From positions 186,001-250,000 of the forward strand of contig BQMF02000229.1 of NCBI GenBank assembly GCA_027922465.2: a stretch of 64,000 nucleotides of DNA, read 5' to 3'. This stretch comes from Turritopsis dohrnii (lineage: Eukaryota; Cnidaria; Hydrozoa; Anthoathecata; Oceaniidae). Position numbers and translations under genes: made by a program. The notes under the pieces are model-generated. The model made no database searches. It was not told where the DNA came from and worked only from the letters and a program-made list of their open reading frames with translations. The first letter of the stretch is position 1, and each line of letters opens with the position of its first letter. Shown piece after piece: positions 1 through 64,000 of the stretch.

Positions 1-1884
1 AAATTCTCGTAAAGAAGGGCGTCTTGTTGTGTGACATTTACAAGAAGAGAACTGTATATATGGTGTGCAGCAAGAGCTTTCGTGTTTTTTTTTCTGTCTC
101 ACCCCTCTTCTTCAGACGTGTCATATAAGGATGGAAACTTTCGTACTTCCTCTCGGCTAAAGCTTCTTCTTTTTGCAGAGAATTACTTTTTTTTCTTTCC
201 ATGTTGTATTTTTACCGTGTTTGACTCAACAGCATCGTTTTATCTGACATTTCCATATGATTATAAAAATGTCTTAGACTCATTAACACAATAGATTTTT
301 GTTATAAAATTTAGCATGTTAAAGATCATCTGAAATGAAAACTGTAGCTTTTGTTTATTACCAAACTTTTGGCAATAAAAATCTACGCGTACTCAAATTT
401 TTTACATTATTTTTTACGTAAGGTGTCTATCATCTACAAGCGAAGTCTTTGGGTTGTATTGCTTTGACCATTTGCGTTAATGTCTTAATGCGCGTTGGTG
501 GACACTAGGCTTTAGTTTTCGCCAAAGCATCACCAAATCGTTTAAAAATCGTTTAAAAATCGTTTAAAAATCGTTTAAAAACGTAAAAAAGAAAATCACA
601 ATTGTCAGCAAATTAACAAAAATTTCGTGAGTTTTTGTTATTATGAAAGTCTCCAGCCATCAAAATCTTTCCAAATCAGATAAATTAGATAACTTTCAAA
701 ACACCAAAAAGTTTATAAGGAGAGAATAAATATTAAACATCAAGACCTCTGGAAACACGACAATTTAGTAATGCTGTGGGTAAATAGCAACCACTTATTG
801 ATTGTTTTATATAAAGACACAATATCTATTACAGTGTGTTTTCGAAATCAAATCAATCTCGACCCTCGTATAAAAGTCAGTGATTTTTTACAAGGAAGTT
901 TTCACGAGAAAATTTATCATTTTTTTGAGAAGGACACCTATTGATCTTTAGAAATAAACCATGCCTCACCTGATTGAAATTGTTCAAGTTCTTTCTTTTG
1001 TACGTAAAACTTAAAATTATCATTTAAATTAGCCCGTATCGACCAAAATCTAGTGAAACACGAGTCATCATGGTAACCTAAATTCATTGAAACACGAGTC
1101 ATGGTTCAGTAATAAAGGAATCGCAACATGAAAGCTTTAAACATTAAAATTTAAATTTTTTTTTATCCTTATTTAACTAACCTCGTTTTCAGATACATTT
1201 CTCGGAATATTCACAATGGAAATACAAGTCGTTTGTATGTTTATTGATTTTTTATATTTTCTTTATAGGGAATTAATCGAGGTTGGGGAATTACCCTGAT
1301 CGAAAATCTGATGAATAAAGCAAAAAACATTTGAAGTATCGCAATCATTATTGTGTAGAGGAACTGAGAAACAGGTAAGCTCGATTTTTCGACATTTTAC
1401 TTCTAAAATCTAAAAATAAAGAAAAAAAAAATTCATTCATAAGGTTATTAGACATAAAATTTTTACGATCATTTAAAAACGGTATTACTTGAGAACCCCC
1501 TAGACAGCTTAAACGCAAGCTGTTCACATCTACAGTGCGACGCAAGAGTATTTTCTTACTTTCTGTTGTTGTGTGTGATTGATGAGAACGTGCTTGTAGT
1601 CTTCATCAGACATTAGGGTAGATTTTCTCATATTTGGGCAAGCAAAGCTGTTTATACAATTTTGTTGAAAAGAAATTAATGATTTACATGAAATTAGTAA
1701 AAAGAATATCGTATTGGTAAGCAAAAGGGCAACCTAAATCCGAGGGTGGCGCACCCTCACCCCCAAATTACGCCAATGGAAGATGTTTACCAGAACGAAA
1801 AGCTTCGTTTAAATTTTACAGTTGTAAATTAGTGCTTCAAATATATATTATTATGAATTTTATTAACAGGAAAAGAAAAACAAA
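1..1884. other. Gene-poor 5' stretch, no supported gene
   Basis: I see no convincing coding exon here; the short open frames are low-complexity and AT-rich. It holds a small tandem repeat (538-582) and, at about 1715-1785, a dispersed repeat also found inverted near 11.49-11.56 kb. A 3' splice site (ttattaacag) at about 1869 suggests a non-coding 5' exon of the next gene lies somewhere in this stretch. Confidence 0.5.
538..582. repeat. Short tandem repeat, 11-bp unit
   Basis: About four copies of the 11-mer tcgtttaaaaa in direct tandem. It is a simple minisatellite with no gene nearby. Confidence 0.85.
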
Positions 1885-3763
1885 ATGCCGAAGAAAGCAA
1901 ATAATAACATAAAGACTACAGGGAATTCAAGAAACAACAACGCCATTAAATGCCAAACACTGACAAAGCGTTCTTCGCATTCTGCAGCGTCTACTAGAAG
2001 TCAAAAAACTTCATCAGCAACTCGAAGTCTCCCACAGAAAGCTTCACATTCGAGGCCTGGAATAACAAGACCAAATTCTGCACCACTGAAGAATAATTTC
2101 AACTCTAGACCTCAAAGTGCAGCCAAGAAAATAGTGAATTCCCAAACTGCAAAAAAAAGTGCGACGCCAATAAGGAAGAACGTCACACAACCAAAAGCTC
2201 AAACTGCTGTCAAAGAAACTCCATCAAAAGTTGTGCAGAACAGATTATCTGAAAATTTGAAGAAAATATCTGTTCCAAAAGATGATAAAGTTAAATCAAT
2301 GAAAACGGTTGAAAAGTTAATTAATCCAGTAACAACACAGTTGAAGAAGACCAGCGATTACAAGGGAATGATTCGGAAGTCTGGAAGTTATGCAACAAAT
2401 ACGAAAATCAAAGCAGCTGATGAATTCGATTATGATGTTCCCATGGCACTAAAAAATTATTCCATTAAGAAAAAAGGAAATATACATTACGATCTGCAGA
2501 ATAAGGTAAGTTCATCGTTGGTCTTGTAGGGCTGCACATAGATCAACCTGAATATCGATTCATCATTTCTCAATAGATTTCATTATGCAACGAAATGAAG
2601 CAGGCATTTTGTCTGCACTTTATGTCCTAATAAGAGGGCTTGCTGAAAATAGTGATTAATGTTTTTAGCACCAAAGTCTTAATGTTCCAGCAAAAGTTGT
2701 CAAAACTGCTACAGGAACAAAGATACCAAATGGATACGTGGAGGTGAAGACGATGAATGGAGAGCCCGTCATACCACGGAAAGTTAAAGAAGACCTCCAC
2801 AAACAGTTGAAAGATGTGACATCCAGTAAAGGAAGTTAGTGAGTTTAAAATTAATATGAAGTTTCTCACAATCTATTCAGTTAATCAGTGTTAATTAACA
2901 CTGATTAACTGAATAGATTGAAGCAGATTTTTTGTCTGTTCACACTTCACATGAACAGAAAGAAGAAAGAGGGAAGGTGGAAAATGAATTTTCATCCTGA
3001 TGAACATCCTATTTTGTTAGACATGCATCTATCGAAATATGCACACGGTCCGGCAGTTACATCAACCTTGAAGAAGAAAGGTTTCCATGATATAAGTATT
3101 GACTTCTCGCCATCAATTCCAGCGAAAGACGTGACAGTTAAGGATTACCAATGGCCAAGGAAGGATACAAAGAAAGTTTTGAATAAAGATTTAATTCAAA
3201 AAATAAGCAATCAAGATATGATAGCAGTCCCCAAAGATGACAAATTCTGGTACGTTTCAGCTTCTTTGCAAGAAAAGGCTTTACTCAACAGTATCGATTC
3301 CAAAGATGGTGGATGCAGAAAGGAATGCCACAAACTCCTGAAAGCCGATTTCCAAAAATGGCGAAAGCAATCTCCAAAAGCTCCAAATGCGTTTCCAAAT
3401 ATCTCTACAATAATATTCAAGGTAATGAAATAAACAGATAAATAATCATTTCAATTATTACAATTATTGATCATTTTGATCATTATCCGAGAAATCATGA
3501 TGCAATTTTTCTTCCTTTTGAAATTTTAGCACCAACTTTATTGGATGAATGAAAAGAATCCTAATCAAGACTGGTCGAAAAGTAATCGTCATGAATGCTA
3601 TCCTGCTATGTTGCAAGACCTAAGTACGACACTACGAAGTGGACAACTTCCGAATTATTTCAAAACATCGGAAAACCTTCTGGCCGGAAAGGATCAGTCT
3701 GAATTGAACCAACTTGCCAACTGTGCTGGAAGACGTCGCCACGAAATTCTCACTTGGAAGTGA
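1885..3763 (+). CDS. Four-exon gene, basic protein of unknown function (490 aa)
   Basis: Exons read as 1885-2505, 2669-2834, 2970-3421 and 3530-3763. They sum to 1,473 nt with phases that join without a stop. The exon 2/3 junction (donor gttagt, acceptor aagaaag) is the least certain. Residues 1-207 are low-complexity, rich in K, S, N, T, P and Q, and probably disordered. The rest is more ordered, with conserved-looking aromatic and charged segments such as YWMNEKNPNQDW and a C-terminal RRRHEILTWK. There is no signal peptide or membrane segment. I do not recognise the family. The basic disordered N-terminus with a compact C-terminus is reminiscent of microtubule or axoneme-associated proteins, but that is only an impression. 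The start is the first ATG after a 3' splice site near 1869. A hairpin element begins about 65 bp past the stop. Confidence 0.72.
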
Positions 3764-3828
3764 TTTGCTCCACGTCCGATATGTCAAGCAGAACCCTCCA
3801 ACAGGACTAAATTAGGGATTTGATTACA

Positions 3829-4063
3829 ATAGACCTTTCCCGAATTTCAGTTCAAATATTGCACTGTGACTGAGTTTCATATCTAACCTCGTTTTTATGC
3901 GATTCATTGTTCCACTGATTTCATTACTTTATAACTTTACAATAGTTTCTATTATTCCCAATTCCCATTCCAATAATAAGAAACAGTTTTTAATATTAAA
4001 AGCGAGGTTAGACACGACAACTCGGTCACAAGGTTTAAACAGATTTCAAGAAAGGTCTATTTC
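3829..4063. mobile_element. Hairpin MITE just downstream of the first gene
   Basis: The ends are imperfect inverted repeats: AATAGACCTTTC at the left and its complement at the right. Further matching continues inward through GTGACTGAG and TCTAACCTCG (against CGAGGTTAGA and CTCGGTCAC). It carries no coding capacity and may lie in the 3' UTR of the preceding gene. Confidence 0.65.
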
Positions 4064-5154
4064 TATGGTTTTGATAAAAAAAAATATGATTTTTATATAT
4101 TTCCCCGTAGGACGAAATATATGTTAAAATCGGCATTTTCCTTCTTCTCCTTCTTCTCCTTCTCCGTTCACTTTTATAGCCGCGGTTCGGTATTGAATTT
4201 TCGCCTAGCCGCCAAAGTAGATAAGAATAGAGGCTAGTCTACAGCACGCCATTTTTTTCAGTCAGTGCAGATGAGTGGAAGATTTTTGTTTTTTTTCTGC
4301 TAGCTCTTAAAATGATTCAATAGATGAAACGTTAAATGATGGAAATGAATCGTTTTAGTTCAGTGTTGTCTTAAAAAGGTTTGTAAAAACTTTTGAAAGA
4401 ACGAGTAAGTAAAACCAGAAAAAATTGATGTATCAATGCAATGGATGTTTTATTTTTGTTGATAACATTGTTATGATGATTGGTAATTAGTATGCTTCGA
4501 ACAGCAAACCATTGAAGCTGTGGTTTCAGTGCAAAGGTGAAAATTCATTATCAATAGCCAGGCTGAAGATTTATTTTTATTTTACATCCTGATATAATGT
4601 AGAGCTCAGCTGAACTGAAAGCACGATGTACCAACCATAAAGCAAAGGAAACCCTTTTTATGTGCGGAGAACGACCAGTTCAACCAGTTTCAAAAGTACA
4701 TACAAAAATAGCTAGTAAAAACATGATGTCGTATATGCAACAAGAAGTACAGAAAACCTATATATTACGTATAATATTTTAAAACGTATTATAGTCATTT
4801 AATCCAACAACGGAAACATAGTTTACGATGGATGAATTCCATGATCACGTATACTGTTTTGATACTGTATATCATATTTTATTTTGCAAAATTTAATATA
4901 TGTACTGTCAATTTTCCTGTACGAACAACGAACGTAATTCAAAACACAACACAAATGAGAGTCTGTAATTTAAATCAAGACGGAGCACGAACTTCTACTT
5001 TCAGCTATGTAGTGATTTGCTTATGGATATACTACCAAAGTTTTTTTTTTCCATTTGGGATTTATATATGAAGGTCATTTTTACCACAAAATAAACACAA
5101 AATAAATCTGTTATTCTGAATACTTGAATTTAGTTTTATAAATTACCACTTTAA
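4064..5154. other. Intergenic, nothing recognised
   Basis: AT-rich sequence with a short CTTCTC-rich pyrimidine tract at about 4141-4168. No ORF here looks coding. Confidence 0.45.
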
Positions 5155-5717
5155 GAGTGCGTTTACATGAGAGCCTTAGTGAACTCAAACCGGTTTGAAA
5201 TTTCAATCCTCCCGTTACGAGTTTCGATATGGGTAATTATTTCACTACGGTTCCTGGTCAAACCTTTAGCGATGTTTACATGATAACGGCTGTACAAATA
5301 TTTACCTAATATTTTACTTAAGAAGTAGATTGAAATTTCGATACAGCTTGGAAAGGTGTGAAAGTTTTCACATTTCATTGTTTTATCATAAAATGTGTTA
5401 ACAAGCATGTGCATGTTAATTAAATTTTGCTGACACATGAAATGAAAATATAGAATGTGCTAAATTTATTCCATCGTGCATAGAAAATATTTCTACCCGT
5501 ATTGAAATCCTAAACCGGTGTGAGTTCAGTATAGCTCTCGTGTAAAAACGCACTCGTATAGAGAGCTAGAAACTAGTAAATCTATTGTTTCGATTTTTAC
5601 TCGACAAAACTCTCCAAGACCGTATCGAAATTTCTCATGTAAACAGAATGGCGATTTCAAACAGCTAAAAATTTCAAACTGGTTTGAGGTCACTACGGCT
5701 CTCATGTAAACGCACTC
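5155..5717. mobile_element. Non-autonomous Harbinger-like MITE, TAA target duplication
   Basis: Terminal inverted repeats start GAGTGCGTTTACATGAGAGC and are near-perfect at both ends. They are flanked by TAA at 5152-5154 and 5718-5720. A third, internal copy of the terminal motif (ctctcgtgtaaaaacgcac) lies near 5535-5553, so the element looks composite. The 3-bp TAA duplication is typical of PIF/Harbinger; the superfamily call rests on that alone. Confidence 0.7.
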
Positions 5718-5720
5718 TAA

Positions 5721-6921
5721 GGCCATCTTTTTTTAAAAAATAACTATTCTGTCCTAATTTGAAATGTTACACGTAATATTTGTTGGTAGAGATTTTGATT
5801 ACTTTTGATAGTTATTTGCTTATATGTCTACCCCAAAGTAAACTGTGGTATCAAAATTAAGTTTAACAATTTTCTTTTCTTCTTTTGTACAGAAAACCTG
5901 TATACAAATTTGATTGTATAATGTTGTAAGATAATTTTATTTGAGTTACAAATAGGAAACTTGTCAAGCTTCTGCAACAATAAAGATCATACATCTTATA
6001 TTAAGATGAAATTGTCTTACACATTGATGAGTTTGTTGATATGCAGAAGGGAAAATATTAGTCGCATTTAGGTCTTCTAATTTTTAGCTACGTGTCCATA
6101 GTAACTTCTCAGTCACTTTTTAACTCCTCAGCAAAAAAATTTAAAGAGAAACCTTATCATTTGGCCGTGAACAATTTCATTTCATAATAACTTCAAAGTA
6201 AGTTTTTTTGTGGCATTAAATTCAACCTGAGTATCAGGTCGATGGTAGTTATACTGTAATTATTTAACGATACATTTTTCTCATGGTTATCAATGTACAC
6301 ACAATAATTGGTAAAATGTTTGCAACTTTGGGGAAATATATAGTCGCATTTTTGCGAATCTTGTTTTTAAACCTATCGATAAAATTCTATGGAATTCAAT
6401 TCCTGGATGAAAACATAACTTGTGTTTCAACCTTCGTAATTATGACCGCACAAATTTTACTCATTGGTTCGTTCAACTGGTGCTAAGGTCAGTAAGATTC
6501 CGTAAGAAAAGGTAATTTTTTATAGTAGTTATACAGAAATATAATAAAGAAATATGATTAAAACTTATCAGTCGCACGGTGTATCTTCAGTTTGGTATTT
6601 TTAGGTTGATTTCATACTTATGATTTAGCTTAGTAGTCTTTGATACAAATCCCACTGTATTTTAAGTTCTTCAAGGGCTTAATGTAAGCACAAAAGACAA
6701 AATTTGTTTAAAGAAATAGACGTGTGTCATGTTTGAAATGTTTGTGCATTCAATGGTAACGTCACTATTCTCTCTGTATCAACACATAAAATCAGCAATC
6801 GATCATGAAATATTTCTGACACTTGAATGAAAGTAAATAGACAGCTCATATATAGTATTTAATGAATCTTTTCTGTCATGATTCTTGCAGAATTATTTAC
6901 ACTGAACTAACATATAAAACA
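5721..6921. other. Intergenic, nothing recognised
   Basis: AT-rich DNA downstream of NDUFA4 (minus-strand gene). Short open frames such as 6283-6486 show no recognisable protein. Confidence 0.45.
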
Positions 6922-9900
6922 TTATGCTTCTTTCACTGCATCGTAGGCTTCTTGAGGAGCTGGTCGAGTAAATTTCGAGTAATCATGAGGACTGTAGAAC
7001 TAAAACGCAAGACATCATCAGAATCATTTGTTTAGAAACAAGGAAATTTGATCTAAATTCTACATATACTTACTTTTATGCGGTGGGTTGGCCCAATCAC
7101 ATCCCAGGGAGCTGGGTTTCGAACACGAGACCATCTAGAGGATATGTAAATACAAATCATTTAATTGACTAAATAATGTCATAAAATGTTTTTATGAGAA
7201 GTTCTCAAAGTAAGAAAGCGGTTATAGAAGATCTGAAATTCCTGAGAAACTATCTTTAAAGGAAACTGCATATTCAATAGAAAGTTGTTTGATTGGAATA
7301 AAAAAATTCCTTAAGAAACTTTTAGCAAAACCCTGTTAATTGAGAAACATTTACTCACGTCACTTCTGGGCCTTTTGTGGCCAAACGAAGAACATACAAA
7401 GCAGCCATTCCCATGCCGATGCCAGTGCAAGCAAAAAGTGGTGCCAACTACAAAGAAGATGAGTTGTGTGTGAATCAACATTACCACAGAACTGCTTGTT
7501 CATAATGATATAGTAACAATACAAGAATGAAAGCAAATCTATGTTTAGAATAGATTCTTATCTAACTTAGTTTGATGATGATGATAATACATTCCATGTT
7601 GATTCATTCTATCATGTCTGTTATTAGATAGTTTCACAAAAAAAAAACTCTGGAAAACATGAAAAACTAGAATGTCTCAAACCCCAGTATGCAAACATAA
7701 ACTCTATAATATTTACACACGTGAATGACAATCTTTCCTGATATATTATTGAGTTTTTATATATTATATATATATGAATGAATGTTTGGGGAACCTGTGA
7801 AAATAGCATAGCTAGTGGGAACACAGGACCTCAAAAAAATGTAGTACAGGGGATAGTTGTATAAGAATATTAATTATTGAGGGAATGGCATTTGAGATGA
7901 AAAAATAGAAAAAGGACTGAGGAGAAAAGAAGAGGTGAGATGGAGGACAAGAGAAGGAAGAGGAGGAAGAAGAGAATGAGTGAGTGAGAAGGAGAAGGAG
8001 GAAGGAAGGAAAGAAGAAATACCGTTATCAAAATGGACGCAGAGGTGGTGCCAGAGTCAAGTGTCCGGGAAGAATGTGGGAGAGCAGGACCATCAGACAC
8101 AACTTATCATGGTCAAGCAGGGGTTATGTAGGATCTTAGGATGTGAAATCTAAGAGAAAGACATATCAACCTGAGGGTAAAATAAGAGAGAGAGAGAGAG
8201 AGAGTAAAATTCCCTTTTTCAGACAGAGGCAAGCTTCATGATCAAAAATATGCTTTAATATGAGTTGTTCGAGTTTCTTTTGAGACTTTTTTAAAGTCTA
8301 GTTTAAGTTTTGGGACAATCTCGTTCCAGTGTGAAGCGAATAGGTTTTTGACACTATAGCTACCATATCTCACTGTTTCTGTCGGTGTTATTTGAAGTTT
8401 AACATTAGAAGACTTTGTGTTGAGATCATGGGTGTTTCCCATTAAATTACAAAGAAAAATTGGATGGTAATTTCCCATTTAGTTGATCGTGTGCAAATGT
8501 ACAGTTTGAGGTTTAATTCAAACTGGCAGAATTTTGTTGTAAAATGTTGTTTACGTGGGCATTCCAATTTAGAAACTCATCAAGGGTGACACCTAGATAA
8601 TTGAGAGTTTTTGATGGACTAAGTTTCTGGTCACTAAGCCTGAAATCAAATGTTTTGTTATGGTTTTATTATTAGGTCGGAATATGATAAGTTCAGTCTT
8701 GCCCAAATTAAGTGCAATTTTGTTGGCTCTAAGCCAGAGTAGTTTGAGATCTTCATTAATGTTCTTGTTAAGTTTCTTCATCGATTTGTCATGACATAGG
8801 ATGTTGGTATCATCTGCGAAGTGCATTGTTGTTGAGTGTTTGATTGCTTTGTTTAGGTCGTTTATGTAAATAAGGAACAGTAAAGGCCCTAGCACAGAAC
8901 CTTGGGGAACACCATGTTTGATTATATTGTAACTAGAGTTTAGTACCTTCTGAGACCTTTCAGTTAAGTAGCTTTTGAAAAAATCATTGACATTACCTCT
9001 AAATCCATAGTAACTGAGTTTTTTAAGAAGGATCGAATGTTCAACCGTATCAAATGCTTTTTGCAAGTCAGTGAAAACACCAACTGCAAATTCCTTCTTA
9101 TCAAGAGCATTTCTGATGAGTTCCATTAAAAAAATTAGAGCGTGATTAGTGCTATGGCCCTCTCTGAACCCAAACTGATTATGGTAAAGAATTTTATTGT
9201 CTTCGAGGAATTTATAAACCCTGTTATGATTTTTTCAAAGATTTTTCCAATATTAGAGAGCAACAAAATGGGTCGGTAATTACCAGCAGATAGTTTTGAA
9301 CCTTTTTTAAAGACAGGCACTATCTTTGCAAATTTGAGACATGATGGAAAATGTCCAGTGAGCATACATTCATTGAAAATTTCTGACATTATTGGTGATA
9401 TGATGGTAGGAGTTATGAGTTTCAAAATTTGGAATACTTCCTGGTCCTACTGACTTGTTGGAGTCAAGGTTTGATATTAGTTTAGCAATTTCAGAGGTAT
9501 CGGTGGGATCTAGAAAATAGGTTTTATTTGCAGGTTCTTTCAGATAATAATCATATTGTTTATCAGTTTGAGGAATCTTGAGTTTAGTTTTTTCAGCAAT
9601 AGAACTGTAGAATTTGTTGAAATGATCAGATATTTGTTGTTGATTAGCAAAAGACTTATTTCCATCCATCATCATTTTTGGGAACTCGTTGTTTTTGATT
9701 GAACCTTTAATTATCCCATTAATACCAGTCCAAATGTCACGTTGGTTATTTTGAAAGTATTCTACAGAATACCTTAAGGGAACTAATTTTCGTGGGTAGT
9801 AATTTTCGCGAAACAAATTTTCGCGGTTGGATGGCTCAAAATGGGCAAATTTCGCGGAACTTATTTTCGTGGTTGAAGGATTTTTACGAAATTCGTGGAA

Positions 9901-12900
9901 CTAATTTTCGCGGTAAGCATGTCATAAAGAACTATTATACTGTCTACTTTAAAGCTTAAAGTATCAACCAACCTTTTTTCAAACAAAATAACATTAAAAA
10001 AATTTACAAAAATACTTGTTTTACCGATTACAAGATGTTTATGGTTTCGGAAATTGAATCTCAACTTAATTTCGATTTACTGAACTATGAAGCTGCAAAC
10101 AGCGGATCAGAGTGTCACGTGGTGCTAAAAATCGAACCAGTGATTTAACGGTTTAAAAATCGTAAATTTTGTGGAACTAATTTTCCCGGTCAAGCCAATA
10201 TTTTGTATTTCGCGGAACTTAATTTCACGGAAAGGGCCAAAAAACGTGAAAATTAGTTCCACCAAAATATCTTCCACGAAAATTTGTACCTGCGAAAATT
10301 AGTTCCCTTAAGGTAATTATTTTTACTTTGTCTCCTTATCCATGTAAGGAGTCGGTTTCTATACTTTTTGAAAATAAGTTCTTTATATTAGCTTTATTTT
10401 CTTTGTTTTTGCAGGTGATGAATTTTTTGAATAGTTTGTTTTTTGTTTGGATGGATTTTAGGATACCTCGAGTTATCCATGGTTTGGAACCACCTTGTTT
10501 TGAGCTAAGAACTTTTTCTTAGGGGTCAGTCACAAATCGATTTTAGGTTCAAATAACGTCATATGACATTACGAATAGTACCCCACCCACCCACCACTCA
10601 TAACGTCATATATCAGAAATGGCCAAAAATCGATGTTATTGAGTATTTCTGTAAAAACGCTAGTTTAGTTAAAAAAACATACATTTACCATCTCCCAACA
10701 AAAACATAGACTCAGAACTAGCGCCAGACCATAAAACTGGAAAATAACCCGAATTGCCACAATCGGGAAATCTTGCAAGAAAAAGATCCACGGCAGCGGA
10801 GAGTGTTCTCTTAAAAAATAGCACCTTCTTCCTAATTTGAATGTTCGAAGTAGAAGTTTTATTTGTTATTTTTTGTTTCTAGGAGACATTAGATCTTTCT
10901 AAAACCAAAAGAAAGTAAAGCATCTTTACTACGTTCAAATCAGTTAGGACCACTCGACCAAAACTTGCGATAAAAAGCGTTTCATACTACTATATGCCAA
11001 CCACACGACGAAGTGCATTCACAACTTTTCCTTCTGATTTGAGAATACAAGATTGGGAAATGTATTGTAAAATTATGAAAGAAGTAATTATCAATCTGAT
11101 TTAATTTGTAACTTAGGACTCTTTACTTTGTATACATTCGCGTCAATGTAAATAAATTGTCCGGAACAAATTACTTGTGTTTTTCTATGAAACCGAGAAT
11201 ATGTGAATAGAATTCGTCGAGATACAGACGAAGTTCATCGTATAAGGCACAAAAGATCGGGAGCCCAAAAATTCTCGCGACTTTCGCGACATTTTGTGTA
11301 CGCAACATTTTGCTTTTTTAGGATTCACTACTTTGTATGCTGCTGGTGACTTTTAAATATTTTCATGGGTTTGCAGCCAATTTTTTTTTTTTTTTCGTTT
11401 CCGGAAAAGTGAACCTGAAGGGTGCTCGTGACTTTTTTGTATTCAGATTGAATAACTTTGTTTCCAGATCCCCAAAATAAGTAGGAAGTGGTGTAACTTG
11501 GGGGTTGCTTTGGGTGCACCACCCTCGGACTGAGTTGGCCTTCTTTTTTTACCAAGCAATTTTTCAAGCGATATTCTTTCTACCAAATTTCTAAAAGAGC
11601 CATCCTAAAAAAGTGCGACATTCAGTGTCACAAGCTTTATACACTTAAAACAACATACTTTTCGTCACAAAAAGCACATTAAATTATTGGTAGACACTTT
11701 GCTGATAAACAAATCTAAGTAACTTTAACGATTTTCTGACCATTGAAAAATTTAAAAGGTAGTTCTGACCTCTTTGTAGTTGTTCAGAGTAGCGTTTTTT
11801 CGATGTCACAAAGCCAATACCGGGTATTAACAACTGACAGAGGTTTATTTACAATGGCTCTGACTAAAATTTTAAGTGTATAAGGTATATGTTCAACGTT
11901 TCTGCTTTCGCTCTTTGCGGCTTTGATTGACTCATAATTATTCGAATTAGATGTACACTGCTTAGAACACTAAGTTTACGTTAAAGGGAGGACTGAGCGT
12001 GTTATTACGAAATATAGATGTTCTGGTGAAGCATGTAGCTAATAACCATTCGTTCGTTTGAATTATTCATTCCGAATGCTTCCCAAAAATTTATTATTGC
12101 AATGTTTGGTATTGTCACGTTAATGATTTTAATAATCGTTTTGTCGATACGTCACACAATAGCGCAATTTAATTTTACGACCATTATTGAAACTGATGCT
12201 AATGTTAGCTAGAAAAGCGGTACTCCTCCGAAGATGTAGAAATTGTTCTTTTTCTTCTTTCTTCATTTTCTGAAGAACTAAGCCGAAAGGGAAATTTTGA
12301 CACGGTAAAAAGTTTTGTTTTTGCATAAAGTTTCACAACCCCAAAAATAAAAGAAATTTACCGTGTCGAATTTTCCCTAGAGCTATGTTTCAATGCGGTT
12401 GCTATGCTAGATCGTCATCATTCAATCGGGTGTATTCAAATAAGACAGCAAAATAAAATTATCGAGGCAATTCTTTATAACAAATCACGATTATTTTAGC
12501 GACGAATTCTGGTCGAGTGGTCCTAACTGCAAATCATTTTCAAAATTAATGTTTCTCTTATGAATTTTTTAACGTCACTTGAATTAACCCACCCACCCAC
12601 TAACGTCAAATGACGTTATCTAAACCTAAAATTGATTTGTGACTGACCCCTTATATAGGTGTGTTTTCTTTAGCAAGTCTGTCAATCTTATCAATCATTA
12701 AATTCATCTTCTTTTCTGGGTCAGAGTTTGAAAAAAGTTCATACCAGTCAATAGAGAGAAAGTCAAGAAGGAAATTTTCTCGATTAAAATTGTTCAAGTC
12801 AAAAACTGTTTTAGTTTAGGTTTTTCATAATATGTGATGGTTATACCAAAAATTGAAAATTGAGGTAGGTGATCGGAAATAGAGCAGACAAGATTACCTG

Positions 12901-13139
12901 AGACAAAATTGTCCTTAGAAAAGGTTGAGAAAATGTTATCGATAAGTGTTGCAGAGTGACTTGTCACCCGTGTAGGTCTTTCTTAAAATAAAGAGTTTCA
13001 GGAAGCTTTCAAGGTTTATGTTCAAGAAATACCCATCTCACCCATCGCAGATAAGCTCACAAATTATATATTTACCAATAAAGCAAGTTCATATCACAAC
13101 ACTTACCTCCAAATGCTTCAGATGTTTCTTGAACTGCAT
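6922..13139 (-). CDS. NDUFA4: NDUFA4-like mitochondrial respiratory-chain subunit, four exons
   Basis: Coding exons on the minus strand: 13107-13139 (MQFKKHLKHLE), 7359-7447, 7074-7134 and 6922-6999 including the stop. The phases close to give an 86-aa protein. After a short basic N-terminus comes one membrane segment with the family's LAPLFACTGIGMGMAALYVL pattern, then LRLATKGPEV, WSRVRNPAPWDVIGPTH and FYSPHDYSKF. These match the known NDUFA4 order (membrane helix, LRLALFNPDV-like stretch, PEPWNKLGPN-like stretch, FYSVNVDYSK-like stretch). NDUFA4 is a small inner-membrane protein found with cytochrome c oxidase/complex I preparations. The length agrees with the family (about 80 aa). The first intron, 7448-13106, is bloated by nested transposons; the other two are short. 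The tiny 33-nt first exon would be missed by most gene finders. Confidence 0.92.
7893..8010. repeat. Purine-rich low-complexity tract
   Basis: An almost pure A/G strand (gaggaagaag-type) inside the NDUFA4 first intron. The long open frame on the opposite strand is an artefact of this composition. Confidence 0.8.
8593..9769 (-). pseudogene. LINE reverse transcriptase fragment
   Basis: Minus-strand coding remnant with RT motifs in order: VPVFKKGSK..NYRPI (about 9270-9320), [34 protein letters not shown], and FADDTNIL as the YxDD-equivalent active site, followed by NLGKTELIIF. At least two frame shifts (near 9130 and 9420) break it. It is part of the intronic LINE in NDUFA4. Confidence 0.88.
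9772..10313. mobile_element. TA-flanked MITE, CCTTAAGGGAA termini
   Basis: Perfect terminal inverted repeats CCTTAAGGGAACTAATTTTC (left) and its complement (right) are flanked by TA at 9770-9771 and 10314-10315. The interior repeats variants of the motif aattttcgcgg in both orientations. It is inserted in the LINE coding region. At least three other elements in this window share the terminus logic (17159, 24520, 56720). Confidence 0.82.
10522..12650. mobile_element. 2.1-kb inverted-repeat element, TTA duplication, no coding capacity
   Basis: Left end GGGGTCAGTCACAAATC; the right end is its complement. Further matching runs inward through TTTTAGGTT, AACGTCAT and a GGGTGGGTGGG-type tract. Flanked by TTA on both sides (10519-10521, 12651-12653). 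A second inverted pair inside (CAGTTAGGACCACTCGACCA at about 10940 and its complement near 12520) suggests a second element nested within. There is no transposase. The TSD suggests non-autonomous PIF/Harbinger. Confidence 0.75.
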
Positions 13140-13706
13140 ATTTTCTGGAAGAAGCAGCAAAAATAAGAATAGTTCTTGAAAATCTGCTGTTGTCTCTGTC
13201 CGAACCAAAATTTGACTGCTGAGGGAATCTGGGGTTAAGCATACATCCAATCGATCTAGATCTTACGAAACGAGAGTTTTTAAAAATTGCAGAGTGAGCT
13301 TCACTTCACATGTGCAGCGGTCAATTGATAGAGCGGCAAAGTTTACTTTGCTGAATTTTGAAGTATACTCTGATATGAAAATTGTATTGCAATTGGCAAG
13401 CTGTGAGTGTATACACTATCTGTTCATTTGGAGTAGGATTTCTCGGAGACATCAACCATGAAGAAGTTCTTTTCTAGCATCTCTGTAAAAACTGCGTTTA
13501 TTTCTTTTTTTTCGTTCACCACCACACATGATAGAAAAAGGAGGCACAACTTCTAATTTAGCAAGAATGAAGCCTATTTGAATGAATTGATAAAATTTAA
13601 CAGTCTAAGTAAGCTATGCGCAACTTTAAATAGATTATGCAATGAAGAATTAAAAACAGAAATACTTCAACTGCGAATGCATTCTTTTTTTGTCGTTGTG
13701 TTTATA

Positions 13707-14082
13707 GGCCGACATCGGAAATATGTTTGGTTCGGGTCATTTCGGGATATAACAAGAGAGGCGGGCGGGCGGGCGGGCATGAAAGTTTGGATTTTATCAA
13801 TCAGGTTAAAAATCTCCACACTCCCGAAATCGAATTCACCCGAAGAGATTACTAATTTCCTCCTTTTTGATAGTTCAGATAAGTTATTTTGCGATGATTA
13901 GCGGTTCACAGCAGGACAGCAGGACAGTAAATGCAGGACACTACATGTCCAAGATTTTTGCAAATGTAATAATTTGCCGAACTTCCCGCCCCACCGGCAC
14001 CGCCCTCCAAAACGCCGGGTTTTTGTAATCGGAGTTAGGGGCGGGCGGCTGACCCGAACCGAACATATTTCCGATGTCGGCC
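13707..14082. mobile_element. MITE with GGCCGACATCGGAAATATG ends
   Basis: A terminal inverted repeat of over 30 bp (left at 13707, right ending 14082) encloses a GGGC-rich tract at about 13760-13778. No clear target duplication and no coding capacity. It lies just upstream of NDUFA4 exon 1 on the gene's 5' side. Confidence 0.75.
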
Positions 14083-14089
14083 TTATCTG

Positions 14090-15350
14090 GTTACCAAACT
14101 GAACATACTCTTCTTAGTGAGGGAGAAAAAGGTGGAACTCTTTTACATGTGTCTGATAAGATTAAATATAAAAAGAATGTCAATGTTTGATGAGTCTACA
14201 GACATCTGCCAGTTGATGCATTCAATAATGACTTTTGTCACCTCTGTCCTCCCCATAAAACCATGATGGAGAGAATAAGCCTATCGTTTTACTTGGAGAT
14301 TTCAACACTGACTTGTTGAATCCTGATAACAATGATAATACTCATATATAACCTTCATGGATTCTAGTGATTTTTTTCTATTACACCTCAGATAATATTT
14401 TCTGTTCTTCTGATTTTGATAGCACAGTGTCTGTGAACATCCTTACTGCCATCTCGGATCATACTAAGAATCGGGTAAAAATCTGATGCAATTTTGATAT
14501 AGCGATATAGCTTCAATAGCTTTGATGACTCCATTTACCATTTGACTGAAGAAAGTGCACAATTAATTAGAGTGTATTTATATGAACTTCCCAAGGCAGG
14601 TAATCCTTAGTATTTTCTCCATTATGAAAATTTGTGATAAATTGTATAAAAAGTCTCTTTCAATGATGACACAAGTTATAACTAACAGTTTTGAGCTGTA
14701 TTGCAGCTCTGCGATACGGTTCAAACATACTGCTCAAGTCCCGATTTTACGGTAGTTGGGCATCTATACCCCTAATACCAGCTTCATAGTACTTCTTTCG
14801 GTTTTCCGTTTGTTTTGAAAATATGGCTGTCGTGCCAAAAGTATGCAAAGCGATAAATACGTATCAGAACAAATCCTTAGCCTTCGGTTGAAATACCTTG
14901 TATAACCGAAATATAATATGCAGCATTTCTGAAGAATCCTAATCCACATTCATTGTTTATTTTGGCCATTACCACAATGTTCCCAATTGTATAATGCTGG
15001 TTGCATGGTTTCTATGGCAACCGGTCTTTGCAGCAAACCTCTCTGTGTCTTAAACTTAATTGATCGTTTTGTGACCCACCCTATTGGGGAATTAGTTAAT
15101 TTAACTTTTGTTTATGGAGTCTATCCTGATAAAATTCCACAAGTTCTACCTGTCCATAAAAGTGACTCTAACTTTTATGCAACAATTACAGACCTATTTT
15201 ATTGTTATCTAATCTGGATAAATATTGTATGAAAAACTGATGCAATAGGTATATAAGTTTCTTCAAATTGCTAAATTAATTTATTTCCATCAGTTTGGTT
15301 TCAGGAAATAATATTCCACATCACATGCTTTCCTCAGCGCTCGAAATAAG
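14090..15350 (+). mobile_element. Decayed LINE fragment (endonuclease and early RT)
   Basis: Plus-strand fragments in LINE order. PIVLLGDFNTDLLNP at about 14277-14330 is the endonuclease GDFN motif. HPIGELVNLTFVYGVYPDKIP with LPVHKSDS lies at about 15090-15170, and HQFGFRK followed by a stop at about 15285-15305, both from the N-terminal part of the RT. Internal deletions and stops make it dead. Confidence 0.7.
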
Positions 15351-16220
15351 AATAAATCTTGGTCGGTCACAAAAGCAAGTGCGAAGCGCGAGTAAAAAAA
15401 TTTCATCAGGGGGTTTGGGGGGTGCTGTAAGCTTTCCAAATAACGTTCTAAACAGCTAAATAATGCTAAGATTACTCGTATCTAACTTTACATGACGTGC
15501 AAAGTGAAAATAGTTATGGTTTTTGAATTCTGGGGTTTGTTAAGGTCAATCTTGATGCAATATGCCATTAATCAGTTATCTAAGACGGGGCTTAAAGTAA
15601 GAAAATAACACAAGAATCTCACATGATATCAACATGTAAACATAATAAATGTGATGCACATAATATGCATAATATGACATAATATCAATAGCACGTGGTG
15701 ATCAAATTCACTTGTAGTTTTTTTCTTTCTTTTGTTCTTATGAATTCGAATTCCCAAAACACTTTAAACAATAGTTATTATATTTACGCATCATGGTCTA
15801 TATTTTTACACAGAACTTTCAAAAGAGGTTTTATAAAAGACATATAATGGGAGGAGCCAATTTCATTTATCAATAGTTTATTTGTTTATGAAGACAGCGT
15901 GTGTATGCATTAATAGAAAAATAAATGAAAACAAAATAATGAATATCGTAGCGTGAAAATAATAATTTAAATTCGCATCCAGGGGGTAGGAAATACTTCG
16001 ATTTTACTATTTAAAAATTGTATTAGTACAGAAAATTAAAAAAACAAAACACTTTCAGTAAAATAATAGTCGAAAATAATACTAGTCGATAAAAATAATA
16101 TCAAAACGTACTGTTGTAATTATTTACATGCATTTTTAGAATTATTTCACAAACACAAAAAGTAATGCACCCCCGTTTCACTCAAGTTTCGCTCGATCAG
16201 AGAAGTGATAAGGATGGCAA
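15351..16220. other. Intergenic, nothing recognised
   Basis: AT-rich DNA between LINE remnants and the P2X7-like fragment; no gene or repeat structure identified. Confidence 0.4.
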
Positions 16221-16294
16221 ACAGTGAAACAGAGAATATCACCAAAGATATCTGATACTACTGACGAGGAAGATGAAGTAATTACGAGTTTAGG

Positions 16295-16504
16295 GTGCTG
16301 TCTAAACAAATCTGTTTGAAGTTGATTGAATGTAAATGCTGTCAGGAGAATGCAACTCTTTTAAATGATAAACAGGATAACATTCAGTGTATCACTTCAC
16401 ATCCAGACTTCAAAACACTTCGAACAGAATGGTTTTGGAACACCCGTAACAAGATATCGACGCTGTCATCAAAATTTCAAAAATTTGTCTACGTACATAA
16501 GTAA
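16295..16504 (+). pseudogene. P2X7-like cysteine/histidine domain fragment
   Basis: The 69-codon frame contains ECKCCQENATLLND and then CITSHPDFKTLRTEWFW. This order (CxCC, then CIT-x-HP-x-F, then a W) resembles the zinc-binding intracellular region of P2X7 receptors, which also occurs as stand-alone proteins in cnidarians. The short acidic stretch just upstream (SDTTDEEDEV, in another frame) also fits such proteins. The expected N-terminal CxC and most of the C-terminus are missing. It could be an exon of a larger gene or a decayed copy. Confidence 0.4.
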
Positions 16505-17158
16505 TTAAGCCATAAATAATGCATTTTTAAATATTTTTACATCTTCATTTTGTTACATGTCTTTCTTCATATCTTGTCATTCCTCCACAAGCATTAAAAA
16601 AAACAAACAATATGAATTTCTAATAAGGCCTAGTCTATTTCTAAAAAGTATTTCTCTAGATTACTAGTTCTTAGATAAATGCTTTACACAAGCTACCGAC
16701 CACATACAATATGGGTACACTACTTTGAAAGATTAGGACATAAAGTGGTAATGTAGATTCTACACGGACGATAATTAGATTTTTGTTTATCTGGAAAAAG
16801 AATTTTCAGACAGTTTGTCACGGGCTTTATCGATTAACATTCATGCACGTGCAAGTTCAAAACGTAGTGTGTGTCAGACAGGGGTTGGTTTATGAGACTT
16901 TAGCCCAAAAAAATCGAAAGCATTTTCATGTAAATTTTCGTCACTCTGAGAAAAGACGTATAACAAACTATTTGTTTAGTATAATAAAATAATTACCTCT
17001 TGCTGTTTTTCGATCTTTAAGTAACTTTAGATATCAATAATATGTGCCACCCCTTTTTGTCGCAATAAACATAAGACATGGAAAATAATCCATTCTTCGA
17101 CACGAGGTAACTCAAATCATAATGATGGAGAGCAGAAAAATATGTTGAGCGTAATGTA

Positions 17159-17660
17159 CCTTAATTGGAGAAATTTTGGCGCGGAGAAAATTTGGCGCAA
17201 AATGCCAAAAATCGCCAAATTAAATCCGCGCTAAATTTAACTTTTTTCTGGCTGCGCCAAATTAAATCCGCGCCAAATATTCCCAATTTGCCGTGCGCCA
17301 AATTAAATCTGCGCCAAAATTTCTCCGAATAAGGTAAATAGTGTTGTCACGCTTTTAATTCTTCTTGTTATATCACTGTCGTGAATCTTCTGTTTATAGT
17401 TTTAATAAAAAAAGTCATGAATACATGAATGTTTGAAGTTCTATGCTTTACCGTCTCACCTTCTTTGAATGTATGGTACTGTAATTAGTTCTGATTGATT
17501 CGTTAAACGACTATGAAATTTTTGAAACATTCTGGCTGCGCCAAATTAAATCCGCGCTAAATTTAACTTTTTTCTGGCTGCGCCAAATTAAATCCGTGCC
17601 AAATATTCCAAATTTGCTGTGCGCCAAATTAAATCCGCGCCAAAATTTCTCCGAATAAGG
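17159..17660. mobile_element. TA-flanked MITE with duplicated right half
   Basis: Left end CCTTAATTGGAGAAATTTTG; right end CAAAATTTCTCCGAATAAGG at 17334, with TA on both sides. About 130 bp of the right half recurs at 17530-17660, again ending at AAGG followed by TA. The interior repeats ccgcgccaaattaaat-type words in both directions. No coding capacity. Confidence 0.78.
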
Positions 17661-18536
17661 TACATCACGAAATTTCCTCCGTGAACTTTTTCAACAAAGT
17701 TAGAGGAACTTATCATAAGGGGAAAAAAAGGAAAAAAGCACTTTCAGTGAATTTTTTATTTTTCCTAATGAAATTATGGCTTGACAAGAGGATTTAATGA
17801 AAAAAAAATTTTGGGTTTGATTCCCCTTTAAGATACACTTATTGATTACCTGGCAGAACAAAATCAAGATTGATAGGATATTGATCAATATCTCAATATT
17901 TTGTTAGAATGTGTATTTTTTTAGTATTGAGGTAATGATTGTTTTGAATGAAAATATGACAGAAAGTTTTAAGATACTAATTGGTAAGATAAAAGTTCTG
18001 TAGATCCCTGGAAAATAATATTTGTGTAATATGTGATGATTAATAAGTTGGCCTACTGTATTCAAAGGAAGCAGGGGAATACTTTACAACCGTCCATATT
18101 CTTTTGTTTCTTCTTCCTTGTTTCATCTCTGTTATACGCTCTTCTTTTGCAGTCAACTAAACTTCCATAATGCTTCAGGGAATTTAATTGTAAGTTTAAA
18201 GTCTTCTGTAAAAATGATTCAATATTTTTTTAAAAGAGATGTTTTCTAAGACTGAATACATAATACATGTGCTAAAATCCAAACAGCATCAAGAATCGTT
18301 GTTTTAATTGCTGGGTCAATCATGCTATCAATTTTGCAATTTGGGTGTGCGTATTTATTTCAAATTACTGCTTTGTTGACAATATTTAGGTCATCAATTT
18401 CAATAAAGACGTCATCCTCGCTCCTCCTCCCACTTCTTTTAATTTTTACTTTCATTGAGTGCCATTGAAGATCCTATCCAAATTTCTAATTCAGAAATTT
18501 TTCCACTTAACTTTCAGATTAATACAATAATTGGTG

Positions 18537-21500
18537 ATGGCCTTGACAACACGTTGTTTCCTGTTTTCATTCACCAAAGTAAGCAAATTGGTAAGTTCGC
18601 ATTCTGAGCTAGTAAGCTTGTAATATACCAGATAAAAGTAGACATTGATATTATAATAATGTTGTTAGTTTTTAAAGGTTCCTAATGGTTTTTTATCAGG
18701 AATAGTGATGTATACTTTAAGATATACCAGCCGACCTGGGGTCTTAATTTTATCAGGGAAATGTCATAAGCCTTTGGTAGCATGTAATCTGTCAAAAGAA
18801 AAGTACGAATAAGGTTTATGTATAAAAATTGTTGTTATTACTAATCATTTGCCAGGACAGGATTTATTAATGGGGGGATGAAAGTATGCCCATTTAAAGT
18901 TGTCAACTTAATTTACATTTTACTTAAATGAACGCCCTTCTGATCCACTTATGAGATTTTTGCAAATTCCATATCAAATTAAGGTGTGATATTTAAAAAA
19001 TCAACTTTTGCTTAATTTCACGAATTGTGGTTAACATTTTTTAGCTTTTTGTAGAAAAAACATGATTATATCCATTTTTGTATGAGGGAAACAGAAATTT
19101 GTATGTTTGAAACAGAAAAATGAAGGAGGGGAAGAACCACTAAAATACAAATCCGACTGACTTGCTAGCCATCAACAAAATAATACAGACACCATAAATA
19201 AAATTTCTTATATCTGATATCAACATAAAGCAATTTCTGTATAATTGAGAAGGTAATGTTGAACTCAAAATGAGTAATTTGGTATACTTATTTTTGAACA
19301 ATTGTGAACAAACATTCCATAGAGCTCGACTGTATTCTTGAGAGACACCAAGATATGTCTTTGTCCTGTTTCGGTGAGTGTACAGTACCGGCAGAAGTCA
19401 AGGAAAGCATGGTCTAAATTCCCTAAGGAAGATGGCCTCACTAGAATAGAAGAACTTGGAAAAAAATTAAATCCAGTACCATCTCAAAAAGCGAATGACA
19501 CAATCCCTTCTGATCATGGTTTTAAAATCGACAGCACAGGTATTAAGTTTTGAAATTCTTCTTATAACAATGTAGAAAAAAGTTTTGGAAACTATGATTT
19601 TTTGCTAATTTTTAGGACAGATTTTTAGTAGTTACGTGCCTGTGGAGAAAAAGAAATTTCTACTTACAAGGAAGGTATGTATTGTCATTATGAACAACAC
19701 TGAAATCATGATCCATATGGGTGGGCTTAAGGATTTGTGCTTTCTGGACCCTGATAAAGTTTCTGGCAAGTTCATTTCTCCATCATTTGTTTAGGTGTTC
19801 ATTAGTCTAGGTGTTTCTTTAAGTGCATTTTCGAATACTTACTGGTTCAGTGGTGAAACACTGGTCAAGAATAGCTGAGAGAGTAACTCGGGGGAGTACG
19901 TCACTCCACAAAGCGCTCCTTGGAATCTTGAAATAAAATGAATGAATTTAAAGGATCCTTTTCATAATTTTGAAGGTTCCATTAACAGTTCAAGTTTCAT
20001 TTCACATTGATTCAAAGACATATTTTAAAGATATTGCTATAAGTGCTCACAAAAAAGTATAATAACGCTATTTTCTCTCAGGGTAATAACAACATGTTAT
20101 GATTTCCCTTCTTCATTGAAATCCAATGAATGATTTATATGTTTTTAACACAGGGCTTGGCTGAGCGATGGGAAGCAACCAAAGCATTTGTTATTTCAAC
20201 TTATTCGTACGTATCAAGGAGCTAAGCTTCTTTTTTTACGTTATATAAACCAATAGTACGTGTTTCAAAAACGATGACTCGGCAACTAGCTGCCCCAATG
20301 AAAACAAGACCAGACTGTCAACTAACAAACCTGGCTAAATAAGGAAATAACCCATTGTCAGTGGCTGGTTATATACTCATTTATTTCCTTTCAACATATT
20401 CACAACGTATAAAAATGTTTGTTTCCAGAATTGCGTTAATCAAACGAAGATTGAAGCCGTTTAAAGTGGTGGACTTTGCCAAACTTGCTCAAAAGAAATA
20501 CATCGACTTGAATAATGCTCTACAGCAGAAAGATAACAAGTTTGTTGATGGTTAATACTTCCTGTTATAGCTTGAACTAAATTGCGTTGCTCATTGGAAT
20601 AAGTTGTGTTTTAGGCAAGCGCAATTGAAAATGAAAGAAGACGCTACTTTGATGGTGATCAAGGTATGTGGAAACCATTTCGTGGTTAGCGTCAGGAAAC
20701 ATCGTTTTTCTCGATATGAGTGTATATCTAGATAATTGAAATTTATGATATATGGAACTTCCCTTTGATCTGTTATAACCAATCTTTATTGCTTTTTTCG
20801 GCTATGTGAAACCCTGAGTTCTTGAAATTTTCGCTGGCTGGAGCCGATTTTATGAACGCATCATTTGTCATTAGTTGATGAAAATGCCGATACCTTCATC
20901 ATCTTTATTGTTACTATCATCCCCAAGTATCTTCAGTTTAAATTTCAGACTGAAGCGCTGTTCTCCACAATGTCCGATGTTTGGTCTTCGGATTAATAAT
21001 ACTGGATATCATATATTAGGAGTTCCTTGAAATGGTTGACATCGTTACACTCCTGTCATATTTTCGTTTCTGTAAAGTACCCATTTCTGGTTTATAGAAG
21101 ATAAAACAGTTGAATCACTGAGATGATAACGACATAAAATGAAATAAAAAATCACAAATCGAATGAAAACAACAACATCCTTTAACTTTAACGGACTCAT
21201 TTGACTTTCAGTCGTCACCCAACTGGCGATTTTCGGTAACAATCTACGGAAACAATCGTTTCCCAGAACCAAAATGCTGGTACCCAGTCATTAATGAACT
21301 GGTAACGATCGTTTCCGTTACTGGTATAATACGGAAACGAAGTATAGTTTACGTGAAAGTTTGAAATTTCGAGGCCTGGATCATTATCTTCTAGTACAGT
21401 TTTCTTTCTTTCAAGGGTTTAACGCACCAGTTTCAAGATCCATCCAGGAACGTTTACTGGCGTTTCATTAAAGAAATCGAACGTCCTCGTGTTGTACATG

Positions 21501-21813
21501 CTCGTATCAGCGCTGTGTTGGACAGAGACAATCTGTATGGACAGTTGACTGTACGACTGTGTACCGAACAAGTAAGTCAAAATGTTGTACACGTGCTGCA
21601 TCTATATATGTGTGGATTCTTTTCTTTGTTCATACCACATCTACCTTTTTCTTGTTTATTGCTTAGATTTTAGCTATCCGAGATCGGCACAATCGTATTA
21701 TCACAGGCGATTTAAAAAAATCCAGAAATATCGTCGACTATGTTGTTTTTGAGAGACATTTGGCTGATCCTTATGGCAAATGGAGAGTTTGTGGAAAATT
21801 ATTTCAAAAATAG
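18537..21813 (+). CDS. MRPL45: Mitochondrial large ribosomal subunit protein mL45, eight exons
   Basis: Coding exons: 18537-18578, 19386-19539, 19616-19674, 20154-20206, 20429-20539, 20615-20663, 21416-21571 and 21667-21813. The phases close exactly, giving 256 aa (vertebrate MRPL45 is about 306). The protein opens MALTTRCFLFSF, a plausible mitochondrial targeting peptide. The C-terminal Tim44-like core is clear: YWRFIKEIERPRVVHAR, NLYGQLTVRL, ILAIRDRHNR and DYVVFERHLADPYGKWRV. These correspond to the family's WSFVESLEP, NVYGQITVRM, LAIYDRFGR and EYVVFEKQLTNPYGSWRM stretches. It belongs to the mitoribosomal large subunit and helps anchor the ribosome at the inner membrane. The start is the first ATG in an exon that follows a 3' splice site at 18517. 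The mid-region exon 6 is the least conserved. Confidence 0.92.
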
Positions 21814-22960
21814 CAGATAATGTAGTATAGTTGTTTGTTTTAACATCACAATCAAATCTTTTCGAATGGAACTGTTATCCTGCGTGGTGTTTCACAAAGT
21901 CCACATATTTAGAGTAGTTCTCCTTTAGTCTTTCTTGAAAGTACAAGGATTTCAGTGTGCTCTCACTTTCCAAGTATTTTTATATAAATTATAGTATTTT
22001 ATCGAACTGGTGCATGTAATCATTATTCACATGCCCAGTAGTTTTGTATTTCAATCTCGAAGTGATTTATCCGAGTGTCATGGAAAAGAGAAAACCGCGA
22101 GGTGTAAGCCACGTGTTTTCATGGTTACACGTAGAACGCTAAAAAATTAAGAAGAATAATTGATGGATTTGGCTTGTTGTCATACGTAGCGTTGTACTAT
22201 ACAAACAAAATGTCTATTTTGTAAACAAGTTCCTCATTCTCATGGTTAGTCAGCATTTTAAAAACAATTTGAGGATGATCCCAATTACCAGAAAGTTCGA
22301 AAGGAATTTATTTATGAAATAAAAAATTTTTGTTGAATATGGTATTGATATCTCGAACCACATGAATAACTTCATAAAGTTTTTATGAACAAAAATATAT
22401 CTATTTTTAAAGGATTCGGTAGTTTATGAATACAAAGTGAATCCTACTTGAATAAGCTGGAAAATGTTTTAATCACACAACCATTTTTCAAAATTGACTG
22501 CGGATGGGCAGGATTTAAAGGTAAACATCTTTTATATACATCATAGAATAAGAACAGAAAATACATAACGTGTCATAATACTTTTCGAAAACAAAAGTTT
22601 CCAATGCAGATTTTTTCTCTTAATTTTCAAATTTTTTTTTAACATGAAGAAAATGAACGAAGCAGAATTTTTTTGTCTTCTTCTTTTTGTAATGTTGAAC
22701 CAAAATTACGTTAAGTAAGTAGATCCAATTGTAAATAGATTTCTCTTATTAGTGACGATATCTTCCTCTCCAAATGTAATTCTACGTGATTAAATTTGGC
22801 TTACAATCGATCAAAAATGGCCGAATGGCCAAAAAAGTTCCTGCGATGAAGAGCATAAACAATATATTTCCATAGAAATGTACTACTTCGCAGTGCTCAT
22901 TTAACAAATTTGTCCATTGGGGGAATGTTTGCTCTTCAATGATGATATCATTGCATTTTA
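21814..22960. other. Intergenic, nothing recognised
   Basis: Holds the MRPL45 3' UTR at its left edge and presumably the promoter and 5' UTR of the next gene at its right edge. No further gene seen. Confidence 0.4.
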
Positions 22961-22971
22961 GATTTTTCAAA

Positions 22972-23259
22972 ATGGTACTCGCCGAAACTGTAGGAATCAT
23001 CACCATTTCCGCGCTCATCTCGGCTTGGGCGATCTGGATCTATCCTGCTTTACGTGGAGAAAAGGAAGTGAGCAGGAAGTCTATGATTTTTACACAGGGC
23101 CAATGTGCCGTTGGCCTGTTGCCATGCGACAGAGATCAGCAAAGACTGGACGAGTATAATAAAAAGAAGGTGGAGACTGACCAATCAGAGGGCGGTATTT
23201 ACACCGAAACTGACCAATCGAAGGACAATACTTGCAGAGAAATGAAAAAAGATATCTGA
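22972..23259 (+). CDS. Small single-pass membrane protein, 95 aa
   Basis: The frame starts at an ATG preceded by AAA, 10 bp after a 3' splice site (ttgcattttag ending at 22961), so a non-coding first exon lies upstream. The N-terminus is almost entirely a hydrophobic helix (ETVGIITISALISAWAIWIY, residues 5-24). The tail is hydrophilic, with an RGEKEVSRKS basic patch and four cysteines (C51, C59, plus one near the C-terminus at CREMKKDI). A near-repeat TDQSEGG/TDQSKDN lies in the tail. A polyadenylation-like aaataaa follows the stop at about 23265. I do not recognise the family; the shape resembles small inner-membrane or ER membrane proteins. Confidence 0.6.
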   Translation: MVLAETVGIITISALISAWAIWIYPALRGEKEVSRKSMIFTQGQCAVGLLPCDRDQQRLDEYNKKKVETDQSEGGIYTETDQSKDNTCREMKKDI

Positions 23260-24517
23260 ACACACAAATAAACACTATGTAACATTGTTGTATATATATA
23301 TATATTTCGAACGCTTTGAGATTTCCTAATTTGCATATTTTTTTCCTATGATGTTCATTACCGTACGCTTTCGGTTTGATTGTATCACGTGACTGTGTCA
23401 CACGTGACTTGGAAATGATGAAATTGATAATAGAGAGATAGCAGCAAACTTCAAGTACTTAAAAACGAGTATGGTTTGTTTGTGTGAACAATCACATAAC
23501 GAAGCAAAGGGAAATTCATTGCTTGGGCGGTATTTTCTCTATGTGGGTGCAATTTGTGAATGAGCTGAAGTCAAACTAAGTATTTTCATTGGGAAAAACA
23601 CCTCTGCATGGCGGTTTTGGCGTGTGTATAAATATCAATTTTTTTCCATACTTGATGAAATCAGTAAAAGGAGAGTTGGTAAAAATTGTTTTGCTTAAAT
23701 AAAAGATGTATTTATCTTGTATATATCGAATAAAGTATTATGTAAAGAAAGATATTTAACAAACACATCTACAGCTGACTTTCGTTATCTCGGACATCTC
23801 CAACTTCCTGCTATCGTGCGCGAAAGCGGAAAAAATTACTAGTGTTTTTAAAAACGTGTTTTTTTAAAAAAAACGTTTGATCTTTTTAAAAACGTGCTAT
23901 GTTTTCTTAAAACCGTACTTTCCTTTTTTAAACGTACTTTCTTTTTTAAAATGTACACATTTTATCAGTTTATAAGAAACCCACGTGTAGAATCTCCAAA
24001 AATTAAGAAACTTTTACAACTACATTGTTATGACTATTTTTAAATCAGAAACTTTTTTTTCCATGCTTAACTTCTTATTTGAGGAAATTGTTGAAAGGAA
24101 AACCTCTATCTAAACGAATTATTGCATTACAGAGACAAATTAGTTCCAAAGCGCATTAAAAATTCGCAATTTTAAACATTTGGAACGAAATACACCGTTT
24201 TTTATTTCAGTTATGCCTGTAAATTAAGAAATATTTGGATCTATCATTCATTGGATCTACATTTTAACAAAAAAAATAAGAAATCGAAAAAGCAACTAAG
24301 AACTAAAAACATCAAAATTTAGAGAAAAATTAAGAAACTTTTGGAACTAGATCCTTCACTAAGTTTCTTATTAAAAAAAACGTGTACTTTCTTTTTTAAA
24401 ACGGGCTTTCCTTTTTAAGACGTATTTATTTAAAAATGTGTTAATAAATCGTCTTTTTCTTTAATTGGGCTTTAAAAAAGTATTACAATTTTGCTAACAC
24501 TTCGATAGCTAATTCTA
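23260..24517. other. Intergenic, AT-rich low-complexity
   Basis: Long T-rich/A-rich runs with repeated aaacgt-type words (about 23850-23950 and 24380-24480). A short TA microsatellite lies near 23290. No gene recognised. Confidence 0.45.
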
Positions 24518-24519
24518 TA

Positions 24520-24686
24520 CCTTATCGGGGATAATTTCGACGGGAGGGAAAGTAACGAAATATTTGCTTCGTGACGAAAATTTTCCCCGGCGAAAAGTTT
24601 TGAAAAAATGAAATTTATGAGAAAATATTAGTAAAAGTTTGCAAAATGACGAAATTTTCCCGGACGAAAAATTTTCCCCGATAAGG
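24520..24686. mobile_element. 167-bp TA-flanked MITE, CCTTATCGGGG termini
   Basis: CCTTATCGGGGATAATTTCG at the left; its near-complement CCCCGATAAGG at the right; TA on both sides (24518-24519, 24687-24688). The interior is a chain of gacgaaattttccc words in both orientations. Non-coding. Confidence 0.82.
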
Positions 24687-24735
24687 TACTAAAAATTCGC
24701 TTAATTTCTGTTCTCACTGGTGGGGTGTCAAAAAG

Positions 24736-25095
24736 CAATATGGCGACGACTGAGGGAAACCCAGGAGGAAGACCCATTAACATTTTGAAATAAGTTTAAA
24801 ATCGATTGGTATGAAATGGAATCAAATCGCAGAACTTACTGGTATTGCAGATATAACACTAAAAGAATGTTGGAAAATATTTCAACAACAGATTTCAACT
24901 GACACTTATATATAGATAAACTTAGTAGATGCCATAGAATATCCTCGATTATTCACCTCATCGTTCAGGAGAAAGAATGGTGTTGGATTCACCATTAGGA
25001 AGAAATTACCAAATATCAAAGTCCAAAGGTTACGTGTTACGGAATCGTTTGATAGGGCAACCCAGAGAGACAGTCATTGCATAAGAGAACTATTA
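24736..25095 (+). pseudogene. Decayed integrase-core-type transposase fragment
   Basis: Starts MATTEGNPGGRPINIL, then after frame shifts reads RKNGVGFTIRKKLPNIKVQR and LRVTESFDRAT. This order (GRP start, helix-turn-helix-like part, then G-x-x-VQRLRV) resembles integrase-core transposases common in cnidarian genomes. The catalytic core is absent. The family assignment is tentative because similarity was judged by eye. Confidence 0.35.
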
Positions 25096-25689
25096 TTATT
25101 ATTATTTATTTAGTTTAGTAAAGCAGGTCATAAAAACATGGCAGTGAAATAAACAGTTCAAGTGGAACAACTTGCTATGTCGCTGAAAGAGTTCAAAGTG
25201 CTCATGCCAATTAAAAATAAAGATTTTAATGCCGATGTTTCTTCTTCTGCAGTGTTTCAATGTAGTGATCAGTTGAGACATTTTGAATCAACTGCTTCCT
25301 ATGAAGCACGTACAAGAACAGAATGCCATGCGTTTGCAATAACAGTCCAGTAAATATCATAATATTTGAAAATATCAACTCCAAAAGCATTTGTTTACGC
25401 TTTGTATCCGCCATTTTTCAAAATTTCGCGCTTTCGTTTTATCAACCTAGTGTCGACCCGGGACCGTTCCGGGTTTAGTTTTTGTCATATTATACAAAAA
25501 AAGTTATCAGTCTCAACATGGCGGTATGGCGGGACAGAAACGAGTCAACCAGGCTCTTAGAAGTCTATCGATTCTTTATTTTTTCAGTTTCAAAAAATGT
25601 ACGCCCTGCCTGAAAACTTGCATGTTCTTTTTGGGTTAGGACTGTTTATATTGGGTACCATTTTGAATGCGTACATGATTTCGGTTTTT

Positions 25690-26247
25690 TTAATGCAATT
25701 TGAGGCACTTGTTCATTACATCATACACATATATATATATCTCATATATGCCTTTTCGTTGAATATGCTATTATTCTATATTTTTCATATCACATTAGCA
25801 TTTTAAGCTAAGGGGACACGAGCAACATTTTTCGTGCGATGGTAACAAAAATCTGTTTTGTTGCAATCGCAAGACATTTGTTGCTCGTGTCCCCATAGTA
25901 TTTGTTTGTTGCTGCAACAAATTTCACCCATAAAAATGTTGAAGCAACAAAATAAAATATCAAATCAGTTTGATTTTTTTTTTTTTTTTGTTGTTGCTGC
26001 AACAAATTTTTCATGTTGCAAATGCGTTTTGTAAAATGTTGCTGGTGTCCCCACATTTGCAACATGCTTTTATACAAAATTTTTGTTTTAATCCAATGAT
26101 ATTCGTTTATTTTTGCTGGCATGTCAAAACAAGTTTGCTTCGGTAATCATAATAACATGGCATCCGACGAAAGCACACAGTATTACACTACCAACTATCA
26201 CCCTTGTATTACAAGCCCACCGTCTTACCAAGTGAGCTATGCACCCC
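25690..26247 (-). mobile_element. tRNA-derived SINE copy, split by an insertion
   Basis: The minus-strand tRNA-like head lies at about 26190-26247 (TAGCTCACTTGGTAAGAC A-box). The SINE body at 25690-25802 matches the copy at 33.8 kb (caatttgaggcacttgttca and catatcacattagcatt). About 380 bp sits between body and head at a point where the other copy is continuous. The B-box region is partly lost. Confidence 0.7.
25812..26052. mobile_element. Hairpin element GGGGACACGAGCAACA within the SINE
   Basis: GGGGACACGAGCAACATTTT occurs at the left, its complement at 25876-25895 and a near-complement (GTTGCTGGTGTCCCC) at the right end. Together they make a composite of nested inverted repeats. Internal words repeat tgttgctgcaacaaat. 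It accounts for most of the SINE interruption. No coding capacity; superfamily not certain. Confidence 0.65.
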
Positions 26248-26702
26248 GTATTTATTTCACAACCACCCAAGTTACAAATTAATTCGAATCGTCAAGACGG
26301 AAGCAAAAACAAGACTTGCAGCAAAGGACTTAATTTTATCTTTTATTTTAATGGAAGAAGGGAAGAACAGATAAGAACAATGCAGGCTTAAAAAGACAAA
26401 AAATAAGGACTGCTAGCCTGAGATCAGATGCTGAAGCTTCTTATAAAAAAAGCGTTTAATCGAAAGCGAGAATAAAATAGATGCATTTCAATAAAGTTTG
26501 CAACGGAAGAGAGTGAATGAAATTTCAATTTCAAAGAGAGTGAATGAAAATTCAATGTTCATGCATAATAAATAACAATTTAATTTTGCTACAGCCATAC
26601 ACAATTCCACAAAAAAAAATACATCAGCCTTCGAAAATTGAACTAGAAAAAAACTTAGAGTAGATTACAAAGAACCGTGTAATCGAAAGCGATAATAAGA
26701 TA

Positions 26703-27199
26703 CAGTGGAACCTCCTTAAAGCGGACACCTCCCTAAGACGGACAAAAAATTTTGTCCCGGAGGAATCCTTAATAAACCCTTATAAAGAAACCTACCCAAA
26801 GCGGACACCTCCTTAAAGCGGACATCATTTCCAGGTCCTGCACGACAATTTCCCCTAAAATTTACCTCTATAAAGCGAACACCGAAAAAGTTCGACAAGA
26901 ACATCAAAATTCAGTAATTTTTTTCTTTTTCTAATTACAATTTTCAGTCCTAACGGTTTATTAATATGCCAAACAAATGTTTATTTTCAGGTCAAATTTC
27001 ATTTTATGAATGATTTTTACCTAACACTGGGGAAATAGCAAAGGGTAATATGGGCATGCCTAATGGGTATACGACTTACGAGTAGAATTTCTTCCAAGTT
27101 TCTGGCCAAAATAAGCAAACCCTCTCCAAGGCGGACACCTCTCTAAAGCGGACAAAATCTCTGGTACCGTAAGTGTCCACTTTTAAGGAAGTTTCACTG
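26703..27199. mobile_element. Pogo/Tigger-like MITE
   Basis: CAGTGGAACCTCCTTAAAGC at the left and the complement of CAGTGAAACTTCCTTAAAAG at the right, with TA on each side (26701-26702, 27200-27201). The interior repeats aaagcggacacctc several times. The CAGTG terminus and TA duplication are typical of pogo/Tigger-type Tc1/mariner elements. No transposase. Confidence 0.78.
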
Positions 27200-27396
27200 T
27201 AGTTGAATTTCCATAAAGATTGTAACAGAAGATTTTCTGATAGTGAATGAAGATTCCATGTTCCTGTATAAATAACAATTTAATTTTGCTACCACGGTTA
27301 CATAGAAAAATTTTAATCAGTTTCAAATAGACAGCCGTATATCAGGTTTTCATTTTAAACATCATTTTTTTGCTCAACATCTTTGAAAACAATGGG

Positions 27397-28191
27397 TTAA
27401 AAAATAGTACACCAGCTATCTTTCCCTTTTGTGCAAGACTTTTTTGTGCGAAACGGTTGATCGGCACTCATAATTCCATCGTTTGCTCCATTGAATTCGT
27501 AGTATTTGTAGGGTAACTGATAATCGTTGTGATACTTTTTCGAGAGATCGGTTAAATCTTTCTCTTGTATTGCTTCTGTTGGCTGTTTGTTATTCTTTAA
27601 CAACGGGTCAAGATCACTCCCAATAGTATTATCGGTTTTTCCATATCCAGGGCGCAAATTTGATAAGGCGCTATTCAAGCAACAAAGCAAAGAAGGCGTT
27701 TTACCATCCGATTTCGTGATAACATCAATAATTTGTTGTTCATTTTTCCCCTTTTTTTCAACTTCAGTAATTTTGTTTTCACAATTCAGTTCATTCGTTT
27801 GAACCCTTTGAGTATATTCTTTTTGGAAATCGGCATGTTTGCTCAGTTTGTTATAATCGACCCACTGGGTGTCAATTTTGTGAAGATCTCCATTCAAAGA
27901 TAGGACATCAGTTTTCCATTGTCGAAACAACTGATCAAATTGTGCATCAGTAGTGCTTGGAAAACGTTCGCAAACGAAGAAGCGAATTCTTTCAAAAGGG
28001 ATAACATGTGCACGATGAAAATCATTGTCACCAAATGGAGATTTACCAGTTGCTGTTGCCATAAAGTCAAGTCCATTTTTAACACTTGTAGTAAAATGGG
28101 GCCTAGCACACTCTTTATTCAAATCATCTTTGAAATCGGTGGCGGCAATTTTTATATTGATGAACATCAAGAACAACACAATCATCTTCAT
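27397..28191 (-). CDS. Intronless secreted protein, 264 aa, family not recognised
   Basis: A single uninterrupted frame opens with a clear signal peptide (MKMIVLFLMFINIKIAATDF; cleavage probably after IAA or nearby). The mature part is hydrophilic, with cysteines at about positions 29, 73, 135, 169, 170, 253 and 261, and no membrane segment. The stretch NDFHRAHVIPFERI is the only motif-like feature. An R-x-H followed by P recalls the catalytic loop of DNA/RNA non-specific or HNH-like nucleases (DRGH type), but no second active-site motif was identified, so nuclease activity is only a possibility. It lies between a pogo-like MITE and an ORC4 exon on the same strand. If that exon belongs to an intact ORC4 gene, this gene could sit in one of its introns. 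The lack of introns and isolated position allow retro- or horizontal origin, but nothing proves it. Confidence 0.65.
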   Translation of the reverse strand: MKMIVLFLMFINIKIAATDFKDDLNKECARPHFTTSVKNGLDFMATATGKSPFGDNDFHRAHVIPFERIRFFVCERFPSTTDAQFDQLFRQWKTDVLSLNGDLHKIDTQWVDYNKLSKHADFQKEYTQRVQTNELNCENKITEVEKKGKNEQQIIDVITKSDGKTPSLLCCLNSALSNLRPGYGKTDNTIGSDLDPLLKNNKQPTEAIQEKDLTDLSKKYHNDYQLPYKYYEFNGANDGIMSADQPFRTKKSCTKGKDSWCTIF

Positions 28192-28765
28192 ACTTATAAC
28201 AACAAAACTTCTTCAAATAAAATGTCTGCTTCTATAACTTTTATTTGTTGGTTAACCCTCTTTCTATCGATTTGCTGATTATTTTGTTTTCAAAATTACT
28301 TTATTTTATTTTAACAAACACAACAAATGACATACCCATGAACGCATGGTTGGCCATGTCGAAAACAGTTTAACATCTTTAATCAATGCATGACTGAACA
28401 AGTCTACAAACTTATTTTGAAAAAACTTCCCTCCCCCCTCAAAATCAATATTGACATGGTGAAAAACAGCCAAATACAACTCAATATGCCATCAAAGAAG
28501 GGTAGTGTTATCGTAATTGCCTTACCGGTCAAAATTTCGCGGGGGAAAAGTGACACAATTTTATTTAGGTGAGATTAATTGCCCTCGAAAATATAAAAAC
28601 ATAAGCTATAATATAAGCTATAAGCTATGTTGACAAGCTTTAAAGGTTACAGTTTTCATAAAACATTTTTTATGCCGGCTGTTCGTCGCTTAAGAAAGTT
28701 CTGATATTCTAGACAAGATTTCTGGTCAAGGATTCTCCTTATTAAACCCCTTTCATCACACTTAC
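28192..28765. other. Spacer between secreted-protein gene and ORC4 exon
   Basis: AT-rich sequence holding the presumed promoter region of the minus-strand secreted-protein gene. No other exon recognised. Confidence 0.4.
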
Positions 28766-28861
28766 CATTATAAACCATCTCAGAATTGAATGTCTGGACT
28801 TCCCTTCTTTCAAGAACATGCTTGGCAGCTACGATCAAACATAATTCCAGCACTGATAAAC
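28766..28861 (-). CDS. ORC4: Single internal exon of origin recognition complex subunit 4
   Basis: On the minus strand, acceptor tacag precedes the exon and donor gtaagt follows it. The 96-nt exon (phase 1 in, phase 1 out) reads LSVLELCLIVAAKHVLERR, then EVQTFNSEMVYN. This matches the C-terminal winged-helix region of ORC4 (family sequence LTVLELCLIIAMKHL..PFNFQMVYNEF). I could not find the flanking exons within several kb on either side. Either the introns are very long and filled with repeats, or this is a stranded fragment. Confidence 0.7.
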
Positions 28862-29597
28862 CTGTATTCAAAGTTAGCAGACGACTAATTTTATTGATAC
28901 TCAGAGAGCAAATTAATGAAAAACCTCTGCGAAGGAGTGCATTTCTTAAGAAATTTACCCACTATTTCAATAAAAATTCTCTTCGTCGAAGACGCTGGGT
29001 ATGTAGAACGTATTTCAGTTTCCGTACCAATATTTTGTCAAACAATCAAGTCTCGTTTTGATGCGTGGTATTGTTATTGTTATTGTGATTGTGATAAAAA
29101 AAACTTATTAGATATTAGTCTGTTTATATAATAGTCCAAGAGCTCTCGTCACATTTTTTCATGTCATTTTCCGTTTTTGGTCTCTGTAGGCCGTAAGAAC
29201 CCTGAAAACCCTTATAGACATTTCAGATCATTAACACTTACCATCAAACAAAGACATCTAAACTAGTTAAAATTCTGAGGAAAATGACATTAGCATCATT
29301 TCCAGATGTAGAATTTGACTTCACCGCGGATCTATAGTTGGGATATGAAATTAATATGTCACAAAGTAGTTTTTCGTTCTTTCGTTCTTTATATTTTTCT
29401 TTTACAAACTTAAAACACTTTTTCGCAATTTCAGTGTTTTTTTAAGTGGCAGCCGTTTTAGCATTTACTAAACAAGCGACTTCCGTTCCGCCTTGTACCA
29501 AAAGTGAACATCGATAATGTTTCGAGGTTAGTTCTCACCATAGATAACGTTTCCACTATCAAGAAAATATTGAAATGGCGTAAATAAATATTCCGAA
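28862..29597. other. Intron or intergenic, nothing recognised
   Basis: Several short frames on the plus strand (28786-29131) are the shadow of the ORC4 exon and AT-rich filler. No other gene seen. Confidence 0.4.
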
Positions 29598-30562
29598 TCA
29601 TGTAAAAATTACTTTATTAATTTTGCCGTTGTATTTGTGAAACAGATAGATGGAGAGTTGGTCTCTGGAGGCGCTTGGGTCAAACACCCTTACGTCAAAA
29701 AATGCCTTTTGGCCTCTCACCCAAAAGACTTTTGCGCTGACACCCAGTCTTGCATCATCGGCAGTTTTTGCAGTTCTCGCTTCAATAAGATCTCCATTCA
29801 GCGGCGTAAGTGAAGGTTCGATTGTTACATACCGCTGATAATAGTCGCGTACATCATTGTGGGGAATGGCTACAAATCCTCCCTTTTTGCAGCTCATACT
29901 GTGCTGCACGCTGAAAATCTGACCACAGCTGCAGGTTGTTGGTAGTTTCGGAATCGGCCATCCATACCTCAACCGAAGGGCGTCCTGGAATTCTTCTCTA
30001 CTTAGTTCGAATCCATGGTTTTGAATCGGTAATACGTTTAGCCAGTTTGAAGCACCTTTCCCGCAATTAATTTCGATTAGCCTTCTTTTCGTTTCAGGTA
30101 ACTCCTGCTTCAGCTGCTTTAGCTCATCTTGATGTTTTTTTTTCTTTATTTCGCTTTATGGTGTTCTTCTTCTTGACAATATCACTCTTATGCACATCGT
30201 AGTCAGTCTTTTGATGTAATATGCCATTCACTAGTGATGATGTGATACTTCTTGAATTGTTGTATTCGGACTCGCTGATTTCCGAGAATAATGGGATTCC
30301 AAGGCCACCTAACCGTGGTAGTAACGGCAGAACTTTTCTTTCGACGTCAGAACAAATATAGCCGTCTGTGATAGCTGATATAACGTTGTTTCTAACGATG
30401 TCTTCTACTGGTGCTATTAACGTGTGTAAACCCGAAACCGCTCTCATGAAATAGGAGAGTTTGTGCTTAAAACCTGACGTAAATACAGCATACGCAGCTT
30501 GCGGTTCGATTTCGGCGATTTCTGATAAACGTTTTAGTTGTTTACATCAGTTGTCAACTAGA

Positions 30563-31663
30563 TCATCCACGTATTTTTAAGTCCATCCTACCTATTATGG
30601 CTCCTAGGTGGCGTTCTCCCGAGCTGCTAATATTTACTCCAGTACCATTGAAGATTTCTTTCGCTTTTTCGATGTGGTGTTCTTTAACTATTAAGTGAGA
30701 TTTCGACACTTTCGGGTGGTAACCATAGACTGGACCAGTGTGTTTCATCTCATCCCAATACGTTTTCAGACTCGCAATAGTGTCTGCAGCTGTGATGTCA
30801 TCAGCAAAGGCGACTTCTTTGGCATCTAGAGTATTTTCGTCGATCACTTTGAGAAGCTTTTGAAGGAGTGGTGTCATTCCCAAAGCATAGGCGGCCATAG
30901 CAGTTGGATCGCCTTGGGTGGTACCTTCTTTCGACGAAACTTCCATTCCTGCTATGACGAAAAGGCGTGATGGTATATTGTAGCAGTTTTTGATGTAGGT
31001 GTAAACTATTGGACATATGATGGCTATGTTCTGCAGCATCGCTTTTCGATTAATTGAGTTGAATGCATTTTCAGCATCGATTAACAGTACTCCTTCCGTT
31101 GACTCCTGGTTATAAAGATCAGTCATGGCATGCATTGCAGCTTCTGCTCCCGCGTCTTGACCGGCACATACTTGAATAGAACCGGTCAACTGTATTATGT
31201 CAGGTTTAGCTACGGCCATCACTACTTTACTGGCAATTCTTCGAAGCACTTCCCCTACTCCAATCGGTCGTAGACCAGGATGTTTGTTTAGGGGGACTAG
31301 TCTGCAAGCAAGAAAAGCATCAATTGACGTCGACCCTCCTACTACTTTCACTTCCTCGGTAGATAGCTTCTTTATGCACTCTGAGAAGGTCTTACGAAGA
31401 TCGGATGTAGCTTTTCCATATTGAGAAGATGTTAATATATGGCGCCAACCGTCGGCATCTAGACCAGAAGGTCCGGAACCTCCTTTTGTTAGTGACGCAG
31501 CCTTCAGTATAAGGTCTTCGTTAATCGGTTCATACCTAATAGCATGAATTCTTTGAATTGGACCATTAAATATTGGACCTTCTTCAGTTGGCTTGCTCTC
31601 AGGATGTTTCTGTTCTAGTAGCAGGAGTGTTTCATCGTTGAGGGGCAGCATACCGTTTTTCAT
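30563..31663 (-). pseudogene. Reverse transcriptase core of copy 1
   Basis: 366 codons with RT motifs: LVPLNKHPGLRPIGVGEVLR (template grip), LLIDAENAFNSINR (first catalytic Asp), EGTTQGDPTAMAAYALG (QGD motif) and VAFADDITAA (catalytic FADD). The catalytic residues are present, but frames are broken on both sides, so the parent protein is not made. Upstream and downstream pieces are in the enclosing mobile element. Confidence 0.85.
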
Positions 31664-31867
31664 ATTATTTGTTAATAGTTTTATAGCTCCATTGACATCT
31701 TACTTTCTCATCCGTGCTGCAAATTGACCAGAAACCAGCTCAATATCGTTGGTACCAGTTGCTGATTTGAGGGTTGATTGTATGGTTCGTCCTTCTAGGA
31801 ACAGTTCATCAAGATTACCTTCCTTCCATAGATTCAGACGTCTCTCTAGGGCTTTTACGTGATCTTT

Positions 31868-32220
31868 AGACCTATTTTTTTTTTTTTTTTTGACATTTAT
31901 TCGGGTTCCATTATACAAATGGTTCTTATCCCTATAATAACATAATAATAACAACAATAATAATAAAAAGTTGTATAGAACAAAAATGATACAAGAAGCA
32001 TGGAGATCTAGGTTTCAATAAGAGTTGTAGATTTTGGTTTTGTTAAATGGTCGTTGATAGATTAAATAGAGGAAAGGCATAGGCTGTAGTTGTATATCGG
32101 CGGAAGGTCTCCTTCAACTCAGAAAGACATCGTTAGAGATAAAACGTTGGCTGTGTTGAAATAAACAGTAAACAGCTCATTGAAACCGTAGCAGCCAGCA
32201 CTTATTGCATAATAAGGATT

Positions 32221-32260
<40 letters not shown>

Positions 32261-32365
32261 ATGTGATAACTATATATATATATATATATAAAAAAAAATT
32301 CTATAATATAAAACCCAAGCATAGGAAGGCTCACTGTGGAGGCTCAGAGATTAGAGATTAGAGAC
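31868..32365 (-). mobile_element. Poly(A)-tailed retro-insertion inside copy 1
   Basis: On the minus strand the sequence ends with AATAAATGTC and an 18-A tail at about 31869-31889. A second 33-nt T run lies at 32222-32256. The poly(A) signal and tail identify it as a reverse-transcribed 3' end of a LINE, SINE or mRNA. It splits the retroelement frame between VKSRSL and SKDHVKALER. The source family was not recognised. Confidence 0.6.
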
Positions 32366-32770
32366 TTCGACTTTTTACTCGGTTTTTGAAGCAAGGCATG
32401 ACATGAATGGCAGTGAAGGCAATATCTTTAAGAGGAGAGTCACTAATCCAGGTGTTCATCAATCTCGTTATTCTTCTATGTAGTGCTTCCCAGCGTTTCT
32501 ACTTGATAGCATGAATAGATTTCGCCTCCAGTACACTATTTTTTCGTATTATACCGTTCAAGTTTTCAGTGAACTGCTTACTAATAATATCTCCCCATTT
32601 AAAATCATGTTGTTGCTCACCTTCATTCTCTGGTTGCTCCTGTCGAATCACTGTTGATTCCTCTCGCAAGTTGCTACGATAAGTTTCAAAAGCTCTGTGG
32701 CATGTTTTACATTCGTTGTTTTCGGAAACTGCATGCGGTGGTCTGTTCTTTATCTGACGGCTGTTCCATT

Positions 32771-33628
32771 TTCAAAACGTATGTTTCACATTAGTGATTC
32801 GATTTGCAGATAAACTTGTATCGATGACTATATGTCTGCATCGTTTTCACTTTTGTTTTTTTGTTTTGATTTTGCATCCGCCATCTTTAATACGTAATAT
32901 TTGCACGTGGTCTTTTGTTTTGGGAATCGCCTTAAGGCTGAAATACATTACGCATTTAAAATGATTAGTTTAAATTGTTTCACATAAAAGAAAACGTGAT
33001 ACATATACCACATAATACATATAAAGGCCTTTAAAGGCTGAAATATATATTATTTTAAATGGATCAGTTAAAATTATTTAAATCGATTTTGCCCACGAGG
33101 ACTATTTTCTTTGATCCTTTAAATGTATAATGTATTTCAGCCTTAAGGAAAGGGACTTTCCAATTTTAAAATTTTGTCGAGTTTTCTGTTTACTTTAGGC
33201 GTAATGGAACGTCAGCCAAGCAGACGTCTGTTTATTTTGTTTATTTGGTACACGCAATTTATCAAGATTAAAAACAAGTGAATTATCTCTTATCGTACAC
33301 AAAAGGTATATACTTGAATTTATAGAACTTGTTGTTAAATACAAAATTTTTCAATTCTTCATAATGTTTGGAAGTAGTAGTTTTATCTCTGGAACAATAC
33401 AGAAAAACAACATCCTATGCAATTTCATACACCCAAAATTAATACACATTTTTTAGATCTCGCGTTTAACACTCTTAGTTTGATTGGTTAAACAATGATT
33501 CTATGATGATTCTATGGCCGGGTTGAACAAGCTAACCCTTTTTTGAAAGTGAATATGATTATAAAACAAGAGCCAATGACACAAATGGTAGTGGCATTTC
33601 AAAGATGACTCATAGAAACCAAATAGAT
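32771..33628. other. Intergenic, nothing recognised
   Basis: AT-rich sequence with short repeated words (ggctgaaatacatta at about 32937 and 33029). No exon seen. Confidence 0.4.
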
Positions 33629-33970
33629 CTTTTTTTTTTTTTTTTTGAATTTATTTTAACGAGGCCGGAGGGAACTGGCAGTGATATCCACTGATGTGGG
33701 CCTCCACCAGGAATGTATACCTCAGATTTTAGGGCAAAGAACTTGCACATACTAGACTGATAGGTGATTGTGGTTTTATTTATGTTATTTGAGGCACTTG
33801 TTCATTATATCACATCATGCACATATATATCTCATTATACCTTTCGTTGCATATGTTATTATTCATATCACATTAGCATTCTACAGTGCCAGGATTTGAA
33901 CCACTACCAACTATCACCCTTGTATTACAAGCCAAATGTCTTACCAAGTGAGCTATACACCCTATCCCTA
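33629..33970 (-). mobile_element. tRNA-derived SINE, near-complete copy
   Basis: Minus strand, head to tail: a tRNA-like head with A-box TAGCTCACTTGGTAAGAC and B-box GGTTCAAATCC (about 33890-33970), an AT-rich body (33775-33890), a tail module containing CCCACATCAGTGGATATCAC, then AAATAAATTC and an 18-A tail at 33629-33646. The A/B-box spacing fits Pol III. The anticodon arm does not fold into a normal tRNA stem, so this is not a functional tRNA gene. Confidence 0.8.
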
Positions 33971-34712
33971 TCTAACTCTATTCTAAAATTTGTGTACTGT
34001 TGTGTTGTTGGACAGAAATATGTGTGTTGTAATTAGGCTGAAATGAACAATGTTGATCCCCAAACCCAACCGTAACTAATAATCGCTAACTCTAACCCTA
34101 ACATCTAATCCAAACCTTATAACCTTAACCCCAGATTTCCCAACTCATCTCCCTCGTTCATGCTCTAAGCCAAACTGGCAATACAAAGTTGGACAGAAAG
34201 GCACGATGTTAGTGGTTATATATAACTTTCAGATTTACGGACATTGGATAGATCACAACATTGTGTGGGACAGTTAAATCTCCTAGGCCTACTTTATACT
34301 GATGCTAACGATATATATATTTTTAAAAAATTGCAAGTGATTTGAGTGATGGTTCCAAATTGGACGTATTTGAAGTTCTCCTCTTTGGATTTTATAGGAA
34401 TAAGGTTTATTTTTTCATGAATAAGTGGAAAATACCACTTATATCATATTTTTTAAAGTGCTACCTGCATAATGTTTATTATTTCTTTTCCAAAAACTGT
34501 TTTCAAAGTGATAACCTTTGTATTTGTTTGTTTGTTTACAGAAGTGATGTGCCTAAAACGTTTCACTAGCTTTCATGTGAAAGCAGATGTTATTTGGAAC
34601 CTTATGTTGTTGTTTTGTTTCTCATGTCATTGAGAAATCGTATATGCACTTTTCTTGTAGCATCTGATTTATATAAAATCATAACATTTCATTTAGGTAC
34701 CTTGTGTTTATA
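33971..34712. other. Upstream region of the DEATH-NTPase gene
   Basis: Contains degenerate ctaaccctaa-type words (34065-34135) and AT-rich sequence. A 3' splice site (atttag, ending at 34696) lies 16 bp before the ATG, so a non-coding first exon and the promoter must be farther upstream; neither was identified. Confidence 0.4.
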
Positions 34713-37700
34713 ATGGGACAAAAAGGTAGCAGATCCATCTGGGAAGATGAGTTAGGTATAGATGTATACATATTATTCTGTCGGCTTATGTTTTCCCTAT
34801 TTATTTAAATTTTGGCTTGGCACTTGGCGCTTGGTGTATGTTTCAAAAGTGAAAAATATTGCTTTTTTAGAAAGTTATGGGCATTTTTTGTTTTGTTCAA
34901 CATTTTTAAGTTATGACAGCCTTTAATACAATTTGTTATGTACTCCAAAGGTGTTTAATTAAATTAGCGGCTCACTTTGTGAATTTATTAAAGGCTGTCA
35001 TATTGTCGTGTATGTGATGAATAATTATTAGTGATCTACCTTCTTTGAGCTCCATCTTCCCAGCATTTTAAATCTTCATTTTAAACTACTTAGTCTCTTT
35101 GTCAAAACTTCATAATGAAGTAGATCTTTGGCCTTTTTCTTAGCGCTGATCAAATCACATTCTGCATAAAAGCTGCAATTGGCTTACTCTTTTATATTTA
35201 AAAAGGGAATGTTGTTCTTAAAAAAGAAACAGAGATTAATAAAAATTAATTCAAGGAAGACTCCTCATTATAATGCAATAATTGCAAAATAGAAAACAGA
35301 AACAACCAGCAGTACTTTCGTCCACGGACAATGTCTAATCTTAGCAGTGACTCAACTGTCTGAGACATTCAAAAATTGGTTCAGGCCACTGAAATTTTTG
35401 AAAAGCAGTGTTGTGGTGGCCCGACTTGGATAGACGAACTAAGAAGAAGCAAGACGTGTTTTGAAGAGCGTAAGAATAAAATTGTTATCACAAAAAACCG
35501 AGTAGTTTACTTAGCTTGGATTATTCGTAAATGTTATATGTGACGGTTTATGGGAAAAGGATAACAAGCGAAAAAGCGATTTGAATCGCTTAATCGATTA
35601 AGCGATTATTTGAAGCTAAAAAGCGATTCTTTAAAATCGATTTTTAGCTTCAAATAATCGCTTTTCCGATTCTAATGAATCGCTTTTCCGATTCTAAAGG
35701 CTGGTTCTCACTTATCGTCGTAAGGCTTACGTTACGACGATCGTAAGCCTTACGACAGTTTTAAGCCTTACGACGAATATCAAAAAAATTATAATCGTAA
35801 GCGTTATGCAAAATAAGTGTGAACACTTTTTTGACTCAAAATTCGTCGGCGATGACCGTCGTAAGCCTTACGCAGAATATCAAAAAGTTTTGATATTTTA
35901 TCGTAAGGCTTACGACGACATAAGGAGTTTGAATGGACAAAACGTTCGAATATAAAAAAAACATTCGATTACGAAATTCAATTTTGTCAAAGCGCTCGAA
36001 TTTTATTTTTTTAAATCATTGCTTCGGAAAAGTTTGCACGCATTGTACATCATGGGCAAAGCAGAAGACGAACGTATGTCAATTGCAGTACAAAAGTACC
36101 CATGCTTATATGACAAAGCCATACCAGCTTTCCATAATAAGAACGAGAAGCGGAACGCATGGAATGAAGTTGCCAAAGAACTTAATCTAGAAACTGGTAA
36201 GATTTTTTAACTATATTCTATTCAAACATAGTCACTATGATTCAAAGAAAAAAGACCAGGACTGACAAGGCCATAATGTAAGAAATTTTAATGCTTTCTA
36301 AAGTTTGTTTTAAACCGTATTTTTCTTTAGGCCAGGCTGCAAAAGATGCGTTTACAAGTCTACGCACCAAGTATGTGAGACGGAAAAAGGCTTTGAAAGA
36401 TACGAAACGGTCTGGTACCGGAACTGAGAAGGTGGCGAAGGCTGAAAGGGATATGCAAGAGTACAATTTCCTCGGTTGGTTGGACAACTTTGTTTATGAA
36501 CGCAACACAAAATGTAACTTATCTAATGAGGAAGATATGGATGTTGGCGACTTTATTGGAAACATTTCGGAAGGAGCTGCTTCCGAACAATCGGCAGACA
36601 CGACGTTACAAGCCACGGGCTATATTAATGATCCTGAGGTTAATAAGGCAATTTCGCCTACAGTCGAGGAGACAAATAACAATTCACCCAATAACTTCTC
36701 CAATAATCTTGCGAGCACTTCGCAAGTTACTGGACAAGTTAAATGGATAAAAAATAAACGACAGAAAAAAAATGAAGGAACTAATCCTAACCAGGGAAAC
36801 CGAGAAATTTTAGAAAGGCTTACTACTGTGCTTTCAACTCAAGAGCAAGTAGATGATGAAGATGACATATTTGGAAAGTATGTGGCAAGTGAAATAAAGG
36901 CGTTAAACGTGCGTCAAAAGCGAGTCGCCAAGGGTGAGATCGCAAGCCTGCTCAATCGTCTTGCCTTGGAACAATTAGACATTGAAATTTCGTTGTTTGA
37001 CAACTATCAATGAAATCTCTGTTGAACTTTCAGAATATGGTACGTGTTCCTAAGAATATAAAAGTTCGTGTTCTAAATCTTAATTTTATAAAACTGGCCC
37101 ACAGCTGCGCACATGCTCCAATTGCCACGAAAGTACGTTTTCGTTCATGAAGTATTCTTTCAGTCCCTCTCGTTGTGCCAACGCACATTGCTGGTATCGA
37201 GAACCTCTAACATTATTAATTTCTGTCAAGCCCCCTACACCTTCACTTCGAATGATATCTCTCCATGTACCTGCCTTAAAAGAACCATCGGAATTTTCGG
37301 AATCAATAAAGCCAGTCGGACAATAATACGCATTATGTGTTTGTTGCAAGTAATTATGTAAAGTAATAGCTGCAAGGCTGTACCTTTGTGCATTTTCCAC
37401 CTTTGCTTTTATTGGCCGACGGAATATTCTCCAACGAGATGCAAGTATGCCAAATGTATTTTCGATCGTGCGCCGTGCTCTGGACAATCGATAATTAAAA
37501 ACTTTCTGTGATTCAGTGAGGTTGCCAGGATACGGTCTAACAAGCCATGACTTTAGTGGGAAAATCTCGTCCCCAACCAGAAAATAATTTACTGGGTTGT
37601 TCGGACACCCTACTAAAGGTTCAGCAGTTGGTAGATACATTTGATCACTATCAAATCTATTTCCAATTAACGAATTGGCCAAAACTCTGCAATCGTTGTT

Positions 37701-40700
37701 GCTACCATAACTCCCAATATCAACCAGAGTGAATGTATACTTGGCGTCGCAAACTGCCAATAATACCAGACTGAAAAAGCCTTTGTAATTATAGTACAGA
37801 GACCCACTATTTGCAGGGCATTCAATGGCAATGTGCTTTCCATCAATTGCGCCAATACAATGTACCATATCCCAGATATCGAAGAATTCTTTACTGATCT
37901 TCTTCCACTGCGAGACTGTACTTGGTGGTCGTACATAACAGGGCGATAAAATCTCAAATATTTTGTCACACGTTTCGCTTAAAATAGTGCAAATTGCCGA
38001 TCGGCTTATTCTGAAGGAAAAACATAGCGATTGTTGCGAGTCTCCAGATGCAAGAAACCTCAATGTCAAAACTAGTCTTTCAGCGGGAGAAATTGGCTCT
38101 CGCATTCTAGTTGTTGATCGCTGGAGAGATGGTCCAACCAATGAAAGTAAATGTTCCAAGCGTTGTGGTGACATACGAATAAATCTAAAGAAATATTCTG
38201 TATCGAACAGACGCAGTTCTTGCGTTAAAATGTGGTAGTCCCCATATTTTTTTCTGTCTTGGAACATCTTGCGGGTCCAAAACCTTCGTGACTTAGACGT
38301 ATGCTCTTTATCTTCTTCTTCTAACAGCAATGTCAGTATAATCATTGCACAAGCTTTCTTTTTTCTAAGAGATAAAGTCGCCATTCTTAACTTCAACTTC
38401 ACCTCTTTGATTTGAGCTTGCAATGTGTTGGCATCTTTGTTTTTTTTTATATATTTTTTGATATTCGTCGTAAGCCTTAAAACACAGTCTTAAGGCTTAC
38501 GACAGAAATTCCCGTTTTAGTAGTTCTCACTAGCGTAAGGCTTAAAACTGTCGTAAGGCTTACGATCGTCGTAACGTAAGCCTTACGACGATAAGTGAGA
38601 ACCAGCCTTAATGAATCGCTTTTTAGATTCTAATGAATCGCTTTTCCGATTCCAATGAATCGCTTTTCCGATTCTAATGAATCGCTTTTTTGATTCTAAT
38701 GAATCGCTTTTTTGATTCTATATCACTCACTCAAGTGTTGATTAAAATTCTGATAAACATTTTCCCCCAAGGAATAAACCAAAATATCAATCGAACAACT
38801 CAAAAAAGAATTGTAAGGGACGGTTTCTATTGGTAGTAACTTTAAAACAAACTTTTTTTTCTTTTTTATTAAACTGAATAAGAACCATGTTCTGTTATGT
38901 GAACAGCGGTGGAACAACTTAAACATAAAAAAGAATTATAGCAGACGGTTTCTATTTGTAGCAACTTGAGAACAAACTGTTGTTTATTTTATGTCCTAGT
39001 GAATAAGAACCAGGTAACCAGTTCATTATTTAACACGAACGCGTGCTACCTGTAATTATACATCCGTCACATTGATTTTTCAAAATAATGCTGAAGTCGC
39101 GATAACAACAACATCTTTTGAGAGTGTAGACATCTTTATCAATAAAAAAACTTTTTATTTTTATTTGGCAAAATAGCAATTAGATATAATACTCCCAGTT
39201 ATGTTCCAACCTCGAAAACTGGCGCATGGGAATATGAAAAATATAAACATACATAGACGTTGAACGAAACGAAACGTAGGAAGTAGGTGAATCCTACTTT
39301 TCATATTCTAACAAAATACCGTCACTTTATTTTATTTATATCGTTTGTTATCAAAATCCCTTGGACGTTCACGTATATGAAACATGGAATCTACTATGTA
39401 AACAAACAATCTTATTATGGCGATAGCAACAATTTTTAGTTTTTATTTACATTTCCTTTTCGAAAAAGATTTTTTTTTCTCTCTCTTGGCGCACATTTGT
39501 CTTTAAAATATATTTTGCAGCTCATGCAAGTATATTTCTTTTGTTATAAATTCTGGTTATTAATTAAGCTACGTTTACATTAGCGAAAGATCCAATCACA
39601 TTCTTTCCCCAGTATTCGCCCGTTTCTCTCTGCGTTAAATTTTCCAAAAGTGGAAAACAGCCTTTAGTCTAAAAATAAAAATCTATTTCCAGATGGATGG
39701 TGTTTTTGTATCTATTCATATTATTGCGCCAGTTTTATAATGCCGTTTTTCACCATTTGGTTCTTGTTTATAATTTGAGGTTTAATGCTTCTATTTTATT
39801 ATGATACATAGAGAATCTACGATGATGAAAATCTTATTAACTTATTGACTTTATTCTTATAATTAACATCACTTCTGACTTACAAATCGATTTTTTGAAA
39901 TCGCTTTTCCGATTCAAGTGAATCGCTTTTCCGATTCAACCTAATCGCTTTTCCGATTCAAGTGAATCGATTTCGAAATCGCTTTTCCGATTATTTTGAA
40001 TCGATTTTTTGCAGCTAAAAATCGATTTTAAAGAATCGATTTTTCGCTTGTTATCCTTTTCCCATAAACCGTCACATATATTGCTGTTTAAATACCTGAG
40101 GAAGCTTACCACAAAGTTATACGCTTGTGAATGAAGTATTTTTGGAAGTATCTTGAGAAATTATTTATCGCATGTCTCAGAAAATTCTGCAAACACTTCT
40201 TACTACATGTTGAATGAACATGGTTTTTACATGTGACATTTGTAAGAGAGCTTTTGACTCTCTCAAAGGACGTAATATACATTATCTTTATTGCAAGCGA
40301 AAAGAACGTAATTATGTGAGACGTGTCAACTCAGCTAATTGCCCGATTAACATCGCAGAGATACAAGAGGTTGAACAACGTGTGGAAACCGATCTCTTTC
40401 TAGAAACAGACGCGTTACCTCTTATACTAACTGATAAAAACGATGAGAATACATTCAAATCAAAAAACCAAACAGCAAATCTGCCAACATAATGCCAATG
40501 GCAACAAACTTCAATCTAGTACAGTTGTAAATAACATACCCGGGAACGAATTTGTGGACCTCATTGACAGTGCTTATAATGAGACGATTTTCTGGAAGAA
40601 AAACTTATTTATGCTGCCTGCTGGAAAAGCTGCAAAGGCATTTATTCTGGAACTTTCCTTTTGGATTGACCAGTTTAACAGGGACACAAAATTACACCAT

Positions 40701-43436
40701 ATAGCCCTTAAAGTTTTTATGTTAATTCCAAATTTACTACTCCAAAAACCATCCAAGGAGAGTAAAGCGAAGGAACATAACACCAAACTTTCAGAACGAT
40801 TACAGCTATGGAAGGAGGGCAAAATAAACGTTTTGTTGAAAGAAGGCAGAACTATTCAGAAACGCATCACCACAAGTAAAAGACGCACAAAAACTGATAC
40901 GTCAAAACTTTTCGCTAAGCTTATGTTAGAAGGAAAAGTCTTTGCTGCACTCAAGATCCTATCTGACGACGACGAACATGGTGTCCTTCCACCAACCGCC
41001 GAAACCATCACAGAGTTGAAGAAAAAGCACCCTTCCCCTGCCCCTGCTCAGGAAGAGACTCTCTTACAAGGTCCGATTCAAGAAGTGGAAAGATTCTACT
41101 TTGATAACATCAACGCCGATCTTATACGTATAGCAGCACGACAAACAAAAGGTGCTGCCGGACCCTCAAAACTTGATGCAGAACAATTCAAAACAATTCT
41201 CTGTAGTAAGAAATACAAACACGAAGAAGGGCAGGCATTATGTGAGAACATCACTACGATGGCAAAGAAAATTGCAACAACAGTCATTGATCCCTCGTCT
41301 TTAGGAGCCTACGTTGCTTGCAAGCTAATTCCACTCAGCAAAAATCCAGGTATCAGACCCATCGGAATTGGAGAAACTATTCAACGAATAATTGGCAAAG
41401 CTGTTGGTTGGGTTCTAAAAAATGACATTCAGGAAATTGCCGGACCATTGCAAGTGGCAACAGGCCTAGAAAGCGGGGCTGAAGCCGCGATACACGCCAT
41501 GCGACAAATCTTTGAACACGAAGACTGTGATGCCGTTATTCTAGTCGATGCTAGCAATGCATTCAATGCATTGAATAGACAGGTGGCTCTCCATAACATT
41601 CAATATTTTATGTCCTCAATTCGCAACAATATTAATTAATACGTACCGAAATCCAGCACGGCTCATAATCAGTGAAGGGAAAGAAATACTATCACAGGAA
41701 GGTACTACGCAAGGGGACAACTTGGCCATGCCATTTTATGCTCTTAGTACCGTGCTTTTGCAGAACCATTTACGATCAGTGGCTGCGGTTAAGCAGGTAT
41801 GGCTGGCTGATGACGCCACTGGTGCTGGAAAAATCGCTCCTTTAAAGCGTTGGTGGGATATCTTAATTGAAGAAGGACAAAAATGTGGTTATTATGTAAA
41901 CGAAAGCAAGTCGTGGATTATTTCAAAAACTGAGGTGATACAGAAAACTGCAATTGATATCTTTAGTGTCTCTTCGATTAAATTTACAACGTCAGGCAAA
42001 CGTCATCTGGGTGCGTCTATCGGAAGTAAAAAGTTTCGTGATGAATATGTTTCCGAAAAAGTGGACAAATGGTGCAACGAAATGAAAAAGCTATCAACAA
42101 TCGCTTTGACAGAACCACAAGCTGCGTTCGCAGCTTTTACCCATGGGGAAGTACACAAATTTAGCTACTTCATGCGAACTATCGATGGAATGCAGGAATA
42201 TCTAAAACCACTAGATGCAATCATCACTGATATGTTTTTACCATCATTACTTGGAAATACCATCTCCGAGAAGGAAAGAGAACTATTCAAACGATCCATA
42301 AAGAGCGGTGGTCTTGGAATTCCCAAACTAGTTGATAATGCTTCCATCGATTTTGAAACGTCAAAAGTCATCACAGCCCCATTAGTTGCTGCCATTATCG
42401 CCCAAAGTGATGTTACTCCAGATGAGAATGAAGTGAAACGTATTCGGGCAGAGAGGATTACCACAGTTAAGCAGCATCGAAGAGAAGAGGAGATATTAGC
42501 CAACAACGAGCTCAATAAATTAGAATTACGTGCAATTGAACAAAACAGTGAAAAGGGGGCTTCAAGCTGGTTGACTGTGCTGCCACTGAAAGAACAGGGT
42601 TTCAATCTTTCTAAACAAGAATTTCAAGACGCTCTTGCATTGAGGTACAACCAAAATGTGAAGAACCTTCCATCTAAGTGTGCATGTGGGAATGTCTTTG
42701 ATGTAAACCATGCAATGTCATGCAAGAAGGGTGGCTTCATATCCATCAGACATAACAACGTCAGAGACTTTGAAGCCAACCTATTGAAAACAGTATGCAA
42801 CGACGTTGAGATTGAACCAAAACTATTACCTGTAGAAAATGATGAATCAAGGCTAGACATTAGAGCAAGAGGTTTCTGGCGCCCAGGACAATCGGCATTT
42901 TTTGATGTGCGCCTGACGAATACAAATGCCCCGTCTCAAATCAACACTCCTTTAAATGCTATTTACAGTAAACATGAGTCAGAAAAGAAAAGGAAATACA
43001 ACGAACGAGTGTTAAACAATGAACATGGCTCATTCACCCCACTTGTTTTCTCCATTACCGGGGGAATGAGCGAAGAATGTTCAGTTTACCACAAGTTCTT
43101 GGCGGAGAGAGTTGCCCAGAAGACTGGGCAGAGATATGGCCAAGTGATGGCCTGGATAAGATGCAAGTTATCTTTCCTGATCATGAGGTCAACTTTGCTC
43201 TGTCTAAGGGGCTCTCGCTCTGTCAAAATGAATTCTGATGTAACTGAAGATTTTGATCTTGCATGTAGTGATGCCAGGCTCTGATTCATACTCTTGTCGT
43301 ATTAGCAGTCAATAGTAATGTATACATTTTTTACGTATACTTTGTGAAACGTCAGAATCGAGATTCTTTTGAGGCGTATTTTCAGTTTGATTTTGAATTT
43401 TGCTGTCGTACCTTTGAGAGAGCTTTTTCTACTATA

Positions 43437-43468
<32 letters not shown>

Positions 43469-46400
43469 TTTTTCTAACTTATTTAATTTACTTGTAAATA
43501 TTTTAATCTTTTGAATTATAATAAAATGTTTTTATTTTAAAAAGTCGTGTTAAATTGAGTATACTATGAAGAAAGAAAATATCAAGCTTTGCAATTTTGT
43601 TGTTTATCCAGGGTGAAACTTCACAAAAACTTAAAATAGATTCGCAATTTGCGAAGTGTGAGCAATTTGGAAGATGGTAAATTAGGGGTTTCAAATACCT
43701 AGCACTTTAAATACTTTTTCCTTTAATAACACGAAAACAATTGGGAATACCTTGTTATATGCAGTATGGCAGGGCTGGCTAAAGCCCTGCGCAAATTGAG
43801 TGACTCTGTTTGAAAAGCATTTTGATATAAAATAATTTATAAGCACTTTTCTTTATTCTTTAATCTATATTTCATAATCCTTTAGACATCATTGTGCCAT
43901 ATATCCTGGACAAAAACTTAGTTACTGAAAGTATGCCCAAGAAGAAATTATTCTGCACAGAATTATTCGAAGGAAACAACGATAAAGTTGATGAAATATT
44001 TCATAAATACAGTAGCAGAAATGATCATCCTGTTCTTGAATTCATCAGCTATGTATTGGAACGTCAAGGGCAACATTGCGATCTCAAAACAATCAACAGG
44101 ACATTGAAGAAATGCGAGCTTCATCCTTATGTCATTTCTGAAGTTGATATCAATAAATTTCAAGTTCACAAAGGTGCATATTTAGCTCATAATGAATAGC
44201 TTTTTCTTATCATTTGAATCTAGAATGATTACCCTTGGTCTGCTGTGCTTATTTATATTTGATATAAACTGCCCTCTGCTTTTTTGTATTTTTAAAAATT
44301 TATTTCACTTTAAAAGCTTCAAAAATCACTCTTGTATAGGGGGTCACAGGTTTAACCCATCGAAATAAAGCTCAGGTTGCCCTTTTCCTAAAAAAAGTGC
44401 CCTTTGGATGTTCATAATGTGCCCTTTTTCCCTTCCGCCAGACACTGCCCTTCCATTCTAGATTAGACCCTGGCAGCACTAGAGTTATCAGTATTAATTT
44501 TCGTGCAGCTTAATAATCAGCGATGTTTGCACGTATTTATTTTTGTACTGAAGGTATAGGGCATGGATAATAAAGAGAGGAAATAGATACTTGTATTTTT
44601 AGCTGTTATTGTGTATTTTTAAATAGAGCTTGTCTCAAGAGATTGTTTTGTTACACATCTGATCTCCGCGTTCTGATCACGCATCTTAAGAAAAAAATTT
44701 GATTTGTATAGGGGCGCCAAGATTTCAACGCCCAATAGCACATTGCGCTTTGGTTTTTGACCTGTATTACCCCCTGAATTGTCTTCTTTGCTTTAATTTT
44801 TGTCTTATTGTATTGTATTGTATTGTATTTCACAAACACCCTAAAAAACCTTTATAGGCTCAGATGATGACACATATTTGCGAGATAGCAAGATATGCAT
44901 GGAGGTTTTTAATAAAATATGTTCAGAGCTATCATATCTCGAGAGAATCTTAGCACACTTTCTGTTGAAATACCATGAAGTAGAAGAAATTCGTGAAGAT
45001 TTTCAACAAGTCAAAGAAAGGCTTTTTAAAGTGTTAGAAAAATGGCGCACCACCAATCATGGGGCATCATGGAGTTTCCTTAAAAGGTTACTAATCTTTC
45101 TAAGTGAAGAACGGTTGGCAAGAAAGATTGAAGAAGGTAAACATTGTTTTTTAATTTAATTAAAATGTTTTTATTTAAGCACATCTTGATCTGAAGTATA
45201 AAAATCTAAAAAATTATTTTTAAATACTCGTCTAAAACTAATAACAATTGTTTATTCAATCATGGCACCATTCAACCCAGTCTTGAAATAATGAAGTTCC
45301 ACAAAGATAATAAACACCATTTTTCAAGATGCTATTGTACCATTTCCATGATGGATCAGAGCATACACCCTCTAACACTTTAATAAGATCTGACCAATTT
45401 TATAGGCCTCTCTGAATAGCTATCTGGTATAGTGGAAACATGGTCTAAGTGTTCAAATAAATTTTATTTCACTCTTTAGATGTAATATTGCAAAGTCATG
45501 GCAGGTATGTGCCTTATTATTGTTATTATTACTATTTCAATATAAAAGCTACATAAGTTGCCATATAATATAACTATCAAAATTTGTTAGTTATCTGAAA
45601 ACATAGTGTACAATATATATATACATATATAATTTAAGAATAAGGATGTAAAATATTATTCACTTTCTTCTTGCACAAGTCCCGATAAAACTTTTTGTAT
45701 TAGTATTAGAAAAAAATGTTTTTAAATTTTGGTGTGAGGAAATGACTTCTTCCTTTGCAATTTTAACTTTTGATTGTATATATTCCATTCAATATCTTGG
45801 ATAATTATAGCTTGTATCCTCTACTATAGGTCAGTTTCACACAGTGAAAAACAGTTCTCCATAAAAGGTAACAAACCTTTATATCAGTGTCTTCACCTGA
45901 AAGATAGGCTCTAGTATGTTATAATGTTTCTTATATAACAGGCTTTAAATTGTTTAATTTATGTCAAACAATTTAATGTCAAGCATTTTTGCTTTTGGGC
46001 ATTCCCATTAGTATCAGGCTATTGATCAATATAATGTGAAAGTTGCTTCAAATCCATTTAAACAAACCTTAATCATTTTAGTACCAGACGATGAAGAGTA
46101 CAAAGTAACAATTAAAGCAAATCCTGGAATCTTAACCTGCACTGCTTTTGGTGACGTTTATCATAATTTAGATTTTTTCCAAGTTGACACACAAGGAATG
46201 GTGAAAATTGTCACAAGTGGTAAAGTAGAAGGAGCCACGTCAATGACTTTCCACCAATATTCCGAGAAATGCAAGGAGTTCCTTTCAGAACACTTAAGTG
46301 TTAGCTCAACTGATCGTTTTAGATTCCCACCAGCGTACATGTGTGAAAGTAATCTGTCAAATATGGCCACAAAGTTCGAGTTAGAAAACACTTTTGTCAT

Positions 46401-49400
46401 GACCCATTATAATATTGTTGACCATTGCAAGATGCTTAATATTGCTGTTGATGACATTTACAAAGAGCTGCAAATTGATGGTAACTCCATTGGTAATGGC
46501 AATCAGCAGATTCTTGTTTTTGATTACTTAAAATATTGTGTCTATGTCATACATTACAGCGAATCAGACAGTGAAAAAGGAGCCTTACAGGAATTGAAGT
46601 CTGGAGATAACTATTTTCGCTTGTTTGTTTACTTATTCCATCATGTTCTTGGAAAAGACTACTGCTATATCAATGCAGTGGCTGCACCCAAAATAAGAGA
46701 GGAATGTAAAAATGTACTTATCCTAAATAGACATCAACTGGTTGAAAAGGATATCCGAGATACACTTCATGATTTATTTTCATATACACAAAGAAAGAGT
46801 ACGCAAAAGATTAAAGAAGGAACACCAAGTATGCCAACAAACACCAAGGATGCAGTCAGTTATATTTTCAGTTTCCTTGCTACCATGACCATTGGTCCTG
46901 AGGTAATGTTTGGCACAGTAACAGAGAAAATGTTATTGATGTGGCTGACACAAGAGCAGTTTCAAATAGTGTTTAGTGAAAACCTCTGGAGAATTGTCAC
47001 TGGTGGTTATGGTAGCGGGAAGTCTGCAGTTACAAGGTTTCTTGTTGAACATTTGGCAAAAAATACAACAGAACCATTAGATATCTACTTTGTGTTATTT
47101 GACAATGACAGTTTATTCCTGAACAGTTTCGAAGGGTTCGTAAAGAAAGTACTATCATATGGAAGCAAGGTAAATATAGTGTTTGGTAATAGTGAGAAAA
47201 TTGGTAACTTCCTATCTAAAGAATTTGAACAAATTTGTGTAAACCAGAGCAAAGCAATTCCTTTTACTGTGTCGAATATGCTGCTGGCAATGATAGAGAA
47301 AGCAAAATCTTCAGGCAGAAGGTTTCATCTCATTGTTGATGAACTAGATGCTGAAGTCATCAATTCAGTTGAAGCGCATGCACTCAAATCCATCTTCCAA
47401 AACAATGCCGATATGCTAAACACTTCTCACGTATTATTTTCTATTCGATCAATGGAGAAAAGAAGAGCTAATGTAGTTAATGGAATTCGCACTGCTCACG
47501 ATTCATTTGAATTTTATTTTCACTGTGGAATGGAGGTAATGCCGTTATCATTGTCAATGCGCAACACCAAACAGGTGTCAAAAGTCATTGAAATATCTCT
47601 GCAGGGAATCACTTGTCCAAATAGAATATCACAACCATTTTCATCAACTGTGACTAATGACTATGACATTATCGAAAATCCTCCTTCTAAATCAAATAGG
47701 CAGCAGCCAATGACTCAAGCTCCTGACATGTCAAAGTCACACCAACTTACCAATTCTAGACAACAGACAACAGAAAGTAACAGTATACAGGTGGAGCACG
47801 TAAACTCAGATGAGATTGATTTGGTTGCTCTGGAACAAAATGAAAAATTTAAATACTCAGCTGCTGTTATGGAAACAGATTTCAGATTTCATCAGTGTAA
47901 AGAATCAGGACATAAGTTATCTGGTCGGAAACCTGTTCTCGTATTTTTAAATCAACATAAAGAGAAAGACTTACCATTTGTAGATAAATCAGTATTATTA
48001 TCCATTGCATTAAAACATCACTGTTACTGCAATACAGAGAGAAATGAGAAACGAATGATCATATGTAATGATGATTATGAAATGTGTATGGCAGCATTGG
48101 CATCTATAGATAGAAAATATCTGTTATATATACCTGGTTCTTCCTATTATCAAAATTTTGACGAAAAGTCCTTGCAAACTGAAACTTTGATCACTGATTA
48201 TAGAGGATCCAGAGGAATGGAGTGTTCACAAGTTATCATCCTTATCGATCCAAAAGAACACTTTAAGAGACAATTTTTTATCGAGATGGTTGCACGTTCC
48301 ACAGATCATTTGGTGTTGGTTGTTCCATATCCATATGATTACAGTTGTTATAGTGGAAATGAAAAGGAATCGATGGGCACGATTGTAAAGAAGTTATTTG
48401 ACCGTAATGGAAGTTCTTCAGAAGATATTATAGATATCTATTCCTATGCTCTGGACAAATGTAAACATCAAGAGCATATTAGTTTTTACTCTTACTCTGG
48501 TAAAGCAAAGGTGACCACTTTCAAAGTCAATACAAGACATCGAGAACATAAAGAATGTTGTAAGAGAATCCAAAAATCGACAAACTTACCGAACATCTCA
48601 AAAGCAGTGATTAATCCTGGATTCGGGTAAGTTTCTTTGGTAAAATTATGGTTTTGAGGGAATGGGCATGTGTATATACTACTATGATTATGACTGATGG
48701 TTTTAGGTACATGCAACCTGGACCTGTTCAAAATCTTAAAGTGGAAAAGTTATCAGATACTTCAATAGAACTTTCTTGGGTTCATCCAGGAAATTCGTTC
48801 CAAGTGGCAAGCACGAAATCGTCTACTAGCACATCAAAAACCAAGGAGGAATATAAAATTATACATTCACATTTCCATGGCAACAAAGTCCAGTTGTCCG
48901 TGAAAAGGAAACACACATATAAATTTCAAATACGTGCCATTAGTAAACATGGCGGATTACTGTCTACACCGACTGATATACGTTACCCATCAGACAATCT
49001 TGAAAGGTAATTATTGAAAGTAATTCTAAGGAAGTTTTACATAAAGCTGAAATTCCTTATCTCATCATGTTGTTGTCATATAGCCAACCATCGAAGTCAC
49101 CTGTTGAAACTACATCTCCGCACACATCTGCTCCTACAAAAGAACATTTGTCGAGTAATGTTAGAAGGTATACTTGTTTGTTTTATTAAAGTAGCAGAAA
49201 GAAGGCTTCTTCATAAAGTTCTCATTGTTATGTTGCTTTCTTATAGCCAACTCTCAAACGTTGCTACCCAACCTATGTCTATATCACGAACGTCTGCTCC
49301 TACGAAGAAATACCAATCGGGTAGTATTAAAAGGTATACTTGTTTATTTCATTAAAGAAACAGAAAGGAAGGTACACGAAGTTCTCATCGTGATGTTTTT

Positions 49401-51032
49401 TCTTACAGCCGAATCTCATACTTTTCTACTGAAACTACATCATCTCCCCACACACCTGCTCCCATAAAGAAATACCGGCCAGGCAGTGTTCAAAGGTATA
49501 CTTGTTTATTTCATTAAAGAAACAGAAAAGAAATTCCACATAAAGTTCTCATTGTGATGTTGTTTTCTTACAGCCGAATCTTATACTATTCTACTCAAAA
49601 TGCATCTTCTCCGCACACACCTGCTCCTACAAAGGAATATTCGTCGAGTAATATTCGAAGGTATACTTGTTCAATTTAAATGACCAGAAACAAAGGTCTA
49701 CACAAAGTTCTCATTGTGATTTTGTTTTCTTATAGTCAACCATCATCGGCTACTCAAACTGCACCCTCTCAGATCACATCTGCTCCTGCTAGAAAATACT
49801 CTTTTAGCGGTATTAATTTATTTATTCATCTTTTCTTGTAGATTAATTAACAGGTTCCAAGTAATAACTACAGTATAACTTTCTAGAATGAAAGAACCGA
49901 TGAAATTAATATTTCCAATAAAATACCATTAAAATAGTCTTTTTGTTATTGAGAATGCAAATCTTCATATGAAATCATGCCTGATGAGTAAACATAAGTA
50001 AAAGTCGTCTTCATGAAGCCATTTTGGGAGATTACTTATATTCAAAACCCATTTAAAAAATGATTCATCTTTATGGTGCACAAAACTGTCATACCGTCAT
50101 GATTACTCTAGATTCTGGGTGCCGGACCATTGCACTGTTTTGTGTAGAAGATTTGACTTGAAGTTTGAATAGGTCAAGTTTAAGGCTTTCGAAAAAATGT
50201 ACTTTCCCATGTCGCTTCATGATCGTTTGGCCACACTTAACTGTATACCACTAGGGGAGATACACTCCCATGTTGCTTCATGATCGTTTGGCCACACTTA
50301 TCTGTGTACCACTAGGGGAGGTACACACCATAAAACGTCAGTTGTTTTGATTGTTTTATCCCGCGAAATTAACATTGTCATTTCTGATAAATTCTAAAGC
50401 CTCTTTTATTTCGTATTAGCTACGTTTTGTTTGTATTTGTTATAATTATTAATTATTAGTTGTTTAGAATTCCTTTCCATTTAAAATCTAATTTTATTTC
50501 TGTTGTTCTTTACTTATTTTTCATTTATTTTTCATTTATTTTAGATCTTGAGGACCTTATCAAACGTGATGACGTGTCATCCATCATAGACTTCCTCGCG
50601 GTCGATCCATCGATTGTGAAGATGAGGAGAGTTCGTGATGGATCGACACTTTTAATGATAGCTTCGTTTTACAACAGACCATCGATTGTTCGATTATTGC
50701 TCGATGGGGGATCAGAGATAAAAGAGACGAACGGAGATGGACAAACGGCGCTCCATTTTGCTGCATGGAAATCGGCTTTCGATACGCTTTCCATACTCAT
50801 AAATGTGGCACCTCGTCACCTTATTAACCAACAAGATAACTGCTTTGAGTACACACCGCTTCACATTGCATCGCTTGATGGCCCTTATGGATGTGTTGAA
50901 CTCCTCACACGTCACGGAGCAGATCGTCATGTTAAAGATAAACGTGGAAGAACTGCCTATGATGTGGCGTGTTTGAGGAGAGATGACGATGTAACAAAGA
51001 AACGAATTAAGGAACTTCTTCTTCAACGCTAA
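34713..51032 (+). CDS. DEATH / P-loop NTPase / FN3 / ankyrin multidomain protein, 13 exons, 1,474 aa
   Basis: Coding exons: 34713-34755, 43886-44173, 44858-45136, 45480-45504, 45830-45867, 46082-48626, 48707-49006, 49084-49167, 49247-49333, 49409-49495, 49574-49660, 49736-49809 and 50545-51032. They total 4,425 nt with every phase closing and no internal stop. Domains: 1-14 start MGQKGS, a myristoylation-type N-terminus. 15-110 is a helical death-fold-like segment. 111-203 is a DEATH domain (YHEVEEIREDF, LEKWRTT, LARKIEE). About 225-1072 is the large NTPase region with Walker A GGYGSGKSA (about 532-540), Walker B-like HLIVDELDAE (about 640) and SF1-helicase-like YRGSRGMECSQVIILIDP (about 930), then FFIEMVARSTDHLVLVV. 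1073-1172 is FN3. 1173-1312 is an S/T/P-rich linker from five duplicated exons. 1313-1474 holds ankyrin repeats (DGQTALHFAAW, YTPLHIASLDG). By analogy with NLR/STAND proteins it is probably an intracellular innate-immune or cell-death regulator; that role is inferred. The nearest alternative is a Schlafen-like or UvrD-like ATPase with accessory domains. Confidence 0.8.
35343..35437. repeat. Dispersed 95-bp repeat (partner at 60276-60367)
   Basis: Shares ttggttcaggccac, aaatttttgaaaa and gtggtggcccgact with the sequence at 60.28-60.37 kb in the same orientation. Family unknown. Confidence 0.6.
36052..37013 (+). CDS. Harbinger accessory MADF/Myb-like DNA-binding protein, two exons
   Basis: Exons 36052-36196 and 36331-37013 join through gtaaga/tttag (phase 1) to give 275 aa. 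The N-terminal MADF domain spans both exons: AVQKYPCLYDKA, KRNAWNEVAKELNL, then AFTSLRTKYVRRKKALK and YNFLGWLDNFVYE. The middle is acidic and Asn/Ser-rich, and the end is a helical segment ending LEQLDIEISLFD. In PIF/Harbinger elements the partner protein brings the transposase to the nucleus and to the ends. It converges with the transposase gene; the two stops are about 70 bp apart. The ATG at 36052 is chosen because it starts the domain cleanly. It is host-independent and moves with the element. Confidence 0.88.
37086..38384 (-). CDS. PIF/Harbinger transposase (DDE, DDE_Tnp_4 type), 432 aa
   Basis: Single exon on the minus strand with an intact frame. The catalytic triad is visible: D181 in GAIDGKH, D222 in TLVDIGSYGSNND, and E308 in RARRTIENTFGILASRWRIF. 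Upstream is a helix-turn-helix-like part (ISPAERLVLTLRFLASGDS, FRISRSAICTIL) typical of the family. Length is normal. The first ATG (38384) is used; the frame is open about 13 codons further upstream. It would cut and paste elements ending AGGCTGG into TAA/TTA targets. It may also mobilise shorter elements with the same ends, though the other TAA/TTA-flanked elements in this window have different termini. Confidence 0.93.
   Translation of the reverse strand: MATLSLRKKKACAMIILTLLLEEEDKEHTSKSRRFWTRKMFQDRKKYGDYHILTQELRLFDTEYFFRFIRMSPQRLEHLLSLVGPSLQRSTTRMREPISPAERLVLTLRFLASGDSQQSLCFSFRISRSAICTILSETCDKIFEILSPCYVRPPSTVSQWKKISKEFFDIWDMVHCIGAIDGKHIAIECPANSGSLYYNYKGFFSLVLLAVCDAKYTFTLVDIGSYGSNNDCRVLANSLIGNRFDSDQMYLPTAEPLVGCPNNPVNYFLVGDEIFPLKSWLVRPYPGNLTESQKVFNYRLSRARRTIENTFGILASRWRIFRRPIKAKVENAQRYSLAAITLHNYLQQTHNAYYCPTGFIDSENSDGSFKAGTWRDIIRSEGVGGLTEINNVRGSRYQQCALAQREGLKEYFMNENVLSWQLEHVRSCGPVL
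40214..40492 (+). pseudogene. N-terminal zinc-finger part of copy 2
   Basis: Opens MNMVFTCDICKRAFDSLKGR with a C-x2-C and, about 12 residues on, H-x3-C, which suits a nucleic-acid-binding finger. Frame 2 ends at 40492, while the protein continues in frame 0 from about 40450, where an A-rich run (aaaaaacc) is the likely shift site. Confidence 0.65.
40443..41639 (+). pseudogene. Linker and first half of the RT, copy 2
   Basis: Contains SERLQLWKEGKINVLLKEGR, TKGAAGPSKLDAEQFK, LIPLSKNPGIRPIGIGETIQ and LVDASNAFNALNRQ (first catalytic Asp). It ends in a stop at 41637-41639. The remaining RT motifs lie in the next frame, so a 1- or 2-nt indel near 41620-41640 broke one protein into two frames. Confidence 0.8.
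41722..43284 (+). pseudogene. RT second half and endonuclease-like C-terminus, copy 2
   Basis: The first ATG of the frame is at 41722, but in-frame coding starts earlier (RNPARLI, QEGTTQGDNLAM at about 41647-41721). Residues include VWLADDATGAG (catalytic ADD), GYYVNESKSW, then CACGNVFDVNHAMSCKKGGF (CxC-H-C knuckle) and DIRARGFWRPGQSAFFDVRL (restriction-like core candidate). The extreme C-terminus has SFTPLVFSITGG and a WIRCKLSF segment. It is a 520-codon open frame with intact catalytic residues. Confidence 0.82.
43433..43460. repeat. TA dinucleotide microsatellite
   Basis: An uninterrupted (TA)n of about 13 units followed by a T run, just past the 3' end of the retroelement; it may mark that element's tail. 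Confidence 0.85.
49060..49760 (+). repeat. Five tandem copies of one exon-plus-intron unit
   Basis: Exons at 49084, 49247, 49409, 49574 and 49736 repeat with a period near 163 bp. The first four are 84, 87, 87 and 87 nt and each starts and ends in phase 2, so any subset can be skipped without frame loss; the fifth (74 nt) exits in phase 1. Each encodes an S/T/P-rich block with an SAPTKKY- or PAPTKEY-like core ending in R. Introns share gtatacttgt at the donor side and tgttttctta(c/t)ag at the acceptor. Confidence 0.88.
50206..50331. repeat. Direct duplication, unit about 66 bp, in the last intron
   Basis: ttcatgatcgtttggccaca followed by taccactaggggag occurs twice in tandem with few differences. 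It lies in the intron just before the ankyrin exon. Confidence 0.75.
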
Positions 51033-52320
51033 AAGTAGGTAGGTGTTTCATTCAAATGTTTTCATCTGAAAAAATTTTTTTTAAGAATAGACTGAAAAGT
51101 TTTCTATCATTGACAACACGCTAATGAAGTTTTGTTTTTGTTATAGGAACCATCCGGGATGACAATTTTTAATTGTATATGCTCATTATAGTTGTTATTT
51201 ATTATTAATATTTAATGATATTTATATCGGTTGAGAAATCTAGTAAAAAATTCTGTTCTCAAAAGATGACCTGCTAGGGTAAGATAACCTGATATGGTAA
51301 AAACATAAATTTGGCAACAAAAAAGGCTAAAAATTCCAGGAAATGAAGCTAAATAGTGAAAATTGAAATTGAGAATAAATATAAATTGACCTACATATTG
51401 TAAAGTATGTGTAATATAAACAAGTAAAAATAATGGAGGTTTTTGCTGCAAATTCAATAATTTTGCTTATATTGATGATGATAACATACCTAAAGCAATT
51501 TTGCAACAATAATACTAATTCTCAATATCAAGATCAATTAATTACACTTTTTTAACATTTGAGGAGGTGAAAATCATTTTTTGTGTAAAAATAGGTTATT
51601 TTGTTATTTTCAAAGGAGTACGCTGACAATGGAAACAAAAAATTGGTTCTGAGAAATTTAGGAATACTTTGCGATTGCTGAGCTTTGAATACCCTTCTTA
51701 GTGCGTAACACATTTCACATTTTAGATAGATGTTTTGTAGCTATATAAGTAAGTAGATAAGTTTAAGATAATATTGATGACCATTATTTTACAATCAAAT
51801 ATGAAAAATGTCGAATATGTTGTTGATGTTTTGGTCATCATGTTCCTCCTGTCCTTCCTGATCTTCATATTTTGTTTGTACTTCAAGGAAAATGTGGAAA
51901 AGGTTTCTTAATTCAAGGTTCACGGCGTCTGGAAAATCAGGGAAAAAACTATGTTTGATAGGAAGTTTCTGGAAAGTCAGGGAATGTCAGGGAAAAGATT
52001 TCATAAGATTGTTTATAACAGTGTCTATGGTTGCTCAGATGTAGCAATATTCAATGAAGTATTTTATATTTTCAACCGCACACTATATCTATCGAATTGA
52101 AGTACTCGGCGCGATTTATTAATAGGCTATATTTATAATGCTCGTTGTATATATTATATATAAGTTATTATATGTTCACGATATCTTATCAGGTTTGTGA
52201 CTTCTTATATATGCAATGGATTGAAATAATATTCAACCACACATATGGTCAACGAAATACTAGTTTGTAATCTGGTCTGGGAATTGAACAGGTAGTATTG
52301 TTAGGCTTAATTTTCACAGG
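51033..52320. other. 3' flank of the DEATH-NTPase gene
   Basis: Presumed 3' UTR, possibly with one intron (gtaggt after the stop; gttatag at about 51146). Around 51905-52000 there is a gaaagtcaggga repeated word. No coding region recognised. Confidence 0.4.
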
Positions 52321-52333
52321 AATTAGAAAAAAA

Positions 52334-52648
52334 TATGGCGGCAGCTAATGAGATTCATCCACTATCCAGGAATTTTTCCATCAAATAGCCTTTTTAGTAA
52401 ATCGTATTGGGCAAAAGGCTTATTCTTTGGATGGGTTAAATGTGTTATCATTCCTGGACAAAATGATTGTCATGTTGCTTGTTTTTCAACAGGACTATTA
52501 CCAATCAGCTAGTCTGCTTTCTCTTCTAATAAAGCGTTTGAAAATATTCGCAGAGGAAATAAAAAGAAAATTGAGACATGATACACCAATTCTAAAGGGA
52601 CTTGCAGTATATCAAGAAGATGTAGCATTTATGCCTAGCCAAGTATAA
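52334..52648 (+). pseudogene. Probable decayed gene fragment of unknown family
   Basis: ATGGCGGCAGCTAATGAG opens a frame that stops after 17 codons. After a shift near 52385 a second frame runs through FLVNRIGQKAYSLDGLNVLS, MIVMLLVFQQDYYQSASLLS and LKGLAVYQEDVAF to a stop at 52646-52648. The even composition and lack of low complexity suggest real former coding sequence, either a processed copy or a two-exon gene I failed to splice. Family not recognised. Confidence 0.3.
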
Positions 52649-54370
52649 CATTCTCGAAGAAACTCTGTTGTACTTCAGGGAGCAGGAGTTTACTTGGAAA
52701 AATATTTCTGACTTGCTCTTAGTATCCTGGTGAAGTGTTGACAGAAAGAAATAACTGGCTTTTCTTATGTAACTGACGAAAATCTGTTGATTTGACCTCC
52801 AATTTTGACAAGATTCGTCCTGCTAGGATGACCTGCACGATTTTAGATTTCGGTGACCAGATAGTTTAAAACGCAGACTATACAACCAACGCAAGGTTAT
52901 TACATAAGTAGTTACTATAAAAATAATGATTTAGAACATTTTAGAAAGTCGATAGTGATCAGCAGATGTCCTTTCGCCTTATTTCAAGATTGAAGTGATC
53001 TTAACAACTTTCTCTTGGTTTGGGGATCATGCTATTTTTGAGACTGGGCTTAATCAGAAATGTTTTTGGTGAGGCGATCTCTTCAGTTTCTCCTTCTTTG
53101 ATTAATGATTATGGTAACTTATCAGCAGATTTAGACGACTTGAGATTTTTAAGGACAGTAGTAAAGACTTAACTGTGCTGTACGTTTCAGAATCTAAACA
53201 CTATACTCTCAAGCTTTGATACTGGAGGTAAACATTTTCCCATGTGTTATTCGAAACGTTTACGGTGGAACTTTGTAACGTACACGACCAATAGTAGTGA
53301 TGGACTATCGTGTACATCGGTGATTGTTGGATCATTTAATAAATAAATTTCTTTCAATTAAAAACATACACTACACAGTGTTTCACGCGTCTAGCGATCA
53401 TCAGATTGTTTGTTGGATCATCATCAAAACTTAAGAAACTCTTATATCTATACCCCCGTAATTCGAAAGTCTCTTATTCGAAAACCTCGTTAATTCGAAA
53501 AGAATTCTCAAATTTATATCTATAATTCGAACTTTTCTATATTTTCACCACATGTGAACGGGCCTTTAAAACATCGAATACAGAACATTCGAATTTCGAA
53601 CGATATGTTTTTCGTTTTGGCTTTTCATTTTTAAAACTGCATAGTGTTTCAGTTAGTGATTTGGAAACAAATTGACAAAGCGACAGCAGTACTATCAAGA
53701 AAAACAACGACCACAGTTGCTGAATCTGCAGCAGAGGAAATACAACTTCGTCGATGAAATTATTTGTACAAGAAAGGGTGCTAATACTACAATATACACA
53801 ATATTGTACAGGTAAGTTCGGAATTATTCTGGGGAAGAATTGCAACAGATAAACTAGTTAATCATAATTGTTCAATTTAATTTTTTCAAGACCCTGACAT
53901 ACTTTGGTATCTGGTTTGGCGAACTATGGTTGGACTACATTACCTAATTGAGTATTTTACTTAATTGAGTTGCGATCGATGCTTTGGTGTACTGAAAGAA
54001 AGGACATCAGTAGAACCGGACTGTGCACTTGGTCCTGTAATCGAGTATTGGGACTCTTATGGTAGAGTGCTAGTACCAAGATATGACTAGGCGTCAATGC
54101 TGTCAAACCACTTAAATTGACAAATATCACCTTTATGCAATCATTTCTGTATTAGTTATAGTTAGATTTCAGCCATACTTATTCTTGGAAGAGTGATAAC
54201 CTAACGAAGAAATATAATTGTGTCCATGCCTCATTTCGCGAACGAAGGTAAAAAATCCGGTAACCGTGTAAATGATAACATTTACATTCCATTTGTATAG
54301 TGTGCAACAACCACAGATTGAGATAAAATAAAAAAGCAAAAGAATGGTACAATTCAATTTGGTATTTTAC
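52649..54370. other. Intergenic with TE traces
   Basis: A stretch at 53455-53540 repeats attcgaaa-type words in both directions, as seen in pogo/Tigger-type ends. No element could be delimited and no gene recognised. Confidence 0.35.
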
Positions 54371-56130
54371 CGATCATGATGAAGAACGCAGCAGGTTGCG
54401 ATCACATACCAGTCTCGTTAGTCAAGTTAGTAGCGGAATACTTGACTTCTCCACTAACGCACACAATTAATGCAGGTATTACAGAGAATAAATTCCATCG
54501 TTCTTGGAAAATTGGAAAAGTTAATCCCATTCCAAAATCGGATAAAGCACTAAAAGCTGATGACTTCCGTCCTGTCACAGTACTTCCTGTTCTTTCCAAA
54601 ATACATGAAAGATTGATTGCGAAACAGATCTGTGATTTCATACCTAAAAATAATATTTATAAATCTACCATGTCTGGATTTAGACAAAACCATTCAACAA
54701 CAACGAGGCCCGGAAAACCCGAGTTATGGAATCGAGTTATAAAGTCGAGTTATGAACTATGACGTCATAATTCGAGTTACTAACTCGAAATTTTTAATTT
54801 TCTATATTCTTTCGAGTTAATTACTCGGAATTGTCACTTTTACAACTCGAGTTATTAACTCGAAATTAAAAATGTCAAATTTTGAAATCGAGTTAATAAC
54901 TCGAAGTTAATTTTTTAAATAAATCAAATCGAGTTACTAACTCGATAGTATTGTATTGCTTTAAAGGAATCGAGTTATTAAAGTTTTCAAAAATTTCTTA
55001 CGATTTATCGTGTGTGTTTGATTTTCAGAACATTTTTCAAATATCGCAAGGGATATTTTCGAAAGTTCACTGGGAATGGTGTGAATTTTTTAAAAAAGGA
55101 AAAGCAGGCCAAATTTGAGGCAAATTTTGAAAATCGTTCAATTTTAATGAAAATTTAATAGTGGAACCAGTTTGAACTGCTGATTTCAATGGTTTCCTAT
55201 CTCACAGATCGCTACCAATTTGTGCAGATCAACGATAAAATGTCTTCAAAAGAAATGATTCACTTTGGTGTGCCCCAAGGTTCCGTTATTGGACCAATTA
55301 TATTCAAAACTTTTACGTGTCTAATCTTCAGGACCATGTTATCGGCAACCACTGTCAATATGCAGATGACACAACAACTTACATCCATTCTAAAGTGACA
55401 TAACTCTCAACCGCCGTTGAAAATATGAATCTTCAAATATCCTCTCTATACAAATGGTCGAAGGACAACAACCTCTTGTTTAACCAGAACAAAACAAAAT
55501 ATATGTTATTGTCATCGGCTAAATTATCTAAATTACATAACCTTGATACACAAATCATTGATATCCATCATGAAGATCATCAGAATCAGTTACTGCTTTC
55601 CTGTTACAAGACACTTAGTGTACTACACAGATTAAAAAACTTTGCACCAATGAATATCCGTAAACACCTGGTTCAGTCTTTGGTATTATCGAAACTCGAT
55701 TATTGCAATGCCCTATTCTGTAACACGATGCAGCATAATCAGAACCGCCTTGATAAACTTTTAAAATCAGCTGCTGGCTTCTCCAATAGCAAATACGCAA
55801 CACCCTCGACGTTATCCAGTTGAAATGGTTGCCAATGGAACATAGAATTAAATACATGTTAAAACTGGACCCCATAAATCGCTATACACACCGAATTTTC
55901 CAGTCTACCTGGCCGTACATGTACGGAGAAAGCAAGCCTAAGACGTACTGCGTCTGACGACGGAAAAAAACTAATTGTAACCAAATCCACAACAACATTT
56001 GAAGGCATTTTCAGTCGTCTATTCAATGAACTTCCATCGAGCTTGAGAGTAGTTGAAAACCATCAAAAATTTTCACACGACTTAAAATCTTTTTATCTAG
56101 ATCTCTCTTTTGCGAAGTATTTGAGAATGC
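54370..56130 (+). mobile_element. Decayed LINE (RT fragment) with an insertion
   Basis: Plus-strand pieces: early RT at 54376-54702 (KNAAGCDHIPVSLVKLVAEY, NPIPKSDK, DDFRPVTVLPVLSKIHERL), QINDKMSSKE..FGVPQGSVIGPIIF at 55220-55310, a palm/thumb part at 55425-55560 (SSLYKWSKDNNLLFNQNKTK), and the C-terminus to about 56110 (FSRLFNELPSSLRV). The central catalytic part is missing around a palindrome-rich insertion. Motifs fit the CR1/Jockey-like group. Dead copy. Confidence 0.8.
54711..55175. mobile_element. Palindrome-array insertion in the LINE
   Basis: About eight copies of words like tcgagttattaactcg, each a near-palindrome, lie between 54715 and 54980. They differ only in the central bases and in flanking A/T runs. 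A less structured A/T-rich part follows to about 55175, where LINE sequence resumes. Confidence 0.6.
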
Positions 56131-56134
56131 ATTA

Positions 56135-57176
56135 AAGGGGCACTAAACTAAAAAAAATCACGAGTTCAATTTTGTGCACTATTTGAAACAGCTTTAAAAA
56201 TGCTGAAAGTCAGTTTTTGAATTTTCAAAAAATCATTTTTCGTTCCCGAGATATTACCGTTTAAAGGTTTTTTTCCGAAACATGATCTCCATGACAACGT
56301 GACATCACAACGTTCAAGAAGATATTGCTGACATATATAAATATGTGAATAACTCAGAATTTTTTAATGATATATTGTTAGAACATTGCATGTAGAGTGG
56401 TAAATAACTACAGTTTTGAAAATAGCAAAGAAATTTACTGCCATTGCTACTACGGCTCGGTTCCAGGTCTCTAATATTTTTTGCTGACAAAGCTATATAT
56501 CAGCATCCAACACTGTGTTACTATGGTGTATTTCGCTTTAACTTACGTCAAGTGAAAACTGTTCCAATTTCTAAAATATTTCTTTCCCCTTACCTGAGCA
56601 GATCTCCATATATAGGTTTGTCAGCAAAAAACAGAAGAGACCTGGAAACAAACCAAGGGTAGCTATGACAACAATTATTTTTAGTAATTCGATACCTGAG
56701 GTGTTTGCCACTACACATACCTTAAGGGAAGAAAGTGTTTGCGAAAGAAATTTGTGCGGAACTTTTTTTTGCGGAATTTATTTTTGCGGATGTCCCTCAA
56801 ATCCGCAAAAATAAATTCCGCAAAAATGAACAAGTATTGGTCATCCGCAAAAATTTATTCCGCAAAATATGGCATTTTTGAGTCATTCACCCGCAAGAAA
56901 ATATTCCGCAAAAATTTCTTCCGCAAACAATTTCTTCCCTTAAGGTACAAATTTCTAGCAAATATTTCTTGAATTATTTACATATTTGTATGTCAGCGAT
57001 TTCTTTTTGAACATTGTGATGTCACGTTGTTGTGGAGATCAAGTTTTGGGCAAGAACTTTAAATGGCATTATCTCAGGATCGAAAAATGATTTTTTGAAA
57101 ATTCAAGAACAGACTTTCATCATTTTTAAAATTCTTCCAAATGGTACAAAAAATCAATTTTGATTTAGTTCCCCTT
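56135..57176. mobile_element. Long inverted-repeat element with two nested hairpins
   Basis: The arms are over 150 bp and imperfect: the left begins AAGGGGCACTAAACT, the right is the complement of AAGGGGAACTAAATC. Flanks are TTA/TAA, so a TTA or TTAA target is possible. Inside lie an inverted repeat at 56463-56648 (ccaggtctct / agagacctgg) and a separate TA-flanked MITE (56720-56945). No coding capacity. Confidence 0.7.
56720..56945. mobile_element. 226-bp TA-flanked MITE, CCTTAAGGGAAG termini
   Basis: CCTTAAGGGAAGAAA at the left and its complement at the right, TA on both sides (56718-56719, 56946-56947). The interior is made of ttgcggaatttat and aaattccgcaaa words in alternating orientation. 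Nested inside the larger inverted-repeat element. Confidence 0.82.
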
Positions 57177-57409
57177 AATAGTAATTTATTTACTTGTTGT
57201 ACGAATAAGTTAGTGGCTTCCCCACCACCCCATTAGGTACCACCTATCTGTTTTGAGACGTATACTTCTTTTATTTCTTTGTCGTTCCATTGCGTACCCA
57301 TTGTTATCTTTCTGATGTGGTTAGTTTGGTGGATATACTTCGTTTTTTACTATCAAATTAAAACTTTATTACGGTAGCAGCGAAAGCGAATACCGTATTA
57401 AAACACCCG

Positions 57410-57460
57410 TGGACTCCTACTCCTACTACTCCTCCTCCTCCTCCTCCTCCTCCTACTCCG
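57410..57460. repeat. TCC/TAC trinucleotide microsatellite
   Basis: ctactcctactactcctcc-type run, about 45 bp. Confidence 0.85.
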
Positions 57461-58243
57461 GCCGAAATGGCAATTAGTCTGCGATTTAGAGTCTGCGGGA
57501 CTCTATCAAAAACGCAATGTAAATTCTAATGAAGGAACGCAGCCTTCGTAATTTGGAAGCTTTTTCATATCGAACATTTAAAAGTAGATTACCTTTTATT
57601 TTAAAAGTACATAACCTGATATTTTATAACTTAATCCACGAAATTAGAATTCATTCGAATTCTAATCAAATAGGCGTACATAAAAATGGGACTTTTAGTT
57701 CATTACGCTAACTGAAAATATATACTTGATATGTTGCTTTTCTTGTTAGTAAAGCTTATCAGTTCAAAATTTCTTATTACCTCGTTTGGTTTGTTACCTA
57801 TTACACTATGTTTGTTTATTAAAGTTTTCAAAGATCTAGTTCAAAAAGGCAGTTTATTTGTTGGAATTCAATTTTGGTTTCGTCAAAAATTATTATTATT
57901 ATAAACAAACTTTTTTTGGTCAGCGCCGCAAGGTAGCTGATCTTTCATTTCCCCGTGTCTGTCAGTCCGTGTGTGTGTGTGTGTGTAATGTTGCAGTTCT
58001 ATACGCCCCAGTTATACGCCCGTAGTTACTAATTTCAAATTTTCTTAGTTCAAAATCCGAAAGTTTAAAGCACAACATTGATTTTTGGAAAATATATCAC
58101 TTGTGTGTGACGAATAAATATATTACAATACAAAAAGAGTTCTTTTCATTCGAATGAATAAGTAAATTATTTGTTTGAATGTGACCTCCCTCCACCCTTT
58201 ATTTTAACGTAGTGCATTTTGGGAGCGAAACGCTGATCAAACT

Positions 58244-58296
58244 TATCAACAAGAACCAAAATGTATGTATACATTTATGGTTCCTCTAACAGTCGA
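58244..58296 (+). repeat. 53-bp direct repeat with internal palindrome, copy 1
   Basis: Contains GAACCAAAATGTAT and the complementary ATACATTTATGGTTC, a hairpin stem of about 15 bp. It is nearly identical to 60810-60862 (one base differs in the loop). Confidence 0.85.
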
Positions 58297-60275
58297 ATTA
58301 GTTTTACAGATGCAAATATATAACAACAGTATAAACTTATATTGAAGTGTATTGAATCAAGACATTAGCAACCACGTATCCTAATTGGATGGGATAAAAA
58401 TTTAGGAGGAAGAAAAAGTCAGGCAAGTTGCAAATTACCCTATATCTCTTGTCACTCGAATTATGTTTTCTCTTTCTTCAAAACATTATGTATTAAAGAT
58501 AACATGTTAGCTTACATACCTTAAGGGAATACTAGGTGATTTTTACTGAGTTATTTATTTTATTGTGTTCTTGTATATACTAGCTACACTTCAATTTTGT
58601 AGCTTGAAATTTTGAATGTTGTTGAAAGTTTCCATACTGCAAAACCAGATCAGAAAATACGGGTTTGAAATTGAAAAGTAATGTTACTTTTTATGATAAT
58701 TATCCAAGAATCATATATTGTAAGAAATCCTGTTATACGTACGGTTGTTTCTCCACAAAAATTTCTTGATATTTCAAGAAAAACACAGAATTCCCTCGTC
58801 AATTTTGGTCAAATCATACATGAGATGAAACTTTTCTTGGTAAATAAAGTTTCTTTTTAAAAAAGTGCAGTTTCTTATAAAAATAACCGAAGTTTGTTTT
58901 TTAAAAAATATCTATTATTTATGAATTACTGTCTCGGTAAGAGTAAGGCATAATAGAACATTGGTATAGTGCGTTTTCGTTTATATATACCTAACGATTT
59001 TTCGAGAGGTAAATGTTCGAACTCGTCAAGTCAATTTTGTTTTTACTAGAAAATTAGGACGGCGACTACAAAAGAGTCATAGACAAGGATATTTTGATAA
59101 CAAACTGATCAATTATTTATATTGATATTTGGTCCTTGGATGTTCAGATTTCGATTTCCACCTGATACCTATTTAATTAGGTCCTAGTTGTCATGTGACA
59201 CGGTTGACGACATGTGTCATAGTTTTGGACATGCTGAAAAATAAAAAAAAAATGAAAGTGCAAAAAATCTTTACCATCCAAAGAGTATCAAAAATAGATC
59301 AAATCAAACAAAGTAAAAAATTAGAACCCATATCTGAAGTTGCTTACTTCTCTGAAGTCATCCATGACGTCAGTTGAAAGTAGAAAGTGAGGAACAATTG
59401 TTTTTATTCCGAAGAGAATTTTCTGATATGTATGAGTGGTTAAAACAGAAAAATTTAATTTTGTTTAAAAAATAAAATTTTGTTTGTTGTCTTTCATCGC
59501 CATCATCTTGGAAGGATTTTTGCGTATAAATTTTCTGAGTTGAAACTCTAATTATAAGTCTTAAGTATCCTAGGACTTCTTCCCTTTTACCGTCATTCAC
59601 ACCGTAATGCTTTGCAATATTTTGTGTGGGTTCGATTCCCCTCCCAATCCGCTAACTTTGCACTGCAATTGGAAAAGTATATTATATAGTTTGAATGATA
59701 GTTAAAATACATACACTGTAAGAAAGTGGGGTTTCAGATATTCTGCCCTTTTCTTTAAACTGTCTGGAAAGATAACTGATGCACATGAATTATATAGCCA
59801 ATTTAATGACGTAATTGCATAAAATTATGGATCATATAAATAAATTATCTAAACAAAAATTTCCCATTTCTGTATGATCTGGTTTTGCGGTATGGAAACT
59901 TCCAACAACTGAACAAAAAGTTACCGAAAGACCTTAATGGCACAAATGTAAAATATTTTAGAAGTTAGTTAGAGAAATTGTTATATAATTACAGTAGCAA
60001 TAACACACATCAGCTCATAAGAAGACAAAGATGAAGAAAATATTAAAAAAACACAAACAAAAACAATTATACAATATACCTATTCATACTCTTATAAATG
60101 CTGGAGAATTTCTTGCAGTAATTGCTGTATTTGTTTTTGTAATTTTGAGTTGCATAAGTTTCTCCCGCAAATCTATTTGAATTTTCATGAACTGAATTTT
60201 ACCTTTTTCGGAATGAAAAGTTTATTTTACTGAGTTTTGTTGACCAATATTAACTAACCTGCAGTGTCTGATCAT

Positions 60276-60367
60276 AGCGGTGGCCCAACTGTCTGAGGCA
60301 ATCATAAATTGGTTCAGGCCACCAAAATTTTTGAAAACCAGTGTCGTGGTGGCCCGACTGGACAGGC
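60276..60367. repeat. Dispersed repeat, partner of 35343-35437
   Basis: Same-orientation match over about 90 bp, including caactgtctgag, ttggttcaggccac and gtggtggcccgact. Confidence 0.6.
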
Positions 60368-60809
60368 AGAAAAAGTATAAGTATAAATTGGAAATATGAT
60401 TTTTGAGCTTTATATATAATGTTTGTCTTTGCAATTTCAGCTCATTTTTCTATTTTCTATCAGCGCATTTCTAAGCGTTTCCAAATGAAATTGTATAGTG
60501 TTATTGAATTTTGGGCAGTTAAAATTTCCTTCTGGTCACCAAAAAAACCAATGATGTCAATGGCCTGGCATAAAACCCAGATAAAATCTTAATATAAGAC
60601 ACTGACCTGCCACCATTAAATTGAGAAATTCAGTAACTATTTTCCCTTCAGGCATAACATTAGAGTTAAAAATATGATTCTGTAATTGAAGTTTCTGAAT
60701 TTTGTTAAATGGAATAAATTAGAATTAATTGGTGCATTGTGCAGTTATACATAACCTTTTACACTTTCATTTTTAGTAATCAGCAACTGCTTGGCATTGG
60801 ATCTTCACG

Positions 60810-60862
60810 TATCAACAAGAACCAAAATGTATATATACATTTATGGTTCCTCTAACAGTCGA
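60810..60862 (+). repeat. 53-bp direct repeat with internal palindrome, copy 2
   Basis: Second copy of the 58244-58296 hairpin repeat, 2.57 kb downstream in the same orientation, ending cctctaacagtcga. Confidence 0.85.
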
Positions 60863-62999
60863 CACTTGGTAGAAACGGAAGTTCACTAGCGTGATTAACC
60901 GAACACATAGTTTCTGTAACAACGTAAAGCTGGAAGCTGGAACTTGTAAAACTGAAATTTGAAGCTTAAATAAAACCGAATAAAGTAAACGAAGTTGTTG
61001 TAATTGTAATGCCCATATGATTTCTGTTGATGTAGTTTATATGCTGTCATAGAAACTTTTTAACTAATGAGGAAAAGGATTGTTGTGGAAATGCAAAGTT
61101 TTCTTTTATAACGTTTGCCTTGAGATTTAGTTAAAGCGACTTCCATTAGAAAAAATACTCATTTAGTACGTTATTCGGCTCATTACATAGAACTTTGCGT
61201 TTTTGGTCTCGATGAGACATATGTAGATAGGATGTTAAGTCAGAGGTAGTAATCTGTACGGAATGTCTGGACCCCTTTTTATCACGGGAGGTTTTTAATA
61301 TATCTGTTTTGGGCGAATGGATTTACATTTTCAATTAGCGTGTTCACCAACCGAATACGGGCGCACCCAGATACTAATCAAACTATTTTGGAATGCTGGT
61401 CATTTCGTTTGTAAAGTCGTTGGTTATGATCTTTAGATTTTTGAGCATACAGCTCGCGCTGACCTTAAGGCCTAAGGCCTCTTGTTTTTTCTACATAAGC
61501 TCTTACGAAAAAATTTCTTATAAAAAACACACAGCTCACGCATGTATAATTCTTTTGTCTTTAAATAAATTATTGCTGGTGTTTTATGGTTAGACCCTAT
61601 TTACACTAATTAATCATTTTCATCAAATTTATCGTTAATGCCTGTTTTCCACCAGTGAGATATCTTAGAAAACACCCAGTAAAAAAGTTTTTAGTACTTA
61701 AAGTAAAATTTCGAAAGCGTTTGCGTGAAAAGTAAACTTGCTGCTACCGTTTTGCGCCATCTGGCTCTTGTTTTGTTATATTTCATATAGGTGAATTTTA
61801 AAATTGCTATGGGATGAAGGGCCATTGTAATATATGGATATGCCCGAAATAAACCATTACTGTGTTATTATCATTATAAAGTCAAGTACGAGACCCTTTA
61901 AAATGAATATAGAAGTGGTAAAGGCATTTGGTGTCCCACCATCCAAGACACTTTCTTTGTCTTTTAATTCGAATTTTTTTTTTCGCCCCCATGATGAGAT
62001 TCGAATGAGGAGAGAGCGCTTTTTTTGTCTTCGCTGGCGAACGCATTAGGGAGATTCGAAAATCGACGAGCCTGTTACACGAAAAAAAGTCAATTACTTG
62101 TGTGAGAATTGAAATAATAAAAAGTTGCTTCACTTACTTGTATATAATTCCTTACAAATCTATAGAAAAATAGTTTCGTGTAAACGAAACATGATTTTTC
62201 CGAATCCCGCTAATTCAGCAACAGACAAACCATGCTTATTTCGATACTGGTTTCATCAATAATTTGTTATCAGCATTAATGTTGTGAAGGCAGTGTGCCC
62301 CAGTCCATCAGCCGATGCCAAAGATGTACCAGGGCTGGAATTGGAACACTTCTCTTAAAGTGGCCTCTGACTCTGAGCCAACTTCTTTCTTTTCTTGAGC
62401 TGATTTTTGTTTTTGCCGCAGATTTAGCGACTGTAGTTGTTCTTATTTTAATCTGTTATTGAGTCTGTTACTAAATTTTGGAAGATGTCGATTTCGAGCA
62501 TGTGACTAGTAAAGACATTGTGACGCGGACTTTCTTTACTTATAATAACTCTGAAGCTATTTATCAACTATCGTGATGCAATCAGAAAAATCATTAAAAA
62601 TGTCTGAATGAAGTTAAGAACAAAAATATTCTCACAATGCTTAAAGGGATCCCCAATTAGATAAAAAAAAGCATTTTTGTTAAGTTGTATGATGATGAAA
62701 GAATTATAGAAACAGTCGATTGTCTCGCTTTAATCGAATAAGTTCTTAACATCCGGTGTGTGTTCCATTTAAGGAATTCAGTTTCTTACATGTTGGTGGC
62801 AGGCAAAGCCTTACGAATAGTCAAACAAAAAATATAGTATTTTAAGTTTGTAGATAGGGAGTATTATGGTATTTGATGGTTATTTTAGAATAACAATAAG
62901 GAAAAATAAATACCCCGAAAAAGTTAAATGGGATATTAATGAAGACCAAGGTAAAAGCAATATTATTTAGAACTTGAAGAGAGCATGACTCAAATCACG

Positions 63000-63206
63000 T
63001 CACATATCCCACCTAAGAGCTAAAGATTCACATACTACAGGTTTCCGAAAAACTATGTGGTGATATAATGAATCAAAAAGATTGGCACCTACTAATGTTT
63101 GCATTCCATTACAATAATCTGTCTGCTTTCGTATAGGGTCAGTCAAAGTGTCTCCTTTATCACTGACTGAGCCTCTGAAGAGAAGTATCAGACATATCAA
63201 AAACAT
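63000..63206 (-). CDS. Possible small secreted protein, 68 aa
   Basis: The frame opens MFLICLILLFRGSVS, a short signal-peptide-like stretch, with a purine at -3 of the ATG. The rest is hydrophilic with two cysteines (TDYCNG and VVCESL). No family recognised. Its position on the same strand, 0.2 kb from the enkurin exon, means it could instead be a 3'-UTR shadow. Low confidence. Confidence 0.3.
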   Translation of the reverse strand: MFLICLILLFRGSVSDKGDTLTDPIRKQTDYCNGMQTLVGANLFDSLYHHIVFRKPVVCESLALRWDM

Positions 63207-63415
63207 AATTGTGAAACTGAACCTAATATAATGTTTACTATAAAAAAGGTTTACTGTTTAATATTTCATGCAAAACCTAGACTGCTTATCGACGTAGCAG
63301 AAAATAGAAATTTATCAAAGAAGATTCAAACTAACTTTGCGCAAAAAAAATATATATATTTATTTATATTAGCCAATCAGAATTTTATAAAACAACATTA
63401 AAAAAAAGTAAATAT

Positions 63416-63620
63416 TTAATAGCAGTTGATAGCATTGTTAGCAATATATATTAGCGAGTGTTTTTCTAACAGTTCAATATCTTTTTCAAGCTGATTCATC
63501 TCTCCTTCCATTCTCTCTTTTCGATTTTTTTTAGGAGCTGTATCAGTAACAACGGAAAGTCCTTGGTACTGGTGATGAATTTCTTCCCAGTTCGATTTTA
63601 AACCAGCGATTATGTTTTGT
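63416..63620 (-). CDS. ENKUR: Last exon of enkurin
   Basis: Minus strand: acceptor ttctag precedes the exon at 63620, and the stop is at 63416-63418. The 67-residue C-terminus reads IIAGLKSNWEEIHHQYQGLS, then TDTAPKKNRKERMEGEMNQL and EKDIELLEKHSLIYIANN. This is the enkurin domain pattern (LK..WE..H..YQ.L, D..PKK.RK.R.E.EM..LE.DI...EKH..IYIA). Enkurin is an axonemal microtubule inner protein and TRPC adaptor in sperm and cilia. The upstream exons lie beyond the right edge of the window. ENKD1 shares the domain, but the YIANN ending favours enkurin. Confidence 0.88.
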
Positions 63621-63759
63621 CTAGAAATTAGATATAAGCAAGTTTTTCATTACAAATCACAACAGTTAAACTTACACAACCTTAAATCAAATTTGTGTTA
63701 CAGCAAGGCTCTACATAACAAACCTTCCGAAATCAAAAGAGGTTCGACAGCGACATTCC

Positions 63760-63890
63760 TTAACAGATACCTATATTTTTTTCGCGTGGATTAACTTTTG
63801 CGAGCCAAGGTTTGAGAGCGTTTTGCGTGGATTAATTTTTGTCACAGCTTCTCAAGGAAAATGTATGGATTTATTTTTGCGAATGTGAAC
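63760..63890. repeat. Short dispersed words resembling the TA-MITE interiors
   Basis: gcgtggattaa(c/t)ttttg(c/t) recurs three times (about 63783, 63828, 63868), like the interiors of the TA-flanked MITEs at 9.8, 17 and 56.7 kb. The ends are not visible. Confidence 0.4.
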
Positions 63891-64000
63891 AAAATGCAAT
63901 GTGTGTATTTTATAAAATAGCTTAGAAGTAGCAGTAAAAATCACCATTGCCATGCCTAGGACATTGCGAAACCATTTGGTGCTTGATAAGTACAAGGAAT

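Follow-up and report, generated by a model that had tools for sequence, protein, structure and literature searches.

Does a gene of Turritopsis dohrnii that joins a DEATH domain, a P-loop NTPase, an FN3 domain and ankyrin repeats encode a receptor that works like an NLR and, if so, what kind of NTPase serves as its switch? A first-pass annotation of the window (the whole stretch of 64,000 nucleotides that was analysed) had proposed that a death effector, an NTPase and a repeat sensor are combined here in one protein. The analysis supports this combination, and selection on the ankyrin repeats strengthens the case for a sensor. The large family to which the gene belongs probably consists of intracellular recognition receptors that work in the manner of NLRs.

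Gene model and domain content

Rebuilding the gene from the sequence confirms that it and its 13-exon model are real (Table 1). Specifically, the 13 exons (34713..51032, plus strand) join into 4,425 nt encoding 1,474 aa, with a single, terminal stop and GT/AG borders at all 12 introns, which bears out the annotated claim that the exons close exactly over this length. The frame also closes, over 4,380 nt, when the last exon uses an alternative acceptor at 50590. The start of exon 6 at 46082 lies inside a long open frame that begins at 46012. Exons 8 through 11 share a common donor, GTATAC, and each is followed by a phase 2 intron. The interval between the FN3 and ankyrin exons (49084-49809) holds five short similar exons that look as if they had been amplified exon by exon.

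Table 1. Exons of the gene and features of its first intron, in window positions
Feature	Position	Strand	Remarks
Exon 1	34713..34755	+	proposed start, MGQKGSRSIWEDEL; open and in phase; least certain exon
Intron 1	34756..43885		9.1 kb; contains a transposase ORF and retroelement-like ORFs
Transposase ORF in intron 1	37086-38489	-	DDE_Tnp_4, 1e-29 (Pfam)
Further ORFs in intron 1	40431-43284	+	no Pfam family; read like a non-LTR retroelement
Exon 2	43886..44173	+	conserved, ~95 aa; relatives upstream of the NTPase exon in 7/20 copies
Exon 3	44858..45136	+	DEATH domain, PF00531; present before the NTPase exon in 10/20 copies
Exon 4	45480..45504	+	25 nt; kept, with its splice sites, in sister copies L009 and L010
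Exon 5	45830..45867	+	38 nt; kept, with its splice sites, in sister copies L009 and L010
Exon 6	46082..48626	+	N-terminal conserved region and P-loop NTPase; SF1-like motifs in second half
Exon 7	48707..49006	+	FN3 domain, fn3 8.1e-6; 3' of the NTPase exon in 20/20 copies
Exons 8-11	49084-49167, 49247-49333, 49409-49495, 49574-49660	+	four like exons, 84-87 nt
Exon 12	49736..49809	+	frame closed by donor at 49810
Exon 13	50545..51032	+	ankyrin repeats and stop; Ank_2 3.3e-18; relatives in 9/20 copies

The domains named in the first-pass annotation fared differently from one another. The FN3 and ankyrin assignments stand on the Pfam matches given in Table 1. The DEATH domain of exon 3 is borne out by the family, in which PF00531 matches nine of 11 members (best 3.1e-6), and by a search of the PDB with the exon 3 profile (A2), which reaches the PIDD death domain at 2.5e-4 in rank two, behind a designed repeat protein whose match is confined to 20-residue pieces; the window copy itself falls under the Pfam cutoff (E 0.011; 16.3 versus 22.6 bits). 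Folding of the DEATH exon by AlphaFold without an alignment gave a mean pLDDT of 60.9. The death-fold segment that had been placed in exon 2 finds no such backing. Exon 2 has no credible Pfam match, no PDB match and no likeness to exon 3, and its reading as a second death domain was rejected. Nor is the proposed myristoylation-type N-terminus corroborated, as a pattern search for an exon 1 with an MG start, run over the 0.3-2.4 kb of sequence preceding exon 2 in seven copies, found no match. Finally, because fn3 matches five of 21 members and the uncharacterised DUF7790 (PF25046; best 0.0016) matches ten of 21 FN3 exons (alignment A4; window 48711-49007), the FN3 label is reasonable but not uniform.

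A gene family with recurring modules

The exon 6 frame has at least 58 matches in the 436 Mb of the animal's own genome. These correspond to about 52 places, since six of them appear as two matches each. Further matches are possible because 52 of 333 candidates were scored, and some of the 52 places may be haplotypes because several of the fetched pairs are 95-96% alike in aligned DNA. Seven places lie on one contig (C36), all on one strand and 37-157 kb apart. A stop occurs inside three of the 58 matches.

Twenty copies were taken together with about 4.5 kb of flank on the 5' side of the NTPase exon match and 2.3 kb on the 3' side. At the frequencies given in Table 1, DEATH and exon 2 precede the NTPase exon and FN3 follows it; the flanks were often too short to reveal more ankyrin exons than the nine found. 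Two of these nine (L010 and L022) were seen with the original flanks, five of six after extension (L014, L015, L018, L024 and L026), and two of two in extended L020 and L025. L011 has no ankyrin exon within its extended flank, and L009 and L019 show none where their sisters L010 and L022 carry one. All five modules lie collinear on one strand in L010, L015, L018, L024 and L026 as well as in the window, although L010 carries its NTPase exon in two separate frames. The same modules are thus met in order elsewhere in the genome, more than chance would give.

Two of the copies, L020 and L025 (96.4% alike), are paralogs located on a single contig. Their NTPase cores are 97.5% identical and their DEATH exons 60% identical, and modules seem, from such comparisons, to have been exchanged between copies.

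Seven further stretches were chosen by their matches to the Pfam model NPHP3_N. Six are relatives, with identities to the window copy of 25-28% (L037, L038, L039 and L042) or 47-51% (L040 and L041). The seventh, L036 (G000:C410:82800-88800), is different, being a DUF4062, NPHP3_N and WD40 protein. NPHP3_N has 74 matches in the genome, the present family included, and many of the others lie in frames of ~1,130-1,200 aa, which makes the existence of a separate STAND family likely. Two alignments were built for the comparisons below: A1 holds the window copy and 18 of the 20 copies, leaving out L010 (two frames) and L013 (a stop), and A6 holds eight of the 19 A1 sequences and the six further relatives. 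Beyond the animal's own genome, no relative was found at 1e-3 among 5,210 scored candidates of a database taken as mostly microbial.

Selection on the ankyrin repeats

Rates of change set the ankyrin exon apart from the rest of the protein. Among seven copies (L014, L015, L018, L020, L024, L025 and L026), pooled dN/dS is 1.63 for ankyrin versus 0.25-0.41 in the other tested modules, namely 0.26 for exon 2 (four members), 0.41 for DEATH, 0.31 for FN3, and 0.36, 0.25 and 0.25 for three pieces of the NTPase exon. Three of the 21 ankyrin pairs lie at or below a dN/dS of 1, and the ankyrin pair formed by the window copy and L010 gives 0.51 on few changes. Single pairs of other modules can also be high where changes are few, as in the C-terminal piece of the NTPase (1.6 for L009-L010; 1.09 for L011-L016) and in FN3 (0.95 for L014-L015).

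Three non-overlapping pairs of our own choosing show 122.6 non-synonymous versus 18.4 synonymous changes in ankyrin (P 0.0035). In the same test P is 0.006 for the 20 codons of contact type, whereas the remaining 140 give P 0.13, no significant excess. Codon models point the same way. The positive-selection model (M2a) is favored for ten ankyrin exons (2dlnL 151.7; omega 7.34 at 17% of codons), with the qualification that tests of this kind can be inflated when copies exchange exons, while 2dlnL is 0 for the NTPase core (ten sequences), FN3 (ten) and DEATH (nine). We ran these models in a script of our own that kept branch lengths at their M0 values up to a scale.

Where do the selected codons lie? 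Twenty-five ankyrin codons have a posterior above 0.9, of which 21 fall within the four repeats and four just before the first repeat. Nineteen of the 25 occupy repeat positions 2, 3, 5, 10, 13 or 14, which we take to be the ligand side and to be the positions randomised in DARPins. Repeat positions 5, 13, 3 and 14 have the highest mean entropy, followed by 16, 1, 2 and 10, and the 22 contact-type columns (2, 3, 5, 13, 14 and 33) average 1.84 bits versus 0.57 at the 106 others (permutation p = 1e-5, the floor of the test). Because contact positions vary in many ankyrin families, the non-synonymous excess is the telling result. On the evidence of these codons, the ankyrin binding surface is changing under strong positive selection, as would be expected of an intracellular immune-type receptor. 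The first-pass annotation had drawn the sensor from ankyrin and FN3 together. Its ankyrin part is upheld by this selection, whereas FN3, being conserved, is unlike part of a variable sensor.

The NTPase and the proposed receptor

The family matches animal NLRs in having an N-terminal death-superfamily effector, by way of the DEATH domain found in most members examined, and NLRs generally in having a diversified C-terminal repeat domain, the positively selected ankyrin repeats. The NTPase between them is harder to place. It had been annotated as SF1 rather than NACHT or NB-ARC, on the basis of Walker motifs and helicase-like C-terminal motifs. The Walker motifs are secure, all 14 sequences of A6 retaining both Walker A (GxYGxGKS) and Walker B (DE(L/V)D). 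The Walker B form, DELD or DEVD, lacks the Q that we take to be usual in the SF1 DExx motif. An EQ resembling the SF1 Q motif precedes Walker A in 14 of 14, a motif IV-like MR is likewise present in 14 of 14, and a motif V-like RGxE and a VI-like R are found in all 13 rows that cover them. Look-alikes of SF1 motifs Q, I, II, IV, V and VI thus occur in order. Motif III (GDxxQ) is absent, and R(S/A)(M/L)EK takes its place in 14 of 14, with an invariant R that presumably matches STAND sensor 1. The C-terminal look-alikes are conserved, but the second half of exon 6 searched alone gives neither an SF1 signal nor a significant profile match. When UvrD is aligned by itself, its motifs I, IV, V and VI fall on their look-alikes; at default settings its alignment covers 60 columns around Walker A only, and neither RecD nor a pooled four-helicase profile aligns motifs IV-VI as UvrD does.

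Comparison of the A1 core with 80 E. coli frames puts RecD, HelD, Rep and UvrD in ranks 1-4. Another SF1 protein, RecB, stands at ranks 25 and 24 of 80 in searches with the core, and in the A6 search second place among the 80 goes to RtcR, an AAA+ protein. Searches of the PDB gave a single match for window exon 6 (E 0.32), which was taken as chance, no match for A1, and three weak matches for A6, with PcrA second at E 1.5. An attempt at a deep SF1 profile gave only close UvrD relatives, and AlphaFold run on the single NTPase exon sequence without an alignment gave a mean pLDDT of 33.6. Because of the invariant EQ and motifs V-VI we lean modestly toward SF1. The switch would then be, most likely but by a narrow margin, a degenerate motor of SF1 type that has been given a new role.

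The protein might instead be an ordinary divergent STAND NLR of the nephrocystin-3 type with an ankyrin sensor, its resemblance to SF1 being chance or convergence, a reading that we consider somewhat unlikely. NPHP3_N, which we take to be a NACHT-like model, matches 19 of 19 members with the lowest E-value of any Pfam family (best 7.1e-7), lies above its cutoff in the window copy (3.7e-6; 27.7 versus 24.8 bits) and matches six of six further proteins (five family members and the STAND protein L036), whereas NACHT itself stays below its cutoff in L037, L039 and L040 (E 0.02-0.11). The first-pass annotation had named a P-loop scoring best as NACHT or NB-ARC as the outcome that would count against SF1; NPHP3_N goes part of the way there and, together with the missing motif III, weakens the SF1 claim. 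Scores with A6 place L036 (44.8 over 123 columns) over HelD (39.8) and RtcR (39.2), but with A1, RecD (38.6), HelD (35.8), Rep (35.5), UvrD (34.2) and RtcR (32.4) all outscore L036 (31.7), which A1 does not find at E<=10 among seven sequences. MalT, also a STAND protein, takes rank 16 among the 80 frames with A1 and rank 10 with A6. The arginine at the sensor-1-like place speaks for a STAND protein, and the EQ before Walker A speaks against one. If the protein were an antiviral nucleic-acid motor like Schlafen or ZNFX1, its core would act on viral RNA or DNA, its ankyrin repeats would bind viral protein, and DEATH would tether or signal. The ordered SF1-like motifs fit such a motor, as does a match of the motif V-VI end of L039 to Viral_helicase1 that falls below cutoff (E 0.01; 16.1 bits versus 21). 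Without motif III, and with no matches to PF09848 or PF13361 in the genome at E<=0.001 (exons read singly; 18 and 1 candidates scored), we regard it as improbable. L040 alone gives PF09848 at E 0.021, below cutoff. The same protein scores above cutoff for AAA_22 and for ResIII, the latter an SF2-type model.

Our preferred reading is that the gene encodes a recognition receptor resembling NLRs, in which the P-loop switch is atypical. If it works as NLRs do, ankyrin would recognise, the NTPase would switch and DEATH would signal. Specifically, the ankyrin surface may bind a fast-changing non-self (or allogeneic) protein, and binding may release the P-loop NTPase so that its nucleotide state changes and the protein oligomerises. 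The clustered DEATH domains could then attract adaptors through which cell death or inflammation is signalled. The recognition role is supported by the selection on ankyrin, the switching role by Walker motifs kept under purifying selection, and the signalling role by the DEATH domain.

The same anatomy could serve allorecognition or the discrimination of symbionts instead of pathogen defence, which we hold to be rather unlikely; diversifying selection on the binding face fits any self/non-self role, and one report describes ankyrin and TPR repeats of fungal NLRs that evolve likewise in a setting of non-self recognition (PMC4986451). It is very improbable that the model joins neighboring genes or dead pieces by chance. 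Such an error might be suspected from a 9.1 kb intron 1 with mobile elements, from a model drawn from genomic sequence, and from the stops in three of 58 matches and the split NTPase exon of L010, but the frame closes over 13 exons, the module order recurs in other copies, and DEATH, NTPase and FN3 are under purifying selection.

Tentatively, the NLR-like receptor that we favor may represent a new class of intracellular receptor in animals, with a DEATH trigger, a two-lobed switch derived from an SF1 helicase instead of a STAND NTPase, and a natural ankyrin repertoire varied at the positions randomised in DARPins. If the receptor reading is right, dozens of genes in one animal genome diversify ankyrin surfaces behind a death-domain trigger, and ligand discovery would become testable through the selected residues identified here. 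Were the switch SF1-derived, a receptor of NLR type would have arisen in animals from another sort of ATPase.

How does the family compare with known systems? Positively selected ankyrin sites of a fungal NLR are reported to map to the repeat binding interface (PMC4986451), and the ankyrin diversification described there would, if our reading is true, carry over to animals. The fungal ankyrin NLRs resemble the present family in having an NTPase followed by ankyrin repeats with selection at the binding interface. They differ in their fungal effectors and their NACHT or NB-ARC domain, whereas here DEATH stands in front, FN3 lies between, and the NTPase exon has SF1-like motifs in its second half. 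A death-superfamily domain and a P-loop NTPase also occur together in cnidarian NACHT proteins, some of which carry DEATH; in two reports these are defined by NACHT (PMC8260672, PMC3710099), which is below cutoff here, where the variable part is ankyrin. Expansions of death-like domains in marine invertebrates likewise combine such domains with C-terminal ankyrins in many copies but are built around TRADD-N (PMC8195603); for exon 2 the Pfam search gave no fitting family. The SF1 helicases UvrD, Rep, HelD and RecD share the order of motif look-alikes and differ in that the present family has no motif III and a second half without a significant match. A literature search judged by titles and the opening lines of abstracts, with subscription papers mostly outside its scope, met no announcement of this architecture, and we make no claim that it is unpublished.

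Other parts of the window carry frames of their own. Reverse transcriptase frames lie on the minus strand at 8593-9234 and 30563-31699 (RVT_1 E 5e-26 and 4.7e-11), and another on the plus strand at 54322-54762 falls below cutoff (RVT_1 E 1.3e-4). A 271-aa frame at 27397-28212 (minus strand) has a signal-peptide-like start and the motif DFHRAHVIPFERI, with no Pfam match at 0.01. Near the beginning of the window, a plus-strand frame at 2909-3433 matches the Mab-21 nucleotidyltransferase family (PF03281, E 4.5e-6) and is possibly part of a cGAS-like gene.
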